Source: Nitrospirota bacterium (GTDB taxonomy: Bacteria; Nitrospirota; Nitrospiria; Nitrospirales; Nitrospiraceae). Taken from it: a stretch of 64,000 bases of DNA. Made by a program: the position numbers and the translations under genes. The notes beneath the pieces are model-generated. The model was not told where the DNA came from. It saw only the letters and a list, made by a program, of their open reading frames with translations, and did no database searches. The stretch covers positions 1 to 64,000 of the forward strand of contig JBFLWP010000017.1 of the NCBI GenBank assembly GCA_040757595.1, read 5' to 3'. Positions 1 to 64,000 of the stretch are shown here, piece after piece. Position 1 is the stretch's first letter. Every line of letters starts with the position of its first letter.

Positions 1-9
1 AGTAAAGAA

Positions 10-35
10 CCCTGCCCTTCCGGGCAGGGCTTTTT
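10..35 (+). terminator. Rho-independent terminator
   Basis: A perfect 8-bp stem (CCCTGCCC / GGGCAGGG) with a TTCC loop is followed by C and five T, the standard layout of an intrinsic terminator reading rightwards. It would end a gene left of the window. It also lies just beyond the end of the broken DarT-like gene on the other strand. Confidence 0.85.
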
Positions 36-61
36 AAACCAGGAGGACTCTCTCTCCTCCG

Positions 62-322
62 CTACGCTACGGGCTGCCATTCATCCCCGCTCTTCCGAGC
101 GGGGCATTCTTGGCAGGTTTCGTAAAGATTGGCATAGTCTTGCAGTGGTCGAGCGCCGGGAATCTGTTTGTTCCGCCGCTTGTCCTGAACCTCCTCCATG
201 GCCACAGATGTATGCGACACGCAAGCAGCCTGACGGTTAGACAAAATGCCATGCTCTAGAATCGATGACACATTTTCGATGGGCGTGATGTAGTGCAGTT
301 CAGCGATATCCGCCCGATTCAC
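62..322 (-). pseudogene. darT: DarT-like (DUF4433) ADP-ribosyltransferase, N-terminal remnant
   Basis: The 86 residues match the N-terminal part of DarT-type DNA ADP-ribosyltransferases: a HYITPIENVSSILEHGIL segment (as in 'YHITHIDNL..IL..G.L'), an E-V-Q-D-K-R-R motif and then P-L-Q-D-Y-A-N-L-Y, where the family continues 'YF.ARNPML'. In this frame the family motif is lost after LY, but the next frame reads F-T-K-P-A-K-N-A-P-L, a plausible continuation, so a frameshift near position 120 is likely. Both frames stop before position 62, and a terminator follows, so the roughly 120 C-terminal residues with the catalytic Glu are missing, as is any DarG antitoxin. The GTG start at 322 has a good GGAAGAGGA ribosome site. 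Family assignment is from motif recall; the frameshift is inference. Confidence 0.6.
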
Positions 323-453
323 TCCTCTTCCCTTTCTGCTTCCTGCTCTATGCGGTACTCGCTGCCCAGTTCATGACAGATTCACTTCAAATATGCACAC
401 TATTAGGCAGGCAGAATACTCGCTTTGCCCCACGGTGACAAGGCGCAAGCTAG

Positions 454-933
454 TCAGCGATCCGGCCGAAGCAGAAACAGATGGCCCGGCGTTTTGCCGC
501 GCTGGTCGCTGTTGCCGAAGCGGGGGATGGCGGGAAACCGTGCCGTGCAGAGCCGGGCGAGCCGGCGCTCCGTGAGCTTGTCTCCTTCGGAGAGGAAGGC
601 CGCCACTGGCTGCACGCGCGGATGGCTGGTCAGATGGTCGAGGTGCCAGCGCCGAGCTTTGTCGAGGCGCAGATGCCGAGCGAGCCGATGCCCCAAGGTT
701 GCGGAGCGGCCGCGGGCCGACCCGACATAGCCGTAGAGACCAGGCGCAAAGGACAGGCGCCCCAACGCTCCGACCCGGATCGTCTCTCCCGGGACTTTCA
801 GGACCAACAGGTAGACGCCCTGGGCGCCGGCCACCGGCTCAAGGGAGCTTACCCGCCTCAAACCCCAGGCTCGAAAGATCCTCGCTAAGGCGGGCGGCAT
901 CCTGCGGGCACTTCGCGCGTCCAGAGGAGGCAC
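454..933 (-). CDS. DUF123 GIY-YIG-related nuclease
   Basis: 159 residues with the features of the DUF123 family (a GIY-YIG relative found alone or fused to endonuclease III in archaea): GVYLLVLKV near residue 40, then F-A-P-G-L-Y-G-Y-V-G-S-A-R-G around 67-80, RHL..DKARRWHLD-L-T around 86-102 and a C-terminal G-H-L-F. The family's usual C-terminal Cys pair is not seen; the tail reads NSDQRGKTPGHLF. It is expected to act on DNA, but the substrate is unknown. It starts six bases after endonuclease V ends, so the two are probably one repair transcription unit. The start is GTG at 933; an ATG at 900 is an alternative. Confidence 0.8.
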   Translation of the reverse strand: MPPLDARSARRMPPALARIFRAWGLRRVSSLEPVAGAQGVYLLVLKVPGETIRVGALGRLSFAPGLYGYVGSARGRSATLGHRLARHLRLDKARRWHLDHLTSHPRVQPVAAFLSEGDKLTERRLARLCTARFPAIPRFGNSDQRGKTPGHLFLLRPDR

Positions 934-939
934 CGATAT

Positions 940-1620
940 TCACCACTGCTCCCGTTTCGCCCGTTCCGCCAGGATGTCCGCGAGGCGGGTCGGCTCGGGA
1001 ATCCGGTAGCCCTTGCCGCAGGCGAGGGCGATCTCGACGGCCCGGGCCAGGTTGATCCTGTGGCCGATCGAGACGAAGACGGGCCGCACCCGGTCTCTCG
1101 TGCGCAGCACGGACCCGATGACGCGCCCTTGACCATCATAGAGGGAGGAGGACGACCCGCGGGAGGCTCCCGGCTCGTCATAGGTGCCGAACAGGAGCGA
1201 CTTGGCGCAGCCGATGGTGGGCCGGTCCAGGAGGACGCCGAGGTGGCAGGCGATCCCCGCGGCCCGCGGGTGGGCGAGGCCCTGGCCGTCCACGAAGATC
1301 ACGTCCGGCTCGTGCTCGAGCTTGACAAAGGCCTTGAGCAAGGCGGGGGCTTCGCGGAAGGACAGGAGGCCCGGCACGTAGGGAAACCGCAGGCGGTCCG
1401 ACAGGGTGACGGTCTCCACCGGCTCCAGGCCGGGGAACGAGAGGACGACGAGGGCGACGTAGATCCGATCGGCGGCCTTGTCGAAGGCGCAGTCCGCGCC
1501 GGCCACCAGCTTCGGGGTCTTCACCGCCCCCTTTGGGATGACCCGGATGCGCAGCCGCTCCTGGATCTTGACGGCTTCACGGGGGGTGACCTCCCAGGAG
1601 TGGAACGGATGGACCTTCAT
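940..1620 (-). CDS. nfi: Endonuclease V
   Basis: 226 residues, the normal size for bacterial endonuclease V, which nicks DNA 3' to deoxyinosine (deaminated adenine). Family landmarks are VAGADCAFD near residue 42 (first metal-binding Asp), FPYVPGLLSFREAP near 84-97 (the conserved P-Y-x-P-G-x-L-x-F-R-E wedge motif), and VIFVDGQGLAHPRAAGIACH near 110-130 with the DGxGxxHPRxxGxAxH signature. The C-terminal VSIGHRINLARAVEIA is also typical. ATG at 1620. It lies between an RNase-like gene and a DUF123 nuclease on the same strand. Confidence 0.95.
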   Translation of the reverse strand: MKVHPFHSWEVTPREAVKIQERLRIRVIPKGAVKTPKLVAGADCAFDKAADRIYVALVVLSFPGLEPVETVTLSDRLRFPYVPGLLSFREAPALLKAFVKLEHEPDVIFVDGQGLAHPRAAGIACHLGVLLDRPTIGCAKSLLFGTYDEPGASRGSSSSLYDGQGRVIGSVLRTRDRVRPVFVSIGHRINLARAVEIALACGKGYRIPEPTRLADILAERAKREQW

Positions 1621-1644
1621 CGTCCGGCCGAATTCCGGCTACGA

Positions 1645-2136
1645 TCAGCCCTCGTGCCGCGACAGGCGCGCAAGCCGTCCCTGCACGTGGGTCCAGTGCG
1701 TGCCGGGCCAGTAGATGCGCCTGCAGCCGGGACACCGGACGAAGGTTCGGTGCTGGGCGGCGACAAAGGGGGGAACGCGGAGGGTCGCTTCCTCATGCGC
1801 GAGCGGCTCCAGCAGCCGGTTGCAGACGACGCAGCGGGGATCGGTCCGGTCGTCCAGGGCCAGCCTGATCTGCAGCTCCCGTTGGAGCTGCCGCAACTGG
1901 TCCCCCAGGTCGTCGCTGGCCAGGAGGGTATGCCGGCCGCGCAGGACCTTCCGCTTGACCAGGTAGCCATCGCGCGTTAGGAGCCAGCGGTCCTCCAGAA
2001 GGACGCGCTCAATCAGCGTATGATCCGGCAAGGCCCGCTCATAGGCCGTGTCGTATCCCAACATGCGGAGCCAGCGGGCAAGCCGGCCGAGCATGGCATC
2101 GGCCAGAAAGGCTCTCGGACGGGCATCAGTCCCCAT
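1645..2136 (-). CDS. Mut7-C RNase domain protein
   Basis: 163 residues. The N-terminal half (FLADAMLGRLARWLRMLGYD, then LLTRDGYL) is the PIN-fold part of Mut7-C proteins, with Asp residues at the metal site. The C-terminal half is the family zinc ribbon, with C-V-V-C-N-R-L-L-E followed by F-V-R-C-P-G-C-R-R-I-Y-W-P-G-T-H-W. Stand-alone bacterial members are predicted RNases with unknown targets. It is upstream of and co-directional with endonuclease V. Confidence 0.85.
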   Translation of the reverse strand: MGTDARPRAFLADAMLGRLARWLRMLGYDTAYERALPDHTLIERVLLEDRWLLTRDGYLVKRKVLRGRHTLLASDDLGDQLRQLQRELQIRLALDDRTDPRCVVCNRLLEPLAHEEATLRVPPFVAAQHRTFVRCPGCRRIYWPGTHWTHVQGRLARLSRHEG

Positions 2137-2157
2137 TCACGCCGTGTGACGACCGCC

Positions 2158-2700
2158 CTATTCCCCCCGCTCCCAGACCACCCGCACCAGCTTGTCCCCA
2201 TGAGCCCAATGGTAGCGGGCTTTCCCGCGATAGGCCCGCTCCAATTCACGTCCCAACCGTTGCGCCAGTTTGACGTTGGTCGTGGTGACCTGCCACTCGC
2301 CCCGGTCCTGCTCGATCCCCATGATCCGCTCGAGCGGGTTGACGCCCTTCGCCCGGGTTTCTTCCTTGCGCAGCAGGCCGATGACGTCGTCCCGATGCGC
2401 GGCGAGCCCGGCCCAGCGCAGGGTCAGAATCCCCTCGGGATAACGGTCCCGAATCTTCTGACAGGCCGGGCAGGTGGTGAGCTTGACCTCCTTCCGGCGA
2501 GACAGCTCCGCGAAGCGGGCTTCGTCGAAGTGCCACCGCTTCTTCTCGAAGATGGCGTGGCATCCCTGACAGGCAGTGAAGCCGGTCTTCGGGCTCCGGA
2601 CCGTGTACGGGTCCGCCTGCCTCGGGTTGATCCGTCGAGGGCTCGAAGGCAATCGCGGTTGCTTCCGGCCCGCTCCATGTTTCGCACGCTTCATCGTCAT
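2158..2700 (-). CDS. BCAM0308-type zinc-ribbon protein
   Basis: 180 residues of a conserved, functionally unknown family. It begins with a basic tail (MTMKRAKHGAGRK), followed by the P-Y segment, a C-Q-G-C-H pair near residue 44 and a C-P-A-C pair near residue 78, which together look like a zinc site. The C-terminal half (N-P-L-E-R-I, then V-T-T-T-N-V-K-L-A-Q-R-L-G) resembles a small alpha/beta domain. The ATG at 2700 is fixed by an AAGGAGG site eight bases upstream, although the open frame extends further. A possible -24/-12 promoter lies about 40 bases upstream. Family name is from recall; function unknown. Confidence 0.75.
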   Translation of the reverse strand: MTMKRAKHGAGRKQPRLPSSPRRINPRQADPYTVRSPKTGFTACQGCHAIFEKKRWHFDEARFAELSRRKEVKLTTCPACQKIRDRYPEGILTLRWAGLAAHRDDVIGLLRKEETRAKGVNPLERIMGIEQDRGEWQVTTTNVKLAQRLGRELERAYRGKARYHWAHGDKLVRVVWERGE

Positions 2701-2738
2701 GAGGCTTCCTCCTTGTTCAATCCCCGCTCTTTTCGTAC

Positions 2739-2753
2739 GCAAGGGGAATACCA
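2739..2753 (-). promoter_or_regulatory. Weak sigma-54 type promoter candidate
   Basis: On the minus strand this reads TGGTAT-TCCCC-TTGC, with GG and GC at the correct spacing but two departures from TGGCAC. Predicted transcription would start about 28 bases before the ATG at 2700. It is the weakest sequence match kept as a feature; it is listed because stronger copies occur before other genes here. Confidence 0.35.
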
Positions 2754-2933
2754 GGCGGTCCTCAGAGGACCGGCGGGCCTTCACGAGCCGATTCGAGCGG
2801 TTAGGAGAAGCGCCAAATTCAGCGGGCGCCTCAAGCCCGGCGTAGCGGTCCGATATTACCCCAGCCGAGCGATCAAGACCGTCGCAAAATTCCTCATCGA
2901 GGTGCGGCCGGCGACGGGCTCGACCCTCCTTCC

Positions 2934-3959
2934 TCACGAGATGGCGAGCACCCCGGCCCCCTTCACCGTCCCGGCCTTGAGCTGCTGGAGCGCCTTGTTG
3001 GCCTCCTCCAGCCGGAACCGTTGCGTGTGGGGACGGATCGGGATGGCCGCCGCCTCCCGCAGGAGGTCCAGCCCGTCCTGCCTCGTGTTGGCGGTCACGC
3101 TTCTGACCACCCGCTCGCCGAACAGCTCCCGGTCGTAGTCGATCGCCGGGATTTTGGTCATGTGGATACCGGCGCAGGCGACCGTGCCGCCCTTCTCCAG
3201 AGCCCGCAAGGCCGGCGGAACCAGCTCGCCGGCCGGGGCGAAGATGATGGCTCCGTGCAGTTTCTCCGGCGGAGGCTCCGCTGCGCCGCCCACCCAGACC
3301 GCGCCCAGCTCCCGGGCCAGCGCCCGGTGCTCCTCGCGCAGCGAACACACGTAGACCGGGCAGCCCCAGTGCCGGGCCACCTGGATCGTGATGTGCGCCG
3401 AGGCCCCGAATCCATAGAGCCCCAGCCGCTGTCCCGGCCGGACACCGCTGAGCCGGAGCGCCCGGTAGCCGATGATGCCGGCGCAGAGGAGCGGCGCGGC
3501 CTCCTCGTCCGCGAAGGCGGCCGGGATCGGATAGGCGAAGGCAGCAGGCACGATCGCATACTCTGCATAGCCTCCGTCCTCGTGATAGCCGGTGAAGCGC
3601 GCCCGCTCGCAGAGGTTCTCCCGGCCGGTCCGGCAGAAATCGCAAACGCCGCACGTCTGCCGCAGCCAGGCGATGCCGACCCGGTCCCCCTCCTTGATCC
3701 CCCGGACCTCCCGCCCCACCCGCTCCGCGAGGCCCACGACCTCGTGGCCCGGCACGACCGGCCGTTTGGCTTCGGGCAGCTCCCCCTCCACGACGTGGAG
3801 GTCGGTCCGGCAGACCCCGCAGACCGTCACCCGCACCAGCACCTCGCCGGGACCCGGCTCCGGCCGAGGCAGCTCCTTGAGCGCCAGCGGGCTCGTCGCC
3901 ACATCAGCGCTTCGCTCCAGCAGCATGGCATTCATCATGGACGAGGCCGATCGCGTCAT
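2934..3959 (-). CDS. Zinc-dependent alcohol dehydrogenase (AdhP-like)
   Basis: 341 residues of the medium-chain dehydrogenase family. The catalytic zinc motif [10 protein letters not shown] is at about residues 46-55, G-H-E at about 71-73, and the structural zinc loop C-G-V-C-D-F-C-x7-C at about 109-123. The dinucleotide fold follows ([10 protein letters not shown] near 184). It would interconvert a primary alcohol and aldehyde with NAD(P)H; the substrate is not determined. It begins nine bases after the P-type ATPase gene stops. No clear ribosome site precedes the ATG at 3959, so the start could be one of the internal Met residues in [13 protein letters not shown]. Confidence 0.9.
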
Positions 3960-3968
3960 GGCAGGTCG

Positions 3969-6773
3969 TCAACGCCGCAGGGCGTTCGCGGTCCATTTTC
4001 GCACGAGGACCTTGCGAATTTCCTCGGCAAGCAACAGACAGGCCGATCCCAGCATCAGCGGAGGCCAGACCCAGGCCGGCAGCGGCCCGGTGCCGAAGAT
4101 CGCGTTCCCGATCGGGGTGTACACGATGAGGGCGAGCAAGGCCAGTTCGACTGCGATGCCCCACAGGATGAACGGATTGCTCAACAGCCCCAGGCCGAAG
4201 ACTGAACCCCGTTCGGACCGGCAGGCGAAGACGTTGGCCACCTGCGCGATCACGATCGCCGCCAGGGTCACGGTCGTGGCCTGCCGGTAGAGCGGATCGG
4301 TCCAGGCCAGCGGCGCGCCCCAGGTCCACCCCTGCGCCAGCAGGAACCAGAAGAAGGCGGCCATCGCGATCACGGCCTCGATGAGTCCGAGGAACGCGTA
4401 GGCGCGGAGGAGGAGCGGGAGACTCAGGAGCCGCTCCGTCCTGGGCCGCGGCGGGGCTTCCATGATGCCGGCGTGGGGCTTTTCGGCGCCGAGTGCGAGG
4501 GCCGGGACCATGTCGGTGCCCAGGTCCACCGCGAGGATCTGCGGGACGGTCAGCGGCAAGGGGATCGCGAAGATTCCGTACCCCAGGTACGGCACGATCT
4601 CCGGCACGTTGCTGGCCAGCACGTAGGTGACGAACTTCCGGATGTTCGCGTAGACCGCCCGGCCCTCTTCGATCGCGTCCACGATCGAGGCGAAGTTGTC
4701 GTTGAGCAGGACCATGTCGGCGGATTCCTTCGCGACGTCGGTTCCCGCCACCCCCATCGCGATCCCGATGTCCGCCTTCTTCAGCGCAGGGGCGTCGTTC
4801 ACCCCGTCCCCGGTCGCCGCCACCACCTCGCCCATTTCCTTCAGCGCCGTCACGATCCGCATTTTGTGCCGCGGCGCCATACGGGCGAACACCGGCTCGT
4901 GCCCCGCCGCCTTGGAGTCCGCCAGCAGCCGGTCGAGGGCCGCATCGCCGAGCCGGTCCAACTCGACGCCCTCGATCACCCTGCCCTCGGCCCCGGAACG
5001 GACGAGGCCGATCAGGCGCGCGACCGCCAGCGCGGTCAGCGGATGGTCGCCCGTGATCATGATGACGCGGATGCCGGCCCGTTGACAGCGCGCCACCGCG
5101 TCCGGCACCTCCCGGTGCGGCGGGTCCATCAAGGCGACCAGTCCCAGGAACGTGAGGTCCCGTTCCACGGTCTCCGAGCTCAGGTGCTCGGCGATCCCGG
5201 CTTCGATGTCCCGCGTGGCCACAGCCAGCACCCGGTAGGCCTGGTGGGCAAACGAGCGACTCCGCGCCAGAATCGTCTCGCGCTCTTCCACGGCCATGGG
5301 CGGCGTCTTCCCGTGCACCTGGGTCCGGCTGCAGAGCGGCAGCAGAACCTCCGGGGCCCCCTTCACGAAGGCGACCAACCGCCCTTCGACCCAATGGATC
5401 GTGGTCATCCGTTTGCGGTCCGCATCGAAGGGCAACTCGCCCATCCGTCGAAAGCGGTCCGTGAAACAACTCTCGCCGAGGCCGTGCAACGGCCCGTAGT
5501 GCTGCGCGAACTCGACCAGCGCCACTTCGGTCGGGTCCCCCGTCACGGACACCCGCACGCCGCCGCGCCGACCGCGCTTCACGTTGTTGCAGAGGGCGAC
5601 GGCTCGGAACAGGGAACCCCAGTGGCGGAAATCGGGCGCCGGGCCCGGCTCTCCCTCCGCCTGCCTGACCAACCGGCCGTCCCGGACCGCGATCTCGTTT
5701 CCATCCACGTAGAGCCGCTCGACCCGCATGCGGTTCTCGGTCAGGGTCCCGGTCTTGTCGGTGCAGATCACCGTGGCGCAGCCGAGCGTCTCGACGGACG
5801 TCAACTGCTTGATGAGCGCCTTCCGGCGGGCCATCCGCTGGCTCCCCATCGCCAGCGCGAGCGTGACCGTCGGCAGCAGCCCCTCCGGCACGTTGGCGAC
5901 GATGATGCCGATCCCGAAGACGGAGCTGACCCACAGCCCCATGCCCATCCAGAGCCCGATGGCGAAGAACAGCGCCCCCATGCCGGTCGCCAGCAGGGCG
6001 ACGACGTGCGTGACCCGCACGATCTCCTTCTGCAGCGGGCTCAGGCCGGCCGACACCGTCGTCGCGAGGCGGGCGATCTTGCCGAACTCGCTGTTCGCGC
6101 CCGTGGCGAACACGACCGCGCGGCCGCGTCCGGAGAGGATCGTGGTCCCTGCAAAGACCAGGTTCGGCGCGTCGAGCGGGTTGCCCGCCCCCGCCGGCTC
6201 GGCGGTCCGCCGCTTGGGCTTGGCCTCCCCGGTCAGCGAGGAGTTGTCCACCCGCATGGCGACGACCTCCACCAAACGCGCGTCGGCCGGCACCTGCTCC
6301 CCCTCCTCGAGCAGCAGCAGATCCCCGGGGACGAGGGCATGGCGCGCAATCTGCTCCGGCTGTCCGGACCGGAGCACCCAGGCGGTCGCGGGAAGCAGCC
6401 GGTGGAGGGCCTGCACGGCCCGTTCGGCCTTGTACTCCTGGACGAAGGTGAAGAGGGCGTTGATCAGGATCACGCCGAGGATCGCCCAGCCCAGCGTGGC
6501 CATGCCCTGACCCGGCTGAAAGCCTTCGGCCAGGAAGGACAGCCCGGCGGCGAGCCAGAGGAGGATGGCGAGAAAATGCGTGAACTGCCGAAGAAACCGG
6601 CGGGGGAGCGACGGGCCTTTGATTTCCTGAAGGCTGTTCGGCCCGACTTGGGCCAGACGCCGGGCCGCCTCCTCCTGGGAGAGCCCGGTCGGGCCAGTCT
6701 GGAGGGCCTTCAGCGCTTCCTCGGGAGACAAACCGGAGAGGTCCATCGTGAACCAGCCGGACGAGAGCACCAC
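3969..6773 (-). CDS. Cation-transporting P-type ATPase, P2C (Na+/K+)-like
   Basis: About 930 residues with a complete P-type architecture: an N-terminal cation-ATPase segment (L-S-x-E-E-A-x-x-R), the TGE actuator motif (LTGEAKP), the phosphorylation site [11 protein letters not shown], and [21 protein letters not shown]-like hinge sequence, plus about ten membrane segments. [19 protein letters not shown] followed by M-A-R-R-x-A-L-I-K-x-L-x-S-V-E-T-L-G is closer to animal Na,K-ATPases than to SERCA or Mg pumps. [15 protein letters not shown] in the C-terminal region supports P2C. There is no beta subunit nearby. Ion specificity is inference. The start is GTG 6773 or ATG 6746; neither has a strong ribosome site. 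Confidence 0.9.
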
Positions 6774-6842
6774 GGCTTCACGGTCGGGTCAAGCCGAGCG
6801 GACCGCGCCGGGCTTCCGGCGAAACGGCAAGGAGAAGCGGAC

Positions 6843-7166
6843 CTATTTCTTCGCGGCCGCCCGCCTCTCTGAGACCTTCGCCTGCTGCTGGGCGAGCGTC
6901 ACGGCCGTGTATTCGATCGCCTCCTTGACGTTCTGCTTGGCCTTCGGCCAGAGGTTCTCCTGAATGCGCGGATCCGTCAGGATGACGTCCACCGCCGAGT
7001 TCACGAGGGTATCGGAGCCGAACTCCATCGCTTTCTTGAGCTCCACGCGGAGTATGTTTGCGATGATGCCGGCGCTCAGCACCAGCGCGGCCGAAAACAC
7101 GATCGCCCAAGGAATCGCCCGCACGAACCCTTCGAGGAAGATCCGCCCCAAGCTCTTCTCGCCCAT
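6843..7166 (-). CDS. Small membrane protein, tandem copy 2
   Basis: 107 residues. It begins MGEKSLGRIFLEGFVRAIPW, then one hydrophobic segment (about residues 20-40), an amphipathic helix (L-x-K-A-M-E-F-G) and a K-Q-N-V-K-E-A-I-E-Y segment before a basic tail. It is a clear paralogue of the gene at 7313-7636: the two share the first 20 residues almost exactly, the length, and the upstream ribosome-site region. It lies between the oxidoreductase genes and the cation pump. I do not recognise the family; an anchor or regulator of a neighbouring membrane enzyme is possible but unsupported. Confidence 0.75.
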   Translation of the reverse strand: MGEKSLGRIFLEGFVRAIPWAIVFSAALVLSAGIIANILRVELKKAMEFGSDTLVNSAVDVILTDPRIQENLWPKAKQNVKEAIEYTAVTLAQQQAKVSERRAAAKK

Positions 7167-7312
7167 GATCCACCTCCCCGGCTAAGTGTTCTCCTGAGGC
7201 CCCCTGACCGGCCACAGAGGTAGCACGTTCGGCGGGAGATGTCCAACCGGCCGGGCTGTTATTCCCCCTTCAAGGCCGGCTTGCGCTTCCCCAGGAACGC
7301 ACGGATGCCTCG

Positions 7313-7636
7313 CTACCTCTTCGCCCCCGCTTTCACGCCGGTCCCCGCTCCCGGCTGCCGGTTGAGCGCGCCGGCTGCGAACTCGATGGCCTCCTTTGCG
7401 TTCTGTTTGATCTTGGGCAGGAGTTGCTCGTTAAACGCCCGGTCGTGGAGGGCTTCCTGAATGGCGAAATGGAACGTGGCATGAGCCCCGTACTCCATCG
7501 CTTCCTTCACCTCCTGCCGGAGCATGTTCATGGCCGAGTTGACGACGAACAGCGACGCCAGCGTGAACATGACCGTCCACGGAATCGCCCGCACGAATCC
7601 CTCGACGAATATCTGGCCCAAGCTCTTCTCACCCAT
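7313..7636 (-). CDS. Small membrane protein, tandem copy 1
   Basis: 107 residues, a paralogue of 6843-7166. The N-terminus MGEKSLGQIFVEGFVRAIPW is nearly identical. A hydrophobic segment follows (V-M-F-T-L-A-S-L-F-V-V), then L-R-Q-E-V-K-E-A-M-E-Y-G and K-I-K-Q-N-A-K-E-A-I-E-F-A. Divergence is concentrated in the hydrophobic segment and the C-terminal tail. The short sequences before both ATGs are also alike, so a segment with its translation signals was duplicated. It starts 38 bases after the oxidoreductase beta subunit ends. Function unknown. Confidence 0.75.
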   Translation of the reverse strand: MGEKSLGQIFVEGFVRAIPWTVMFTLASLFVVNSAMNMLRQEVKEAMEYGAHATFHFAIQEALHDRAFNEQLLPKIKQNAKEAIEFAAGALNRQPGAGTGVKAGAKR

Positions 7637-7674
7637 GACGCACCTTCTTGGCTAAAGAGTTCACTGCGCCCCCC

Positions 7675-8619
7675 TCACCGCGGGGGTTCTGCTCTCACCC
7701 GACTCCAATAGGCGTCCACTCGATCCTGGATGTGCCTGATCGCCGCCTCCTGCCTAGTCGGCTCGAAGAGATGCCGGAAACGCTCCTGCAGCCTGAGATA
7801 GTCTTCAACCGGACGGCGTTTGGGAACGTAGGTGTGCGTGACCTCGCCCTGCACCGCCTCCTTGAGCGGCCAAAGCCCGGTCTCGACCGCCAACCTGGCC
7901 ACCTCGGGCGTCTGGAACGGATCGAACCCCCAGCCGGTCGGGCAGGGGGAGAGGGCCAGGAGCAGCTTGGGCCCGGCGATGCGCGAAGCCCGCGCCAGCT
8001 TTTCCGCCAGGTCGAGCGGGTAGCGGGCCGACAGGGTTGCGATGTAGGGCGGCCGATGGGCGCGCCAGATCTCGAAGATGTCCTTCTTCTCCCGGACGGT
8101 TCCCGCCGGATGCTGGAGGCTGCAGGGCGACGTGGTGGTGCGGGCCCCGTAGGGAGTGGCCGAGGAGAGCTGCACGCCGGTGTTGGCGTAGGCCTCGTTG
8201 TCGTAGCAGAAGTAGTAGAAGTCCAGATTGCGGCCGATCGCCGCCGACGTGGCCGAGAGCGCCATCTCGTAGGTAGTGCCGTCGCCGGCCAGGACGACGA
8301 CCTTCAGGTCTTCCTCCTTCGGCAGCCGCCGCTTGGCGATTAGGACGTCCAGGGCGTCGCGGATTCCCTGGGCCCCGGCCGGCGCCGAGCCCATCGTCGT
8401 GTAGAGCCAGGACCCGTGAAACGGGGTGAACGGGTAGACCGCGAGCAGCGTGAAGCAGCCGGCCGCATTGACGAACACGACTTTCTCCCCGAGCACCTTG
8501 GCCGCCAGACGCAGGGTCTCCAGTCCGCCGCAGCCGGCGCAGAGCGACGTGCCGGGCAGGACCTGCTCTTCGAGGGGCAGTTGCTTGATCTTGCTGTACG
8601 TCTCGTGCGGCCAGGTCAT
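7675..8619 (-). CDS. porB: Pyruvate:ferredoxin oxidoreductase, beta subunit
   Basis: 314 residues, the thiamine-diphosphate-binding subunit that decarboxylates pyruvate. The N-terminal L-C-A-G-C-G motif contributes to the [4Fe-4S] site. The TPP motif runs from G-D-G-T-T-Y to D-N-E-A-Y-A-N-T-G at about residues 128-160, and a C-S-L-Q-H-P-A segment follows. The open frame extends to 8640, but ATG 8619 (MTWPHETYSK) has GGAG nine bases upstream and is preferred. Third gene of the gamma-delta, alpha, beta order. The substrate could be another 2-oxoacid; pyruvate is the best guess from overall similarity. Confidence 0.9.
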   Translation of the reverse strand: MTWPHETYSKIKQLPLEEQVLPGTSLCAGCGGLETLRLAAKVLGEKVVFVNAAGCFTLLAVYPFTPFHGSWLYTTMGSAPAGAQGIRDALDVLIAKRRLPKEEDLKVVVLAGDGTTYEMALSATSAAIGRNLDFYYFCYDNEAYANTGVQLSSATPYGARTTTSPCSLQHPAGTVREKKDIFEIWRAHRPPYIATLSARYPLDLAEKLARASRIAGPKLLLALSPCPTGWGFDPFQTPEVARLAVETGLWPLKEAVQGEVTHTYVPKRRPVEDYLRLQERFRHLFEPTRQEAAIRHIQDRVDAYWSRVRAEPPR

Positions 8620-8666
8620 GGTCTGCTCCGAAGCTATCAACTCTCCGCCATCAGCCCTTCGTGACT

Positions 8667-8750
8667 CGACGCGGAGATGGGGCGAAGGGGGGACGCGGGG
8701 ATCTTTTCGTTTCGCCCCGTCGCCCTGTTTCCGTGTCGCCGCGTCGCTCG
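8667..8750. repeat. Heptad-type inverted repeat, family H (GACGCGG/GGGGCGA)
   Basis: The left arm is built of CGACGCGGAGA, TGGGGCGAAGG and GGACGCGGGG units. The right arm carries the complementary units (TTCGCCCCGTCGCC, GTGTCGCCGCGTCG). The arms can pair imperfectly. It fills the gap between the alpha and beta oxidoreductase genes. The same family recurs near 18.7, 38.8, 43.3, 46.3 and 57.0 kb and inside three kinase genes. Confidence 0.75.
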
Positions 8751-8769
8751 CACGAGAACGACTGACGGC

Positions 8770-9999
8770 TCACCTGTTTCCCGCAATCGTCACCCACTGG
8801 TCCATCTGGCGCCGGTCTTCCTCGGTATAGAGCAGGATGGGCCCGACGCCGCGCCCCCGCTCGCCCGCTTCGGCCATCCGGGCAAAAATCGCCTCGAACT
8901 CGCCCTCCGCAATGTTGCGGCCTCCCAGTCCTCCGACGAACGAGCAGAGGGCCCTAGGCCGATCCGGCTCGCCGCCGAGCGTGGCGGCCACCTCCTGATA
9001 CAGGATGCCGCCGAGCCCTGGCGCCAGATTCTGATCCAGCACCGCCACGGTCCGGCGACCTTTCAACGCCTGCGTGATCGCCGCGGAGGGCCAGGGTCGG
9101 ATGACCCGAAGGCGGAGCAGGCCCACGCGCCGGCCCCTCGCCCGCGCCGCGGCCACCGCAGCCTTGCCCTTCGTCGCGAAGGCGTTGCTCATCACGAGGA
9201 CGTCCTCCGCATCCTCCAACCGGTACCCGTCCACCAGGTCATAGCGCCGGCCGAAGAGCCGCGCGAAGTCGTCCGCTGCTTCCTGGTGAACCGCCAAGGC
9301 GTTCATGGCCGCCAGGTGCATCTGATAGCGGAAATGGGAGTAGCCGACCGAGTTGAGCACGGCGACCCCCAGGGCCTGGGGCCGCGAGGCCTTGAAGCCC
9401 AGGTGCGACGGACGGTAGGGCGGGAGGAAGGCCCGGACCCGGTCCGGCTCCGGGCGTGAGACCGGCTCCCTCGTGAACGAGAGGTAGAAGCCGTCCATGT
9501 TCACGATGGCCGGAAGGCAGACCCGTTGGTCCTCCGCGATGCGATAGGCGATCAGGATCGAGTCCAGCACCTCCTGGCAGGTCTCAGCATGGATCTGGAG
9601 GAAGCCGGAATCGCGCGCGGCCAGCACGTCGTTGTGGTCCGACTCGAGGGTGATCGGCGCGGCCAGGGCGCGGGAGACGTTCACGAGCACCAGCGGCACG
9701 CGCCAGCCGGCCACCGTGTAGAGAACCTCGAACGCGTACAGGAGCCCCTGGCTGGAGGTGGCGGTGAAGACCCGCGCCCCGGCGGCGGCGGCGGCCCCGG
9801 CGGCCGTCATCATCGAGTGCTCGGAGTCCATCGTGACGAAGCGCGCGGCCAGGTCGCCGCGCTCGCACCAGCCGGCCAGCGTCTCCACGATCTCCGTCTG
9901 GGGCGTGATCGGGAAGGCCGGGACGTAATCCACCTCGGCCAGGCGCGCGCCCCAGGCCGCCGCCAGGTTGCCGGTCAGCAGCTCGCCGCTCATCGTCAT
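8770..9999 (-). CDS. porA: Pyruvate:ferredoxin oxidoreductase, alpha subunit
   Basis: 409 residues. The PITPQTEIVE motif near residue 30 and T-M-D-S-E-H-S-M-M-T-A near 56-66 are hallmarks of the alpha subunit, which binds the 2-oxoacid and part of the TPP site. The C-terminal part contains the transketolase-C-like domain (L-R-L-R-V-I-R-P-W-P) and V-L-D-Q-N-L-A-P-G. It follows the gamma-delta gene by 37 bases. The start MTMSGELLTGN has GAGGT about 12 bases upstream. It is expected to form the heteromeric complex with 7675-8619 and 10037-10948. Confidence 0.92.
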   Translation of the reverse strand: MTMSGELLTGNLAAAWGARLAEVDYVPAFPITPQTEIVETLAGWCERGDLAARFVTMDSEHSMMTAAGAAAAAGARVFTATSSQGLLYAFEVLYTVAGWRVPLVLVNVSRALAAPITLESDHNDVLAARDSGFLQIHAETCQEVLDSILIAYRIAEDQRVCLPAIVNMDGFYLSFTREPVSRPEPDRVRAFLPPYRPSHLGFKASRPQALGVAVLNSVGYSHFRYQMHLAAMNALAVHQEAADDFARLFGRRYDLVDGYRLEDAEDVLVMSNAFATKGKAAVAAARARGRRVGLLRLRVIRPWPSAAITQALKGRRTVAVLDQNLAPGLGGILYQEVAATLGGEPDRPRALCSFVGGLGGRNIAEGEFEAIFARMAEAGERGRGVGPILLYTEEDRRQMDQWVTIAGNR

Positions 10000-10036
10000 G
10001 AACCGTACCTCGTCGTTCGTATCTCGTCGCTCGTCC

Positions 10037-10948
10037 TCACGAACTGCGCCTCACGAGGCCCGCTTCACGTTCGGAGATCAGGGCGAGCGTCGGACATTCC
10101 TCCACGCAGAGCAGGCAGCCCTTGCAATGGTCATAGTCGATGAGCGGGTGGGTGGCGCCGGTCATCCGCACGGCTCCGTCGGGACAGTGCAGGTAGCACA
10201 TCCAGCAACCGATGCACTTCTCCGGATCGAGCACCGGCCGGAAGGTCCGCCAGCCTCCGGTTTTCCGGACCGTGACGTTGGCCAAGGCCGAGATCCGCGC
10301 CGTTCCGCTCGTCGGCGGCTCATAGGTCGGCGTCCGGAGCGAGGCCGGCTGGCCCGGCCGATCCCCGTTCTGTCGGAGCGGGACCGGTTGGACCAGCTCG
10401 AAGCAGGCGTGCGCCATCGAGAGATTCTGCTCGATGACCGGAACGGGCAGGCCCAGCTCACCGAGCTCCATGACGAGGGCCGTGCGGAGATTCGTTTCGC
10501 TCAGCCCGACCAGGCGGGCCGCGACGGCTCCCAGCGGGCCGCTCAGAGCCCCGGCCTTGCCGAGCTGGGCCAGGACGAGGCCGGTCAGGTCCCCGGTCAG
10601 GAGCCGACCGGGGCACGGGGCCCGTTCCAGGAGCTGCGTGACCGCCTGCTCGCTGTTCACGAAAACGACGGTGTCCGCTTCCACGCCGTCCCCCACGTGC
10701 GCCGCCGGATCGGCGAGCAGCGAGTCGTCCGCGACGACCACCAGGTCGGGCCTGGCGATCATCCCCCGCTCCCGGATCGGCGCCCGATCCAGCCGGGCAA
10801 AGGCCGTCATCGGTGCGCCTCGCCGTTCCGCCCCGTACAGCGGCGAGTCCTGCGCCATCCACCCCTCCAGAAAGGCGGCGGTGGCGACGAGGCGCGCCGC
10901 GGTCTTGGCTCCCTGTCCGCCCCGTCCGTGAAACCTGATCCTGACCAT
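10037..10948 (-). CDS. porG: Pyruvate:ferredoxin oxidoreductase, fused gamma-delta subunit
   Basis: 303 residues. Residues 1 to about 185 are the gamma domain (FHGRGGQGAKTAARL at the start, then P-L-Y-G-A-E-R-R-G-A-P). A linker of about 50 residues follows. The C-terminal part from about residue 240 is the delta-type ferredoxin with two [4Fe-4S] motifs, C-I-G-C-W-M-C-Y-L-H-C-P and C-K-G-C-L-L-C-V-E-E-C-P. Gamma and delta are separate genes in most archaeal enzymes. It is first in its operon, and a near-match -24/-12 promoter sequence lies about 80 bases upstream. It passes electrons from acetyl-CoA formation to ferredoxin. Confidence 0.9.
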   Translation of the reverse strand: MVRIRFHGRGGQGAKTAARLVATAAFLEGWMAQDSPLYGAERRGAPMTAFARLDRAPIRERGMIARPDLVVVADDSLLADPAAHVGDGVEADTVVFVNSEQAVTQLLERAPCPGRLLTGDLTGLVLAQLGKAGALSGPLGAVAARLVGLSETNLRTALVMELGELGLPVPVIEQNLSMAHACFELVQPVPLRQNGDRPGQPASLRTPTYEPPTSGTARISALANVTVRKTGGWRTFRPVLDPEKCIGCWMCYLHCPDGAVRMTGATHPLIDYDHCKGCLLCVEECPTLALISEREAGLVRRSS

Positions 10949-11328
10949 GGCTCCTCTGGAGAAAATAGCTAATAGCGGGCAGCCAGCGGCTCATAGCTAT
11001 TCGCTATTCACTGCCAGCTATTTCTACAAGGGATGTGCCACCGGTCTGGAAAAGCGACCGAAGCGGCCAGCGGGAGGATACCTTCACCCTTTCAAGGAGA
11101 TGGACTGGCGTGCCCCGGTCCCTTCCTCGTCTGTGTGTAGCGTCTTGGCGCTTTCTCCCTGCCAGCCCTGTAGCAAATTTCCTCAAGGCCATGAGGGGTC
11201 TTGCAGCAGAAGCCTGCAACCGGTGCGATTTCTTTGCAGAGTCCCGACTGCTCCCCTCCTGGCCGCACATGGCCGCGTCTTTGCTTCTCCGAGGAACGGT
11301 GGGCTCTCCCCGCCCGGAGGATTCGTTC
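10949..11328. other. Divergent intergenic region between porG and AdoMet synthetase
   Basis: 380 bases without a convincing gene. It starts with an AGCTATT/GAATAGC type inverted repeat (about 10961-11031). It holds a near-match sigma-54 sequence on the minus strand (11026-11040) and a poorer one on the plus strand (11270-11284, TGGCCG-CGTCT-TTGC) 45 bases before the plus-strand ATG. An open frame continues upstream of the AdoMet synthetase start but has no family similarity. I looked for a SAM or SAH riboswitch pattern and did not recognise one. Confidence 0.6.
11026..11040 (-). promoter_or_regulatory. Near-match sigma-54 promoter before the por operon
   Basis: On the minus strand this reads TGGCAC-ATCCC-TTGT. 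The -24 block and spacing are perfect, but the -12 block ends in T instead of C. It points at the oxidoreductase operon that starts at 10948. The missing -12 C lowers confidence. Confidence 0.4.
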
Positions 11329-12543
11329 ATGACTTCGAGCATCGTGATCCAGGAATCTCCCGCCGCTCCGGTGGAAGACCAGCGGATCGAGATCGTCGAA
11401 CGGAAGGGCATCGGCCATCCGGACACGATCTGCGACGCGGTGGCGGAACGGGTCGCCGTGGAACTGTCCCGCGCCTACGTCAGATCCTTCGGGCGCATCC
11501 TTCACCACAACATTGACAAGGGGCTGCTCGTGGCGGGCCAGGTGGATGTGCGGTTCGGAGGCGGGCGGGTCGTGGAGCCGATGCGCCTGATCATCGGGGA
11601 CCGGGCCACGGACCGCATCGAAGACAAGGTCCTGCCGGTGGGCCGGATCGCCAAGGAGGCGGCCCGGGACTGGTTCAAGCAGAACCTCCCCTCGCTCGAT
11701 CCGGACCGGCACTTCCGCTACCAGGTCGAATTGAAGCCCTGCTCCGCCGAGCTTGGCGCCATCTTCGCCCCGCGCCGGGGTCCGATGGTCGCCAACGACA
11801 CCTCGGCCGGGGTCGGCTACGCGCCGTTGACGCCGACGGAGCGACTGGTCCTGAGCGTCGAGCGGTTCCTCAACGGGCCGCTCTTCAAGAGCGAATTCCC
11901 GGAGACCGGCCAGGACGTCAAAGTCCTGGCGGCCCGCCTGGGCCGGGACCTTTCGCTGACCGTCGCCATGCCCCTGCTGGCGGCTCACGTCGGCTCCGAG
12001 GCCGCCTACTTCCGGCTCAAGGCCCGCGCGCACCGGGCCATCCAGGGGTTCGTCCAGGGACAGCCGCACGGGTGCCGGCGGGTGCTGGTCCAGTTGAACG
12101 CGCTGGACCGTCCCGGCAGGGGGCTCGACGGCGTCTACCTCTCGCTGCTGGGGACCTCCGCCGAGCAGGGCGACTCGGGGCAGGTCGGCCGCGGCAACCG
12201 GGTGTGCGGCGTGATCGCGCTGAACCGCCCGATGAGCGGCGAGGCCGCGGCCGGGAAGAACGCGGTGAGCCACGTGGGGAAGATCTACAACGTCCTGGCG
12301 CACCAACTGGCGATGCGGATCCACCGGCAGGTGCCGGGCGTGCGGGAGGCGACGGTCTGGCTGTGCAGCGCGATCGGCCAGCGCATCGACCGCCCGAGCC
12401 TCGCCGCGGCGCAGGTGAGCCTGGCTCCCGGGATTCCGCTCAGGCGCGTGCAGCCCCAGATTCAGGCGATCATCCGGCGCGGGCTGGCGGAGATCGGCCC
12501 GTTCTGCGACGACCTGTCCCGGGGCAAGTATCAGGTGTATTGA
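11329..12543 (+). CDS. mat: Archaeal-type S-adenosylmethionine synthetase
   Basis: 404 residues, the usual length of the archaeal-type methionine adenosyltransferase, which is not homologous in detail to standard bacterial MetK. The N-terminal V-E-R-K-G-I-G-H-P-D-T-I-C-D motif near residues 20-33 and H-H-N-I-D-K-G-L-L-V-A-G near 57-68 are typical, as is G-R-G-N-R-V-C-G-V-I. It makes AdoMet from methionine and ATP. The ATG at 11329 has GGAGG eight bases upstream; the longer frame from 11035 is not homologous. Its stop overlaps the start of a radical SAM enzyme, which consumes AdoMet. Confidence 0.9.
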   Translation: MTSSIVIQESPAAPVEDQRIEIVERKGIGHPDTICDAVAERVAVELSRAYVRSFGRILHHNIDKGLLVAGQVDVRFGGGRVVEPMRLIIGDRATDRIEDKVLPVGRIAKEAARDWFKQNLPSLDPDRHFRYQVELKPCSAELGAIFAPRRGPMVANDTSAGVGYAPLTPTERLVLSVERFLNGPLFKSEFPETGQDVKVLAARLGRDLSLTVAMPLLAAHVGSEAAYFRLKARAHRAIQGFVQGQPHGCRRVLVQLNALDRPGRGLDGVYLSLLGTSAEQGDSGQVGRGNRVCGVIALNRPMSGEAAAGKNAVSHVGKIYNVLAHQLAMRIHRQVPGVREATVWLCSAIGQRIDRPSLAAAQVSLAPGIPLRRVQPQIQAIIRRGLAEIGPFCDDLSRGKYQVY

Positions 12544-13607
12544 TGCGGGAGGCGTTGTTCTACGAGGTCGAGGCGGACCGGCGGGTCCGCTGCACCCTGT
12601 GCCCGCACTTGTGCACGGTCGCGCCTGGGCGCCGCGGGGCCTGCGGGGTGCGGCTCAACCGGGAGGGGAAGCTCTACACGCTGGTCGCCGATCGGGTGGT
12701 CTCCCAGGAGATCGACCCGATCGAGAAGAAACCGCTCTTTCATGTTCTCCCCGGCTCCTCGGCCTACTCGATTGCGACCGTCGGGTGCAACCTGCGCTGT
12801 CAGTTCTGCCAGAACTGGCAGATCTCCCAGGGGCCCAAGGGGCGCCAGGCCGAGCCGTCGGACTTCCGCTGCGAGCCCCTGGCCGATGCGGCGCCGGACC
12901 GGACGATGGGGCTCCCCGTGACGCCCGAGTCGGTGGTCGCCGACGCCCGCGCCAGCGGCTGCGAGAGCATCGCCTACACCTACACGGAACCGACGATCTT
13001 TTTCGAGCTGGCCTTGGAGACCGCGAAGGCCGCCCGCGCCGCCGGCCTGAAGAACCTCTTCGTCACGAACGGCTTCATCACGCCGGAGCCGCTGCGGATG
13101 ATCGCGCCCTACCTGGACGCGGCCAACATCGACTTGAAGGGCTTCCGCGACGCCTATTACAAACGGGTCTGCGGGGCCCCGCTCCAGCCGGTTCTGGACG
13201 CGATCCGGTTGTACAAGCAGCTCGGCGTCTGGATCGAGCTGACCACCCTGCTCGTCCCGGGCCGGAACGACGGGGAGGAAGAGCTGCGGGAACTGGCCGG
13301 GTTCATCGTGGCCGACCTGGGCGACGAGGTGCCCTGGCACATCAGCCGCTTTTTCCCGGCCTACAGGATGGAGCAGGTGCCCGTCACGCCGATCGAGAGC
13401 CTCCGCCGCGCCGAGCGGATCGGGCGAGCGGCTGGGCTCAAGTACGTCTATCTCGGCAACCTGTTCGACCACGAAGGGATGGACACTCAGTGCCCCGGCT
13501 GCGGGACGCGGCTGATCCGGCGGGCCTGGCTCTTCACGGTGGAGAACCGGCTGGCGGACGGGGCCTGCCCGGCCTGCGGAAGACGGATCCCGGGGGTCTG
13601 GAAATAA
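12543..13607 (+). CDS. amrS: AmmeMemoRadiSam-system radical SAM enzyme (AmrS-like)
   Basis: 354 residues. The ATG overlaps the preceding TGA by one base (TGATG), indicating translational coupling. An N-terminal C-T-L-C-P-H-L-C zinc-like motif precedes the radical SAM cluster motif C-N-L-R-C-Q-F-C-Q-N-W near residues 82-92. T-Y-T-E-P-T-I-F and N-I-D-L-K-G-F are typical of the PflA/AmrS branch. The C-terminal C-P-G-C-G and C-P-A-C-G pairs form another zinc ribbon. The family occurs with AMMECR1 and Memo proteins, which are not in this window; the reaction is not established. Confidence 0.9.
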   Translation: MREALFYEVEADRRVRCTLCPHLCTVAPGRRGACGVRLNREGKLYTLVADRVVSQEIDPIEKKPLFHVLPGSSAYSIATVGCNLRCQFCQNWQISQGPKGRQAEPSDFRCEPLADAAPDRTMGLPVTPESVVADARASGCESIAYTYTEPTIFFELALETAKAARAAGLKNLFVTNGFITPEPLRMIAPYLDAANIDLKGFRDAYYKRVCGAPLQPVLDAIRLYKQLGVWIELTTLLVPGRNDGEEELRELAGFIVADLGDEVPWHISRFFPAYRMEQVPVTPIESLRRAERIGRAAGLKYVYLGNLFDHEGMDTQCPGCGTRLIRRAWLFTVENRLADGACPACGRRIPGVWK

Positions 13608-13611
13608 TCAT

Positions 13612-13682
13612 CGTGAGAGGTGAGACGAACCCATTCATTATTCGCCTTCCGGCGTCTTACGTCTCACGTCTCACGTCTCACG
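13612..13682. repeat. Heptad-type inverted repeat, family A (GTCTCAC)
   Basis: The left arm is CGTGAGAGGTGAGACG. The right arm has four tandem copies of the 7-mer ACGTCTC (one variant), ending at the base before the dnaJ start region. The arms can fold into a hairpin. Other copies of this family are at 28485-28505, 33745-33807 and 62075-62187. Confidence 0.8.
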
Positions 13683-13686
13683 AGCT

Positions 13687-14793
13687 ATGGTGACCACCGA
13701 GCAGAAGCGCGACTATTACGAAGTCCTCGGAGTGGACCGGTCCGCCACGCGCGACCAGATCAAACAAGCCTATCGCAAGCTCGCGCTGCAATACCATCCG
13801 GACCGGAGCAAGGATCCGAACGCCACGGCCAAGTTCCGGGAGATCGCGGAGGCCTATGCGGTCCTCTCGGACGAGAACAAGCGGAAGGAATACGACGCGA
13901 CGGGCCATGCGGGGGTCCGCGAGCGCTGGACGGACGAAGACCTCATGCGGGACTTCCAGTTCGGCGACTTCTTCGGCGGGCGGTTCGGCGACCTGTTCGG
14001 AATCTTCGGGGACGCCCTCGGCCGGGGAGCCAGGCCCGGCCGCGAACCGTCGCGGGGCCTGGACCTCCGCTACGACCTGGACCTGACGCTCGAAGAGGCG
14101 GCCAGGGGAGGAGACCGCGTGATCCACGTCACGCGCTCCGAGAAGTGCCCGACCTGCGGCGGGAGCGGTGCCAAGCCCGGGACCAAGCCCGTCACCTGCC
14201 CGGCCTGCGGAGGGACCGGGCAGACGCAGCAGGTCCGGACCGGGAAGGGCATGAAGGTCGTCACGCTGACGACCTGCAATCGGTGCCGCGGGCGGGGCCA
14301 GTGGATCGAGTCCCCCTGCCCGTCCTGCCAGGGCAACGGGCTGCGTTTCGTGCCCCACAGCCTCAAGGTGCAGATCCCGGCCGGCGTGGACGACGGAACG
14401 GTCATCCGGCTGGCCGGCCAGGGCGAAGCCGCCGCGGACGGGAGCCAGCCGGGCGATCTTCTGATCCGGACGCACCTCCGCCCCCACCCGGTCTTCCAGC
14501 GTCAGAACGACGACCTCTACACGGCCGCATCGATCGGGATTGCCGAGGCCGCGCTCGGCACCAGCCTCATGGTTCCGTCCCTGGGAGGAGGAACGATGCA
14601 GGTGAAGATCCCCCCCGGCACTCAGAGCGGCACCTCCCTCCGCCTGGCCGGCAAGGGCATGCCGCGGCTCGGCGGCAAGGGCAAGGGCAACCTGTACGTG
14701 ATCCTGGAGGTCCGCACGCCCACCGACCTCACCCAGCGGCAGCGGGAGCTGCTCGACGAGTTCGCCCGGCTGGAAACGAGCAAGAAACGATGA
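13687..14793 (+). CDS. dnaJ: DnaJ (Hsp40) chaperone
   Basis: 368 residues, type I DnaJ. The J domain spans residues 1-75 with the H-P-D tripeptide at about 38-40. A Gly/Phe-rich stretch follows ([16 protein letters not shown]). Four zinc-binding repeats come next ([32 protein letters not shown]), then the C-terminal substrate-binding domains. It stimulates DnaK ATPase activity and delivers clients. No dnaK or grpE is nearby, so this is probably a secondary DnaJ. The ATG at 13687 follows directly after a family A repeat, without an obvious ribosome site. Confidence 0.95.
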
Positions 14794-14829
14794 ATGGGGA
14801 ACGATGAATGCGGAGCTGACGAGGTGACG

Positions 14830-15552
14830 ATGTCCGAGAAAGATCGCGTCAAGAAGGAAGTGTGCGCGGCCTTCGAACGGGAGCGTCGCATCAACCTGCA
14901 CCGTTTTCCGGTCACGATCGACTACCGGGACGGGGTCCTGACCCTGGAAGGCGAGGTCGAGCACGTGGCCGCCAAGAAGCTGGCCATGGAGCTCGCCATC
15001 GCCGTGCCGGGCGTGACCGGCATCGTGGACCGGCTCCGCGTCGCGCCGGCGACGCGCATGGGGGACGGAGCGATCCTCGACGCGGTGCGGGACGCCCTGC
15101 TGCAGGAGCCGGCCCTGCAGAGCTGCACGATCCGGGTCCTGCGCAAGGGCCAACGGGAGACCGTGCGGGAGGTTCAGACGGAGCCCCACGGGGTCATCGA
15201 CGTCTCGGTGGCCGACGGGGTCGTGCTGCTGGACAACCACGTGGCGAACCATGTCCAGAAGCGCATCGCGGGCGTGCTGGCCTGGTGGGTGCCCGGGAGC
15301 CGCGACGTGATCAACGGCATGGAGGTCGTGTCCGAGCAGCCGGATTCCGACGAAGAGATGGCCAAGGCGGTGCGGCTGGCCCTCAAGGAGGATCGCCTGA
15401 TCCGGTCTGACGAGATCCGCGTGGCCGTGGCCCGCTCGGTCGTCACGCTGGAGGGGACCGTCCCCAGCGAGGCGCAAAAAGAGATGGCGGAGTTCGACGC
15501 CTGGTACGTCTTCGGCGTGGACCAGGTCGTGAACAAGCTCGAGGTGCGGTAG
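14830..15552 (+). CDS. Triple BON-domain protein
   Basis: 240 residues with three BON-like units: about 15-70 (V-T-I-D-Y-R-D-G-V-L-T-L-E-G-E-V), about 80-160 (V-I-D-V-S-V-A-D-G-V-V-L-L-D-N-H-V) and about 175-240 (I-R-V-A-V-A-R-S-V-V-T-L-E-G-T-V). BON domains bind phospholipid or protein in envelope-stress proteins such as OsmY, but no signal peptide is visible, so it may be cytoplasmic. ATG 14830 has GAGGTG just upstream and is preferred over the upstream ATG at 14794, whose first residues are encoded by a family B repeat (GATGAATG, GAACGATGAATG). It follows dnaJ by 36 bases. Confidence 0.85.
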   Translation: MSEKDRVKKEVCAAFERERRINLHRFPVTIDYRDGVLTLEGEVEHVAAKKLAMELAIAVPGVTGIVDRLRVAPATRMGDGAILDAVRDALLQEPALQSCTIRVLRKGQRETVREVQTEPHGVIDVSVADGVVLLDNHVANHVQKRIAGVLAWWVPGSRDVINGMEVVSEQPDSDEEMAKAVRLALKEDRLIRSDEIRVAVARSVVTLEGTVPSEAQKEMAEFDAWYVFGVDQVVNKLEVR

Positions 15553-15915
15553 CTTGATCTCCCGCACCGGGCCTAGAGCACCTGCGTTACGAGCGAAATG
15601 ATGCACTTCACCCATGGCACCGGAGGACGAACGGCGGTAAGGATAAACCGAGCGGAGGGGCGGGCCAGAGGAACACCACCAAACAGGGGATTGCGCGCTG
15701 AGGCGATGGGCAGGCCCCGCCGAGACTGGCTCCGGCTGGGAAGCCGTGCCCCTCTCCAAGATCCCCACCGTAACCGGCGAGACTCTCCCGACCCCTCCGC
15801 TCTTCCTCGGTCGAGCAACGAACGGACGTGCAGCGAAGAGACGGATGGTCATTTCAGGTCAGGGGGAGTCGGATCTTGGCCGGGGCTCTGACGGCACCCC
15901 TGGGAAGGAGGAGGC
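15553..15915. other. Intergenic region, 363 bases, no recognised gene
   Basis: The BON gene ends inside a small GGTGCGG/CCGCACC hairpin (15543-15568). Open frames of 97 (plus) and 81 (minus) codons overlap each other; neither has a ribosome site or a family I recognise. A GGGAAGGAGGAGG site at the right end belongs to the CBS gene. No sigma-54 match was found. Confidence 0.5.
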
Positions 15916-16353
15916 ATGAGACGCACGGAGTACATGGTCAAGGGATGCGATCCGGCAACCCTGACGGTGAGGCAGCTCATGGAAGACGCGGTCGTCACCT
16001 GCAGTCCCCAGGCTAGCGGGTTCGACATCGCCCGTATCCTGAGCGAGTGGAACTTCGGCAGCGTCCCGATCGTGGACGAGGACAAGACGCTGATGGGGCT
16101 GGTCAGCGAGTCCGACCTGCTCGATGCGGTGATCGCCGGCAAGGACCTGCGGACGATCAAGGCGTCGGACCTGATGACCAAGCAGGTGGTCACCGCGAGC
16201 GAGGACACGACGCTGGTGGACCTCGCCACCTTGTTCCAGGACCGCTATTTGATCCGTGTGCCGGTGGTCAACGGAAGGAAGCTGGTGGGAATCGTCGCCA
16301 GACGCGACATCGTCTTCGGCTATGTGAAGGCGCGCTCCGACTACTGGCCGTGA
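15916..16353 (+). CDS. CBS-domain pair protein
   Basis: 145 residues, essentially two CBS domains: about 18-75 (L-M-E-D-A-V-V-T, ending G-L-V-S-E-S-D-L-L-D) and about 83-140 (L-M-T-K-Q-V-V-T, ending G-I-V-A-R-R-D-I-V). Such stand-alone pairs sense adenine nucleotides or metals. It is closely similar in plan to the CBS protein at 19729-20175, including the final G-I-V-A-R-R-D-I-x-x-G-Y. A very strong GGAAGGAGGAGG site precedes the ATG. It is the last plus-strand gene before a convergent hairpin. Ligand unknown. Confidence 0.9.
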   Translation: MRRTEYMVKGCDPATLTVRQLMEDAVVTCSPQASGFDIARILSEWNFGSVPIVDEDKTLMGLVSESDLLDAVIAGKDLRTIKASDLMTKQVVTASEDTTLVDLATLFQDRYLIRVPVVNGRKLVGIVARRDIVFGYVKARSDYWP

Positions 16354-16381
16354 CCGTTCCCCGGTGTGTTGTTGGGATCCG

Positions 16382-16426
16382 CGAGCGGGCGCTTCGTCCA
16401 CGAAAGTGCGATGGAGCGCCCGCTCG
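16382..16426. terminator. Hairpin between convergent genes
   Basis: A perfect 12-bp inverted repeat (CGAGCGGGCGCT / AGCGCCCGCTCG) with a 21-base loop lies between the ends of the CBS gene and the converging gene at 16434. There is no T-run on either side, so a factor-independent terminator is not certain, but position and symmetry fit a bidirectional transcription barrier. Confidence 0.55.
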
Positions 16427-16433
16427 GGATCGG

Positions 16434-17357
16434 TCAGGCCGCCCGGGCCACCGGCCATGCCAGACAGTGCTTGTCGCACGTCACTGGCCCGCCGTTGAAG
16501 GCGGAGCACCGGACGACCTCGTAAGGCGTGTCGTCGCTGAGCAGCATCTCGACCGCGACGTCCTTGCCGTGCGTGTCGCAGCGGGTCTCCAATTTGCGGG
16601 TGGACAACCGGCCTTCCATCAGCCCCATGCCCGCGGCAACCACCAGCATCGCGCCCGCGCCCAGCACGATGATCGCCAGGAACGCCCCGTCGCCGATGGA
16701 TCCGAAGCCCCAGGCCGGCTCCCGATGGACGATCGGCGCCGGCGTCGCCCGATCCCCGAGCCCCGCCAGCACGGTCGTCGCCGCCGTCACGGTCGTCAGA
16801 GAGGCATCCGGCTCGATCGCCGCCCGCTCAAGCGCCTGGGTGGCGGCCAACAGGGTCCGCCCGTAGCCGGTCTCCGCCGCCTCCATCTCCCGGCCCAGCG
16901 CCTGCGTACCCGACACGATCATCTGCCCAAGCTCCGGCTGGACTGCGCGCTCGGCCTCGCGCTCCATGGCCTGGAACTCGGCCCTTCCCCAATCCGAGGG
17001 GAGCTTGAACCGCGCTTCAAGGAACTCCCTTCGCGTCGCCGCGAGCGCCGCGGCGTTCTCAGCCACGTCGGCGACAAAGCCCGTCTCCCTGGGCTTCACC
17101 TGCGTCAGCCTCCTGACCGCCTTCCCCATCGCGACCTGCGTGACTTCGCGAGCCGACGCCGCCCGGTCCGCGGCCGCGCCCGCCACCGTGATCGCCTTCA
17201 CCAACTCTTCCTGGAGAAACGCTATAGGAGTCTCCGGCTCGGTCGGCGCCAGGGGGCCGCGGTCAATCCCCAGGTACGCGAAGAAGAAGACGGCGCTGGC
17301 TGTCACCGTGACCGCCCCGGCCATCGCGGCCATGTCTATGTGATCCAGACATCTCAT
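16434..17357 (-). CDS. Uncharacterised two-segment membrane protein with Cys-rich tail
   Basis: 307 residues. There is a hydrophobic segment at about 9-30, then a long charged and Ala-rich helical region, a second hydrophobic segment at about 225-248, and a 50-residue tail containing C-D-T-H-G, V-R-C-S-A-F-N-G-G and C-D-K-H-C-L. The four Cys and two His of the tail could bind a metal. With both ends cytoplasmic, the middle would be periplasmic. I do not recognise the family. It is followed and preceded by other unknown exported proteins, which may be a functional group. Confidence 0.7.
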   Translation of the reverse strand: MRCLDHIDMAAMAGAVTVTASAVFFFAYLGIDRGPLAPTEPETPIAFLQEELVKAITVAGAAADRAASAREVTQVAMGKAVRRLTQVKPRETGFVADVAENAAALAATRREFLEARFKLPSDWGRAEFQAMEREAERAVQPELGQMIVSGTQALGREMEAAETGYGRTLLAATQALERAAIEPDASLTTVTAATTVLAGLGDRATPAPIVHREPAWGFGSIGDGAFLAIIVLGAGAMLVVAAGMGLMEGRLSTRKLETRCDTHGKDVAVEMLLSDDTPYEVVRCSAFNGGPVTCDKHCLAWPVARAA

Positions 17358-17508
17358 CGCCGCACCTCCTTGCTGTCCTCACCACAACTTCTCCTCTTCC
17401 GTTCGTTTCGTCCGCCTAGCCGCTCAAGACAGGAACGGGCTTCGTCCGGTTCACCTGTCGGTCAGAGCGTCTCACCCCTCGCACATTTCACTTCCGTCGC
17501 TGAGCGCC

Positions 17509-17958
17509 CTAGCCGCCGGGTCCATGGTCCCACACTTCGTCGTCCCAGTAGTCAAAGCCGCCCTTCGACAGCTCCGGGTTGTGGCGCATCACATTGTGGT
17601 ACTTGCCCGGCGTGACCTTTCCGCAGAAGTCGAATAGCTCCTTCGCGGACCAGCGGGGAATCCCGCCGCCCCTCGCATCTGCTTCCAGGATATCCATCAG
17701 CCCGTTCATCGCATCGTAGGTCGCCTTCAGATCGTTGGCCTCAAACGCGATCCGCACGACGCCGAGCTGAGCCCATGCCGGTTTGTACGCTGCCTCTCGC
17801 CCTTCGGCCCTGGCCAAATCCTGATGGTCCCGCATCAAGGCGGTGATCTCATCGAGCCACAATCCTTGCGCGGCTTCGACGACGAGCGGCGTCAGCGCCA
17901 CCATCACCCAGCCGGCCAGGGCGGCCAACCACATCCTATGGTTCAAGTTCCACGTCAT
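17509..17958 (-). CDS. Small exported protein, paralogue A
   Basis: 149 residues with an N-terminal signal-like segment (MWLAALAGWVMVALTPLVVEA). The mature part contains W-L-D-E-I-T, Y-D-A-M-N-G-L-M-D-I-L-E and C-G-K-V-T-P-G-K-Y-H-N-V-M-R-H. The same blocks occur in 18033-18485, so the two are paralogues: W-L-D-x-(I/L)-T, Y-x-A-M-N-x-L-M-D-(I/M)-L-E, C-x-(K/R)-V-T-P-x-x-Y-H-x-V-x-R-H. The conserved Cys, Tyr and His residues could form a cofactor or metal site. Family not recognised. Confidence 0.7.
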   Translation of the reverse strand: MTWNLNHRMWLAALAGWVMVALTPLVVEAAQGLWLDEITALMRDHQDLARAEGREAAYKPAWAQLGVVRIAFEANDLKATYDAMNGLMDILEADARGGGIPRWSAKELFDFCGKVTPGKYHNVMRHNPELSKGGFDYWDDEVWDHGPGG

Positions 17959-18032
17959 CGCTCCTCACCTCCCTTCCTCTCCTTCTTCCTTCCGCGCATG
18001 GTGAACAGGACGAAGCAAGAACTTTCTCCCTC

Positions 18033-18485
18033 CTATCCCTGGACCTTGGCCACCCTCGCCCCGGCGACACGACCCCGTGGCTTCCAGTGCCGGCTGACGT
18101 CGTGGTAGGCCGCCGGCGTGACCCGGTAGCAATAGTCCCAGATCGCTTCCGCGGTCTCGTCACTGATGCCGCCTTCCCGCGCTTCCAGCATGTCCATCAG
18201 GCGATTCATGGCCACATAGGTCCCGCGGTGATCGCCGGCCCGATACAGGTGTCGGACCAAGGCAAGCTGCCCCAGATAAAGGTCGAAATTGCCCCACGGT
18301 TCATAGGGAGGCGACGTTCCCCACTGGGCCAAGCTCTTCTGAAGCAGCACGAAGCCCGTGAGCTGATCGAGCCAGGCTTCGTCGCGTTCCATCCCGCTCT
18401 CTCGAGGCATCAGGACCAAAAACGCGACCACCCCGGCCCCCAGCAGCACCGCCGCCCATCGGCTTACTCGCGCAACCCTCCTCAT
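18033..18485 (-). CDS. Small exported protein, paralogue B
   Basis: 150 residues from the preferred ATG at 18485 (MRRVARVSRWAAVLLGAG), which gives a good membrane or signal segment and a length equal to its paralogue. The open frame extends to 18545, but that start lacks spacing for a ribosome site. It shares with 17509-17958 the W-L-D-x-L-T, Y-V-A-M-N-R-L-M-D-M-L-E and C-Y-R-V-T-P-A-A-Y-H-D-V-S-R-H blocks. It is probably anchored or exported across the inner membrane. Function unknown. Confidence 0.7.
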   Translation of the reverse strand: MRRVARVSRWAAVLLGAGVVAFLVLMPRESGMERDEAWLDQLTGFVLLQKSLAQWGTSPPYEPWGNFDLYLGQLALVRHLYRAGDHRGTYVAMNRLMDMLEAREGGISDETAEAIWDYCYRVTPAAYHDVSRHWKPRGRVAGARVAKVQG

Positions 18486-18658
18486 GGCAGCTTCCCTGGC
18501 TCCCCCGGCCAACTCCCTTTCCAGGAACCGACGACCGGCAAGCATCTTTCTTCACGGAAGCAGGTTAAACCGACAGACCGTCAGCGACAATGAGCCGGTT
18601 GCATCATTTTGGCGGTAACGCAGCGGCACCACGGCTATCGGCCTTCCCTCTGCGCGCG

Positions 18659-18713
18659 ACGCAGGGAGGCGGCAAGAGGGACGCGGGGACACGGTGACGC
18701 GGCGAGGGAAGAG
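18659..18713. repeat. Family H repeat
   Basis: A run of GACGCAGGGAGGCGG, GAGGGACGCGGGG and ACACGGTGACGCGG units lies in the gap between paralogue B and the PAS-LuxR gene. Only one arm is well developed here. Confidence 0.65.
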
Positions 18714-18735
18714 GAGCTGACTGCCGAAAGCTCGC

Positions 18736-19404
18736 CTACGAGGCGGGAGAACGGGGTGGGAACGCGATCGCCAGGGCTTCAAGCCTGGTGTGGGCTCCGA
18801 GTTTCTCCAGAACGTGCTGGATATGATTGCGGACGGTGGCCTGGCTGACAAAGAGGGCCTCGGCGATGGCCTTCGTGCCCTTGCCCGAGGCGAGCAGCCG
18901 GAGCACTTCAGCCTCGCGCTCGGTGAGGGGAAGGCTGGAGGGGATCGGCGGCGGCTCCTCCTGGTACGGAGCGCCACTTGCCGATCGGAGGCTGCACACC
19001 GCCGAACGGAGCTCCTCGACCAACTGGCGGACTTTGGCCTGCTTGGTGATGTCGCGGAACAGGTGCGCGGCCCAAAACCGGCCTTTCCTCCCGGTGGGGA
19101 CGGGAAGGGAGCTGATGTTCAGCCAGACCATCCGACCGGCCTTGGTGCGGGTCTGCATGTCGAAGTTGCGCACCGAGCGGCCGGCGGCGACCCTGGTCCC
19201 GATGACACAAGACGCCGAGCACAGGGGATGGCCGCCCAACGTCTGCCCGCGGAACACGTCGTGACACGGACGGCCAAGAACCGCCTCGGCCCGAAAACCC
19301 AGCATCCGCTCCGCGGCCCGATTCCAAAACACCACCCTCCCCTGCTCGTCAACGAGCATAGCCCCATCGGCGGCACCGGCGAGCATGGACAGGACCTGCT
19401 TCAT
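18736..19404 (-). CDS. PAS-LuxR transcriptional regulator
   Basis: 222 residues. The N-terminal PAS domain (about 5-125) starts A-D-G-A-M-L-V-D-E-Q-G-R-V-V-F-W-N-R and includes C-H-D-V-F and C-S-A-S-C; several Cys residues near the ligand pocket suggest redox or metal sensing, which is inference. The C-terminal LuxR helix-turn-helix (about 155-215) has L-T-E-R-E-A-E-V-L-R-L-L-A-S-G and S-Q-A-T-V-R-N-H-I-Q-H-V-L-E-K-L-G. There is no REC domain, so it senses directly. It is transcribed away from the sigma-54-type promoter of the neighbouring CBS gene. Confidence 0.9.
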   Translation of the reverse strand: MKQVLSMLAGAADGAMLVDEQGRVVFWNRAAERMLGFRAEAVLGRPCHDVFRGQTLGGHPLCSASCVIGTRVAAGRSVRNFDMQTRTKAGRMVWLNISSLPVPTGRKGRFWAAHLFRDITKQAKVRQLVEELRSAVCSLRSASGAPYQEEPPPIPSSLPLTEREAEVLRLLASGKGTKAIAEALFVSQATVRNHIQHVLEKLGAHTRLEALAIAFPPRSPAS

Positions 19405-19641
19405 GGGCCCCTCGGGAAGGACGCCTGTGACTCATTCATTGTACAGCTTTGCTGCACGAGATGTGCCCGATCTTCATCCTACAGCCCTGCGGATTTCCCC
19501 GCCGATGGCCCGTCCCTGTAGCCTTTCGCATCAGAACCCGAACTTATGACTGTAGACATACTCCGCAAAGCCCCCCTCCCTTCCCGCTTGACCCACGGCC
19601 AAGTGGCCATAGGCGCGGGGTTCCTCGTGCGATTGATCCCT

Positions 19642-19656
19642 TGGCACATCGCTTGC
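19642..19656 (+). promoter_or_regulatory. Sigma-54 (RpoN) promoter
   Basis: TGGCAC-ATCGC-TTGC, a perfect -24/-12 match, is preceded by T. Transcription would start near 19668, about 60 bases before the CBS-protein ATG at 19729. It lies in the 324-base gap 19405-19728, in which I see nothing else. No sigma-54 activator gene is in the window. Confidence 0.75.
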
Positions 19657-19728
19657 GGGAGAGATAGGATCGTGCACAAGCCGGCGCGCGAAGGCGGACG
19701 CTTAACCGATCGGCAGGAGGGAAGAGAG

Positions 19729-20175
19729 ATGGCGAAACAGAAGGCGGCGATGAGCGACCGGCAACTGGCTGACTTCAGCCGGCTGACCGTGGCGCGGTTC
19801 ATGGAGAGGGACGTGCAGGTCGGCCACCGGCACACGAAGGCCGACGTGCTGGCCTCGCAGATGATCGAGGGATTCGGCGCCGTGCCGATCGTAGACGAGC
19901 AGCAGCACCTCGTGGGGATCGTCAGCGAGTTCGACCTCCTGGGCGCCCTCGAGCAGGGCCGTCGGTGGGGCGACGTTTCGGCCCAGGATCTCATGTCGCC
20001 GAACCCCTACTCGGTCCGGCCGGAGACGGACCTGGGCACCCTGGTCCACGTCCTCCGGGCCAGCCAGCTCATCCGGGTGCCGGTCGTGGATGCGGCCGGC
20101 AAGCTGGTCGGGATCGTGGCGCGGCGCGACATCCTGCGCGGCTATTTGAACTACGGCATGTCGCCGAACCTATGA
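19729..20175 (+). CDS. CBS-domain pair protein
   Basis: 148 residues, two CBS domains: about 22-80 (F-M-E-R-D-V-Q-V, G-A-V-P-I-V-D, G-I-V-S-E-F-D-L-L-G) and about 88-145 (L-M-S-P-N-P-Y-S-V, I-R-V-P-V-V-D-A, G-I-V-A-R-R-D-I-L). ATG 19729 has AGGAGGGAAGAG just upstream; the open frame from 19546 lies partly upstream of the promoter and is not used. It is a paralogue of 15916-16353. Expression is probably RpoN-dependent. The next gene overlaps its stop codon. Confidence 0.9.
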   Translation: MAKQKAAMSDRQLADFSRLTVARFMERDVQVGHRHTKADVLASQMIEGFGAVPIVDEQQHLVGIVSEFDLLGALEQGRRWGDVSAQDLMSPNPYSVRPETDLGTLVHVLRASQLIRVPVVDAAGKLVGIVARRDILRGYLNYGMSPNL

Positions 20176-20312
20176 AAAAGCGCCGTCTCAAGCTCCCCAT
20201 CCGGCTCACGGCCAAGCCGACCCGGCCGCACAGCACCAAGAAGGGGGCGCGCGGCTACAGCCGGCCTCGGGCCAAGGCGGAGGCGCGGCGCGAGCAACGC
20301 GTTGAACCGTGA
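20172..20312 (+). CDS. 46-residue very basic protein
   Basis: The ATG overlaps the CBS gene stop by four bases (ATGA), the classical coupling arrangement. The peptide begins MKKRRLKLPIRLTAKPTR, then K-K-G-A-R-G-Y-S-R-P-R-A-K-A-E-A-R-R-E-Q-R, so about half the residues are Lys, Arg or His. It could bind nucleic acid or ribosomes; I see no known family. A short random frame could look similar in GC-rich DNA, but the overlap and composition favour a real gene. Confidence 0.5.
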   Translation: MKKRRLKLPIRLTAKPTRPHSTKKGARGYSRPRAKAEARREQRVEP

Positions 20313-20408
20313 TGGGTGCTGAACGAGAGGGCGACGACGCGAGGCAAGAGGTTTTCTCTGACGACCCTTCGCCGCGCTCGTCATTTCATAAGAAAGGAGG
20401 TATGAGTT

Positions 20409-20921
20409 ATGGCAGGGAAAGGAAAGGAGAAGAAGGAATCCAGAGCGCTGACCCCCAGAAAAGCTCCCGAGCTGATCCCGCGCCGTGAGGAATTCGACCG
20501 CTGGTTCGACCGGATGGTCGAGGAGTTCTGGCACCGGCCGTTCCCCGGTCTCTTCCATCCCGAACGGTGGTGGCCCGCCCGAGCGGTCTCCGTCCCGTCG
20601 CCAGCCTTGGACGTGTACGAAGAGAAGGACGAGGTCGTCGTGAAGGCGGAGCTGCCCGGCATGGCCAAGGAAGAGATCGAGGTCAACCTGGCGGGCGACG
20701 TGCTGACCATCAAGGGCGAGAAGAAAAAGGAGGAGGAGATCAAGGAAGAGGACTATCGGTACCGCGAGCGGTCCTACGGCTCGTTCGCCCGGAGCCTCGA
20801 GCTGCCCTGCGAGGTCAAGGCCGATCAGGTCAAGGCGACGTTCAAAGACGGCGTCCTGGAGGTTCGTCTGCCGAAGACCGAGGAAGCCAAGAAGCAATCG
20901 GTCGCGGTCAAGATCGACTGA
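20409..20921 (+). CDS. Small heat-shock protein (Hsp20)
   Basis: 170 residues. An N-terminal charged region contains F-D-R-W-F-D-R-M. An alpha-crystallin domain follows from about 68 to 165: A-L-D-V-Y-E-E-K-D-E-V-V-V-K-A-E-L-P-G-M, then Y-R-Y-R-E-R-S-Y-G-S-F-A-R-S-L-E-L-P and F-K-D-G-V-L-E-V-R-L-P-K. It prevents aggregation of unfolded proteins. AAAGGAGG lies eleven bases before the ATG. No CIRCE or ROSE-like element was recognised in the 96-base leader. Confidence 0.95.
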   Translation: MAGKGKEKKESRALTPRKAPELIPRREEFDRWFDRMVEEFWHRPFPGLFHPERWWPARAVSVPSPALDVYEEKDEVVVKAELPGMAKEEIEVNLAGDVLTIKGEKKKEEEIKEEDYRYRERSYGSFARSLELPCEVKADQVKATFKDGVLEVRLPKTEEAKKQSVAVKID

Positions 20922-21046
20922 CGGATGGCGGCTGAACCCCGTTCCCGCGGTCCGCGGTTTCGGGTGAGCGCCCGCGTTGCGGCATGATCCGCCCGCCGTA
21001 GTTCGAGAGGCGGGCGGCACATGCCAGGCGAGGGTTGGAGGGGACG

Positions 21047-21349
21047 ATGGGCACCTATGTCATGCTGACCAAGCTGGCGCCGGACGCGCTGACCCGCCCG
21101 GGCGCGGTGTCAGGGTTGAACAAGAAGGTCGAGAGCCGCATCAAGAAGGAATGCCCCGGGGTGAAATGGCTGGCCAACTACGCCGTGCTGGGACCCTGCG
21201 ACTATCTGGACATCTTCGAGGCGCCCGACTCCGATACGGCCACCAAGGTCGCGCTGCTCGTCCGCTCGTTCGGCCATGCCACCACGGAAACGTGGGTGGC
21301 GACCCAATGGGACCGGTACGAAGGACTGGCCAGGCGGCTGAAGGGCTGA
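21047..21349 (+). CDS. GYD-domain protein
   Basis: 100 residues with the ferredoxin-like GYD domain: T-Y-V-M-L-T-K-L-A-P-D at the start, V-L-G-P-C-D-Y-L-D-I-F-E-A-P-D near 48-62 (the family's G-x-Y-D position is G-P-C-D-Y here) and a final T-E-T-W-V-A. The family is common in bacteria and uncharacterised. ATG 21047 has GGAGGGG upstream. It stands alone between Hsp20 and a MlaC-like gene. Confidence 0.85.
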   Translation: MGTYVMLTKLAPDALTRPGAVSGLNKKVESRIKKECPGVKWLANYAVLGPCDYLDIFEAPDSDTATKVALLVRSFGHATTETWVATQWDRYEGLARRLKG

Positions 21350-21408
21350 GTGCGGGGCAGGCCCGTCGCCGGGCCTCGGACAGTCTGTGGGTGGATGTTT
21401 CCACGCCG

Positions 21409-22065
21409 ATGACCGCGCGCTCGTCCGGCGTCCGGCACGGCCGCCGATCGGGGCGAGGTCTCGTCCTCGTCGCTTGCGCGACCGTCCTGCTCACCGCGCC
21501 GGCGATCGCGGCGGTGTCGCCGACCGAAACCGTCAGGACCACGATCAACGAGGTGATCCGCATCCTCTCCGACGAAGACATGAAGAAGCCCGAACGGCTC
21601 AAGGAGCGCCGCAAGCGGCTCGAAACGGTGATCGGGAACCGGTTCGATTACGAGGAGATGTCGAGGCGGACCCTGGCGGCGCACTGGAGCAAGCTCACCG
21701 AGGCGGAGAGGCGGGAATTCGTCGAGTCGTTCCGCGCCTTTTTGTCGGCCACCTACGGAGGCAAGATCGAAGGGTATTCCGGCGAGCAGGTCGAGTACCT
21801 CCAAGAGCGGCGCGAGGGGAATTACGCCGAGGTCCGGACCCGAATCGTCTCGGACAAGCTCGTCCTGCCGATGGATTACCGTCTCATGAGCAAGGAGGGG
21901 GACTGGCGCGTGTACGACGTCGTGGCCGACGGCGTCAGCCTGGTGAAGAACTACCGGGGCCAGTTCGACAAGGTCCTCCGCGAGTCCTCCTATGCGGCGC
22001 TGGTCGAGAAGCTCCGGAAGAAGTCGGAGGACAGCGGCTCCCCGAAGGCCGAACGGGAGAGATGA
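21409..22065 (+). CDS. MlaC-like phospholipid-binding periplasmic protein
   Basis: 218 residues. A signal peptide with a hydrophobic core (L-V-L-V-A-C-A-T-V-L-L-T-A-P-A-I-A-A) is followed by the Ttg2D/MlaC domain: T-I-N-E-V-I-R-I-L-S, a F-D-Y-E-E-M-S-R-R-T-L near 80, F-L-S-A-T-Y-G-G-K-I near 115 and V-Y-D-V-V-A-D-G-V-S-L-V-K-N-Y-R near 170, all typical. It shuttles lipid between membranes with an ABC transporter not encoded here. The start is either ATG 21409 or the in-frame GTG 21391; neither has a strong ribosome site. It overlaps the next gene by four bases. Confidence 0.85.
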   Translation: MTARSSGVRHGRRSGRGLVLVACATVLLTAPAIAAVSPTETVRTTINEVIRILSDEDMKKPERLKERRKRLETVIGNRFDYEEMSRRTLAAHWSKLTEAERREFVESFRAFLSATYGGKIEGYSGEQVEYLQERREGNYAEVRTRIVSDKLVLPMDYRLMSKEGDWRVYDVVADGVSLVKNYRGQFDKVLRESSYAALVEKLRKKSEDSGSPKAERER

Positions 22066-22784
22066 TGCGGGATGGACGGCCGGCGGCTTTCTTGTTGGTC
22101 ATGGGAGCGCTGCTGCTGACGTCCTGCGCCGGCCCGCTCAAGCAATGGGGGGCAGAAACCTCGCTCGTTTCGAAGAAACCGTCGTTCAAGCCGGTCGCCT
22201 TGGAGCGGGAGCGGGTTGCGGTGTTGAGCGCCGTCGTGGGGTTCGGACTGGAAGGGTACAGTCATCAGGTTTCACGTTCTCTGTTCAGCGCGCTGGCCAA
22301 AAGCCAATTCTCGGCAGCGGCAATCTCGCCCCAGGAGGCGCTGAGCCTGATCAACCAGGCCGGGCTGGCCAAGGACTACGCGACGGTGGTATCGGAGTAC
22401 ATCCGGAGCGGGATCATGGACCGGGCCGTGCTGGAAAAGGTAGGCCGGGCGCTCCAAGCCGGCTATGTCTTCCAGCCCAGCATGGCGGCGTTCAGCCAGC
22501 ACATGTCCGGTCGGCTCTCCTTCTTAGGGCTACGCATCTTCCAGACCCGCATCTCCATGCTGCGCCTGTCCCTGGAGCTCTGGGACACCCGCTCGGGGGA
22601 GATCGTGTGGGAAGCCTCCGGGGAGATGACCCTGGCTGGCGAGGACATCCGCGAGTTCCGAATCCCCTTCGAGGAAATTGCAGAACATCTGTGGGAGCGC
22701 ATTCTCCAGGACCTTTCGACCGACGGCCAGGAACCTGCCCCAGGTCCGTCACAAAGCGAGGAGACCCATGACGAATCACGTTAA
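22062..22784 (+). CDS. Uncharacterised lipoprotein
   Basis: 240 residues. A signal sequence ends in the lipobox L-L-T-S-C at about residue 22, predicting lipidation. The mature part (V-A-V-L-S-A-V-V-G-F-G, Y-V-F-Q-P-S-M, L-R-L-S-L-E-L-W-D-T-R-S-G-E-I-V-W-E-A-S-G-E) resembles the LpoB/CsgG-like class of outer-membrane lipoproteins whose C-terminal 'D...GE.VW...G' motif is common; the exact family is not certain. ATGA overlap with the MlaC-like gene and a 17-base overlap with the cupredoxin gene suggest one envelope operon. Confidence 0.75.
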   Translation: MMRDGRPAAFLLVMGALLLTSCAGPLKQWGAETSLVSKKPSFKPVALERERVAVLSAVVGFGLEGYSHQVSRSLFSALAKSQFSAAAISPQEALSLINQAGLAKDYATVVSEYIRSGIMDRAVLEKVGRALQAGYVFQPSMAAFSQHMSGRLSFLGLRIFQTRISMLRLSLELWDTRSGEIVWEASGEMTLAGEDIREFRIPFEEIAEHLWERILQDLSTDGQEPAPGPSQSEETHDESR

Positions 22785-23211
22785 CGTGCCCAGATCGACC
22801 GTCCTCGGATTAGTCCTCGTCACAGCCCTCTTAGCAACCGGCGCGGCCGACGCGATCTCCCCGGCCCAAATCGCGGAGGAGCAACGGATCGAGGTCATCA
22901 TCAGGAACTATGAGTTCCAGTTGACCCAGCCGACTCCCATCAGGCGGGGCTTGCCCGCCGTCATCATCCTGCGCAACCAGGACATCGTCCGGCACGGCTT
23001 CACGTCGGCCGCGCTGGGCGGGCTGCTGGTCCACGGGGAGGGCGAAGGGATCGCCTCCTACGGCAAGGGGCTCGAAGGGTTCTACGTGGACCCGGGCAAG
23101 ACCCTGGTCATCCGGTTTACGACCGAGCGCCCCGGGAGCTTCTCCTTCCGTTGCGACCTCCACCCGCAGATGAAGGGGGAAATTTTCCAGATGGAGATCC
23201 CCTCGGCCTGA
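22768..23211 (+). CDS. Exported cupredoxin-like copper protein
   Basis: 147 residues with a signal peptide (L-G-L-V-L-V-T-A-L-L-A-T-G-A-A-D-A). The fold and ligands fit a type-1 copper protein: R-N-Q-D-I-V-R-H-G-F-T-S near 70-80 provides the first His, and F-R-C-D-L-H-P-Q-M-K-G near 130-140 provides Cys, His and Met. It could carry electrons or bind copper in the periplasm. ATG 22768 is preceded by GAGGAG and overlaps the end of the lipoprotein gene. Confidence 0.8.
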   Translation: MTNHVNVPRSTVLGLVLVTALLATGAADAISPAQIAEEQRIEVIIRNYEFQLTQPTPIRRGLPAVIILRNQDIVRHGFTSAALGGLLVHGEGEGIASYGKGLEGFYVDPGKTLVIRFTTERPGSFSFRCDLHPQMKGEIFQMEIPSA

Positions 23212-23250
23212 CAGGATGGCCACGCTCCGCCTTCTCTCTCACGCGCCGCC

Positions 23251-24360
23251 ATGAGAATCGTGGGGCACCTGGACATGGACGCCTTCTTCGCGGCGATCGA
23301 GGAACGGGACACGCCTTCGCTGCGCGGGCTCCCGCTCGTCGTGGGGGCCGATCCCCGCGGCGGCAAGGGCCGGGGCGTGGTCTCCACCGCCAACTACCGG
23401 GCGCGGGAGTACGGCATCCATTCCGCCCTGCCGATCTCGCAGGCCTGGCGCCTCTCCCAGGCGGCCGCGCGCCGGGGAAAGCCCCCCGCCGCGTTCCTCC
23501 CGGTGGACATGGAAAAGTACGCGCGCGTTTCGAACCGCGTCATGGAAATCCTGCGCCGGTTCGCGCCGGTGGTGGAGCAGGCCAGCATTGACGAAGCCTA
23601 CCTCGACCTGAGCTCCACCGGCTCCTATGTCGGGGCCGAAAGCCTGTGCCGCGCGATCAAACGGGCGATCAAGGACGAAGAGCAGCTCACGGCCTCGGTG
23701 GGCATCGGCCCCAACAAGCTGGTGGCCAAGATCGCCTCGGGCCTGCACAAGCCGGACGGCCTGACGGTCGTGCCCGACCAGGAGGTCGAAGCGGTGCTCG
23801 CACCGCTCCCCGTCCGGACCATTCCCGGCATCGGGCCCAAGACCGAGGCGGCGCTCGCGAAGCGGGGCATCGGGCTCGTCCGGGATCTCATGCGCTGTTC
23901 CCAGGCCGAGCTGCAGGCCCAGTTCGGGAAACGGGGCCTCGACTTCTACGAGAAGGCGCGCGGCAGAGACGAGGAACCGGTCCAGGAAGCCTATGAGGTG
24001 AAATCCGTCGGTGAGCAGGAGACCTTCGATCAGGACACCCGTGATCCTCTGTTTCTCACCGAGCGGCTGACGGTCATGTGCGAAGAGGTCATGGCCCGGT
24101 TGCGCGAGGAGGGGTTCGCTTCGTTCCGGACCGTCGTCCTGACCGTCCGGTTCGCCGACTTCGAAACGATTTCGCGGGCCCATACCCTGCGCGCTCCCGC
24201 CGCCTCGCTCAACCCGCTCAAAGTCGAGGCGATGAAGCTCTTGATGCCGTTCCTGGACCGGCGCGAGAATCCGGGCCACAAAAGAATCCGCCTGCTCGGG
24301 ATCCGCGTCGAAAAATTGCAGCGGGAGCCCGCGCCCTCGTCTCACGATGAAAGGAGATGA
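23251..24360 (+). CDS. dinB: DNA polymerase IV
   Basis: 369 residues, a Y-family translesion polymerase. H-L-D-M-D-A-F-F-A-A-I-E-E at residues 6-18 and Q-A-S-I-D-E-A-Y-L-D-L at about 110-120 hold the catalytic Asp and Asp-Glu pair. Also seen are T-A-S-V-G-I-G-P-N-K-L-V-A-K-I-A-S, the helix-hairpin-helix I-P-G-I-G-P-K-T, and the little-finger domain ending I-R-L-L-G-I-R-V. No LexA-type box was recognised in the 39-base gap upstream. Its stop overlaps the next start by four bases (ATGA). Confidence 0.95.
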   Translation: MRIVGHLDMDAFFAAIEERDTPSLRGLPLVVGADPRGGKGRGVVSTANYRAREYGIHSALPISQAWRLSQAAARRGKPPAAFLPVDMEKYARVSNRVMEILRRFAPVVEQASIDEAYLDLSSTGSYVGAESLCRAIKRAIKDEEQLTASVGIGPNKLVAKIASGLHKPDGLTVVPDQEVEAVLAPLPVRTIPGIGPKTEAALAKRGIGLVRDLMRCSQAELQAQFGKRGLDFYEKARGRDEEPVQEAYEVKSVGEQETFDQDTRDPLFLTERLTVMCEEVMARLREEGFASFRTVVLTVRFADFETISRAHTLRAPAASLNPLKVEAMKLLMPFLDRRENPGHKRIRLLGIRVEKLQREPAPSSHDERR

Positions 24361-25250
24361 CGATGCACTTCCTGCTCGCCCTCGACGAATCTCGGTACGC
24401 GGACGCCATCGTCGCGTGGATGGCGCGGTTTCCCCATCCCGTCGGCAGCCGGCTGACCCTCGTCCACGTGCTCGAGCCGTGGGACGTTCCGAAGACGGTT
24501 GCCCAAGCGGATCGGACGGCGCTCCAGCGCCGCCGGGATGCGGGTGCGCAGTCGTTGCTGGCCCGGGCCGCCCATCGGCTCTGGAACGCCTACTCCGGCG
24601 TCGAGACGATCGTTCTGGAAGGGCTTCCCATCTACGAGTTGCTGCGCCTGATCCACGCAAAGCGTCCGGACGTGGTCGTCAGCGGCACCCGCGGCCTGGA
24701 GGCTGCCAAGGGGCTGGTTCTGGGCAGCGTGTCGCAGCGGCTCCTCACCTACGCCCCCTGCTCGGCCATGCTGATCCCGGCCAAGACGAAGGCGGCGCGG
24801 CGGATGAAGGTAATGCTCGCCACGGACGGATCGCCCGGCGCCGAAGAGGCGGCCCGTTTCCTCACGGCGTTGCCCGACCTCGATCGGATCACCGTGCTCA
24901 GCGCCGCGCGCCCGATCAGCCCTCTGGACATCGCGCGGGGGGCAGGCGGAGACAAGCGGAAGGCGAGGGAACTGGCTGCCGAGTTGATGAAGAGCCGGCT
25001 GGAGGCCGCGCAGCGGGCCGTCGAGCGGACGGTCAAGATCGCCTCCTTGTCCGGAGCGACGATCAAGACCTCTCTCGTCACCGGCCATCCCGCCGAGGTG
25101 ATCCCGCGCGCGGCCAGACGGAGCCGCTGCGATCTGCTGGTCATCGGATCCCGCGGCCTGACCGGCAGGGAGGCGACGGCCCTGGGCAGCGTCTCGCTGG
25201 CGGTCGCGCAACAGGCGCCGTGTCCGGTCCTGGTCGTCAAGCCGTCGTAA
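24357..25250 (+). CDS. Tandem universal stress protein
   Basis: 297 residues, two UspA domains. The ATP-binding signatures are V-S-G-T-R-G-L-E-x8-L-G-S-V-S-Q near 105-122 and V-I-G-S-R-G-L-T-x8-L-G-S-V-S near 262-278, each with the G-x2-G-x9-G-S pattern. Each domain ends in a hydrophobic strand after A-P-C (A-P-C-S-A-M-L-I-P; A-P-C-P-V-L-V-V). It is translationally coupled to dinB. It is one of four Usp genes here. Confidence 0.92.
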   Translation: MTMHFLLALDESRYADAIVAWMARFPHPVGSRLTLVHVLEPWDVPKTVAQADRTALQRRRDAGAQSLLARAAHRLWNAYSGVETIVLEGLPIYELLRLIHAKRPDVVVSGTRGLEAAKGLVLGSVSQRLLTYAPCSAMLIPAKTKAARRMKVMLATDGSPGAEEAARFLTALPDLDRITVLSAARPISPLDIARGAGGDKRKARELAAELMKSRLEAAQRAVERTVKIASLSGATIKTSLVTGHPAEVIPRAARRSRCDLLVIGSRGLTGREATALGSVSLAVAQQAPCPVLVVKPS

Positions 25251-25261
25251 CGGGCGGCCTC

Positions 25262-25690
25262 ATGGAGCGGAAACACGGGCAAAGGCCGCTGTTCGAATTC
25301 TCGGCCGGCGGCGTGGTCCTGCGCGACGGCCTGGTCCTGCTCATCCGCGCGCGCGACCTCAAGGGCCGTTCCATCTGGACCTTTCCCAAGGGCAAGCTGA
25401 ACGAGCGGGAAAAGAGCCCCGAGGCCGCGTTGCGGGAAGTGGAGGAGGAGACCGGCTGGCGCTGCCGGATCGAGGCGGAGTTGCCCAAGTCCCAATACTG
25501 GTTCCAGCGGGAGGGTCAGCGGGTGAAGAAGACCGTGCGCTGGTTCCGCATGGCGCCCGTCGAGCAGGTCGGCCGGCCGGATCAGGAGGTGGACGAGGTG
25601 GCGTGGCTGCCCGTGAGCGACGCCTTGGCCCGCCTTACCTACGACTCGGACCGTAAGCTCCTGGGCAACGCGACAGCAGAGGGGGCATAG
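25262..25690 (+). CDS. Nudix hydrolase
   Basis: 142 residues. The Nudix box is G-K-L-N-E-R-E-K-S-P-E-A-A-L-R-E-V-E-E-E-T-G at about residues 45-66, with all catalytic Glu residues of G-x5-E-x7-R-E-U-x-E-E-x-G-U present. The preceding I-W-T-F-P-K-G-K and A-G-G-V-V-L-R-D-G are typical of diadenosine-polyphosphate or (d)NTP hydrolases. R-W-F-R-M near the C-terminus resembles Ap4A hydrolases; the substrate is not certain. It follows the Usp gene by 11 bases. Confidence 0.88.
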   Translation: MERKHGQRPLFEFSAGGVVLRDGLVLLIRARDLKGRSIWTFPKGKLNEREKSPEAALREVEEETGWRCRIEAELPKSQYWFQREGQRVKKTVRWFRMAPVEQVGRPDQEVDEVAWLPVSDALARLTYDSDRKLLGNATAEGA

Positions 25691-25933
25691 CCCGATCCGG
25701 GACTGAGGATAAACGCTCCATTGGGCGATCCGCGGCCTGGGGCAAATGGCTGCAACCGCTATAGAGGGACCTTCCCTGGTCGCTTTTCATAACCCGTCAA
25801 TTTTATGGAACTTCCATGACCTGGCCCACGACGGGCCCGTGCCCCACTGGAAAGCGGGCACCGGATATGCTCCACCTACTTACGGAAGCAGCACAGCGAC
25901 AGAACCACACCACCATCGGAGGCATGACGCGTC

Positions 25934-26110
25934 ATGATGCGGATTCGGTGCCCACAATGTTCCGGGGACCAGCTCACGCGCCGACACCGGACGATCTGGG
26001 ATCGGATCCTCAGTTGGCTGTTCGGTCTCTATCCGTTTCACTGCGAGCAGTGTGGGTACGAGTTCCGGGCCAAGTATCACCCGCCCGCGACGACGGTTCT
26101 GGACGACTAG
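25934..26110 (+). CDS. 58-residue zinc-ribbon protein
   Basis: A short protein with C-P-Q-C near residue 6 and C-E-Q-C-G-Y-E-F near residue 37, a four-Cys zinc ribbon, separated by an amphipathic stretch with I-L-S-W-L-F-G-L-Y-P-F. The layout resembles small bacterial zinc-ribbon proteins that often sit near membrane or mobile genes. GGAGG lies eleven bases before the first of two adjacent ATG codons. Its TAG stop is the outer edge of the MITE, so the element's insertion may have set or replaced its end. The 243 bases before it contain nothing I recognise. Confidence 0.65.
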   Translation: MMRIRCPQCSGDQLTRRHRTIWDRILSWLFGLYPFHCEQCGYEFRAKYHPPATTVLDD

Positions 26111-26330
26111 CAGGATGTTGAAAAAGTCCGCCAGCCGGGTACCCGCTTGGCGGGTGATCGCATCGCTCCGAGGCTCCACGTACAGCAAAGAGTACGCGTC
26201 GCCTCCTCGCTCGCTGCGGCCTCGCTGGACGGCCTTTTTGAACATCCTGTGGGGTTTGTTGATGGCATCTGCGGGCTTGTCCTGGCCCATGCTGTCGGGA
26301 CGGCAAAATGGTTTTTCAACAGCCTGTTAG
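26107..26330. mobile_element. Composite MITE-like inverted-repeat element
   Basis: The outer ends are CTAGCAGGATGTTGAAAAAG on the left and, on the right, the complement of CTAACAGGCTGTTGAAAAAC, nearly matching terminal inverted repeats. A second, internal right end at 26231-26249 (complement CAGGATGTTCAAAAAGGCC) matches the left end even better. It therefore looks like a 139-bp unit (26111-26249) with an extra right end about 80 bases further on. Internal palindromes (CCGGGTACCCG, and a CGTAC...GTACG pair) allow extensive folding. No transposase is encoded, so it would move by a trans-acting enzyme. Confidence 0.75.
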
Positions 26331-26391
26331 CGCCCGGCTTCAGTGTACGGCCTCTGCTCCGCCACGCCTCCCGGTCGACGACGCTGCCCCC

Positions 26392-27153
26392 ATGCCGCAT
26401 CGGTGCTCCATCACGATCGTCTGGACCGCCTGCGCCATCGGTGCGATGATCGGGTGCGGGGAGGCTTCCCAGCGGGAATCCTTCACCGCCGATCCCTCAC
26501 GCCAGCGGGAACGGAACGACATGGTCGAGGAGCAGCTCGTTGCGCGCGGAGTGAGAGATCGGGCCGTGCTGGCCGCCATGCGGCGCGTCCCGCGCCATCG
26601 TTTCGTGCCCGACATGTACGCCCCGTTCGCCTACGGTGACGGGGCCCTGCCGATCGGCCACGACCAGAGCATCTCGCAACCCTATCTCGTCGCCCGCATG
26701 ACCGAAGCCCTCGCCCTGCGGGGCAAGGAGAGAGTCCTGGAGGTGGGCACCGGTTCCGGCTATCAGGCGGCCGTGCTCGCGGAGATCGCGGCGCAGGTCT
26801 ACACGATCGAGATTCTCGCGCCCCTGGCGGACCGGGCCGCCAAGAGGCTCGCGGAGCTCGGTTACGCCAACGTGCAGGTGCGCGCGGGCGACGGCTATCT
26901 CGGCTGGCCGGAGGCGGCCCCCTTCGACGCGATTCTCGTCACCGCCGCGGCCGACCATGTTCCCGAGCCGTTGCTGCGGCAACTGGCCCCCGGCGGCCGG
27001 CTCATCCTTCCGCTCGGCCGGTTCTTCCAGCGCCTGGTGCTGTACCGGCGGACCCAGGAGGGATACGAGCGTACGGAGCTGGATTACGTCCGCTTCGTGC
27101 CTCTGATCCGCCAGGAGCCGCGGCCCGGGGCGGAAGGCGGCGGAGCGCCGTGA
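26392..27153 (+). CDS. pcm: Protein-L-isoaspartate O-methyltransferase, possible lipoprotein
   Basis: 253 residues. The enzyme domain from about residue 45 has M-V-E-E-Q-L-V-A-R-G-V, I-G-H-D-Q-S-I-S-Q-P-Y and the AdoMet loop V-L-E-V-G-T-G-S-G-Y-Q-A-A-V-L. It repairs isoaspartyl residues in aged proteins. Unlike the standard cytoplasmic enzyme it has a leader from ATG 26392 with a hydrophobic stretch ending A-M-I-G-C-G, which looks like a lipobox, so it may act in the periplasm. The start lies 62 bases after the MITE; an internal start at the conserved domain would make a cytoplasmic form. GTGA overlap with the next gene. Confidence 0.88.
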   Translation: MPHRCSITIVWTACAIGAMIGCGEASQRESFTADPSRQRERNDMVEEQLVARGVRDRAVLAAMRRVPRHRFVPDMYAPFAYGDGALPIGHDQSISQPYLVARMTEALALRGKERVLEVGTGSGYQAAVLAEIAAQVYTIEILAPLADRAAKRLAELGYANVQVRAGDGYLGWPEAAPFDAILVTAAADHVPEPLLRQLAPGGRLILPLGRFFQRLVLYRRTQEGYERTELDYVRFVPLIRQEPRPGAEGGGAP

Positions 27154-28475
27154 AGACGGAGCCGTCGGCCTTGCCACGTCGCATCGGCGCCTTCACCGCC
27201 GGCTGCGTGCTGGTCAGCAACGTCGTCGGCGTCGGCATCTTTACGACGACCGGCATCATGGCCCGTGATCTGGGGAACCCGTTCTGGATCTTGGGGCTCT
27301 GGCTCATGGGCGCCCTGCTCGCGCTGGGCGGGGCGCTCGCGTACAGCGAGTTGGGCACGGCTTTGCCCCATTCGGGTGGCGAGTACGTGTTCCTCCGACA
27401 GGCCTACGGGCCGCTGGCGGGGTTTCTCAGCGGCTGGACCTCCCTCGCCATCGGATTCGGCGCCGCCATCGCGGCGGGGGCGGTGAGCTTCGCCGCCTAC
27501 CTTCGCGCGATCGTGCCGCTCGCGGAGGCACCGGAGACGCTCTCGACGGCCCTCTCCCTGACCTGGCTCGTCACGGGATTTCACCTGAGCGGGCACGGGG
27601 CGAGCGGAGCCTTCCAGCGGCTCCTCACGTCCCTGAACGTCGGCCTGATCGCCGCGCTGGTCCTGCTGGCCCTGACCTCGGAGCGGGGCAGTTGGGAGCA
27701 CCTCCTGGCGCGCGGCCCGGAGACGCCGCCGGGCGGCACGATCGCGGTCTCGCTCATCTTCGTCGGCTACGCCTACTCCGGGTGGAATGCCGCCGCCTAT
27801 CTGTCCGGGGAACTCGTCGAGCCGGGACGCACGATTCCCCGGGCTCTCATCGGCGGAACCCTGGCGGTCGCGGTCCTGTATCTGGGGCTGAACCTGGTCT
27901 ACTTCTATGCCCTGCCGGTCGCCGCCCTGGGGCAGGCGCCGGTCCTGCCGGTCGCGGAGAAGGCGGCGATGGCGCTCTTCGGACCGGGAGGCGCGACGGT
28001 GATCGGCGGCATCGTCTGTCTCTCGATCGCCGGATCGGTGAGCGCCATGATCTGGGCCGGCTCCCGCCTGTACCACACGATGGCCGTGGACGGCCTGCTG
28101 CCGGGTCTCTTCGCGCGCCTGTCCCCCCGGAGCGGAATCCCGCTCAACGCGGTGCTGCTCCAAGGCGTCTGGGCCTCCCTGCTGATCCTGTCCGGTACGT
28201 TTGAAGCGCTCGTGGTCTACAGCGGGTTCGTGCTGACGGCCTTCAACGCCCTGGCGGTGGGCGCGGTCCTGGTCCTCCGTTGGCGCAGGCCGGACATGGC
28301 GCGGCCCTACCGTGTGCCGCTCTATCCCCTCGTTCCGGTTCTCTACGTCGGCTGCGCCGGGGCCGTCGCGGCCTACACCGCGGTCGAACGGCCCGTCGAG
28401 TCAGGGCTCGGGCTCGTCACGGTTCTGGCGGGCGTGCCGCTCTATTTCCGGCTCTCCCAGCGATCGCGCGGGTAA
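27150..28475 (+). CDS. APC-family amino-acid permease
   Basis: 441 residues with about twelve hydrophobic segments. The N-terminal G-C-V-L-V-S-N-V-V-G-V-G-I-F-T-T-T-G and G-A-L-A-Y-S-E-L-G-T-A-L-P-H-S-G-G-E-Y are typical of APC transporters of the LAT/L-type branch. Y-S-G-W-N-A-A-A-Y near residue 210 is also conserved. It would move amino acids with H+ or by exchange; the substrate is unknown. The GTG start overlaps the methyltransferase stop. Confidence 0.9.
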   Translation: MKTEPSALPRRIGAFTAGCVLVSNVVGVGIFTTTGIMARDLGNPFWILGLWLMGALLALGGALAYSELGTALPHSGGEYVFLRQAYGPLAGFLSGWTSLAIGFGAAIAAGAVSFAAYLRAIVPLAEAPETLSTALSLTWLVTGFHLSGHGASGAFQRLLTSLNVGLIAALVLLALTSERGSWEHLLARGPETPPGGTIAVSLIFVGYAYSGWNAAAYLSGELVEPGRTIPRALIGGTLAVAVLYLGLNLVYFYALPVAALGQAPVLPVAEKAAMALFGPGGATVIGGIVCLSIAGSVSAMIWAGSRLYHTMAVDGLLPGLFARLSPRSGIPLNAVLLQGVWASLLILSGTFEALVVYSGFVLTAFNALAVGAVLVLRWRRPDMARPYRVPLYPLVPVLYVGCAGAVAAYTAVERPVESGLGLVTVLAGVPLYFRLSQRSRG

Positions 28476-28484
28476 GGGGGTTCT

Positions 28485-28505
28485 CTCGCGTCTCACGTTT
28501 CACGA
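28485..28505. repeat. Short family A repeat
   Basis: CTCGCGTCTCACGTTTCACG, three heptad units of the GTCTCAC type, lies at the convergent junction of the permease and the 85-residue protein. It overlaps the end of the latter, whose C-terminal R-E-S-S and TGA are encoded at the repeat edge. Confidence 0.6.
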
Positions 28506-28757
28506 CGACTCCCGCCCCGGCCGTTGCTCGAACAACGTGACTTCCCACTGGTCGCGCGGCAGGTCGTGCCGGAGGATGTAGAGCCCGCCGTCGTCCCCCT
28601 GCACCTTGAAATACCGATGGTCCGACCCCGGCCACCAATCCAGGGGCTCCACGACGGTGACCCTCCTGTCCCCCAGAAGGAACGCCCGCGGCCGTTCCTC
28701 GCCGCTGGGGCCGGCCGCGCATTCCACCCGGACCGGAATTCCCGGATCATCGCCCAT
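28500..28757 (-). CDS. Conserved 85-residue protein
   Basis: A small beta-rich protein: I-P-V-R-V-E-C, E-R-P-R-A-F-L-L-G-D-R-R-V-T-V-V-E-P-L-D-W-W, then H-R-Y-F-K-V-Q-G-D-D-G-G-L-Y-I-L-R-H-D and W-E-V-T-L-F. The 'RP..F.LG.R...V....D.W......YF.V...DG..Y.L..D' pattern is one I recognise from small conserved bacterial proteins of unknown function. It is the last gene of the long minus-strand run, 49 bases after the phosphotriesterase-like gene. Confidence 0.7.
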   Translation of the reverse strand: MGDDPGIPVRVECAAGPSGEERPRAFLLGDRRVTVVEPLDWWPGSDHRYFKVQGDDGGLYILRHDLPRDQWEVTLFEQRPGRESS

Positions 28758-28806
28758 CGTCGCGTTTCCAATGAGCCCGCCTGCAGCCCTCAGGATCGGC
28801 GCGACG

Positions 28807-29955
28807 TCATGCGGCGCCGCGGAGCGGAAGCATCGCCATCGGATTGCCCACCGTCATCTGTTGGATCTGCCGCTCCGTCACGCCGGACGCCAGGAATCGC
28901 GGCAGCACGTCTCGGATGAGGTGGGCGTAGCCGCACCCGCCATAGGCCATGAGCTGGCGAGGCACGCAGACATCCTGGGAGAGCAGCACCTTCACCAGAT
29001 ACGCTTCGTCCCGCACGAGCGTTTTGACGGCCGAGGCGTACAGCCGGTAGTCGTCCTCCGGAATGCCGGGGCACCCGACGTCCGAACCCCAGGCGTCAAA
29101 GGCCACGTACGCGCCCATCTCGATCATCCGCCGGTGCAGCTTGAGATCGGCCGGGATCGGCGAGCAGTGGCAGACGACCACGCGGGAGAGGTCGATCCCC
29201 TCTTCGCTCCGGAGGTACTCCAGCACGGCGATCCGCAACGGCCCGTTCCAACAGGGCCTGCGCCAGTCGTTGTCGAAGTGCAGGGAGAGGGGGGCCCCGG
29301 TTCGCCGCTGCGCCCCCGCGCCGGCTTTGAGCACCTTCCGCTCGTCCCGATCCATGGCGGAGATCGCCGGGGGCGAGTCGCTGATCCCGATCTCGCCGAT
29401 CACGCCGGCTCCGATCCGCTCCGGACCCACCCCGTCCAGCACGTCACCGACGAGCCGATCCTCGATCGTCCGTTGGGACCATCCGGCCAGTTCGGGAGGG
29501 TGCCACGGCTTCTTATGAAAGCCCGTCCCCATCACGATGTGGACACCCGTCCGCTGGGCGATGGCGCGGAGCCGGTCGGCATGGGCCGGCGCACGCAACC
29601 CGTGGGGGGTCAGCTCCACCAGGGTCCGCTGAGCCGGGCCGTGCAGCTCGGAGCGGCCGAAGACCGCCAGCTCTTCCGCCGCCAGATTCGGATCGTCGAG
29701 GATCGCGTCCCGCGGCCACTCCGGACGCCGGATCAGAAGATGCTCGTGCGGAAGGGTCACGCCAAGATCGGCGGGCGGGATGTCCCCTCCGACGGTCCTC
29801 ACGTTCCCCGCCGGCGGGGCAATTTGGCCAAGCGAAACCGCGCCCCTCCGGTTCGCGCCGAGCGCGAGGAGAAAGACCGAGCCGGCCTTCAGAAAATCAC
29901 GGCGACTGAGCCAGGTATTCTGGGAAGGGCTCACGCTCACGCGGGACCGGGTCAT
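28807..29955 (-). CDS. Phosphotriesterase-family hydrolase with Tat signal
   Basis: 382 residues from ATG 29955, which overlaps the upstream CheR stop by four bases (ATGA). The twin-arginine motif S-R-R-D-F-L-K followed by a hydrophobic segment predicts Tat export of a folded metalloenzyme. The amidohydrolase motifs follow: T-L-P-H-E-H-L-L (first two metal His), M-G-T-G-F-H-K-K-P-W-H-P (bridging Lys region), I-G-E-I-G-I-S, V-V-C-H-C-S-P and L-S-Q-D-V-C (metal Asp). The substrate is more likely a lactone than a phosphotriester, by family experience. Confidence 0.85.
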   Translation of the reverse strand: MTRSRVSVSPSQNTWLSRRDFLKAGSVFLLALGANRRGAVSLGQIAPPAGNVRTVGGDIPPADLGVTLPHEHLLIRRPEWPRDAILDDPNLAAEELAVFGRSELHGPAQRTLVELTPHGLRAPAHADRLRAIAQRTGVHIVMGTGFHKKPWHPPELAGWSQRTIEDRLVGDVLDGVGPERIGAGVIGEIGISDSPPAISAMDRDERKVLKAGAGAQRRTGAPLSLHFDNDWRRPCWNGPLRIAVLEYLRSEEGIDLSRVVVCHCSPIPADLKLHRRMIEMGAYVAFDAWGSDVGCPGIPEDDYRLYASAVKTLVRDEAYLVKVLLSQDVCVPRQLMAYGGCGYAHLIRDVLPRFLASGVTERQIQQMTVGNPMAMLPLRGAA

Positions 29956-30770
29956 CGGGATTTGCGGAACACGCCGCAGCGCGCGGACCACGGCTCCAGG
30001 GCTTCGCCGACTTCCGGCAGGGATTCAAGGCTCCCGATCACCAAGGCTCCGCCCGGAGCCAACCGGCTCAGGATCCTGTCCAGGACCGCGCGCTGTACCT
30101 CCAGGTCGAAATAGGTGAAGGCAAGGTTCCGGCACAGGATCAGGTGAAACGGGCCTTCCGGCGCCTCCTTGCGGAGATCCTGCCGCACGAACGTCACCGC
30201 CTTGCGGAGCTCATCTCGCAGAGAGAATCCTCCGGCAACGCGGACGAAGGCCTGATCCAGCCATGACGCCGGAAGCTCCTTGAGGCTGCTCGCCGGATAC
30301 CAGCCCCGCTCCGCCCGATCCAGGGCCCGTTGATCAACGTCGGTCGCCAGCACCTGCACGGTCACGTCGGGGAACCGCGGGGCCAGAGCTAGGCGCCAGA
30401 GGATGGCCAGCGTATAGGGCTCTTCCCCGGACGCGCAGCCGGCCGACCAGCATCGCAGCGCCCGTTCACCGCTGGCGCCGGCGAGCTGCGCGAGCTCCGG
30501 GAGCACCGCCCGCTCCAGAAATGTATGGACTCCCCTGTCCCGATAAAACCGGGAAATGGAGATCCAGCACAGTTCGTCCAAAACCGGCCATTCGTCCGGA
30601 TGGGTCTCCAGATAGGACGGATAGGCGGACACGTCGGGGAGCCCGAGGTCGTCGAGACGGCGGGCGACGCGCTTGCAGACCTGCCGGCGCACCTTGCGAA
30701 AGCCGGGCCAGCGCAGATGCAGCCGCGGCAGCGCCCACTGCAGAAAGGCGACGCAGGCCGCGTCCTTCAT
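29952..30770 (-). CDS. cheR: CheR-type methyltransferase
   Basis: 272 residues. The N-terminal helical CheR domain is followed by the AdoMet-binding domain: S-R-F-Y-R-D at about 71-76, C-W-S-A-G-C-A-S-G-E-E-P-Y-T-L-A near 108-123, and L-I-L-C-R-N-L-A-F-T-Y-F near 210-221 (usually L-C-R-N-V-L-I-Y-F). It methylates glutamates of chemoreceptors or related signalling proteins. No receptor, CheB or CheA is in the window, so it probably serves another signalling pathway. It overlaps the phosphotriesterase-like gene. Confidence 0.88.
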   Translation of the reverse strand: MKDAACVAFLQWALPRLHLRWPGFRKVRRQVCKRVARRLDDLGLPDVSAYPSYLETHPDEWPVLDELCWISISRFYRDRGVHTFLERAVLPELAQLAGASGERALRCWSAGCASGEEPYTLAILWRLALAPRFPDVTVQVLATDVDQRALDRAERGWYPASSLKELPASWLDQAFVRVAGGFSLRDELRKAVTFVRQDLRKEAPEGPFHLILCRNLAFTYFDLEVQRAVLDRILSRLAPGGALVIGSLESLPEVGEALEPWSARCGVFRKSR

Positions 30771-30777
30771 CCCTCAT

Positions 30778-31023
30778 TCACGTGGCGCCGCCGGAAGGGA
30801 ACCGGCGGAGACCGAGCCGCGCGGCGATCTCGTGCAGCTTTTCGTGAACGGACTCGTTGTTGTATTCCTGGACGTCGGCCAAGGCCGCCGAGAAGTCGGT
30901 CAGCGCGGCGAGCCACTCTTTCAAGCTGTCGAGCGTGACCGGCTCCTCGCGCGCCCGATCAATGCGCGCCGAAGCCTCCTTCAGCCGGGCAACGGCCTCC
31001 TCCAAATGTTTCGGAAGCGCCAT
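30778..31023 (-). CDS. 81-residue helical protein
   Basis: Starts at ATG 31023 with GGGAGGAG just upstream. The sequence is charged and helical (L-E-E-A-V-A-R-L-K-E-A-S-A-R-I-D-R-A-R-E-E), suggesting a coiled coil, and ends in L-H-E-I-A-A-R-L-G-L-R-R-F. Its stop is seven bases before the cheR start, so it is co-transcribed and may be a partner of CheR. I do not recognise the family. Confidence 0.65.
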   Translation of the reverse strand: MALPKHLEEAVARLKEASARIDRAREEPVTLDSLKEWLAALTDFSAALADVQEYNNESVHEKLHEIAARLGLRRFPSGGAT

Positions 31024-31043
31024 GGTTCTCCTCCCATGAACTG

Positions 31044-31103
31044 GCGAGAGGCTCGGGGCTAGGGGGCAGATTCCCCTAGCCTCGCGCCACAAGCCTCGTG
31101 CCT
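31044..31103. repeat. Inverted repeat, family I (GAGGCTCGGGGCTAG)
   Basis: GGCGAGAGGCTCGGGGCTAG, then CCCCTAGCCTCGCGCCACAA and GCCTCGTGCC: the arms pair as AGGCTCGGGGCTAGGGG / CCCCTAGCCTCG. It ends at the stop codon of pncB. Related copies are at 58289-58372 and 62255-62335. Confidence 0.7.
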
Positions 31104-32433
31104 ATGTCCGATCGTCCACCGCCTTGACCAGGTCCTGGAGCGCCGACGAAATCCGGACCGGCACCGTTTCCCCCTCCTCCAGCCGCCGCACCGGCTCCGG
31201 CAGGCGCGTCAACTGCGCCGCTGCCCGCGCGCGCAGCTCGGAGAGCGGGCTGGTCCGGGCGAGCCGCTTTCCTCCGGACATGACAGGCCGCAGCAGCGGC
31301 TCCCCCTCCTGGGGATCGTCCGCCAGCGTCACCAGATCGGCGGCGATGCGCCCGTCGGCGCCGTACCGCCGGTAGACCTGCTTCCGGCCTGGCCAGGTCG
31401 CCTTGCCCTCGGACCGTTTGCGGCACGGCCGTCCGGCGTACTCCATCAGCTTGTAGGCGCAGTCCAGATAAGGGGCGTCGGCCGAGGTGGTCATGATCGT
31501 GCCGACCGCGAAGCTGTCGATCGGGGCGCCGGCGGTCAGGAACCGCTGCAGGGCGGACTCCTCCAGGTTGCCGCTCGCGATGATCTGCACCTGGGGCAGC
31601 CCGCCTTCGTCCAGGATGCGCCGGACTTTCCGGGCATGGTCGGCCAGGTCTCCGCTGTCCAGCCGCACGCCCTTGATCGTGATGCCCTGCCGGGCCAGAG
31701 ACGGCGCCAGCGCCACCACCTTCCGGGCCGCCGCCTCCGTGTCGTAGGTGTCCAGCAGGAGCACGAGGTTGTCCGGCTGCGCCTGGGCGAAGTGCTCGAA
31801 GGCCTCCGTCTCGTCCCTGTGGGCCTGCACGAAGGAGTGGGCCATGGTGCCGTACAGGGGGATCCCGAAGCGGACCCCGGCCTCCACGGTGGCGGTGCCG
31901 GCGAAGCCGGCCAGGTAGCTCGCGCGGGCCGCGAAGACGCCGGCCTCGGCCCCGTGGGCCCGTCGCAGCCCGAAGTCCACCAGCGGCTTGCCGCCGGCGG
32001 CCAGGACCGAGCGGGCCGCCTTGGAGGCGATCACGGTCTGGAGGTGGAGCAGGTTGATCAGCCGGGTCTCCACCAGTTGCGCCTGCGGGAGCGGCGCCGT
32101 CACCCGGACGAGCGGCTCGTGGGGAAAGCAGACCGTGCCCTCCGGCATCGCGTGCAGGTCGCCGGTGAAGCGCAGCCGCTCCAGATAGTCAACAAAGGAG
32201 CGGCTGAACCGGCCGCTGACGCGGACCCAGTCCAATTCCGCCGGCGTGAACCGCAGGTTTTCCAGATAGTCCACGAGCTGCTCGAGCCCGGCCGCCAGGA
32301 GGAACCCGCGCGCGGCGGGCAGCCGGCGCGAGAAGAACTCGAAGACGGCGGTCTCCTCCATTCCCTGCTCCACGTAGGCCTGGAGCATGGTGAGCTGGTA
32401 GAGATCCGTCAATAACACGCCGGGAGAGGACAC
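31102..32433 (-). CDS. pncB: Nicotinate phosphoribosyltransferase
   Basis: 443 residues, GTG start. It converts nicotinate and PRPP to nicotinate mononucleotide for NAD salvage. Landmarks: L-L-T-D-L-Y-Q-L-T-M near residue 8, F-G-L-R-R-A-H-G near 155, G-T-M-A-H-S-F-V-Q-A near 195 (catalytic His region) and G-V-R-L-D-S-G-D-L near 255. The C-terminal region has C-R-K-R-S-E-G-K-x-T-W-P-G-R-K-Q-V-Y-R. It is the plant/bacterial long form in size. A family D repeat separates it from the ACT-domain gene. Confidence 0.93.
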   Translation of the reverse strand: MSSPGVLLTDLYQLTMLQAYVEQGMEETAVFEFFSRRLPAARGFLLAAGLEQLVDYLENLRFTPAELDWVRVSGRFSRSFVDYLERLRFTGDLHAMPEGTVCFPHEPLVRVTAPLPQAQLVETRLINLLHLQTVIASKAARSVLAAGGKPLVDFGLRRAHGAEAGVFAARASYLAGFAGTATVEAGVRFGIPLYGTMAHSFVQAHRDETEAFEHFAQAQPDNLVLLLDTYDTEAAARKVVALAPSLARQGITIKGVRLDSGDLADHARKVRRILDEGGLPQVQIIASGNLEESALQRFLTAGAPIDSFAVGTIMTTSADAPYLDCAYKLMEYAGRPCRKRSEGKATWPGRKQVYRRYGADGRIAADLVTLADDPQEGEPLLRPVMSGGKRLARTSPLSELRARAAAQLTRLPEPVRRLEEGETVPVRISSALQDLVKAVDDRT

Positions 32434-32437
32434 AGAT

Positions 32438-32524
32438 CGTGAGTTGTGAGTTTTCAGTTTTGAGTTGAGAGCGTGAGCTTTGAGTCCGCCAATTCAAAAC
32501 TCATGACTCACAACTATCAACTCA
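32438..32524. repeat. Inverted repeat, family D (GAGTTGT/ACAACTC)
   Basis: The left arm contains GTGAGTTGTGAGTTTTCAG and TTTTGAGTTGAG. The right arm contains CAAAACTCATGACTCACAAC and TATCAACTCA. The repeat fills the gap and its last TCA is the stop codon of the ACT-domain gene. Confidence 0.8.
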
Positions 32525-32935
32525 GACGGCGCCCAGTATCTTGGAGGCCTTCTTCACGTCGCCGGGCCTGACCCAGAACAGGGCCCCGAAGCGGCCCTCC
32601 CCGCCGCACACGGCGTCCAGCGCGGTGATGTTGATCTTGGCGTCGGCCAGCCGCCCGATCACGTCGGCGACGGCCCCGGGCCGGTCGTCGCCCTGGGCGA
32701 CGAAGCAGGTCTTGGGGCCCTTCACCTTGACCTTGGCGCGCTTGGCCGCGGCCTTGAAGGAGGCCGCATCGGTCACGACGAAGTCGAGCTGGGCCCCACG
32801 GCCCTTGGGGAAGCCGGAAAAGGCCAGGAGATTGACCCCCTCGTCGCGCAGCGCCTGGAGCGTGCGCGCGCAGACGCCGGGCTTGTCGGGAACCTTCATC
32901 TTGAAATATTGCGCGGCGTGAACGGTGCCAGCCAT
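32522..32935 (-). CDS. Two-ACT-domain protein
   Basis: 137 residues. The first ACT domain (about 8-70) begins F-K-M-K-V-P-D-K-P-G-V-C-A-R-T-L-Q-A-L, and the second (about 75-137) has G-D-D-R-P-G-A-V-A-D-V-I-G-R-L-A-D-A-K-I-N-I-T-A-L. Such stand-alone ACT pairs bind amino acids or regulate enzymes; the partner is unknown. It is followed by pncB and preceded by the adenosine-specific kinase. Its stop codon is inside the family D repeat. Confidence 0.85.
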   Translation of the reverse strand: MAGTVHAAQYFKMKVPDKPGVCARTLQALRDEGVNLLAFSGFPKGRGAQLDFVVTDAASFKAAAKRAKVKVKGPKTCFVAQGDDRPGAVADVIGRLADAKINITALDAVCGGEGRFGALFWVRPGDVKKASKILGAV

Positions 32936-32948
32936 GGCGTCCCCCTTT

Positions 32949-33033
32949 CGTTCAACGATGAACGCTGAATGCTGAACGTTGATCTGAGGAATCTGCCGCT
33001 CCGCGTCCAGCGCTCCGCGTTCAGCGTTTATCC
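32949..33033. repeat. Inverted repeat, family B (GAACGCT/AGCGTTC)
   Basis: The left arm is CGATGAACGCTGAATGCTGA followed by ACG. The right arm is GCGTCCAGCGCTCCGCGTTC followed by AGCG. It lies between the ACT-domain and kinase genes. Sister copies are near 14791-14812 and 61851-61910. Confidence 0.75.
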
Positions 33034-33034
33034 T

Positions 33035-33529
33035 TTAGAGTTTGTATCCGAACATCCGCACCTGCGCTTTGCGATCCCGGATGTCCGCCTCCTGCTCGAC
33101 GCCCTTGGGCGGGCTCCCGTCCACCACGCCCAGGATGCCCCGTCCCTGCCCCGTCTCCGCGACGATCACCTCGACTTGGTTGGCCGTGGCGCAATAGATC
33201 GTGCAGACTTCGGGGACCTGCCGGATCGCCGGCAGGACGTTGATCGGAAAACAGTTTCGCAGGCAGACCAGGAAGCTATGGCCGGCGCCGACCGCCTGGA
33301 GATTGCTCCGCGCCAGCTCGATCAACTCGTGATCGGTCCCGCTCCACCGCACGAGACAGGGGCCCGAGGATTCACAGAAGGCCAGGCCGAAGGTGATCCC
33401 CGGCACGGAGCCGGCCAGGGCTTCGTGGAGGTCCTCCACCGTTTTGATGAAGTGGGCCTGACCGAGGATGATGCTGACGGAATCGGGTTTCCGGACCGGG
33501 ACGGAGATGAGGGTGAGCGCCACAGGCAC
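33035..33529 (-). CDS. Adenosine-specific kinase-like protein (DUF355)
   Basis: 164 residues, full length for this mostly archaeal family. G-Q-A-H-F-I-K-T-V-E-D-L-H-E-A-L near 22-38, F-G-L-A-F-C-E-S-S-G-P near 47-57, H-S-F-L-V-C-L-R-N-C-F-P-I-N-V-L near 82-98 and the C-terminal G-V-V-D-G-S-P-P-K-G-V-E are characteristic. The structure-based name comes from archaeal members; phosphorylation of adenosine in vivo is not established. It follows the FmdB-like gene by 33 bases. Confidence 0.85.
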   Translation of the reverse strand: MPVALTLISVPVRKPDSVSIILGQAHFIKTVEDLHEALAGSVPGITFGLAFCESSGPCLVRWSGTDHELIELARSNLQAVGAGHSFLVCLRNCFPINVLPAIRQVPEVCTIYCATANQVEVIVAETGQGRGILGVVDGSPPKGVEQEADIRDRKAQVRMFGYKL

Positions 33530-33562
33530 CTCCGATGGCTGAGGGCTGTCCGCCCTTAGCTT

Positions 33563-33727
33563 TTAGCTCTTTTTCGACGTCCTGGCAATGAAGCTGGTGA
33601 TCAGTTGCTCCATCCGCTTGCTGCCGCAGGCGGGACAGGTCGCGGCCCCGCTCTCGTGCTCTTTGAGCGACAGAGCCAGGAGGGACTCCTTCCCGCAGTC
33701 CAGGCACTTGTAGTCGTACATCGGCAT
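33563..33727 (-). CDS. FmdB-type zinc-ribbon protein
   Basis: 54 residues beginning MPMYDYKCLDCGKE, the typical start of FmdB-family regulatory zinc ribbons. The second Cys pair (C-P-A-C-G) is near residue 31. It ends with a basic tail (R-T-S-K-K-S). GAGGTGAAG precedes the ATG at 33727. The family is named from a putative regulator of formamidase; its role here is unknown. Confidence 0.8.
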   Translation of the reverse strand: MPMYDYKCLDCGKESLLALSLKEHESGAATCPACGSKRMEQLITSFIARTSKKS

Positions 33728-33744
33728 CGCTTCACCTCGAAAGC

Positions 33745-33807
33745 CGTGAAACGTAGGAGGTGAGACGTGAGAGGTTTCGTCTCACGTCTCACGCCTCACG
33801 TCTCACG
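33745..33807. repeat. Inverted repeat, family A
   Basis: The left arm CGTGAAACGTAGGAGGTGAG plus ACGTGAGAGG faces the right arm CGTCTCACGTCTCACGCCTC plus ACGTCTCACG. The Lon-like gene ends inside it: the repeat's GAGACGTGA gives its last residues E-T and the TGA stop. Confidence 0.8.
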
Positions 33808-36207
33808 ATCCTCGTGCCTTCCTTCCCCCGAGGCCGTGACAATCTCGGCCATCTCGGCGAGACGCCCGGCGACCTTGCCGTAGAGCGTGCCGTCCGGATA
33901 CCGGCCGTCGGACCCGCGCTCGCCGGCCGGCAGGCCGGTCAGCAGTTCCAGCGCCTCCTCGACCGAGGAGACGGCGTACACGCTGAAGCGGCCGGCCTCC
34001 ACGGCCTCCACGACTTCCCGCCGCAGGGCCAGGTGCTTGGTGTTGCGCGCGGGGATGATCACCCCCTGCTCGCCCGTCAGCCCCCGCCTCAGGCAGGACT
34101 CGAAGAAGCCTTCGATCTTCTCGTTCACTCCGCCGATCGGCTGCACCTCTCCGAGCTGGTTGACCGAGCCGGTGATGGCCAGGTTCTGCCGGACGGGCAC
34201 CCCGGCCAGGCTGGACAGAACCGCGGCCAGTTCCGCCACGGCCGCGCTGTCCCCCTCCACCTCGGAATAGGTCTGCTCGAAGGTCAGCGTCGCGTTGAGC
34301 GCGAAGGGGTGCGCGCCGGCGAACTTGCCGGCCAGGTACCCGGCCAGGGTCATGACCCCCTTGCTGTGCACGTGACCGGCCAGCTTCGCCTCGCGCTGGA
34401 TGTCGATCACGCCTTTGGTGCCGACGAAGGTCCGGGCGGTGATGCGGGTAGGGCGGCCGAAGGCGTAGTCCCCGAGCAGGTGCACCGAGAGCCCGTTCAC
34501 CTGTCCGACGACCGCCCCGGCCACGTCCACGAGCAACGTGCCCTCCTTGATCTCCTCCTGGACCCACTGCTCCGGCAGGTTCGCCCGGTGCCGCCGCTTG
34601 GCCGCGGCGGTTTCCACGTCGGCCCGCGACACGAGCGACCGGCCTGCCTGGCGCGCCCAGAAGGCCGCCTCGCGGATCACGTCGGCCAGCAGGCTCAGGC
34701 GCAGAGACAGACGGTCGTGCCGCTCGGCCAGCCGCAGCCCCTGACGGATCAACTCGGCGACGGCCCCGGCCTCGAAGTGGGGCAGCCCTTCCTCGCGGCA
34801 GAGCTTGGCGACGAACCGGCCGTAGAGGCGGTCCTGCTCCTCGTCCCGCACGACGTCCAGATCGAAGTCCGCCTTCACCTTGAAAATCTTCTGGAAGTCC
34901 TCCTCGTAGGCCTGGAGCAGGTGGTAGAGGATCGGCGGGCCGACCATGATGACCTTCAGGTCCACCGGCACCGGCTCGGGCCGGAGGCCGATCGTCGAGA
35001 AGCCGAAGAACTCGCCTGGGTCCTCGATCTTGACCTCCCGCGTCTTGATCACCCGCTTGAGCGCCTCCCAGGCGAAGGGCTGCCGCAGGAGGTCCAGGGC
35101 GCTCAAAATCAGGTAGCCGCCGTTGGCCTGCAGGATCGCTCCGGCCTTGATCTCGGTGAAGTCCGTATAGACCACGCCCAAATGGGACTTGCGCTCGATC
35201 TTCCCGATCAGGTTCGCGTAGGTGGGGTGCGATTCGTCCACGACCGGCGCCCCTTCGCCCGGCTCGTGCTCGACGATCAGGTTCACCTGGTACCGCACGA
35301 GATCCTGCTGGCGGCCGGCATGGGACAGGCCGGGAATCGGCAGGATCGGCCCCTCCTGCGGGAGGAAATCCTTGTAGTTTTGCACGATGTCGTCATGCAT
35401 CCGATCGAGATGCTCCAGGACCGCGGGCAGCCCTTCGTAGGCGCGGCGCAACGTCTCGAACGGGCCGATCAGGGCGTTCCTGACCACCTGGCGATCCATC
35501 TCGCGCAGCCGCTCCTCCGCCTCATGGTCCAGGGTGTGGATGCGCACGCGGAATTCCCGGATCTCGCTCTCCATCGCCTTGCGGCGCTGCTCGATCTCGC
35601 GCCGTTCCGCCTCCGAAAGGGTCGTCGCCTCTTCGTCCGTGACGGGGCGCCCCGCGCGCAGGGGCACGAGCCCGAAGCCCATCGGGGTCTCTTCAAACCC
35701 GAACCCCCTGGCCCGCCCCAGGTCGGACAGCTCCTTGAACAGGGCCTTCTTGCGGGAATCGGTGTCTTCGATGATCTTGGCCTTGGCCTCCAGGTAGGTC
35801 GTGCTCTCGAAGAGCTTGGGGATGTCGTGGCGGAGCCCCTCGATCAGCGCCGCGAGCGCCTTTTTGAAGGCGCACCCCTGCGCGGCGGGGAAGGACAGGC
35901 TGCGCGGGCGGGACGGATCCTGGAAATTGTTGACGTAACACCAATCCCGTGGCGCGGCTCCCGTGCGGGCGACGCGCTTGACCATGTCCTTGGCGAGGGT
36001 CCACTTGCCCGACCCCACCGGGCCGGAGACGTACAGGTTGAAGCCGGGGCTCGGCATGCGCAGCCCGAACTCCAGCGCCTGGACGGCCCGCTCCTGGCCG
36101 ATCGGTTCTTCCAGCGGGGGCAGCTCGCCCGTGTCCTTGAATCCCAGCCGCTCGGCCTGGACGGTCGGGGCCAGGGCGGCGGCGGGCAGCTTGAGCTTTT
36201 CGTCCAT
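33796..36207 (-). CDS. Lon-like (LonB-type) ATP-dependent protease
   Basis: 803 residues from ATG 36207 (MDEKLKLPAAALAPT). An N-terminal AAA segment has G-P-V-G-S-G-K-W-T at 62-70, a Walker A in which Trp replaces the usual Ser/Thr after Lys. A long helical insertion follows (about 150-270), then the sensor region A-G-A-I-L-Q-A-N-G-G-Y-L-I-L. The C-terminal protease domain has the catalytic Ser in E-V-E-G-D-S-A-A (Ser654) and Lys in G-G-V-N-E-K (Lys697), 43 residues apart as in Lon. It belongs to the AAA_32/LonB-like group common in bacteria. It follows the hibernation-factor gene by five bases. Confidence 0.9.
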   Translation of the reverse strand: MDEKLKLPAAALAPTVQAERLGFKDTGELPPLEEPIGQERAVQALEFGLRMPSPGFNLYVSGPVGSGKWTLAKDMVKRVARTGAAPRDWCYVNNFQDPSRPRSLSFPAAQGCAFKKALAALIEGLRHDIPKLFESTTYLEAKAKIIEDTDSRKKALFKELSDLGRARGFGFEETPMGFGLVPLRAGRPVTDEEATTLSEAERREIEQRRKAMESEIREFRVRIHTLDHEAEERLREMDRQVVRNALIGPFETLRRAYEGLPAVLEHLDRMHDDIVQNYKDFLPQEGPILPIPGLSHAGRQQDLVRYQVNLIVEHEPGEGAPVVDESHPTYANLIGKIERKSHLGVVYTDFTEIKAGAILQANGGYLILSALDLLRQPFAWEALKRVIKTREVKIEDPGEFFGFSTIGLRPEPVPVDLKVIMVGPPILYHLLQAYEEDFQKIFKVKADFDLDVVRDEEQDRLYGRFVAKLCREEGLPHFEAGAVAELIRQGLRLAERHDRLSLRLSLLADVIREAAFWARQAGRSLVSRADVETAAAKRRHRANLPEQWVQEEIKEGTLLVDVAGAVVGQVNGLSVHLLGDYAFGRPTRITARTFVGTKGVIDIQREAKLAGHVHSKGVMTLAGYLAGKFAGAHPFALNATLTFEQTYSEVEGDSAAVAELAAVLSSLAGVPVRQNLAITGSVNQLGEVQPIGGVNEKIEGFFESCLRRGLTGEQGVIIPARNTKHLALRREVVEAVEAGRFSVYAVSSVEEALELLTGLPAGERGSDGRYPDGTLYGKVAGRLAEMAEIVTASGEGRHEDRET

Positions 36208-36212
36208 CGAGC

Positions 36213-36752
36213 TCACCCGATCACCGGCGGCGGATTGACGGTCGTGGCCTGCGGGCCCTTCTCGCCCGCTTCCACGTTGAACGCCACTTCCGTCCCATCC
36301 TCGAGCTCCTCGAAGACCAGGCCGTGAACCGCGTTCCGGTGAAAGTAGACCTCGCCCCCGCCCTCCTGAAGGATGAAGCCGTAGCCTTCGCGGGGAAACA
36401 GCTTGCACACGACGCCGCGCAGCGGAACCGGCGGCACCCGCACCTCCTTGGAGGCCCGCTTCTCCCGGTATTTCCGCAGCTCGATTTCCACGGAGGCGAA
36501 GGCGGCCCGAATGGCTTCCTCGAAGGTCTTGTCCTCCTTCCGGGCCGTGATCGTGTGCCGGCCCGGCAGCGTCACCACGACCACCGCCTCGGCGACGAGC
36601 TGGGCCTTCTTGTGATGGCGGTTCTTGGTCAGCGTCACCCGCCCGTGGATCAAGTCGTCGTGGCCCTCCTGCAGATCGGCCATGCGCCGCTCGATCTCGG
36701 TTTTCCACCGGGGCGCCATCGCCACATTGCGACTGTCAACACGCAGCTCCAT
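36213..36752 (-). CDS. RaiA/HPF-like ribosome-associated domain fused to a cold-shock domain
   Basis: 179 residues. The N-terminal ~105 residues resemble the hibernation factor RaiA/HPF (E-L-R-V-D-S-R-N-V-A-M, I-H-G-R-V-T-L-T-K-N-R-H-H-K-K, F-E-E-A-I-R-A-A-F). The last ~65 form a cold-shock domain (G-V-V-C-K-L-F-P-R-E-G-Y-G-F-I with the RNA-binding aromatic region, then V-Y-F-H-R-N-A-V and G-T-E-V-A-F-N-V-E). It could dock on idle ribosomes and contact RNA. ATG 36752 is fixed by AGGAGG just upstream. A sigma-54 promoter lies about 90 bases before it. Confidence 0.85.
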   Translation of the reverse strand: MELRVDSRNVAMAPRWKTEIERRMADLQEGHDDLIHGRVTLTKNRHHKKAQLVAEAVVVVTLPGRHTITARKEDKTFEEAIRAAFASVEIELRKYREKRASKEVRVPPVPLRGVVCKLFPREGYGFILQEGGGEVYFHRNAVHGLVFEELEDGTEVAFNVEAGEKGPQATTVNPPPVIG

Positions 36753-37094
36753 GGTTCCTCCTAAAAGTATCATTCATCGGCGTTGTGCCATTGAGAAAAA
36801 GCGCTGTCGGGACATCTAGCCGATACTCTGGAGCTACGCAAGGGATATGCCACAAACCTATTGCCTGATGGACGATTGGGAGAGTAAGTCATTCCTGCAT
36901 AATTGAACGGCCAATGCCGGTCAAGCGTCGCTTGGGGCCATTCCCCGGGCTGTCGCATTATTCCTCACCCCCACCTGGGCGAATGCGGCCATAGGCAGCA
37001 GTTTTTCAAGCAATCCGGTGATTATTGCTGGAACAGCTCTTGCTCGTCCCAATTGAGCACTGAAAACTGCTGGCTGAGCGCTTGGAGCTCGACG
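36753..37094. other. Divergent intergenic region
   Basis: 342 bases between the hibernation-factor gene (minus) and the phosphotransferase gene (plus). It contains the sigma-54 promoter at 36838-36852 and, on the right, imperfect AGCACTGAAAACTGCTGG type repeat units (about 37050-37083). The middle (about 36860-37040) holds nothing I recognise. Confidence 0.6.
36838..36852 (-). promoter_or_regulatory. Sigma-54 (RpoN) promoter
   Basis: On the minus strand TGGCAT-ATCCC-TTGC, preceded by TG and followed by G. Spacing is exact and TGGCAT is an accepted variant of TGGCAC. Transcription would begin near 36827, about 75 bases before the start of the RaiA-cold-shock gene, and would read into the Lon-like protease and the genes beyond. 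Confidence 0.65.
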
Positions 37095-38186
37095 ATGCTG
37101 ACCCTGAAGCGACAGAAGGTCGAAGCGTATCTGCGGAGCCAGTTCGGCCAGAAGGCGGAGCTGCTGACCTTCGGCCCGATCGGAAAGGAGACCTCCGGGA
37201 CGGCGCTGAAAGGCTTCGGCTACGGAGCCCCGATTCGCCTGACGTTCCGACTCGGGCGGAAGGTCCATCGGGCCGTGCTGGAGACGATGAGCCCCGGGCC
37301 GTTCGGCCACGAGCATCCGGCCGACCGGGCCCAGGCGATCCTGTGGGACTACGACTCGTACGGGCGCCTGCCGCGCCACGTGCCCGCGCTGGACGTGGGG
37401 GCGTTTGCGCGCGACGGCTCGCTCTTCTCGGTCGCCCCGGCCCGCGAGTTCTTCGTCCTGACCGAGTGGGCCGACGGCGCCGGCTACCACAAGGACCTGG
37501 AGCGGATGGCTGGAACCGGCCGCCTCACGCAGCTGGACCGGGCGCGGACCGCCGCCCTCGCCCGTTACCTCGTCCAGATTCACCGGGTGAAGAAGCGGCA
37601 CCCGGACCTGTACCGGCGGCGGCTGCGCGAGCTGATCGGCCACGGGGAATGTATCATGGGCCTGACCGACAGCTATCCCCCGCGCTTCGGCTTCATCACG
37701 CCGGATCTCCTGCGCGAGATCGAGGAGGCCTGCAACCGCTGGCGGTGGCGCCTGCGCGCCAGGACGGAGCGGCTGTCTCAGGTTCACGGCGACTTCCACC
37801 CGTGGAACGTCCTGTTCCGCGATCGTTGCGGAACGGACTTCCGCGTGCTGGACCGGTCCCGCGGCGAATGGGGCGAGCCGGCCGACGACGTGACCTCGAT
37901 GTCCATCAATTACCTGTTCTTCTCCCTGCGCCGCTGGGGCAGGCTGCAGGGCCCCTTCGAAACGCTGTTCCGGACGTTCTGGGACCGCTACATGGACGAG
38001 AGCGGCGACCGTGGGGTGTTGGAGACGGCAGCGCCGTTCTTCGCGTTCCGCGGGCTCGTCATCGCGAGCCCGCTCTGGTATCCGGACCTGTCGCTCGCCG
38101 TCCGCCGGGCCATCTTCAACTTCGTCCGGAACGTGCTGGACGCGGAGCGGTTCGAGCCGGAAGAAGTGAACCGGTATTGCGAGTGA
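37095..38186 (+). CDS. APH-like phosphotransferase
   Basis: 363 residues of the aminoglycoside/choline kinase-like fold. V-H-G-D-F-H-P-W-N-V-L-F near residue 233 holds the catalytic Asp and Asn, and V-L-D-R-S-R-G-E-W-G-E-P-A-D-D near 252 replaces the usual I-D-x-D/E metal-binding motif with Asp-Arg-Ser. F-F-V-L-T-E-W-A-D-G near 118 is the hinge. The substrate is not evident and antibiotic resistance should not be assumed. GGAG lies ten bases before the ATG at 37095. It is followed by a small P-loop kinase, which often accompanies such genes. Confidence 0.8.
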   Translation: MLTLKRQKVEAYLRSQFGQKAELLTFGPIGKETSGTALKGFGYGAPIRLTFRLGRKVHRAVLETMSPGPFGHEHPADRAQAILWDYDSYGRLPRHVPALDVGAFARDGSLFSVAPAREFFVLTEWADGAGYHKDLERMAGTGRLTQLDRARTAALARYLVQIHRVKKRHPDLYRRRLRELIGHGECIMGLTDSYPPRFGFITPDLLREIEEACNRWRWRLRARTERLSQVHGDFHPWNVLFRDRCGTDFRVLDRSRGEWGEPADDVTSMSINYLFFSLRRWGRLQGPFETLFRTFWDRYMDESGDRGVLETAAPFFAFRGLVIASPLWYPDLSLAVRRAIFNFVRNVLDAERFEPEEVNRYCE

Positions 38187-38272
38187 TGGGTGATCGGTGA
38201 TGAGTGATGGGGAAACGGACAATGGAGGCTCTGAACACTGATCACGCATCACCCATCACCCGTCACCCTTCG
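38184..38272. repeat. Inverted repeat, family C (GTGATGG/CCATCAC)
   Basis: The left arm GAGTGATGGGTGATCGGTGA plus TGAGTGATGG faces the right arm TGATCACGCATCACCCATCA plus CCCGTCACCC. It runs from the stop codon of the phosphotransferase into the first codons of the next gene, encoding its N-terminal D-H-A-S-P-I-T-R-H-P. Confidence 0.8.
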
Positions 38273-38797
38273 GCTTTCGCGATCTGGTTGACCGGGCTGC
38301 CCGCTTCCGGGAAGAGCGCGATCGCGGCGGCGCTGAAGCCGCGGTTGGAGGCGCTGGGCCGACACGTGGAGGTCCTGGAGTCCGACGAGCTGCGCCGGGT
38401 GCTGACGCCCTCGGCAACGTACTCGCGTGAAGAGCGCGATCTCTTCTACCGGGCGCTGGCCGTCATGGGCAGCCGGCTGGTCGCAAACAGGGTGACGGTC
38501 ATCTTCGACGCCACGGCCAACCGCCGAGCCTACCGGGACTTCGCCCGGAGCTTGATCCCCGGGTTTCTCGAAGTGGCGGTCGAATGTCCGCTGGAGGTCT
38601 GCATGGCGCGGGACCGGAAGGGGACCTACCGGAAGGGACAGGCGGGCGACTCGCGCACGGTCCCGGGGCTGCAGGAGGCCTACGAGCCGCCGCTGGCGCC
38701 GGAAGTCCGCATTGACAGCTTACAGACGACGCCCGAGAAGGCAGCCGACCTGATCCTCTCCGTCCTGCGGGAGCGGGGCTTGATCCCTGCAGCGTAG
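38222..38797 (+). CDS. cysC: Adenylylsulfate kinase-like P-loop kinase
   Basis: About 191 residues. The Walker A is L-T-G-L-P-A-S-G-K-S-A-I near residue 30, followed by E-V-L-E-S-D-E-L-R-R-V-L-T-P (conserved Asp-x-x-Arg of APS kinases), Y-S-R-E-E-R-D-L-F-Y-R and Y-E-P-P-L-A-P-E-V-R-I-D, typical of CysC. It would phosphorylate adenylylsulfate to PAPS, but no ATP sulfurylase is adjacent, so another substrate is possible. The start is uncertain (GTG 38204, ATG 38207 or ATG 38222), because the first 15-20 residues are encoded by a family C repeat and are not conserved. Confidence 0.75.
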   Translation: MEALNTDHASPITRHPSAFAIWLTGLPASGKSAIAAALKPRLEALGRHVEVLESDELRRVLTPSATYSREERDLFYRALAVMGSRLVANRVTVIFDATANRRAYRDFARSLIPGFLEVAVECPLEVCMARDRKGTYRKGQAGDSRTVPGLQEAYEPPLAPEVRIDSLQTTPEKAADLILSVLRERGLIPAA

Positions 38798-38810
38798 CCG
38801 TCAGCTGGTG

Positions 38811-38911
38811 TGAAACGACACGGTGAAGGGGCGACGGGGCGAAACTCCGATCACCGCGTCCCCCCTTCTCCGCGTCGCCCGTTCGTCCCTCTCATCCTCC
38901 GCGTCTGGTCG
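38811..38911. repeat. Family H inverted repeat
   Basis: The left part ACACGGTGAAGGGGCGACGG plus GGCGAAACTCCG faces the right part TCACCGCGTCCCCCCTTCTC plus CGCGTCGCCCG. It fills the gap between the convergent kinase and response-regulator genes, where it could act as a terminator-like hairpin. Confidence 0.7.
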
Positions 38912-38919
38912 CTCCGAGC

Positions 38920-39708
38920 TCACTCCTGCATCGCGAGCTTGACCATGACCGCCAGCTCGACTTGACTCAGGTCCACCGGCTTGGAGAGCACGTCGAAGGC
39001 GCCCAGGTCCATGGCGGTTTTCAGCAGGGGCTCCTCCTGGCTGGCCGTCAGCATGATGACGCCGGCCGGTGAGTTCATAGCCTGCAGCCGCCGGAGAACC
39101 TCCACGCCGTTGATCCCCGGCATGTAAATGTCCAGCAAGACCAGATCGGGAGGCTCCTGCTTGATCATCGTCAGGGCCTGCTCCCCGCTCGTCGCGGTCT
39201 TGACCAGGTAGCCGCGCCGCTTCAGGAATTCCCCGACCAGCTCACCGATCTCGACCTCGTCGTCCACGATGAGGATCGTCGCCGCCTTTTCCTTCTGCTT
39301 GCCCGGCGCGGGTGCGGGAGGGGCCGGAGCCGCATGGTTCGTCCGGCTGGCTTCCTGCAGGGCGCGGTTCACCGCCTGCATGATGACGTCCATCTTGAGG
39401 CGCTTCCGGAGGACATCGGTCACGCCCATCTCCCGCGCCCGGTCCTCCACGTGGACCGGCACGTCGCCGGTCACGACGACGACGGGCAGACGAGGGGCCC
39501 GAGCCCGGATCTTCGCCAGGACCTCGAGGCCGGACATCCCCAACAGACCCAGATCCAGCAACACCACAGCCGGCTGTCGTGCGTCGAAGAGCTGGAGCGC
39601 CTCTTCTCCGGTCCGCGCCGAAAAGACCTCGTGCCGGTAGGACGCCAGGACGCCTTTCAGGATCTCGCTGAACTTGTAGTCCGCATTCGCAATCAGGATG
39701 GTCGCCAT
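38920..39708 (-). CDS. Dual-receiver response regulator
   Basis: 262 residues, two REC domains and no output domain. REC2 (about 142-258) is canonical: I-L-I-V-D-D-E, L-V-L-L-D-I-Y-M-P-G with the phospho-acceptor Asp, M-L-T-A-S and L-S-K-P. REC1 (1-120) is degenerate: the acidic pair is L-I-A-N-A-D, while Asp in V-L-L-D-L-G, Thr in V-V-T-G-D and Lys in L-R-K-R remain. A Pro/Ala-rich linker joins them. ATG 39708 has GGGGAG upstream. It probably receives phosphate from the nearby kinases; that is inference from proximity. Confidence 0.85.
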   Translation of the reverse strand: MATILIANADYKFSEILKGVLASYRHEVFSARTGEEALQLFDARQPAVVLLDLGLLGMSGLEVLAKIRARAPRLPVVVVTGDVPVHVEDRAREMGVTDVLRKRLKMDVIMQAVNRALQEASRTNHAAPAPPAPAPGKQKEKAATILIVDDEVEIGELVGEFLKRRGYLVKTATSGEQALTMIKQEPPDLVLLDIYMPGINGVEVLRRLQAMNSPAGVIMLTASQEEPLLKTAMDLGAFDVLSKPVDLSQVELAVMVKLAMQE

Positions 39709-39883
39709 GCACGCTCCCCAAAGAAGCCAACAGCTATGAGCTAACAGCTTACAGCCAGAAGGTAAGTAGATGAACGGGATAACTGTAGGCTTTTTGGCTT
39801 GTTCTTGCAACCGCTTTATTGCGCTCCTGACGGCTTGCGAAAGGCTGATCTCCGTCAAAAAACGAGAGGCCGCTGGCGAGTCC

Positions 39884-39912
39884 TTGACTGAACTGAAAAC
39901 TTAGTTTAGAAA
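39884..39912 (+). promoter_or_regulatory. Sigma-70 type promoter for the toxin-antitoxin pair
   Basis: TTGACT and TAGAAA are separated by 17 bases. The expected transcription start falls at or within a few bases of the antitoxin ATG (39919), so the message would be leaderless or nearly so. No ribosome site precedes that ATG, consistent with leaderless translation. Confidence 0.55.
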
Positions 39913-39918
39913 TGAACC

Positions 39919-40164
39919 ATGATTAAGCTCAATATACATGAGGCGAAGACGCATCTCTCCCGCTACTTGGCCAAGCTCAAGAAAGGAGAGCGGATCGTGC
40001 TCTGCCGTCGCAATCAACCCATTGCCGAGATCATCGCCTTGCCGGCCCCGGTTGCGCGCAAGCGTCCCCTCGGGTTGGCTAAAGGCCGTCTGACCGTTCC
40101 CCAGTCCTTTTGGGAGCCCTTGCCGGAGGGTCTGACGCGCGCCTTTGAAGGACAGGCGCCGTGA
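39919..40164 (+). CDS. Phd/YefM-type antitoxin
   Basis: 81 residues. The N-terminal Phd/YefM DNA-binding domain begins M-I-K-L-N-I-H-E-A-K-T-H-L-S-R-Y-L and continues with E-R-I-V-L-C-R-R-N-Q-P-I-A-E-I. The C-terminal part (F-W-E-P-L-P-E-G-L-T-R-A-F-E-G) is the toxin-binding tail of antitoxins paired with PIN toxins. Its stop overlaps the toxin start by four bases (GTGA). Confidence 0.85.
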   Translation: MIKLNIHEAKTHLSRYLAKLKKGERIVLCRRNQPIAEIIALPAPVARKRPLGLAKGRLTVPQSFWEPLPEGLTRAFEGQAP

Positions 40165-40546
40165 GGCTCCTGCTCGACACCTGCACGTTTCTCTGGGTCG
40201 TCATTGGCGCGGACGATCTGTCGGACCGGGCCGCATCCGTTTTCGTGGACCCGGCCAATGAGGTCTTTCTGAGTTCGTATCGGTCTGGGAACTGTCGGTC
40301 AAGCACTCGCTCGGCAGGCTGCCCCTCCCCGACGTCCCAGAGCGGTTTCTTCCGGTTCAACGCGAGCAGCACGGTATAGCCGCGCTGCCACTTGAAGAGC
40401 GGGCGGTCCTCCATCTCCACAAACTCCCTTCACTTCACCGCGACCCCTTTGATCGCATGTTGATTTGCCAGGCCATCGAGCACGATTGCGTCCTGCTCAC
40501 CCCGGACCCGCTCATCACGCAATATCCAGTGCGCACGCTCTGGTAA
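40161..40546 (+). pseudogene. PIN-domain toxin, frameshifted
   Basis: The frame from GTG 40161 gives M-R-L-L-L-D-T-C-T-F-L-W-V-V-I-G, a PIN start with the first catalytic Asp, to about V-F-L-S-S. Around 40276 the family sequence moves to the next frame, which reads V-S-V-W-E-L-S-V-K-H-S-L-G-R-L-P-L-P, then R-D-P-F-D-R-M-L-I-C-Q-A and L-L-T-P-D-P-L-I, to TAA 40544-40546. Adding one G after TTC at 40276 would restore a full toxin of about 127 residues. Either a true inactivation or a sequencing error. Confidence 0.85.
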
Positions 40547-40564
40547 CTCGACCGTTTCGCCGCG

Positions 40565-43273
40565 TCACTCCTTCGCCGCGTCACCGCGTCCCTCTTCAAC
40601 CGCCACCGGCAGCCGCACGATGAACGTGGCGCCCTTCCCGACCTCGCTCTCGCAGGTGACGGTCCCCCGCAATTGCATCACGACCATGCGCACGGTCCAC
40701 AGGCCCAAGCCGGTTCCTTGCTCGACCGGCTTGGTGGAGAAGAACGGCTCGAAGAGCTTGGCGCGATACTCGGGCGGAATGCCCGGCCCGTCGTCCTGGA
40801 TTCGGACCTCGATCCAGCCGCCTTCGGCGGCCGAAGGGGAGACGGGGTGAAGGGGGGAAGGGGCGATCGCCGCGTCTCCGTGTCCCCGCGTCTCCGCGTC
40901 AGCAACGAGCGTCGCCGCCACCGTCAGCGTCCCCTTCCCGTGCGCCTCGCTCATGGCTTGCATCGCGTTCATCATGAGGTTCAGGAACACCTCGTGGAGC
41001 TGCCTCGGGTCCGCCCAGATCGCCGGGAGATCGGATGGGAGAGCGGTCTGCACGACGATTTGGTTCAGCATCAGCTCGTTGGCGAGAAACTCCAAGGTGT
41101 CATTCAGGACCGTTTGCACGAAACAACGTTCGGACCGAGGCTGATAGGGCCTGGCCAGCGACAGGAACCGGTCCGTGATGCGGGCCAGACGAGCGGCAGC
41201 CGACTCGATCGTCCCAAGGTCGGCGGGCAGCGTGGCATATTCCTGCCGGAGCAGCTTTTCCCGGCACAATTGCAGGTGGCCGGTCAGGATGAAGAGGGGA
41301 TTTCTCAGCTCGTGCGCGATCCCGCCCAGAAGTTGCCCCATTGCCGCCAGATGTTCCAGCCGGCGGGCCTGCTGTTCCATCGCCTTGCGCTCGGTAATGT
41401 CTGCATAGATCCCGAGCACCCCGAAGACCTGCCCGGCTCGATCAATCAGGGGGACCTTGCTGGTTCTCAACCAGAGGATGCTCCCGTCCGGTCTCGTCTG
41501 GGGTTCTTCATAGTTCAGCTTGGAGGTCCCGGTCTCCATGACGGACCGGTCGTCCGCCCGATACAACTCCGCCGTCTCCTTCCAGGCCAGCTCGAAATCG
41601 TCTTTCCCGACGATGGCCTCCGGCTCGCCGACGCCCGCCGCCCGGGCAAACAACTTGTTGCAACCGAGGTAGCGCAAATCGCGATCCTTCCAGAAGACAT
41701 GTTCGGGAATGTTGTCTATGATGAGGCGGAGCATCTCACGGGATTGCTGCAATTCGGCTTCCGTGCGTGTCCGCTCCGTGATGTCAACGCCCATGCCTCC
41801 GACAAACCGCTGGCCCGCCGCGTCGCTGACCGGGAACTTGAGGACGAGCCAGTCGAGAGAACGGCCATCGGACGCGGGCACCGTTTCGATCGCCTCAATG
41901 ACTTTACCCTCAGCAAGGACGGCCCGATCGTGCTCGTTCAACTGCCGGGCGACGTCGGCCGGCCACAAGTCATCGTTCGTCTTTCCCTTCCAATCGGCCT
42001 CCTGTAACGAAAAGATCCGCTCCATCGCCCTGTTGACGTAAACGTGACGTCCCTGTGCATCCTTCAGGAACGCCACCGCCGGGCTGTAGCCCATGAAGGC
42101 TTTGAAACGCTCCTCGCTTGCTTTGAGCGCCTCCTCCGTCCGCTTGCGCTCGGTGATGTCGCGATCCACTCCACGATAACCTAGCAGTTGTCCTTTGTCG
42201 TCGAAGACCGGCACGCCGCTGGTTTCGAGCACGACGCGATGGCCGTCCTTGTGGAGGTTCGTGTTCTCCAGACCGGCAAAGGATGTCTGAGCCTCCACGA
42301 TCGCACGGAATTGTGCGGCCATTCGTTCGGCTTCACCCGAAGGCATCAACGTAAAGGGCGTCTTGCCGATCAAGTCCTTCGGCTCGTATCCCAAGAGGTC
42401 CTTGACCCGAGGACTCGCATAGGTGTAAACGCCGTTTCGATCAACTTCCCAAATCCAGTCGCTGGTCGTCTCGACCAAGGCTTGGAACCGTTCTTTGGCT
42501 TGGCGGAGTTCATTCTCCGCCCGTTTGCGCTCGGCGACCTCCCTTTCAAGGCTTTGGACGGCTGCCTGAAGCTGCGCCGTGCGCTCGACGACGCGCTGCT
42601 CCAGCCCGGCTGTGAGCTGACGGACTTCCTCCTCCGCCTGCTTGCGCTCGATCAGGGCGCCGATCAGCTTGGCGGCCGTGGCCAGCCGGCTCTTGGCGAG
42701 GGCGATGAGGGACTCCGGCCGCGGCTCGTATTCCTCCGCTTGCCGCCGGAGCGTCTCCACCGGCAGGTCGTAGCGCGCCGCGACCTCGCGCAGTTTGTCA
42801 GGGTCCTGCGGCGGAGTCCCGTAGCCGAAATTGATGGACCCGACGACCTCGCCCCCGGCCCTGATCGGGACCGCGTAGATGCGAATGCCTCCCAGGCAGG
42901 GAAAATCCGCCGGCTCATTCCGCTCTATGGACGCCTTGGAGACGGCCCAACAGGATTCGTGACAGTGCCACTTGCCACACGACAGCGCTTCACGGTTGTC
43001 CGGCGTGCCGCACCGCTCGCGGGATCCGGCATCGAGCATACGGCACCAGCCGGAGGAGAAGATGCCCAGCGCGTAGTTGCCGTTCCGTTCATACACGGCG
43101 GCCGACGTTTCGAGCAGGGTGAGGTACTCGGCCACGAGCTCGGTCAGCAGTTCCCTGCCGACCGCATCGAGCACCAGACGCGAAGAGTTGAGCGCGGTGA
43201 TGTCGCCATAGGGCTGCACCTGCCACGACCGCCCCGGCTTGGTCACTCTTCCAGGGTTATCATGGAGGCTCAT
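40565..43273 (-). CDS. PocR-PAS-PAS-PAS sensor histidine kinase (kinase A)
   Basis: 902 residues from ATG 43273 (AGGAAG upstream). Order: PocR-type sensory domain (about 25-190) with C-R-M-L-D, C-G-T-P and C-G-K-W-H-C-H-E-S-C-W, a Cys/His-rich pocket; coiled coil (about 200-260); three PAS domains to about 640; HisKA with H-E-L-R-N-P-L-F; HATPase with N-L-M-M-N-A-M-Q, D-D-G-P-G-I and G-T-G-L-G-L. No membrane segment, so it is cytoplasmic. Residues 794-819 are encoded by a family H repeat between two conserved ATPase strands. The second PAS closely resembles that of the protein at 51179-52348. Confidence 0.9.
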   Translation of the reverse strand: MSLHDNPGRVTKPGRSWQVQPYGDITALNSSRLVLDAVGRELLTELVAEYLTLLETSAAVYERNGNYALGIFSSGWCRMLDAGSRERCGTPDNREALSCGKWHCHESCWAVSKASIERNEPADFPCLGGIRIYAVPIRAGGEVVGSINFGYGTPPQDPDKLREVAARYDLPVETLRRQAEEYEPRPESLIALAKSRLATAAKLIGALIERKQAEEEVRQLTAGLEQRVVERTAQLQAAVQSLEREVAERKRAENELRQAKERFQALVETTSDWIWEVDRNGVYTYASPRVKDLLGYEPKDLIGKTPFTLMPSGEAERMAAQFRAIVEAQTSFAGLENTNLHKDGHRVVLETSGVPVFDDKGQLLGYRGVDRDITERKRTEEALKASEERFKAFMGYSPAVAFLKDAQGRHVYVNRAMERIFSLQEADWKGKTNDDLWPADVARQLNEHDRAVLAEGKVIEAIETVPASDGRSLDWLVLKFPVSDAAGQRFVGGMGVDITERTRTEAELQQSREMLRLIIDNIPEHVFWKDRDLRYLGCNKLFARAAGVGEPEAIVGKDDFELAWKETAELYRADDRSVMETGTSKLNYEEPQTRPDGSILWLRTSKVPLIDRAGQVFGVLGIYADITERKAMEQQARRLEHLAAMGQLLGGIAHELRNPLFILTGHLQLCREKLLRQEYATLPADLGTIESAAARLARITDRFLSLARPYQPRSERCFVQTVLNDTLEFLANELMLNQIVVQTALPSDLPAIWADPRQLHEVFLNLMMNAMQAMSEAHGKGTLTVAATLVADAETRGHGDAAIAPSPLHPVSPSAAEGGWIEVRIQDDGPGIPPEYRAKLFEPFFSTKPVEQGTGLGLWTVRMVVMQLRGTVTCESEVGKGATFIVRLPVAVEEGRGDAAKE
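40817..40894. repeat. Family H repeat inside kinase A
   Basis: 78 in-frame bases of GACGCGGGGACACGGAGACG-type sequence encode the 26-residue linker that begins E-T-R-G-H-G-D. It lies between V-A-A-T-L-V-A-D-A and W-I-E-V-R-I-Q-D-D-G-P-G-I. The same position carries repeat sequence in kinases B and C. Confidence 0.8.
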
Positions 43274-43318
43274 GGGTTCTTCCTTTTCCCGCCCAACTCG
43301 TTTTTCTCTGCGCTTCCC

Positions 43319-43400
43319 CCTCACCGTGTCTCCCCGTCTCCGGGTCTCCGCGTCGTCCTCTCGCCCCGTCACCCCTTCGCCGCATCACCGCGTCCCGCTT
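43319..43400. repeat. Family H repeat between kinases A and B
   Basis: CTCACCGTGTCTCCCCGTCT, CCGGGTCTCCGCGTCGTCCT and CGCCCCGTCACCCCTTCGCC units. It overlaps the 3' end of kinase B, encoding its C-terminal G-R-G-D-A-A-K-G; kinase A ends with G-R-G-D-A-A-K-E from a similar repeat at about 40555-40600. Confidence 0.7.
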
Positions 43401-45249
43401 CAGCGGTCAGCGGCAGCCGGACGATGAACGTCGTGCCCTCCCCGACTTCCGTCTCGTAGCTGACCATCCCCTTCAGCGACTGGACGATCATCTGCACCGT
43501 CCAGAGTCCCAGCCCGGTCCCCTCCCCGGGCGGCTTCGTCGTGAAGAACGGCTCGAACAGCAGGTCCCGATGCTCGGGCGCGATCCCCGGCCCGTCGTCT
43601 TGGATTCTCACTTCGATCCAATTCGCCCCGTCACCCCTTCCCCGTGTCCCCCCTTCGCCGTGTCCTTCTTGATCCGACGCGGCGACGCGGGGACGGGGAG
43701 ACGCGGTGCTCACTGCGTCGGCGACCAACGTCGCCGCCACCGTCAGCCTTCCCCGCCCGTGCGCCGCGCTCATGGCCTGCATGGCGTTCAAGACCAGGTT
43801 CAGAAAGGCCTGGTGGAGTTGGGCCGGATCGGAGACGCACGCGGGCAGGTCCGCCGCGAACTCCGTCTTCACGACGATGCGATGCTTCATCAATTCGTTG
43901 GACAGGAAGTCCAGCACCCCGTTCAGGACCATCACGATCGAGCACACCTGCAGCGACGGTTGAATCGGCCGGGCCATGGTCAGAAACCGCTGGGCGATGC
44001 CGCCCATGCGCTGGGCCGCCTCCACGATCTTGTGCAGATCGGGCTCGAGCTGGTCATATTCCCGGTTGGCTACCTTCTCCTTCAGGAGCTGGACGCGGCC
44101 GGTCACGACGAACAGCGGGTTCTTGAGCTCGTGCACGACTCCGCCCAGCAGTTGGCCCATCGCGGCCAGTTGCTCGATCCGCTGGGCGTGCCGCTCCATC
44201 TGCTTGCGTTCGGTGATGTCCTGCTTGATCGCGATGAAGTTGGTGATTTCGCTGTTGTGGCTGCGCACGGGCGTGATCGTCATGTCCTCCGTGTAAAACG
44301 ACCCGTCTTTCCTCCGATTGACCAACTCCCCGCGCCAGATAGACCCCGCCTTGATCGTCGCCCAGAGCCGTTGATAAAAGTGCTGATCCTGCTTGCCCGA
44401 CTTGAGCAGGCGCGGGTTCCGGCCGATCGCCTCGGCGGCCGCGTAGCCGGTCGTCTTCGAAAAGGCCGGATTGACCCAGAGGATCGTCCCGTCCGCATCC
44501 GTGATCACGACCCCGTTGGCGGCCGATTCCAGCGCGCGGGTCACGAGTCGAATCTGCTCCTCGGCCCGCTTCCGCTCGGTCAGGGTGTTCAGCCACTGGT
44601 CCAGTCTGGCCGCGGACCGGTCCTTGGCGAGAAAGACGTCGGGCGGCAGGTAGTAGGGGTTGTCGTGCAACTCGGTGCCCACCGCCACGATCGGATGGGT
44701 CGCCAGGATGTCGAGCTGGACCTCGGGGGTGAATCGCCGGCGGTCGTACTGGCAGAGGGCGAGGCAGCGGCTGCCGGGAAAGAACCGGTTCAGCTTGGCC
44801 TCGTACTCGATCAGGCGTTCGGAGCCGGGGAGGCCCCGCAGGGCCCAGGTCATCTCGCCGGTCACGCGGAGCGCCGGGTAGCCCTCCTTGATGACCGCTT
44901 GCTCGGTCGCTGCGCGCAACAGCGCGATCATCCGGTCCGGGTCAAAGGCGCCCTCGCGCAGGTAGGCCTCCTGCACTGTCAGAATCTGCAGTTGGCCCCG
45001 TGAAAGGAACGGCTCCACCTCCAGCCCGTCGTTCCGCAGATAGGCCAGGATCGCATCGGCGGTTCGGGCGTCCACGATGTAGAGGACCTTCTCGCCCCGT
45101 TCGAGCCCCTGGCGGAGGAACGGGGTGAGCAGGGTTCGGTGCTCCTCCTCCGTCTCATAGAGCGAGCAGAGGTGCGCGCCCGGCTTCAGATTGGCGAGCG
45201 TGGGCATCACGTCGGGGCTTGCGGCGGTCGGATCTGGCCGGTCGTTCAT
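43369..45249 (-). CDS. MEDS-PAS sensor histidine kinase (kinase B)
   Basis: 626 residues from ATG 45249, whose ATG overlaps the stop of the small Cys protein. The N-terminal MEDS domain (about 20-200) begins G-A-H-L-C-S-L-Y-E-T-E-E-E-H and contains F-L-R-Q-G-L-E-R-G-E-K-V-L-Y-I-V; such domains occur in DcmR-like sensors of small molecules. One PAS (about 240-350: S-A-A-N-G-V-V-I-T-D-A-D-G-T-I-L) follows, then HisKA (H-E-L-K-N-P-L-F) and HATPase (D-D-G-P-G-I, G-T-G-L-G-L). Residues 513-543 are repeat-encoded, at the site equivalent to that in kinases A and C. Confidence 0.9.
   Translation of the reverse strand: MNDRPDPTAASPDVMPTLANLKPGAHLCSLYETEEEHRTLLTPFLRQGLERGEKVLYIVDARTADAILAYLRNDGLEVEPFLSRGQLQILTVQEAYLREGAFDPDRMIALLRAATEQAVIKEGYPALRVTGEMTWALRGLPGSERLIEYEAKLNRFFPGSRCLALCQYDRRRFTPEVQLDILATHPIVAVGTELHDNPYYLPPDVFLAKDRSAARLDQWLNTLTERKRAEEQIRLVTRALESAANGVVITDADGTILWVNPAFSKTTGYAAAEAIGRNPRLLKSGKQDQHFYQRLWATIKAGSIWRGELVNRRKDGSFYTEDMTITPVRSHNSEITNFIAIKQDITERKQMERHAQRIEQLAAMGQLLGGVVHELKNPLFVVTGRVQLLKEKVANREYDQLEPDLHKIVEAAQRMGGIAQRFLTMARPIQPSLQVCSIVMVLNGVLDFLSNELMKHRIVVKTEFAADLPACVSDPAQLHQAFLNLVLNAMQAMSAAHGRGRLTVAATLVADAVSTASPRPRVAASDQEGHGEGGTRGRGDGANWIEVRIQDDGPGIAPEHRDLLFEPFFTTKPPGEGTGLGLWTVQMIVQSLKGMVSYETEVGEGTTFIVRLPLTAEAGRGDAAKG
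43621..43713. repeat. Family H repeat inside kinase B
   Basis: 93 in-frame bases encode a 31-residue linker (V-S-T-A-S-P-R-P-R-V to G-R-G-D-G-A-N) between V-A-A-T-L-V-A-D-A and W-I-E-V-R-I-Q-D-D. Both GGACACGG and its complement occur, so the segment can fold as a hairpin. Confidence 0.8.
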
Positions 45250-45500
45250 TGGGCGCTCGCGACGCTGGCGCGCGGCTTGGCGATGGTCGGCTGGGCCTGT
45301 CGGCACACCGAGCAGCGCCCGGCCTTTTCGACCTTGAGCCCGCCCCACAGGCCGGCCCGCGCCTCCTGCATGAACTGCTCCACCTCTTCGAACCCGGTGA
45401 TGGTCACGACGCCGGCCGCCTTGGCGAGACACGGACCGCAATAGCTCCTGTCCAGATGCTCCTCCAGGACGTGGAGCAGGGCGTGGATCCTATCCGTCAT
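45246..45500 (-). CDS. Small Cys-rich protein coupled to kinase B
   Basis: 84 residues with C-G-P-C-L-A-K-A near residue 21 and C-S-V-C-R-Q-A near residue 63, two C-x-x-C pairs that could bind a metal or form disulfides. Its TGA overlaps the kinase B ATG (ATGA), so production of the two proteins is coupled and it may be a co-sensor. I do not recognise the family. Confidence 0.7.
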   Translation of the reverse strand: MTDRIHALLHVLEEHLDRSYCGPCLAKAAGVVTITGFEEVEQFMQEARAGLWGGLKVEKAGRCSVCRQAQPTIAKPRASVASAQ

Positions 45501-45536
45501 GGACTCCTCCCTGACGTCGCAAAGGGAAGGTCACTG

Positions 45537-45956
45537 TCATCGTCGTTGGAGCGCCTCCCACAGGTGCCGCAGTTGCACCGACCATCTTTCCCGCACCGCC
45601 CACGCCTCCATGTTGTGAACCGGCTCGAATCGCTCGTCCAGGAGCTTCCAGGCGAGAATCTGATTCTTCGAGATGGCGCACCGGCGACGCCGGAGACGGC
45701 ACCAGCCGATGATCTGCCCGGTCCAGGTGGTGTGGTAGATCTCGATGAGTCCTTCGGCAGCAGGCCCGCCCGGCAGCCGGTATCTGATCCACACAAGCCG
45801 TTGCTCCCTGGCGGCCTGCCGGGCGTAGCGCAGGCGAAACGGTTCGGCGCTGGGGGCCGCCATGGGCCCGATCGGCGGATGCACGCGGTTCCAGATCGCG
45901 CGAGCGATTATGCCCACGATCACAAGCCCGACCAACAAGATGAGCCACCCGGCCAC
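45537..45956 (-). CDS. Membrane-anchored WYL-like domain protein
   Basis: 139 residues from GTG 45956, chosen because AGGAGG lies seven bases upstream; this puts the hydrophobic segment (V-A-G-W-L-I-L-L-V-G-L-V-I-V-G-I) at the very N-terminus. The cytoplasmic part contains L-V-W-I-R-Y-R-L-P-G-G, then G-Q-I-I-G-W-C-R-L-R-R-R-R-C-A-I-S-K-N-Q-I and F-E-P, which resembles the WYL ligand-binding domain (usually fused to a helix-turn-helix). Here there is no DNA-binding domain. The similarity is by eye. Expression may be sigma-54 dependent. Confidence 0.6.
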   Translation of the reverse strand: MAGWLILLVGLVIVGIIARAIWNRVHPPIGPMAAPSAEPFRLRYARQAAREQRLVWIRYRLPGGPAAEGLIEIYHTTWTGQIIGWCRLRRRRCAISKNQILAWKLLDERFEPVHNMEAWAVRERWSVQLRHLWEALQRR

Positions 45957-46335
45957 GGCTTTCCTCCTCACCTCCAAAACACGAGCAGCCCGACTGGGCG
46001 GAGCCCTGATCCGTCCCTTCCCGCTGAGCACACAAAGGGCGGAGCAAGAGAAGTGCCCTTAGAGGCACGACCGAGAGCATGGCAAAAACGCCAGGATTTT
46101 CGACGAGATGCGTGAGATTAGCGGCCGACGACGCTGCGTCGAGCGGAGAGACCTCGCCGCCCCTGTTGCCTTTGGCTACAGCCTGGGGAGGGTGACTGTC
46201 CCTTCACTCCCCTCTGTCTCAGGGACGATCCGTGGATGGGGAGAGGAGGTAACGCGGGGACGCGGAGAGTGGATGAAAAGGGGACGGGGCGATGAAAAGC
46301 GATGCGGCGAAGGGGCGAAGAAGCGAAGAAGAACC
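45957..46335. other. Intergenic region with promoter and repeats
   Basis: 379 bases between the WYL-like gene and kinase C. It holds a sigma-54 candidate (46044-46058) and the left part of a long family H repeat (46238-46375). The rest shows no gene I can support. Confidence 0.6.
46044..46058 (-). promoter_or_regulatory. Sigma-54 promoter candidate
   Basis: On the minus strand GGGCAC-TTCTC-TTGC followed by T. It differs from TGGCAC-N5-TTGCT only in the first base. Transcription would start near 46033, about 77 bases before the WYL-like gene, and could read on through the small Cys protein and kinases B and A. Confidence 0.55.
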
Positions 46336-46375
46336 TCACCGCATCGCCGTGTCGCCGTGTCCCCGCGTCGGTTCT
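46238..46375. repeat. Family H inverted repeat
   Basis: The left arm has GTAACGCGGGGACGCGGAGA, then AAAAGGGGACGGGGCGATGA and GCGATGCGGCGAAGGGGCGA. The right arm CACCGCATCGCCGTGTCGCC plus GTGTCCCCGCGTCGG is its complement. The right arm encodes the C-terminal end of kinase C (T-R-G-H-G-D-T-A-M-R). Confidence 0.8.
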
Positions 46376-47952
46376 CCGGCAACGGGCAGCCGGACGATGA
46401 AGGTCGTGCCGCGACCGATCTCGGTCTCGAAGGTGACGGTGCCTTTCATGGCCATGACGATGGACCGGACGGTCCACAGGCCCAATCCGGTCCCCTGCTC
46501 GACCGGCTTGGTGGAGAAGAAAGGCTCGAAGAGCTTGGCGCGGTGCTCGGGCGGAATGCCCGGCCCGTCGTCCTGGATTCTCACTTCGATCCAGTCCCCC
46601 CCTTCCTTGCCCTCCCCCTCCGAGGGGGGAGGGGAGGGTGGGGGTGGCGCCGCGTCCCCGCGTCTCCGCGTCTCCGCGTCGGCGACGAGCGTCGCCGACA
46701 CCGTCAGCGTCCCCTTCCCGTGCGCCGCGTTCATGGCCTGCATCGCGTTCAGCATCAGGTTCAGAAACACCTCCTGCAACAACCGCGGATCACCCCAGAC
46801 CGCCGGCAAGTCCGGCAGGGGCTGGCGCATCACACGGACGTTGTTTTTCATCAGCTCGTTGGCCAGATGCTCCAGCGCCCGGTCGAGCAGGAGGCCCATG
46901 TTGCACCACTCCTGCTTGGGCTGGTAAGGCCTCGCCAGCTCCTGAAAACGGTCCGTGATCCGGCCCAAGCGCCCGGCGGCCTCCGCCACTTTCAGCAGAT
47001 CGGACGAAACCGCTTCATACTCCCGGTTCGCCAGCTTCTCCTGGACCAGTTGGACGTACCCCGTCAGGACGAAGAGCGGGTTCTTCAATTCGTGCGCGAT
47101 CCCGCCGAGGAGCTGGCCGAGGGCGGCCATCCGTTCGAACCGGCTCGCTTGCACCTCCATCTGCTTGCGTTCGGTGATGTCGTAGTAGTGCTCGATCCGG
47201 CCGCCGGCATAGGGTCCCGTGCGGATCGGCAAGCTCCGGTGCTCCAGCCACCGCTCGTCCCGGCCCTCCCCCGCAAGGACGTGGCATTCAAAACTCGCAA
47301 CATGGTTGCCGCGTTCGTAGGTTTCGAGGACGGTCTGAGCAAACTGATCCGGATGCTCCATCACCTGCTTGATCCGTTGCCGGATGAGCTGCCGCTTGTC
47401 CGTTCCGATCGCCTCGTCGCGGCGCAGCCCGAAAAACCGCTCCAGAGCCGCGTTGAGCCAGACGACGGTCAACTGGGCGTCCAGAATGATGATGCCGATC
47501 GGGGAGGTATCGAGGACATCCTGGACCAGCGACCGGTTCCGGGCCTCCACTTCCCGGAGCTGCCGCCGCTGCTCCACCTGCTCCAGCGCGTGGCGCACCG
47601 AGGCCGCAAGCCGGCCCACGTGCTTGGGGGACTTCAGCACGTAGTCGTCCAGTCCCGCCTTCATCGCCTCTACGGCGATCTCTTCGCTGCCCGTCCCCGT
47701 GAACATGATCACCGGACAGTCGGGATGGCCGGCCTTGACGTCGCGCAACACCGCCAGGCCGTCGGTCCAGCCCAGGTAGTAATCGGTGACCACCAGACAG
47801 AAGCCGCCGGCCTCAAGGGCCTGGGCCAATTCGTCGGGCCCCGCGATCGCGTCGATCTGGAAGTCGGGAAACTCCTTCTCGAGCAGCTCGATTGCGAGCT
47901 CCCGCAGCTGGGGGGAATCGTCAATGAGAAGGATGCGGGGCGCAGAGTTCAC
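46336..47952 (-). CDS. REC-PAS hybrid histidine kinase (kinase C)
   Basis: 538 residues from GTG 47952 (GGAGG upstream). An N-terminal receiver domain (I-L-L-I-D-D-S, phospho-acceptor in V-V-T-D-Y-Y-L-G, F-T-G-T-G, L-K-S-P) is followed by one PAS (about 150-270), HisKA with H-E-L-K-N-P-L-F and HATPase with D-D-G-P-G-I and G-T-G-L-G-L. A receiver ahead of the kinase suggests that its activity is set by phosphorylation from another kinase, perhaps A or B. Residues 427-453 are repeat-encoded at the site shared with kinases A and B. Confidence 0.9.
   Translation of the reverse strand: MNSAPRILLIDDSPQLRELAIELLEKEFPDFQIDAIAGPDELAQALEAGGFCLVVTDYYLGWTDGLAVLRDVKAGHPDCPVIMFTGTGSEEIAVEAMKAGLDDYVLKSPKHVGRLAASVRHALEQVEQRRQLREVEARNRSLVQDVLDTSPIGIIILDAQLTVVWLNAALERFFGLRRDEAIGTDKRQLIRQRIKQVMEHPDQFAQTVLETYERGNHVASFECHVLAGEGRDERWLEHRSLPIRTGPYAGGRIEHYYDITERKQMEVQASRFERMAALGQLLGGIAHELKNPLFVLTGYVQLVQEKLANREYEAVSSDLLKVAEAAGRLGRITDRFQELARPYQPKQEWCNMGLLLDRALEHLANELMKNNVRVMRQPLPDLPAVWGDPRLLQEVFLNLMLNAMQAMNAAHGKGTLTVSATLVADAETRRRGDAAPPPPSPPPSEGEGKEGGDWIEVRIQDDGPGIPPEHRAKLFEPFFSTKPVEQGTGLGLWTVRSIVMAMKGTVTFETEIGRGTTFIVRLPVAGEPTRGHGDTAMR
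46594..46674. repeat. Family H repeat inside kinase C
   Basis: 81 in-frame bases encode a 27-residue Pro/Gly/Glu-rich linker (E-T-R-R-R-G-D-A-A-P to E-G-K-E-G-G-D). It contains the unit CCGCGTCTCCGCGTCTCCGC on the plus strand, next to an extra CCTCCCC/GGGGAGG palindrome (about 46610-46640) not seen in kinases A and B. Confidence 0.8.
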
Positions 47953-48093
47953 CGGGCTGCCTCCGAAAGATAGGAACGGCAAAACGGGGGACACAGTCTA
48001 TCCGAAGTCGGCCGAGATAAGCAAGAAGTCTTACCAGCACAACGGCGGAGAGAATGTCCGACTCAGGGCTCATGAGAACGACGTGATCAATGG

Positions 48094-50241
48094 TCAGGCG
48101 GAACGCACCCAAATCCGCGCGTCGGCGATGCGGCAGCCCCGGCCGGGCGGGAACGCAAAGATCGGGTTGAGATCCATTTCGGTGATCTCCGGCACCGCCT
48201 CGACCAGGTGCGAGACGCGGAGCAGCACGTCTTCGACGGCTTTGACGTCCGCGGGCGCGTGGCCCCGGTACCCTTCGAGCAGCCGGTACCCCTTGATTTC
48301 CCGGACCATCTCCGCCGCGTCGCGGCCGGCGAGCGGCGTGATGCGGAACCGGACGTCGCCCAGGATCTCGACGTGAACGCCGCCGAGCCCGAACGCGATC
48401 AAGGGCCCGAAGAGCGAGTCCTGCGTGACGCCCACCATCACCTCGACGCCGCCCGCGAGCATCGGCTGGACCAGCACCCCGTCCATCGCCTCCAGATCGT
48501 GATCCCGGGCCACCCGGTCCCGGATGCCCGCGAAGGCCTGACGGACGGCGGCCTCGCTGGTCAAACCCAAGCAGACCCCCCCGATCTCGGTCTTGTGGAC
48601 GATCCGGTGCGAGGCGAGCTTCACGGCGACGGGGAAACCGATCCGCCGGGCCAGCTCGGCTGCTTCCTCCGCCGTCCTCGCGAGACCGCCCGGAGGGAGC
48701 GGCAGGCCCACGGCGGTCAGGACCGCTTTCGTCTCCTCGGCAGCGAGCCAGCCGGCCCCCCGCGCTTCGACCGCCCGCCGGCAGATCTCGCGAGCCCGTC
48801 GGACATCGCTGTCCGGGAACTCCGGAATCGCATCCGGGGGCCTGGCCCGCCAGTCGGCGTAGGCCGCGGTCTTGCTCAACACCACGGCGGCGGTCTCCGG
48901 GAACGGATAGAAGGGGATCTTCGCCCGCTGCAACCTCTGCGGCCCGTTCGTCTCCTGTTCCGCCATCCAGCAGACCAGCACCGGTTTGGCGGCTCCGCGC
49001 TTGGCGCGCGCGGCCGTGACGCCGGCCAGGATGCCGTCCGCGACCGCCGCGTCCGCCAGGCCCACGGACACGTACAGCGCAATCAGCGCGTCCACCTCGT
49101 CCGATTCCAGCATCGTCTCCACGACGAGGCGATAGTGCTCCGGCGTGGCCGTGGCGATGAGGTCCACGGGGTTCTTCAGGCTGGCGGCGGCCGGCAGGAA
49201 GGCCGTGAGCCCGGCCTGGGTTCCGGCGGACAGCTCCGGCACCGTGAGCCCGCCCGCTTCGCAGGCGTCCGCGCAGAGGATGGCCGGACCGCCGGCGTTG
49301 GTCACGATCCCCACGCGGCGGCCGGCGGGCAGCGGCTGGTTCGTCAGCGCCTCCGCCAGCGCGAACATCTCCTCCAGGGTCTCGGCGCGGATCACGCCGG
49401 TCTGACGGAACAGCGCCTCCACGGCCACCTCGCTCGACGCCAGGGCCGCCGTGTGCGAGCCGGCCGCCCGGCGCCCGGCCTGCGTCCGCCCGGCCTTGAC
49501 CGCCACGATCGGCTTCCGGCGGCTCACCCGCCGGGCGATGCGGGAGAAGCGGCGCGGATTGCCGAAGGATTCCAAATAGAGCAGGATCACGTCGGTCGCC
49601 GCATCCTCCTCCCAGTATTGGAGGAGGTCGTTGCCGGAGACGTCCGCCTTGTTGCCGACGCTGACGAAGGTGGAGATGCCCAGGTGCAGGCGCCGAGCCG
49701 CGGCGAGGATCGCCAACCCCAGGGCGCCGCTCTGGGAGGACATCGCCACCCGCCCGGCCGGCGGCTCCACCGGCGAGAACGTCGCGTTGAGCCGCACCGC
49801 CGGGTCGGTGTTCAGCAGCCCGAAGCAGTTGGGGCCCACCATCCGCATGCCGGCCTGCCGGACCCTTTCCAGGACCCGGTTTTGCAGGGCCCGGCCCTCC
49901 TCGCCGACTTCGGCGAATCCGGCGGTGATGACGACGAGGGCCCGCACGCCGCGCGCCGCGCAGTCGTCCACGACCTCCGGCACGCGGTCGCGCGGAACGA
50001 CGATCACGGCGAGATCCGCCGGCTCCGGCAGGTCCCGCACGGAGGGGTAGGCGCGGCAGCCGGCGATCTCCCCGGCCCTGGGATTGACGGGATAGACGGA
50101 GCCCCGGAATTGCCCGGTCAGCAGGGCCTGGAGAATCCTGTGGCCGATGCTCGCCGGATCGCGCGACGCGCCGACGACCGCGACCGACTTGGGCTTGAAG
50201 AAGGGCTGCAGGGAGGCCACCGTGGCCATTCGATCCGGCAT
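48094..50241 (-). CDS. ADP-forming acetate-CoA ligase (fused alpha-beta)
   Basis: 715 residues. The alpha part (about 10-470) has the CoA-binding fold (S-V-A-V-V-G-A-S-R-D-P), M-V-G-P-N-C-F-G near 155 and A-A-G-S-H-T-A-A-L near 265 (phospho-histidine). The beta part (about 495-715) is an ATP-grasp domain with G-F-P-V-A-V-K-L-A-S-H and H-K-T-E-I-G-G-V. It makes acetate and ATP from acetyl-CoA, ADP and phosphate, or the reverse. With the oxidoreductase at 7.7-10.9 kb this gives a route from pyruvate to acetate plus ATP. Other acyl-CoA substrates are possible. It ends the run before kinase C. Confidence 0.9.
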   Translation of the reverse strand: MPDRMATVASLQPFFKPKSVAVVGASRDPASIGHRILQALLTGQFRGSVYPVNPRAGEIAGCRAYPSVRDLPEPADLAVIVVPRDRVPEVVDDCAARGVRALVVITAGFAEVGEEGRALQNRVLERVRQAGMRMVGPNCFGLLNTDPAVRLNATFSPVEPPAGRVAMSSQSGALGLAILAAARRLHLGISTFVSVGNKADVSGNDLLQYWEEDAATDVILLYLESFGNPRRFSRIARRVSRRKPIVAVKAGRTQAGRRAAGSHTAALASSEVAVEALFRQTGVIRAETLEEMFALAEALTNQPLPAGRRVGIVTNAGGPAILCADACEAGGLTVPELSAGTQAGLTAFLPAAASLKNPVDLIATATPEHYRLVVETMLESDEVDALIALYVSVGLADAAVADGILAGVTAARAKRGAAKPVLVCWMAEQETNGPQRLQRAKIPFYPFPETAAVVLSKTAAYADWRARPPDAIPEFPDSDVRRAREICRRAVEARGAGWLAAEETKAVLTAVGLPLPPGGLARTAEEAAELARRIGFPVAVKLASHRIVHKTEIGGVCLGLTSEAAVRQAFAGIRDRVARDHDLEAMDGVLVQPMLAGGVEVMVGVTQDSLFGPLIAFGLGGVHVEILGDVRFRITPLAGRDAAEMVREIKGYRLLEGYRGHAPADVKAVEDVLLRVSHLVEAVPEITEMDLNPIFAFPPGRGCRIADARIWVRSA

Positions 50242-50254
50242 GTCCGCGCCTCTT

Positions 50255-51118
50255 CTATCTCACTACCAGCACCGGACAAGGCGCCCGGTGCAACACGGTG
50301 TGCGAGGCGCTGCCCAGCAGCAACCGCGTCGCTCCGCGACGGCCACGGGACCCCATGAGGATCAGATCGGGCTTGGTCTCCCCCGCCCAGCCGAGGATGG
50401 CGTGGCCCGGGTCCCCCAGCGTGACCGAGCCGGACGCCCGGTGGCCGAGCGCGGAAAGCCTCTTCGCCACATCGTCCACGAAGTCCCGCGCGCTCGCGAT
50501 CGCCTTCTCCTTCAGCGCCTCGGATTCCGAAATTCCCACGGGCCAGAGCGGCGCAGCGAAGGGCAGGATGGTCAGGACCGTCACCTCCGCCGGGTCCTTG
50601 AAGGGCTTCGTGGCCAGAAACTTGTGGGCCGCCCCGGCGTCCTGCTCGCCCTCCACCGCCAGCAGGACCCGCTTGAGCGCCCGCATGGGCTTGTTGACCA
50701 CGAGCGTCGGGCAGGGCGCGCCCGTGACGACGCGGTGGGACACGCTGCCCAGGAGGATCTCCTGCACCGGGCCGAGCCCTCGCGCACCCACGACGATCAG
50801 GCCCGCCCGCTCCTGCTCCGCAGCCGCCAGGATCGCGTCAGCCGGCGCGCCGACCTCCAGGCGCTTGACGGCCGGGCCGGTGTCGCCCGGCAGGATCGAG
50901 ACGACGCGGTCGAGCAGCCGCTCGCCGTCCTCCTTCATCCCGCGCTCGACCGTCGTGTAGAGCTCCTGGGCGACTTCCGGCACCATCATCGGATAGGCCG
51001 GCTTGGGCACGTCCAGCGCGTGCAGCACGACGACTTGCTCGGCCCGCGCCAGGTGCGCGAGCGCCCGCGCCGCCTCGTACGACTGATCGGAACCGTCAAC
51101 GGCCAGTAAGATTCTCAT
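50255..51118 (-). CDS. Tandem universal stress protein
   Basis: 287 residues, two UspA domains. The first begins M-R-I-L-L-A-V-D-G-S-D-Q-S and has V-V-G-A-R-G-L-G-x8-L-G-S-V-S-H near 105-121. The second begins R-V-L-L-A-V-E-G-E and has M-G-S-R-G-R-R-G-x8-L-G-S-A-S-H near 254-270. Both keep the ATP-binding glycines. It is 13 bases upstream of the acetate-CoA ligase, so the two are probably co-transcribed. Confidence 0.92.
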   Translation of the reverse strand: MRILLAVDGSDQSYEAARALAHLARAEQVVVLHALDVPKPAYPMMVPEVAQELYTTVERGMKEDGERLLDRVVSILPGDTGPAVKRLEVGAPADAILAAAEQERAGLIVVGARGLGPVQEILLGSVSHRVVTGAPCPTLVVNKPMRALKRVLLAVEGEQDAGAAHKFLATKPFKDPAEVTVLTILPFAAPLWPVGISESEALKEKAIASARDFVDDVAKRLSALGHRASGSVTLGDPGHAILGWAGETKPDLILMGSRGRRGATRLLLGSASHTVLHRAPCPVLVVR

Positions 51119-51178
51119 ACGCTTCCCCCCGTTGCATTCTTGAACGATTCAACGAACAGATGAGTCACGCCCCCGCGC

Positions 51179-52348
51179 TTAGCTGGGTCTTGGATAATGC
51201 GTCTTCAAGCATTCCGGACAGATGCCATGACTGAACTCGGCTTTCGAATGCGTGGCCACATACACCTCCATCGCCTGCCACTGGTCACGTTCGTTCCGGA
51301 TCTTCTTGCAGTGCATGCAGATGGGCAGGATCCCTTCCAGGATCCGGATCTGGCCTAACGCCTCTTGGAGCTCGCGAATGAGCTTTTCCCTGGTCTCGTC
51401 CGCCCGCTTGCGCTCGGTGATGTCGCGCTTGATTCCAACGTAGCAGACGGGCGCATTCTGCGCATCCCGCACGGCGAACGCCGACAGCTCGATGTCGACC
51501 GTGCGCCCGTCCTTCGCTCTGGAAGTCACTTCGCCGCGATAGGCGCCGTTCCTCGCCAGATCTCCGGCGATGAGCGAGAACGTCTCCTTGCCCAGATGGA
51601 TCGCCGGCGTCTGACCCAGCAACTCGCCGTCGGAGTACCCGACGAGCGAGCGATGGGCTGCGTTCTGTTCCAGGTAATTTCCTTGCGTGCCGATGATCGC
51701 GATCGCGTCGTTGGAATGCGCGATGATCTCTCTGTAGAGGGCCAGTTTCTCTTCTTCCCGCTTCCGGTCGGTGATATCGATGGCCATGCCTCCCACGAAC
51801 TTTCTGCCTCCGGAGGTGTTGACCGGAAACTTGAACACCAGCCACTCCCGCGGCCCTTCGCCGGGAGTGGGCACGGTCTCGATAAACTCCGAGCAACGGT
51901 TGGAGGCCAGCACTTCCGCGTCATGGTCACGAAGCCGCTGCGCGACCTCCGCCGGGAGAAGTTCCACATCTGTCTTGCCCTGCCACTCAGCAGGCGTACA
52001 ATTGAATCGGCGCACCAACGGCTGATTGACATACACGTAGCGGCCGGCCTCGTCCTTGAGAAAGGCGACCGCGGGGCCATGGTCCATGAAGGCTCTGAAG
52101 CGCGCCTCGCCGTCTTGCAGGGAGACATGGGCCTGCCGGATCAGCGCGAGGATCGTGCCGGCGACCAGGAGCGAGACGATCCCGCCTGTCACCAAATAAT
52201 CGGTCGTCACCCGTCCGTGGAAGAAGAGGCTCATGCCAGCCGCCAAAAACTCCGTGAGCCCGATGGAGATCCAAACGAAATGCCACAGACTGATCCGACT
52301 CACCCTTTGAGCCAGGTATCCGGCGCACTTTGACAATTTGCCATCCAT
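51179..52348 (-). CDS. Membrane PAS-PAS protein with C-terminal C-x2-C module
   Basis: 389 residues from ATG 52348 (AGGGAAG upstream). Two hydrophobic segments (about 20-45 and 55-75) are followed by PAS1 (about 85-210) and PAS2 (about 215-335), with no kinase, cyclase or DNA-binding domain. The C-terminus has I-C-M-H-C-K-K-I-R-N-E-R-D-Q-W near 348-362 and F-S-H-G-I-C-P-E-C near 374-382, a recurrent but uncharacterised ending of PAS and receiver proteins that could bind zinc. PAS1 closely matches the second PAS of kinase A, so the two probably bind a similar ligand. Confidence 0.85.
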   Translation of the reverse strand: MDGKLSKCAGYLAQRVSRISLWHFVWISIGLTEFLAAGMSLFFHGRVTTDYLVTGGIVSLLVAGTILALIRQAHVSLQDGEARFRAFMDHGPAVAFLKDEAGRYVYVNQPLVRRFNCTPAEWQGKTDVELLPAEVAQRLRDHDAEVLASNRCSEFIETVPTPGEGPREWLVFKFPVNTSGGRKFVGGMAIDITDRKREEEKLALYREIIAHSNDAIAIIGTQGNYLEQNAAHRSLVGYSDGELLGQTPAIHLGKETFSLIAGDLARNGAYRGEVTSRAKDGRTVDIELSAFAVRDAQNAPVCYVGIKRDITERKRADETREKLIRELQEALGQIRILEGILPICMHCKKIRNERDQWQAMEVYVATHSKAEFSHGICPECLKTHYPRPS

Positions 52349-52414
52349 TGGCTTCCCTTTCACACCGCCTTGTCCTTTCCCGACGACACATGCAATGAAC
52401 ACTCCCAACCGTTG

Positions 52415-55400
52415 TTATTTCCAATCTCCCGTCAAGTAGAACGGCGCCCAGTAGAAGGGATCGCCGAACCGCTCGGTTCCGAGCAGCGCCACCTGGGCCT
52501 TTTGCAAGGCCTCGTCCTTCGGCATCGTCCGGAGGTTCCGGTAAAAGGCCTCCATCAGCTTCGCGGTCGAGAGATCGCTCACGCTCCACAGGCTGGCCAC
52601 GATGGACGGCGCGCCGGCGTAGATGAACGCCCGGTTCATGCCGATCACTTCGTCGCCGGACGTGGCCACGCCGAGCCCGGTCTGGCAGGCGCTCAACGTC
52701 ACGAGGTACGGCTTGAGATCCAGCGCGAAGACCTCGCTGGCGGCCAGCCGGCCGTCCTCGCGACGCTCCCGGTCCATTGCCAGCCGGAGCCCCGTGTAGA
52801 GCGGGTCTAACTCGCTGAACTCCGCGTGGCTGGCGAAGTGGAGCACGTCGTAGCGCCCGCTCTCTTCCTTGGCCGCCGCCTCCGAGGCCTCGCCCCTCAC
52901 GCGGACGGCCGCCGAGGGGTACAGGGCCGCCAGCGCCTCGACCTCCGCCTGGGCATAAGGCAGGTCCAGCTCGGGATTGCCCAGGTCGGGATTGCCGAAC
53001 GCCAGCAACCGGGAGCCCCTGGGACGATCTTTGGCGAGCGCGTGCTGGAGCACCGCGGCGCTCGGCGCGAAGAAGAGTGGAGAGTCCTGGATCAGATACC
53101 GCTCGCTCGAGTGGAGCGCCTGGAAGGGCAGATAGTGGAGGCTGTCGTAGGGCACGATGCCCAGCCGTTTCCCGTGGATCAACGGCTTCACCGGCCGGAT
53201 GAGCAGGTCATAGAGGCCGCGGGCCAGACCCTCCTGCTCCGCCCGGTCCCGGTTCGCGATCGCCTGCCGGAATTGCCTGATCTTGTCCGTCAGTTCGCGC
53301 CTGCCGATCGGCACGGTCCGCACGCTCAAGGCCTGCGCCTCCACGACCCAGACGTAAAGCCGGTCCTCGCCCGGAAAGTATTCGAGCAGGGTCACGTCCG
53401 GGGACAGGGAGGGACGGAAGCTCTCGTAGGTCAACGGAGCCGGGCTGACGAGCGACGCCAACTCCGGCTCCGCCCGTTTGATCTTCAGGACGATCCCTCG
53501 GTAGCGGTCCACGAGCTGCGCGACGGCGCCCGAGGCCGGGGCGCCGTCCGTCCCCGCCTCGGCTCCTGCGGCAACCGGCAGGCCGCGCGCCTGCCGGCTC
53601 TCCTTCAGCAACAAGTCCCCAGCGGCCGCCCGGACGTCCCGCTCTTCCTGCAAGAGCGCGCCGTTGCGGAACCGGACCTCCTTCGTCGCCAGCAGATCCA
53701 CGAGCCCCCTGGCCTTGGCCCGCTCCAGCGCCTCGAATCCCTTCCCGGCCCCGTAGAGCTCGGTCGCGAGCACGATCAACTCTCCGTAGATGCGCTGCTT
53801 GTTCGCCTGGAACAGGCGCTTGTTCAGATCGGTCTCCAGGGCGGAGCGGATCGAGTCGAGGTTGTCCGCGGCGCCGAGGTCATTGCGGTAGGCTTCCTCC
53901 TTCAGCAGGTGCGCGAGGGCCTTGACCTGCGTCGCCGCGGCCGGCGCGTCCTTGGCCTCTTCCAGTCCTTTCAGAATCCCGGTGAATCGCGCGGCGGTGG
54001 GCTGATCCAGCAGCACAAACAGGGAGTCGGTCTTGGCCGCATAGAGCGAAAACAGCTCACGCTTGACCCGTTCCCCCTCCGCCGGATCCGTGATCGCGGC
54101 GAGGGAGGGGAGCCGCGATTCGAGGAGCCTCGCCTCCGTGATGAGCTGCTCCGCAAACTTCGAACGGAGGTGCCACTTCAGCTCCTCCAGCCCGTCCGCC
54201 TCGACCCGCGCCAGCGTCGTTTTCAGCAGCTCCGCCCCCTTTCGGTGGTTCCCCTCCAGCACGTGGGAGTAGGCAGTGAGCCCCTCCGCGACCACGTCGC
54301 CGAAGCTCAGCCTGGCGCGCTTGAAATAGTCGCGGGATTCCTCGACGAGGGCCCGGCCCTTCTGGATCTCGCCCACATTGATGTAAGCGTCCCCGACCAT
54401 CAGCGTGACCCAGGCGTAGCCTTCGAAGTAGCTGATCTGCTCCCGCTCGGGTGCGAGCAGCACCGCCTGCGCGACGTCGGCATAGTGCCGCCTCGCCTTC
54501 TCGCCCTGGCCGATCACGTTCCGATAGTCCCCGCGGAAGTAGTGGATGGTCGTCCTGCCGCCCTCAGCCGAGGTGATCCCTTTGATCAGGATTACGTCCG
54601 GCGGGAGGCCGGGATTCTTCATCGCCACGTCAATAGCCGCCTCCCGGTCCTTGCCCTGGAAGAGGTGCTTGCGGCGCTCGTACAGGGCGGTCAAGGCCCG
54701 CTCCGCATCCTCGAGCCCCTGGTCGTAGCTACCCAGCCTGGCCTCCACCGCGCTGAGCCGGGCGTAGGTGACCGAGGTGAAGTCCTCCTGCGGCGACAGG
54801 GCGACCGACTCCCGGAGCAGGCGGATCGCCTCCGCGTAGCGGCCCAGCTCGGCCAGCAGCCAGCCCAGTTGGCTCAGGGCCCGGCTGGCCTCATCCGGCT
54901 TGCCCTCCCCCTTGGCCCGCTCGATCACCGACCGGAACGCCGGAACGGCCTTTCCATAGTCCCCGTCGAAATACAGCCGGTCCGCCTCGTTGAACGCTTC
55001 CGAGTAGCGGGGGTCCGGTTTGAAGCCGCCGGCCGTCATACGGGCGGCGGTTGCATACTTGCCGGAGGCGGCGTAGGCCGCCAAAATCTCGTCTCCCTGT
55101 ACCTCTATCCCGATTTTACGGAACGAATCCTTGGCCACCATGAGCCATTCCTGCTCCTGCTCCTGATTGCCCAGGTTGCGATAGGCCCGGCTCACGGCGC
55201 CCGCGGCGACGCCCCGCCCTCGGAAGAACTCCCGCCGCTCCCCCGACGACGCCAGGTTGATCAGGAGCGACATGGCCTCGAAGTGCTTCAGCGCCCGCTC
55301 GCCCACCTGCACGGCCTGCCGGTCGTTCCCCAGCAAAAACTGCAGCACCGCCGAGGAGGACTCGGCCATCGTGACGGTCTTGAGCATGTCCACGTCCGGC

Positions 55401-55888
55401 GGCCAGCCGTGGTGCGCGACCGCATAGTCGAGGATCGCGTCCCGGTCTGACGTGCCGGCCCGCCCCTTCCACCGCTCGGCGGTGAGCGAGAGCGCCTGCT
55501 CGGCCGACGCCAGCCCCTCCTGGTAGCTCCCCGCCTTGGACTGGATGATCGAGAGCTGGGCGTAGAGGAGGGCCGTATCCAACCCCCGCTGCTCCGCCAG
55601 CCGGATCGTCCCTCTGGCCTCCCGCTCGGCCTCTTCGAACCGCATGGCTTCCGCATAGGCCCAGCCCAGCAGGTTCCTGACGGAGACGGTCGCGCGCGGG
55701 TCGCCCTTCTGCTCCGCCTCGCTCACCGCCTCCTGGAGCGTGCGGATGGCCTCTTCGTACTTCTGCTCCTCGAGCAGCGCCGCGCCTTCCTTGTGCTTGC
55801 CGGACACGTACGGGCCGGCGCAGGCCGCGAGGGCGACCAGCAGGATCCACAGAATTGACGATTGAATCATTGCCGATTGACGATTCAT
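52415..55888 (-). CDS. TPR lipoprotein with caspase-like CHAT protease domain
   Basis: Up to 1157 residues. The N-terminus is a lipoprotein signal with the lipobox L-A-A-C (about residue 23). Tetratricopeptide-like helical repeats occupy most of 30-780. The C-terminal CHAT domain (about 830-1157) keeps the catalytic His in L-H-F-A-S-H-A-E (His1021) and Cys in L-S-A-C-Q-T-G (Cys1068). It is predicted to be a membrane-anchored periplasmic caspase-like peptidase. Start ATG 55888 or 55870 is uncertain: both lie in a family G repeat with no ribosome site. It follows the DUF4384 gene by 96 bases. Confidence 0.88.
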   Translation of the reverse strand: MNRQSAMIQSSILWILLVALAACAGPYVSGKHKEGAALLEEQKYEEAIRTLQEAVSEAEQKGDPRATVSVRNLLGWAYAEAMRFEEAEREARGTIRLAEQRGLDTALLYAQLSIIQSKAGSYQEGLASAEQALSLTAERWKGRAGTSDRDAILDYAVAHHGWPPDVDMLKTVTMAESSSAVLQFLLGNDRQAVQVGERALKHFEAMSLLINLASSGERREFFRGRGVAAGAVSRAYRNLGNQEQEQEWLMVAKDSFRKIGIEVQGDEILAAYAASGKYATAARMTAGGFKPDPRYSEAFNEADRLYFDGDYGKAVPAFRSVIERAKGEGKPDEASRALSQLGWLLAELGRYAEAIRLLRESVALSPQEDFTSVTYARLSAVEARLGSYDQGLEDAERALTALYERRKHLFQGKDREAAIDVAMKNPGLPPDVILIKGITSAEGGRTTIHYFRGDYRNVIGQGEKARRHYADVAQAVLLAPEREQISYFEGYAWVTLMVGDAYINVGEIQKGRALVEESRDYFKRARLSFGDVVAEGLTAYSHVLEGNHRKGAELLKTTLARVEADGLEELKWHLRSKFAEQLITEARLLESRLPSLAAITDPAEGERVKRELFSLYAAKTDSLFVLLDQPTAARFTGILKGLEEAKDAPAAATQVKALAHLLKEEAYRNDLGAADNLDSIRSALETDLNKRLFQANKQRIYGELIVLATELYGAGKGFEALERAKARGLVDLLATKEVRFRNGALLQEERDVRAAAGDLLLKESRQARGLPVAAGAEAGTDGAPASGAVAQLVDRYRGIVLKIKRAEPELASLVSPAPLTYESFRPSLSPDVTLLEYFPGEDRLYVWVVEAQALSVRTVPIGRRELTDKIRQFRQAIANRDRAEQEGLARGLYDLLIRPVKPLIHGKRLGIVPYDSLHYLPFQALHSSERYLIQDSPLFFAPSAAVLQHALAKDRPRGSRLLAFGNPDLGNPELDLPYAQAEVEALAALYPSAAVRVRGEASEAAAKEESGRYDVLHFASHAEFSELDPLYTGLRLAMDRERREDGRLAASEVFALDLKPYLVTLSACQTGLGVATSGDEVIGMNRAFIYAGAPSIVASLWSVSDLSTAKLMEAFYRNLRTMPKDEALQKAQVALLGTERFGDPFYWAPFYLTGDWK

Positions 55889-55990
55889 AAGCGATTGATT
55901 GCGCGACGACTTTTGCTGAAGTTATCCATTGGCGATGCTCATTCCTGATCCTTTCAACGAATCAATGACTCTCTGAATCAATCGTCACTC
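55857..55990. repeat. Repeat region, family G (GATTGAC/GTCAATC)
   Basis: ATTGACGATTGAATCATTGC, CGATTGACGATTCATAAGCG and ATTGATTGCGCGAC units occur on the left, and AACGAATCAATGACTCTCTG plus AATCAATCGTCACTC on the right. The left part encodes the first residues of the CHAT lipoprotein; the right part overlaps the end of the DUF4384 gene (TGA at 55985). Confidence 0.65.
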
Positions 55991-56899
55991 TCTCTCGACC
56001 GTCGTGAGCGTCACGACGGCCTCGGCCAGCTCTCCGCCGGCGGCCGCGCCGCCGCCCGCCCCCGTCGCCGGCTTTTTCGGCCGCAGCTCGATGCCCCGGA
56101 CCCGTTCCTGGAGCCCGTCGAGGTATTTCCGGGCGTCCGCGGTCGCTTCGCTCTCGGCCAGCTCCTGACCGAAAGGCCTCGTGCCGGCCAGAGCCTTGAC
56201 CGCTTCGGCGCCGAAGGGCGCCTTCACCATGAACTCGTACGGGCTGTCCGGTCCACCGAACGTGTAGGTCTGGCCCGCCTTGATCAACGCCTGCTGGGCG
56301 AAGAGGTTTGGGACCAGGTGCACGACCTCGCCGTTGGCCTGGTAGTAGTCCAGCTTGAGGTAGGCGTCCCGCTCGCTCCAGACGTAGACGACCATCCGCT
56401 CCCCCTCTCGGAAGGCGGCCGGATCCTTGTTCGTCCAGACCTTCAGACGGAACGCCGAGGGATTGACGAGGAGCGGGGTCTGGGCGGCCTGGGCGACCTG
56501 TTTCGCGTTGACCCGCTGGTTGATCAGGGACGTGACTTCGGCCGGGTCCAGTTGCGCGGTGAGCGCCACGCAGACCTTCCGGCCCTGCTCCTCCTCCTTG
56601 AGGATCTTCAGGTTGCGGAGCATGGCCCGGCTGAGGCTCTTGACGATGTCGTCGGCAAGCTGGTAGTTCGCGACCGTGGTGGAGGATTCCACGAAGACGT
56701 GGTGGCTCTCGATCGCCCGCTGCTTGGCCAGCGCGAGCGCCATGGTCTTTCCTTCCAGCGCGCTCTCCCGATCCCCGTACTGATAGCAGGCCTCCCCGCT
56801 GACCGCCTCCAGGCTCCCGGCCTGAGCCGGCGGGCCGGCCGCGAGCCCTGCCCAGGCGACCATGACGACCGCCAGCCACTTTTCGCCCCTTGCGCGCAT
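55985..56899 (-). CDS. Exported DUF4384 protein
   Basis: 304 residues with a signal peptide (W-L-A-V-V-M-V-A-W-A-G-L-A-A-G). The region about 25-140 contains A-L-A-L-A-K-Q-R-A-I-E-S, similar to the start of exported LPP20-like modules. The DUF4384 domain at about 150-240 has L-K-V-W-T-N-K-D, F-R-E-G-E-R-M-V-V-Y-V, Y-L-K-L-D-Y-Y-Q-A-N-G-E-V-V-H-L-V-P-N and the closing P-F-G-A-E. DUF4384 domains often accompany peptidase or TPR partners; here the CHAT lipoprotein follows directly. Confidence 0.82.
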   Translation of the reverse strand: MRARGEKWLAVVMVAWAGLAAGPPAQAGSLEAVSGEACYQYGDRESALEGKTMALALAKQRAIESHHVFVESSTTVANYQLADDIVKSLSRAMLRNLKILKEEEQGRKVCVALTAQLDPAEVTSLINQRVNAKQVAQAAQTPLLVNPSAFRLKVWTNKDPAAFREGERMVVYVWSERDAYLKLDYYQANGEVVHLVPNLFAQQALIKAGQTYTFGGPDSPYEFMVKAPFGAEAVKALAGTRPFGQELAESEATADARKYLDGLQERVRGIELRPKKPATGAGGGAAAGGELAEAVVTLTTVERE

Positions 56900-56957
56900 C
56901 GAGCCCTCCTTCCCAAGCCGTCAGCTATCCGCTTGCAGCGGTCAGCGCCTCTGAACT

Positions 56958-57052
56958 CGACGCGGAGAAGGGGTGACGGGACGACGCGGCGATCTCCGTT
57001 TCGCCGTGTCACTGTGTCCCCGCGTCTCCCCTTCGCTCCATCCCCGTGTCAT
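56958..57052. repeat. Family H inverted repeat
   Basis: The left arm CGACGCGGAGAAGGGGTGAC plus GGGACGACGCGGCGAT faces the right arm TTCGCCGTGTCACTGTGTCC plus CCGCGTCTCCCCTTCG. It ends at the stop codon of the permease gene. Confidence 0.75.
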
Positions 57053-58281
57053 TCATACCTCAGCGCGTCGATCGGGTTGAGCCGCGACGCCTTGTTGGCC
57101 GGGTAGAGGCCGAAGAAGATGCCGACCCCGACCGAGAAGAGGAACGCCACCGCCACGGCCCGCGGCGACACGATCGCGGGCCACCCGATCACGGTCGTCA
57201 CCAGCCGGGCGCTCGCGACGCCCGCCAGGACCCCCAGCACCCCGCCGACCGTGCTGAGGATCACCGCTTCGACCAGGAACTGCATGAGGATGTGCCGGCG
57301 TTTGGCGCCCACGGCCATCCGGATGCCGATCTCGTGCGTGCGCTCGGTCACCGAGACCAGGAGGATGTTCATGATCCCGATGCCGCCGACCAGCAGCGAG
57401 ATCGAGGCGATGCTCAACAGCATGAGGACCATCGTGCGGCTGGCCCCGGCCGAGGCCTTGGCGATGTCCTCCATCGTCCGGATCGTGAAGTCGTCCTCCT
57501 GCCAGGCCGGCAGCCTGTGGCGCGTGCGGAGCAGGTCCTTGATCTCCGGCACCACCGCGGCGGCCTGCTCGCGCTTCGCCGTGGCGACCATGATGATGCC
57601 GACCGTGCCGAGAAACTTGGTGCCCAGCACCTTGCGCTCCGCGGTCGAAAACGGAATGTGGACGACGTCGTCCTGATCCTGTCCCAGGAGCGACTGGCCC
57701 TTGGGCGCCATGACGCCGATGACGCGCAAGGGCACGTTCTTGATCCGGATCTGGGCCCCGATGACTTCCTCGCCCCGCTCGAAGAGGTTCTCCGCGGCGG
57801 TCTTGCCCAGGACCGCGACCTTCGCCCCGTTGTCCTCGTCCGACTGGGTGAAGAACGTTCCCTGGGCCATCGGCCAGTCTCGGATGTCCGGATAGACCGC
57901 GGTCGTCCCCAGGACGATGGTGCTCCAGTTCTTGTTCTCGTGCACGACCTGGAGCACGGCGCGCGTCGCGTAGGTGACGGCCGAGACCTCCGGAATCCTC
58001 CGCGGGATCTCCTTCGCGTCCTCGACCGTGAGCGTGGAGACGCCCCCGAACCCGGTTCGCACGCCGCTGACCGTGGTGGCGCCGGGAATGACGATCAGCA
58101 CGTTGGTGCCGAGGCTGGCGATCTGCGCCTGGACCGACGCGGCCGCCCCCTGCCCCAGGCTGACCATCGTGACCACCGCGCCCACGCCGATCACGATGCC
58201 GAGCATGGTCAGCCCGGCACGGAGCGGATTGCGCCCCAGCACCCGGAACGCCAGTTGGACGGTCATCACTAAAAAATTCAC
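57049..58281 (-). CDS. MacB/FtsX-type ABC permease
   Basis: 410 residues. The N-terminal transmembrane helix (M-L-G-I-V-I-G-V-G-A-V-V-T-M) is followed by a large periplasmic MacB_PCD domain (about 45-240) with Q-I-A-S-L-G-T-N-V-L-I-V-I-P-G, then three C-terminal helices (I-A-S-I-S-L-L-V-G-G-I-G-I-M-N-I-L and the rest). It is the permease half only: unlike MacB itself there is no fused ATPase, and no ATPase gene is adjacent. With the adaptor upstream it should form an export or mechanotransmission machine using an ATPase encoded elsewhere. Confidence 0.9.
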   Translation of the reverse strand: MNFLVMTVQLAFRVLGRNPLRAGLTMLGIVIGVGAVVTMVSLGQGAAASVQAQIASLGTNVLIVIPGATTVSGVRTGFGGVSTLTVEDAKEIPRRIPEVSAVTYATRAVLQVVHENKNWSTIVLGTTAVYPDIRDWPMAQGTFFTQSDEDNGAKVAVLGKTAAENLFERGEEVIGAQIRIKNVPLRVIGVMAPKGQSLLGQDQDDVVHIPFSTAERKVLGTKFLGTVGIIMVATAKREQAAAVVPEIKDLLRTRHRLPAWQEDDFTIRTMEDIAKASAGASRTMVLMLLSIASISLLVGGIGIMNILLVSVTERTHEIGIRMAVGAKRRHILMQFLVEAVILSTVGGVLGVLAGVASARLVTTVIGWPAIVSPRAVAVAFLFSVGVGIFFGLYPANKASRLNPIDALRYE

Positions 58282-58288
58282 AGGAACC

Positions 58289-58372
58289 TTGGGGCTCGAG
58301 GCGCGGGGCTAGAGAGGGGAACAGGGGTGTTCCTTATATCCCCTCGCCCCTTGCCTCGCACCTCTCGCCGTT
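58289..58372. repeat. Inverted repeat, family I
   Basis: The left arm TTGGGGCTCGAGGCGCGGGG plus CTAGAGAGGGGAACAGGGG faces the right arm TATCCCCTCGCCCCTTGCCT plus CGCACCTCTCGCC. It fills the gap between the adaptor and the permease. Confidence 0.7.
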
Positions 58373-58374
58373 CA

Positions 58375-59709
58375 TTATCTCAGTTTCGGGATGCCCCCGA
58401 AGCCGGGCGGGAGGTCTTTCTGTCCCGCCGCGTCCGGCGTTTCGAGCCCGAGGATCACCGGATCGCCCTCCTTCAGGTCGCCTTCCAGCATCTCCGTATA
58501 GGTCGAATCGGCGACGCCGGGCTTGATCGCGACCGACCGCGGCTCCCCTTTCGCGCCGACCGTCCAGACCTCCGCCTTCTTCCGCTCCGCGGCCGAGCCC
58601 GGCATCTTGAACCGCAGCGCGACGTTCGGCACCCGCAGGGCGTCGTCCCTGTGGGCCGTCACGATCGTGACGTTGGCCGTCATCCCGGGCTTGAGCCTGA
58701 GGTCCCGGTTGTCCACGCCGATCACCACGTCGTAGGTGACCACGTTCTGGATGCTGATCGGGGAGTTGCGGACCTGGGTGATCGTCCCGATGAAGGGCTC
58801 CTTCGGATAGGCGTCCACGGTGAACCGGGCTTCCTTTCCCTCCGTGACCCCGCCGATGTCCGACTCGCTCACGTTCGCGTGCACCTCCATGCGGGTCAGA
58901 TCCTGCGCGATCATGAAGAGCGTCGGGGTCTGGAAGCTGGACACCACGGTCTGCCCCACGTCCACGTTGCGGGAGACCACGATGCCGTCCACCGGGGAGT
59001 AGATCGTGGTGTAGCCCAGATCCAGCTCCGCGTTGGAGAGCGTGGCCTGGGCCTGGTCCACCTGGGCCTGGGCCACTTCCACCTGGGCGGCCGCGTCGCG
59101 GAAGCTCGTCCGGGCCAGGTCGAGGTCGGCCTGGGCCACGAACTGTTGCCGGCGCAGCGTGTCCATCCGATCCATTTCCAGCTTGCGCTGCGCGAGCGCC
59201 GCCTGCGCCTTGAGCAGGGCTCCCTGGGCGTTCCGCAAGGTCGCACGGGCCTGGCTCACGCGGGACTGGTAGACGGCGGGATCGATCTGCGCGATCATCT
59301 GCCCCTGCTTGACCACCGAATTGAAGTCCGCATACAGCGCCTTGATCTTGCCCGTGACCTGGCTGCCGACCTGCACGGAGACCACCGGATTCACCGTGCC
59401 GGTGGCCGTCACGGTCGCGGCGATCGGCCCGCGATCCACCGTCGCGGTCTTGAACCGAATCGGCTGCTCGCCGGGCGAGAGCCAGAACCAGAGGCCGATC
59501 GAGACGGCGCCCAACCCGGCCAGGAGCAGAAAGACGCGAAGCCGGCGCGGGCGGCCCGTGGCCGGCTGGAACGGGCTCGGCTGCTCGGGAAGGGATTCGA
59601 CCGGCTCGACCGGCAGGACCAGCGCGGACGCTTCGATCACCGGCTCCTCCGAGCCGGGGCCTCCCGGCTCGTCCTGCCTTGATTTCGACTCCTCGGCCTG
59701 CACCGTCAT
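58375..59709 (-). CDS. MacA-like periplasmic adaptor
   Basis: 444 residues from ATG 59709. There is an N-terminal membrane anchor (V-F-L-L-L-A-G-L-G-A-V-S-I-G-L-W-F-W) at about 60-78 after a charged cytoplasmic tail. The lipoyl/hairpin region follows, with V-G-S-Q-V-T-G-K-I near 115, a coiled coil rich in Gln/Ala (A-Q-A-A-L-A-Q-R-K, A-Q-V-D-Q-A-Q-A-T-L), Y-T-T-I-Y-S-P-V-D-G-I-V near 230, then beta-barrel and membrane-proximal domains. It connects an inner-membrane ABC permease to an outer-membrane channel. A sigma-54 candidate lies about 55 bases before the ATG. Confidence 0.9.
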   Translation of the reverse strand: MTVQAEESKSRQDEPGGPGSEEPVIEASALVLPVEPVESLPEQPSPFQPATGRPRRLRVFLLLAGLGAVSIGLWFWLSPGEQPIRFKTATVDRGPIAATVTATGTVNPVVSVQVGSQVTGKIKALYADFNSVVKQGQMIAQIDPAVYQSRVSQARATLRNAQGALLKAQAALAQRKLEMDRMDTLRRQQFVAQADLDLARTSFRDAAAQVEVAQAQVDQAQATLSNAELDLGYTTIYSPVDGIVVSRNVDVGQTVVSSFQTPTLFMIAQDLTRMEVHANVSESDIGGVTEGKEARFTVDAYPKEPFIGTITQVRNSPISIQNVVTYDVVIGVDNRDLRLKPGMTANVTIVTAHRDDALRVPNVALRFKMPGSAAERKKAEVWTVGAKGEPRSVAIKPGVADSTYTEMLEGDLKEGDPVILGLETPDAAGQKDLPPGFGGIPKLR

Positions 59710-59762
59710 GATGCGGTTCGACCCCTGAGCGTGGATTACAGTGAAGAACGCCACTGGACAAA

Positions 59763-59777
59763 GCAAGAGGGGTGCCG
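59763..59777 (-). promoter_or_regulatory. Sigma-54 promoter candidate
   Basis: On the minus strand CGGCAC-CCCTC-TTGC followed by TT. It differs from the consensus only in the first base. The expected start is near 59752, 43 bases before the MacA-like ATG. It would drive the adaptor, permease, DUF4384 and CHAT genes. The 207-base gap (59710-59916) contains no other feature I recognise. Confidence 0.55.
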
Positions 59778-59916
59778 AACTCGATAGGGTCGCCAAAGAG
59801 GGACGCGAACAATATCAATGGGTTCAGAGTCTGATTCCGGTGCGAGCGTGAGGAGCCGAGCAGAATGGGGAGAATCTCCCCAGGAGGAGTCGGACCCATG
59901 CGGCGGGGAGGGGCAG

Positions 59917-60558
59917 TCAAGCCAGGTAGCGAACGAACCAGCGCAGCGCGAGATCGGCGACCTGCTCCAGCTTGCCCGGCTCTTCGAACAGGTGCGTCGC
60001 GCCGGGGACGATGGCCAGGTCCTTCGTGCAGGTCAGCAACTCATAGGCCTCCCGGTTCAACTCGATCACCGCCTCGTCCCAACCCCCGACGATCAGCAGG
60101 GTTGGGGCGGTGACTTTCGGCAGATACGGCGCCGCGAGGTCCGGACGTCCTCCGCGCGAGACGACGGCCGCAACGGAGGACGGCGAACGGGCCGCCGCCT
60201 GGAGCGCCGCCCCGGCTCCGGTGCTGGCCCCGAAGTAGCCGAGTCGGAAGCCCTCGGTCGAAGGATTCGCGGCCAGCCACTCGGCCGCGGCCAGCAGCCG
60301 ATCCGTCAGCAGGTCAATGTCGAAGACCTTCCGCCGATCCTCGGCCTCCTCCTCCGTCAGCAGATCAATCAGCAGCGTCGCCAAGCCCCCGCTCTGCAAC
60401 CGCTCCGCCACGAAGCGGTTGCGCGGGCTCATCCGCCCGCTCCCGCTCCCGTGCGCGAAGAGCACGACGCCGCCGGCCTTCTCGGGCACGGCCAGGATTC
60501 CGCTCAGCCGAGCCCTTCCGGCCGGCACGATGATCTGTTGGCCGCCGAATTTCATCAC
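59917..60558 (-). CDS. Alpha/beta hydrolase (dienelactone hydrolase-like)
   Basis: 213 residues. V-V-L-F-A-H-G-S-G-S-G near 32-42 is the oxyanion region. The nucleophile elbow is Y-F-G-A-S-T-G-A-G-A near 109-118 with Ser in G-A-S-T-G. Asp lies in I-V-G-G-W-D-E-A-V near 157 and His in V-P-G-A-T-H-L-F near 188. The catalytic triad is complete. Substrate unknown. It is the last gene of the minus-strand group from 62.0 kb. Confidence 0.88.
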   Translation of the reverse strand: MMKFGGQQIIVPAGRARLSGILAVPEKAGGVVLFAHGSGSGRMSPRNRFVAERLQSGGLATLLIDLLTEEEAEDRRKVFDIDLLTDRLLAAAEWLAANPSTEGFRLGYFGASTGAGAALQAAARSPSSVAAVVSRGGRPDLAAPYLPKVTAPTLLIVGGWDEAVIELNREAYELLTCTKDLAIVPGATHLFEEPGKLEQVADLALRWFVRYLA

Positions 60559-60624
60559 GGGAATTCGAGCTCTCAGCTTTCAGCCTTCAGCCTTTCTCCT
60601 GCGAGCCGCGCTTCCATCTGCTAT

Positions 60625-61569
60625 TCACAGCAGCGCCGTCGCGATGCTCAGGTAGATGGCGACGCTGAGGAGATCCTGCAGGACCGTCGCGATCGGTCCG
60701 CTGGCGAGCGCCGGGTCCGCGCCGAGACGGGCGAGCCCCCAGGGGAGCAGGCTGGCCACGAGGGTCGCTTCCAGCGATGTGGCAGCCAGCGTCGAGGCCA
60801 GCACCAGCGAGACCGATCCGCGACCGTCCACCAGCAAGAAGCCCAGGCCGGCCAGGCCGCCGAGCGCGCCCCCGATCAACAGCCCGATCGCGCCTTCCCG
60901 CAGCAACTGCGCCCCGAGCGAGACCCTCCCATAGGCCAGCGAGCGGACCAGCACGGTTTCGGTCTGGGTCCCGACCGCGTCGGCCATGTAGACCACGAGC
61001 GGGAGAAAGAACGCCAGGGTGATCTCCTTGGTCAGGGCTTCCTCGAACAGGCGGGCGATTCCGGCCGCGAGCCACCCGCCCACGAGCCCGAGCATGAGCC
61101 AGGGCATCCGCGCGCGGAACGCGTCCAGGGTGCCGTCCTGCGCCATCGGGACCGGATGGGCTGGGTCCACTCCACCCATGCGGAGGATGTCGTCCACATG
61201 CTCCTCGTGGAGCAGGGCGAGCAGCCGGCCGATGGGAATCGCCCCCAGCAGTCTGCGCTGGCCGTCCACGACGGCCACGTCCGCGTCATGCCGCTCGACC
61301 GCGAGCAGGGCGGCCGTCTCCGCATTGTCGTCCGGGTGGACTTCGACCGGCGGATCGCCTTGGAGATCGGAGAGCGGGACGTGAAGACCGGCGAGGAGCA
61401 ACGTCTCGATCGGGACCTGCCCGACGAGCCGGGACCGGTCATCGGCCAGATACAGGTGGCTGGCTTCTTCCAGCCGGTGGCGACGGAGAGCCTCCCAGGC
61501 GGCCGCGACCGTGTCGCCGGGGCGCGCCCGCGGCACGGCCGCGGTCATCAGATCGGCGGCGGTCGGCAT
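60625..61569 (-). CDS. mgtE: MgtE-family magnesium transporter, lacking the N domain
   Basis: 314 residues. CBS domains (about 1-130: V-A-A-A-W-E-A-L-R, L-Y-L-A-D-D, A-D-V-A-V-V-D, L-L-G-A-I-P-I-G-R-L-L) are followed by a five-helix membrane domain (about 150-314) with P-L-V-V-Y-M-A-D-A-V-G-T-Q-T-E-T-V near 190-206, a highly conserved MgtE pore motif, and S-L-E-A-T-L-V-A-S. The superhelical N domain of typical 450-residue MgtE is absent, so magnesium gating is probably by the CBS domains alone. Confidence 0.88.
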   Translation of the reverse strand: MPTAADLMTAAVPRARPGDTVAAAWEALRRHRLEEASHLYLADDRSRLVGQVPIETLLLAGLHVPLSDLQGDPPVEVHPDDNAETAALLAVERHDADVAVVDGQRRLLGAIPIGRLLALLHEEHVDDILRMGGVDPAHPVPMAQDGTLDAFRARMPWLMLGLVGGWLAAGIARLFEEALTKEITLAFFLPLVVYMADAVGTQTETVLVRSLAYGRVSLGAQLLREGAIGLLIGGALGGLAGLGFLLVDGRGSVSLVLASTLAATSLEATLVASLLPWGLARLGADPALASGPIATVLQDLLSVAIYLSIATALL

Positions 61570-61596
61570 GGGCGCACACTCCAGTGACCGGAACCG

Positions 61597-61827
61597 TCAG
61601 ACGCCGAGCGGGACGACCTCGCCACGACGCGGAGACTTGCCCTCCAGCCGTTCGACCAGGCGCTTCAGGCGGGATCGTCTGACCTGGCGTCTGGTGACGA
61701 TGCCCGGCTCCACGACCTCCCCGCAGTTCAGACAGCGCCAAGCCCGCAGCCACAGGTGCCCGGTATCATCGGTGAGGTCCATGAAATGGTCCACCAGCAT
61801 CAGACCGTGACAGCGTGGGCAATGCAT
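61597..61827 (-). CDS. 76-residue zinc-ribbon protein
   Basis: C-P-R-C-H-G-L-M near the start and C-L-N-C-G-E-V-V-E near residue 32 form a four-Cys ribbon, with a basic C-terminal half (R-R-Q-V-R-R-S-R-L-K-R-L-V-E-R-L). The 'H.W...R.L.CG' layout is like small conserved proteins of this kind found in Nitrospira-like genomes, from memory. It lies upstream of MgtE. Confidence 0.75.
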   Translation of the reverse strand: MHCPRCHGLMLVDHFMDLTDDTGHLWLRAWRCLNCGEVVEPGIVTRRQVRRSRLKRLVERLEGKSPRRGEVVPLGV

Positions 61828-61850
61828 GTTCTTACCTCTCCCCCTTGAAG

Positions 61851-61910
61851 GCCGAACGCTGAATCAAGAGCGTGCCCCGGTTCATCGTTCATCGTTCAGC
61901 CTTCATCGTT
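61851..61910. repeat. Inverted repeat, family B
   Basis: CCGAACGCTGAATCAAG on the left faces GGTTCATCGTTCATCGTTCA plus GCCTTCATCGTTG on the right. It is placed between the 33-residue membrane protein and the zinc ribbon. Confidence 0.7.
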
Positions 61911-61917
61911 GCCACTG

Positions 61918-62019
61918 CTAATGGCATTCCGTCGGACAGAAGAAGACCAGGTACAGGAACAGCGCCACGCCGAGCCCGATGGCTCCCACCAACAGCCACT
62001 GTGCCTTCGTCAGAGTCAT
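61918..62019 (-). CDS. 33-residue membrane protein
   Basis: It starts MTLTKAQWLLVGAIGLG, continues as one hydrophobic helix and ends L-V-F-F-C-P-T-E-C-H, so the tail has two Cys and a His. GCAGGAACG precedes the ATG. It is 21 bases downstream of the predicted start site of the sigma-54 promoter at 62052-62066, which makes this very small frame credible. It is first in the group leading to the zinc ribbon, MgtE and hydrolase. Function unknown. Confidence 0.65.
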   Translation of the reverse strand: MTLTKAQWLLVGAIGLGVALFLYLVFFCPTECH

Positions 62020-62051
62020 GGACGTTCCTGCCTCCCGATGGACCGGAGGCA

Positions 62052-62066
62052 GCAAGAGCGGTGCCA
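62052..62066 (-). promoter_or_regulatory. Sigma-54 (RpoN) promoter
   Basis: On the minus strand TGGCAC-CGCTC-TTGC followed by T, a perfect match to the consensus. Transcription would begin near 62040, about 20 bases before the ATG at 62019. Confidence 0.75.
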
Positions 62067-62074
62067 CCTCCAAC

Positions 62075-62187
62075 CGTGAGACGTGAGGCGTGAGACGTAA
62101 AACGTTACGGGCAAGAGGATATTGCCTTCCTTGTTCCGTCATCTTTTCGGCCATCACCTCTCACGTTTCACCTTTCACGTTTCACGG
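62075..62187. repeat. Inverted repeat, family A
   Basis: The left arm CGTGAGACGTGAGGCGTGAG plus ACGTAAAACG faces the right arm ATCACCTCTCACGTTTCACC plus TTTCACGTTTCACG, with about 45 bases between. It is the longest family A copy in the window. Confidence 0.8.
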
Positions 62188-62254
62188 CTTTTGTGGCCTT
62201 CCGCTACAGGCGGGTTTCCCTTGACTGTAGCAGGACTCCTCCGCCCGCGAACGG

Positions 62255-62335
62255 GCGGCACGAGGCAAGGGGCACGGGGTGAGAGATTCGAGAATAAAGT
62301 CCGGCCTCTAGCCCCGCGCCCAGTGCCTGTGCCCA
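62255..62335. repeat. Inverted repeat, family I
   Basis: The left arm GGCACGAGGCAAGGGGCACG plus GGGTGAGAG faces the right arm GGCCTCTAGCCCCGCGCCCA plus GTGCCTGTGCC. Confidence 0.7.
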
Positions 62336-62339
62336 TCTA

Positions 62340-62354
62340 TGGCATCGGCCTTGC
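62340..62354 (+). promoter_or_regulatory. Sigma-54 (RpoN) promoter
   Basis: TGGCAT-CGGCC-TTGC followed by T, with exact spacing and the accepted TGGCAT variant. Transcription would begin near 62366, 40 bases before the Usp ATG at 62406, whose ribosome site (CTGGAGG) lies within the leader. Confidence 0.75.
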
Positions 62355-62405
62355 TCACCTATTCAACCACGAGCCATTGATTCCTTGACGATCGCTGGAG
62401 GTCCT

Positions 62406-62909
62406 ATGCCTGACGTACTGTTTCCGAAGATTCTGGTTCCCGTGGACTTCTCTCCCTGCTCGGAGGAAGCCTTCCGCGTCGCCCTGTCCTTGGCCCGGTT
62501 GTACCAGTCGGAGGTGCTCTTGCTTCACGTCACCGACACCAAGAGCCTGCAGGCTTTGAACGCGCTGGGGCTCGCCCTGCCGTCGGAGGAGCGGGCCCAA
62601 AAAAGACGCCTCAGCCACCATGCCCGGCTGCACGCGCGCCGGCTGCTGCGCTCCGACGCCGCCAAGGGCGTTCCCGTCCGCCGGCTCCTGGCGGAGGGGA
62701 CCCCGTTCGTGGAGATCGCCCGTGCGGCCCGGGCCGAGAAGGTCAGCCTCGTCGTCATGGGGAGCTACGGCGGCCAGACCGGCAACGTGGAAAAGATCTT
62801 CTTCGGCAGCACGGCCGAGAAGGTCGTGCGAACCGCCGGCTGTCCGGTCCTGTGCGTGCCGCTGCCGGCCAGGATGGCGCCGCCCCGCGGGACGGCGAAG
62901 AAACCGTGA
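62406..62909 (+). CDS. Universal stress protein, single domain
   Basis: 167 residues, one UspA domain: P-K-I-L-V-P-V-D-F-S-P-C-S-E-E-A at the start and V-M-G-S-Y-G-G-Q-T-x7-F-F-G-S-T-A-E-K-V near 117-138 (the ATP-binding G-x2-G-x9-G-S-T pattern). C-P-V-L-C-V-P follows. A Pro/Lys tail ends the protein. GGAGG lies just before ATG 62406. It forms an RpoN-type operon with the next Usp gene, 10 bases downstream. Confidence 0.92.
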   Translation: MPDVLFPKILVPVDFSPCSEEAFRVALSLARLYQSEVLLLHVTDTKSLQALNALGLALPSEERAQKRRLSHHARLHARRLLRSDAAKGVPVRRLLAEGTPFVEIARAARAEKVSLVVMGSYGGQTGNVEKIFFGSTAEKVVRTAGCPVLCVPLPARMAPPRGTAKKP

Positions 62910-62919
62910 GGGGCCGACG

Positions 62920-63843
62920 ATGACGACTTTGCCTAAAGAGATTCTCTTCGCGACGGACTTTTCGGACTGTGCGGCTCGGGCCGAGCGGTATGCCTACCTG
63001 CTCGCCAAAGCCGGCGGCGCCGGACTGACCGTCCTCCACGTGCTGGAGACCCCGCCCGGCATGGACATGGAGTATGCGGTCAACCGCCTGTACCTGGAGT
63101 CTTTGCAGAAGGAGACGGACGAGGGCTTGGAGGCGCTGAGGAGCCGGGCCGCCCAGGCCGGACTGGCCGTGAAGGTCGAGCGGGCGACCGGGATTCCCAG
63201 CCAGCGGATCGCCGAACTGGCCGGCAAGATCCACGCAGATCTGCTCGTGCTGGGCACGCGCGGCAGGACCGGCCTCGAGCACGTGCTGCTCGGCAGCACC
63301 GCGGAGCGGACGGTCGTCGGCGCACCCTGCCCGGTGCTGACGGTCCGGTCGGCCGAGGCCAAGGCGGGGGACAGCCCCGCGATCACGCGCATCCTGGCGC
63401 CCGTTGACTTCTCGGACTGCTCGCTGGAAGCCTTGGAATACGCGGTGCAGGTATCCAGGCTGTTCCACGCCCCGCTCGCGCTGCTCCACGTGATGGAGCC
63501 GGTCGCCTACGGCCTGGACTTCACCCTGCTGGCGGCGGGAGAGGCGCGGAAGACGCGGGAAGCCCTGGAGACGCGCCTGGCCGAGCTGGCCCTGCCGCTC
63601 GTCCGCAACGGTCTGACCGTCCGTCGCCTGGTGCGGGGAGGGATGCCGGCCGACTCGATCCTGGACACGATCAACCAGGACTCTTATGATCTGGTCGTGA
63701 TGGGCACGCACGGGCGGCGCGGTCTCTCCCACGTCGTGAGCGGGAGCGTCGCGGAACGGGTCCTGCGCCGGGCTTCCTGCCCGGTGCTGACGGTGAAGAG
63801 CCCGAAATTCGGCCACAGGGGACAGCGAACAGCCAGCCGCTAA
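62920..63843 (+). CDS. Tandem universal stress protein
   Basis: 307 residues, two UspA domains: first I-L-F-A-T-D-F-S-D-C and V-L-G-T-R-G-R-T-G-x8-L-G-S-T-A-E near 110-127; second I-L-A-P-V-D-F-S-D-C-S and V-M-G-T-H-G-R-R-G-x8-S-G-S-V-A-E near 265-283. The last residues (R-G-Q-R-T-A-S-R) are encoded by an ACAGCGAACAGCCAGCCGCT repeat. It follows the single-domain Usp and is probably co-expressed. Confidence 0.92.
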   Translation: MTTLPKEILFATDFSDCAARAERYAYLLAKAGGAGLTVLHVLETPPGMDMEYAVNRLYLESLQKETDEGLEALRSRAAQAGLAVKVERATGIPSQRIAELAGKIHADLLVLGTRGRTGLEHVLLGSTAERTVVGAPCPVLTVRSAEAKAGDSPAITRILAPVDFSDCSLEALEYAVQVSRLFHAPLALLHVMEPVAYGLDFTLLAAGEARKTREALETRLAELALPLVRNGLTVRRLVRGGMPADSILDTINQDSYDLVVMGTHGRRGLSHVVSGSVAERVLRRASCPVLTVKSPKFGHRGQRTASR

Positions 63844-63890
63844 CAGCAACGAGCTACTCGCGGCAAGCTATCTTCAAAGGAGACACGGTT

Positions 63891-64000
63891 ATGGCCAGGA
63901 AAAAGACCTCCCCGAAGACGACTCCCAAGGCCGGTGCCAAGCCGGAGCCTGCCGCATGCGCGAAACCCAAGGCGACGATGCCCCGGACAGCCGAGACTCC
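63891..64000 (+). CDS. Lys/Ala/Pro-rich protein, N-terminal part only
   Basis: It begins MARKKTSPKTTPKAGAKPEP after AAAGGAG and continues to the window end without a stop (about 36 residues). The composition is like the tails of histone-H1-like or other nucleic-acid-binding proteins, or a flexible linker before a domain. The product cannot be named from this fragment. Confidence 0.6.
   Translation, partial: MARKKTSPKTTPKAGAKPEPAACAKPKATMPRTAET

Follow-up and report, generated by a model that had tools for sequence, protein, structure and literature searches.

The DNA analysed here, referred to as the window, is the whole 64-kb stretch, and it belongs to a genome of 3.37 Mb in 36 contigs from a Nitrospira-like member of the order Nitrospirales. 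It carries on its minus strand four co-directional genes, for a MacA-type adaptor, a permease, a DUF4384 protein and a CHAT protein, as the preliminary description of this DNA had stated and as coordinates and Pfam domains bear out. The four genes are treated below as two modules of two genes each. The features are as follows:

58375..59709, minus strand: MacA/HlyD-family periplasmic adaptor of 444 aa, starting at ATG 59709, module 1 (Pfam HlyD_D23, 3e-20; best NCBIfam match MacA/PRK11578, 1e-57, under the equivalog cutoff)
57049..58281, minus strand: MacB-type permease of 410 aa without ATPase domain, GTG start, module 1 (Pfam MacB_PCD, 1e-48, and FtsX, 9e-22)
55985..56899, minus strand: DUF4384 protein of 304 aa, exported by sequence, module 2 (Pfam DUF4384, 3e-21; signal peptide at about residues 1-27)
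52415..55888, minus strand: predicted TPR-CHAT lipoprotein of 1157 aa, module 2 (Pfam CHAT, 1e-68, and TPR matches)
55820..55888, minus strand: predicted lipoprotein signal peptide of the CHAT protein with lipobox LAA-C23, read from the sequence
52826..52828, minus strand: codon of the catalytic His1021 in the motif HFASH-A (aligned CHAT domains)
52685..52687, minus strand: codon of the catalytic Cys1068 in the motif LSACQTG (aligned CHAT domains)
59762..59777, minus strand: sigma-54-like -24/-12 element CGGCACCCCTCTTGCT upstream of macA (recurrence and rpoN)
51179..52351, minus strand: PAS-domain protein, the flank directly 3' of the CHAT gene (Pfam PAS matches; the open reading frame is listed as 51179-52408 from a TTG, and the ATG at 52351 is the likely start)
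50255..51118, minus strand: tandem universal stress protein (USP), downstream landmark of a conserved block (Usp, 2e-50)

In the order macA, permease, DUF4384 and CHAT, the genes are separated by gaps of 93, 149 and 96 bp. When these gaps were scanned, neither a sigma-70-type promoter nor a convincing terminator was found between the four genes, and read-through from the macA promoter into the DUF4384 and CHAT genes, yielding a single transcript, is likely. The element ahead of macA (CGGCACCCCTCTTGCT, 59777-59762, minus strand) differs at one position from TGGCAC-N5-TTGCW. Seven sigma-54-like boxes were found in the 64-kb window (1.2 expected by chance), and a chance match would be plausible for CGGCACCCCTCTTGCT if it were judged from the window alone. 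The box is made credible by its recurrence upstream of orthologous macA genes: with up to two mismatches it was found in 10 of 19 such regions from several genera, mostly at about -30 to -70 of macA, and with up to one mismatch at 6 of these 19 loci versus 36 of 1374 random 600-bp pieces. At paralogous tripartite (MacA-ATPase-permease) loci the box with up to two mismatches was absent (0 of 13). An rpoN gene was found in the source genome. The promoter proposed in the preliminary description thus gains comparative backing. Recurrence at orthologs together with absence from tripartite paralogs indicates that this putative sigma-54-like promoter is a property of the MacA-permease pair, genomes without CHAT included. 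From the position of the box, macA likely starts at ATG 59709 and not at the upstream TTG 59796.

The permease aligns with residues 258-646 of E. coli MacB, so that the N-terminal ATPase is absent, and the four-gene cluster contains no ATPase gene. An ATPase gene adjoining or lying between the MacA and permease genes was likewise found at none of 21 loci with such orphan pairs, whereas the order MacA-ATPase-permease was present at all 14 of the close paralogs sampled. The ATPase-less, MacB-like permease beside MacA that had been described from the window alone is therefore confirmed, by its MacB_PCD and FtsX matches, by the alignment and by the 21 loci. In the permease tree, the 21 orphan and the 14 tripartite permeases form the two sides of one fully supported branch; MacA and the permease are an old, monophyletic, ATPase-less pair. 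Its genomic setting recurs as well: a gene block comprising MgtE, a dienelactone-hydrolase-like protein (DLH), MacA, the permease, in some cases the PAS protein, and USP, or parts of this block, was found in relatives without DUF4384-CHAT, with the USP gene directly or nearly 3' of the permease. At one such locus (L075), a PAS gene (63% identical) lies between permease and USP. The pair resembles MacAB-TolC, a type VII ABC transporter, in that the adaptor is followed in the same order by a MacB_PCD/FtsX permease, the coupling helix being included in the alignment. It differs from that system in having neither an ATPase domain nor a neighbouring ATPase gene (21 loci), in its sigma-54-like promoter and in its conservation within a stress block (MgtE, hydrolase, USP).

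Conservation of the permease was compared between the orphan and the tripartite sets with regard to the segment that docks the ATPase. In MacB the coupling helices make the ATPase contact, and nucleotide-binding domains may be separately encoded (PMC5985334). The docking segment (permease residues 309-330) is 93% conserved within the orphan set, and the consensus residues of the orphan and tripartite sets are identical at 95% of its positions, the corresponding figures being 56% for the periplasmic domain and 92% for the C-terminal (minor coupling) tail. Retention of the docking segment while the periplasmic domain diverged is expected of an orphan pair that continues to work with an ATPase from another locus, and shared ABC ATPases exist, for example MsmK (PMC4519317). 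Module 1 would accordingly be read as an efflux or mechanotransmission pair that has lost its own ATPase gene and may draw its energy in trans from a MacB/LolD-type ATPase whose gene lies at another site. The paralogous operon at G000:C2, with the order MacA-ATPase-permease, contains a candidate donor. Its ATPase would not serve in every genome, since in G004 (95% complete), which has the orphan pair, the best counterpart of the tripartite ATPase reaches only 46% identity; a close paralogous ATPase was found neither there nor in G035. The same two genomes, and the lack of a neighbouring ATPase gene at any of the 21 loci, favour the alternative of a passive scaffold or sensor that needs no ATPase. 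We regard this as unlikely, because the docking helix and the C-terminal tail are kept about as in the ATPase-coupled paralogs, which would be unexpected if contact with an ATPase had been lost. Read instead as a pair energised in trans, this MacA-permease with its essentially unchanged docking helix offers a clean test case for ATPase sharing by a MacB-type exporter.

The first protein of module 2 to be considered, that of the CHAT gene, scores 232 bits for the CHAT domain (Pfam cutoff 24). Its N-terminus contains a lipobox, MNRQSAMIQSSILWILLVALAAC(23)AGP, i.e. LVALAA-C23, with Ala/Gly at positions +2/+3, and a comparable one (...ILAIVILLVAC-GGP) is found in the ortholog from genome G018, the start codon of which is ambiguous. 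A dispersed repeat as the source of this signal peptide was rejected, the 15-mer occurring once in the genome. His1021 and Cys1068 do not vary in an alignment of 23 CHAT domains. Directly after the catalytic His, 20 of the 23 have Gly, but the window protein and its G018 ortholog have Ala, an exchange that could weaken catalysis. The lipoprotein with TPR repeats and an intact dyad was thus correctly recognised in the preliminary description; its placement outside the cytoplasm is supported by the lipobox in both orthologs, and an envelope location is supported in the same way, by predicted export signals, for the CHAT and DUF4384 proteins together.

A structure model of the CHAT protein (pLDDT 81; CHAT domain mostly >90) was searched with Foldseek, and separase (4e-15) and Csx29 (4e-14) were the closest solved folds; a further match was DdvA, a Myxococcus transmembrane anti-sigma factor, for which no domain description was found in the literature searched. 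The following similarities and differences were noted. Csx29 of type III-E CRISPR (Craspase) shares the TPR solenoid followed by a C-terminal CHAT domain and the His-Cys dyad (distant profile match, 9e-6), whereas the window protein has a lipoprotein signal peptide and a larger TPR region, scores 21 bits against the NCBIfam Csx29 cutoff of 300, and lies beside MacA, permease, PAS and USP genes, with no Cas7-11 or Csx30/31 gene found next to it. Separase shares a helical solenoid and a caspase-like domain, but is eukaryotic, cytoplasmic/nuclear and 11-12% identical to the window protein. The cyanobacterial divisome protein HetF is likewise a membrane-associated CHAT/TPR protein (PMC8406250); unlike the window protein, it has an N-terminal CHAT domain (aa 1-555) and one transmembrane segment and is no lipoprotein. 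In Csx29 the TPR domain mediates allosteric activation (PMC10028731), and the regulation through the TPR domain that had been suggested is supported to the extent that the window protein has a TPR-CHAT architecture of this allosteric kind. Module 2 appears to be a lipid-anchored, envelope-located, caspase-like protease, its activity being predicted. In this model the CHAT domain would be kept inactive by the TPR solenoid. Binding of a ligand, or of the DUF4384 protein encoded beside it, would release it, and the activated protease may cleave a protein of the envelope or surface in a limited way. As regards HetF, we know of no link to MacA or DUF4384.

The DUF4384 protein consists of an Lpp20/Tip-alpha/FlgT-like domain (about residues 30-140) and an Ig-like DUF4384 domain (163-242). 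The signal peptide noted earlier was found again, and Cys38 and Cys110 are invariant in 15 aligned sequences; both features favour an envelope location of the protein. With a model of pLDDT 82, Foldseek matched the N-terminal domain to Tip-alpha and Lpp20 at probability 1.0, with weak E values (best 5e-3). The protein therefore resembles Lpp20/Tip-alpha/FlgT envelope proteins in its N-terminal fold, LPP20 proteins also adjoining it in several relatives, and differs from them by the additional C-terminal Ig-like domain. Its relatives were found near LPP20 lipoproteins, CHASE2 sensors, two-partner secretion genes and CHAT genes. A CHAT gene lies within 7 kb at 5 of 16 close DUF4384 loci (0.18 expected), these loci being not fully independent, as the window and its ortholog are two of them and some others come from genomes that are related. 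Most DUF4384 loci have no CHAT gene nearby, so the protein is not a dedicated CHAT partner; in the window it may nevertheless act as the partner of the CHAT protein. One DUF4384 relative, in G058, carries a fused TIR domain. Literature on DUF4384 was found to consist of incidental mentions only.

The four genes did not show the conserved co-occurrence proposed as a check in the preliminary description. MacA-permease pairs stand without DUF4384-CHAT at 19 of 21 orthologous loci, in which tblastn revealed no remnants of the two genes, and of 236 Nitrospirales genomes only 2 have a full-length CHAT relative, located at the same site in both. In a wider sample of the phylum, every other CHAT match at E <= 1e-80 was confined to about residues 650-1157. 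Carriage on plasmids was rejected, as plasmid records contained no full-length relative. Kin of DUF4384 and CHAT were also found elsewhere without MacA or permease, and no clade in the permease tree is made up of the two CHAT-bearing genomes alone. On the co-occurrence counts, the four genes were rejected as a conserved system, and the earlier proposal that the permease controls the protease as one envelope-stress sensor is unsupported, the modules occurring independently. Such an integrated sensor, in which the permease would signal via MacA and the DUF4384 protein to the lipoprotein protease, as FtsEX activates cell-wall hydrolases, would be in keeping with the identical gene order in two genera, the similar divergence of all genes, the common upstream sigma-54 box and the control of periplasmic enzymes by FtsX-fold permeases (PMC7668044). 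Given the counts above, the permease tree and the lack of an ATPase in the set, we consider it very improbable.

The age of DUF4384-CHAT at this site was estimated from the comparison of the window with G018. Identity between the two genomes is 73% for CHAT and 75% for DUF4384 (4-fold-site differences 0.47 and 0.46) and ranges from 67% to 84% for the flanking genes (0.41 to 0.52), and the GC3 of DUF4384-CHAT is like that of the flanking genes. Divergence like that of the flanks marks DUF4384-CHAT as an old resident of the site; recent horizontal transfer is unsupported, as both GC3 and 4-fold-site divergence equal those of the flanks, and its origin may be either ancestral gain with several losses or an old transfer. 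The same values bear on the possibility that module 2, inserted by chance in a stress operon, supplies an exported protease that acts as an effector or in an immunity-like role (in defence, or in self- or contact-triggered killing). Effector functions are established for CHAT and caspase proteins (PMC10028731, PMC10907252), the distribution over 2 of 236 genomes is patchy and a TIR fusion is present among DUF4384 relatives (G058). This explanation nonetheless seems improbable to us: long residence, not recent mobility, is indicated, a lipoprotein anchor is ill-suited to cytoplasmic phage defence, no Cas7-11, toxin or immunity gene was recognised nearby, and no PADLOC family matched the CHAT, DUF4384, MacA or PAS protein at E <= 0.001. 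Membership of the CHAT or DUF4384 protein in a known defence system was rejected on the latter result.

The explanation that we prefer, and hold to be reasonably probable, is that two separate envelope modules, a MacA-permease pair with its ATPase in trans and a CHAT protease with a DUF4384 partner, are arranged in tandem, probably on one sigma-54-driven transcript. The same order in two genera leaves room for some functional link between them.

Bacterial CHAT proteases studied to date are mainly cytoplasmic and act in immunity or division. If the exported versions are active, caspase-like regulated proteolysis would reach into the bacterial envelope; in the open literature searched, no paper was found that links CHAT domains to two-partner secretion or CHAT proteases to the periplasm. 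Among 50 sampled Nitrospirota CHAT genes, 24 have an ShlB-type transporter within 3.5 kb, and an N-terminal signal-like segment was found for 16 of these 24 versus 84 of 258 background ORFs. A stricter signal-peptide heuristic gave 29 of 50 CHAT proteins versus 84 of 258 background, and a permissive one gave 34 of 51 versus 173 of 366, with poor separation, all calls being from a home-made, crude heuristic and the CHAT sample being non-random. On these signals, export is probable across this wider class of Nitrospirota CHAT proteins, to which the window protein belongs. More tentatively, and with considerable doubt, Nitrospirota may use envelope TPR-CHAT proteases as a general regulated processing class, often beside two-partner secretion genes; in the window, a lipid-anchored member and its DUF4384 partner would then have come under the control of the sigma-54 promoter that serves the ATPase-less MacA-permease pair, and proteolysis in the envelope would be co-induced with a pump that shares its ATPase.

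No two-partner secretion exoprotein adjoins the CHAT gene in the window. For such exoproteins, dedicated processing proteases of the envelope are known, for example SphB1 and LapG (PMC5422565). The CHAT class of about 800 aa, whose genes adjoin two-partner secretion genes in Nitrospira (e.g. Ca. N. defluvii FP929003, L095/L112), may on this ground reasonably be proposed to mature or shed surface proteins. That class differs from the window protein in its length, in its subfamily (about 30% identity over CHAT) and in lying beside ShlB/TPS and not MacA-permease genes; shared with the window protein are the signal-like N-terminus, the TPR and CHAT domains, the intact dyad and, for some members, a DUF4384 gene nearby.

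TPR-CHAT proteins were encountered beside two-partner secretion (TPS) genes at the following loci:

L095, L110, L170-L183, L188, L191, L203, L204 and similar loci: TPR-CHAT proteins of about 800 aa

In many Nitrospirota genomes, the genes for these proteins adjoin those for ShlB-type transporters and TPS exoproteins, and some of the loci also have CHASE2 sensors as neighbours. Signal-like N-termini were found in most of these Nitrospirota proteins. Within the sampled set, ShlB lay no more than 3.5 kb from the CHAT gene in 24 of 50 cases, and the association looks both recurring and undescribed.

Two further loci were located in the window's own genome (G000):

L090:8861-11959 (contig C10): second CHAT protein, 1032 aa, with many TPRs
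L092:5688-9160 (contig C2): paralogous tripartite MacA-ATPase-permease operon

The N-terminal segment of the 1032 aa protein was signal-like by the permissive test only, and neither DUF4384 nor MacA neighbours were present around its gene. The permease of the tripartite operon is 62% identical to its ATPase-less paralog in the window, and this operon is a candidate ATPase donor.

DUF4384 also occurs in other settings. The CHASE2-DUF4384 pairing crosses phyla, because the two genes are directly adjacent in gammaproteobacterial MAGs (L138, L139, L142-L144). A Nitrospira MAG encodes TIR and DUF4384 domains in a single fused protein (L101:9425-11053, G058:C51), even though DUF4384 kin at large are mostly exported.

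Additional features of the window were as follows:

62051-62066 (-), 62340-62355 (+) and 46043-46058 (-): sigma-54-like boxes
33796-36708 (-) and 40565-45441 (-): LonB/LonC-like protease and two multi-PAS histidine kinases

Seven sigma-54-like boxes were observed in the window, versus 1.2 expected. Of these, the box upstream of the MgtE gene matches perfectly, which suggests a sigma-54-regulated stress island. One of the kinases carries a MEDS sensory domain, the other a PocR domain of this type.
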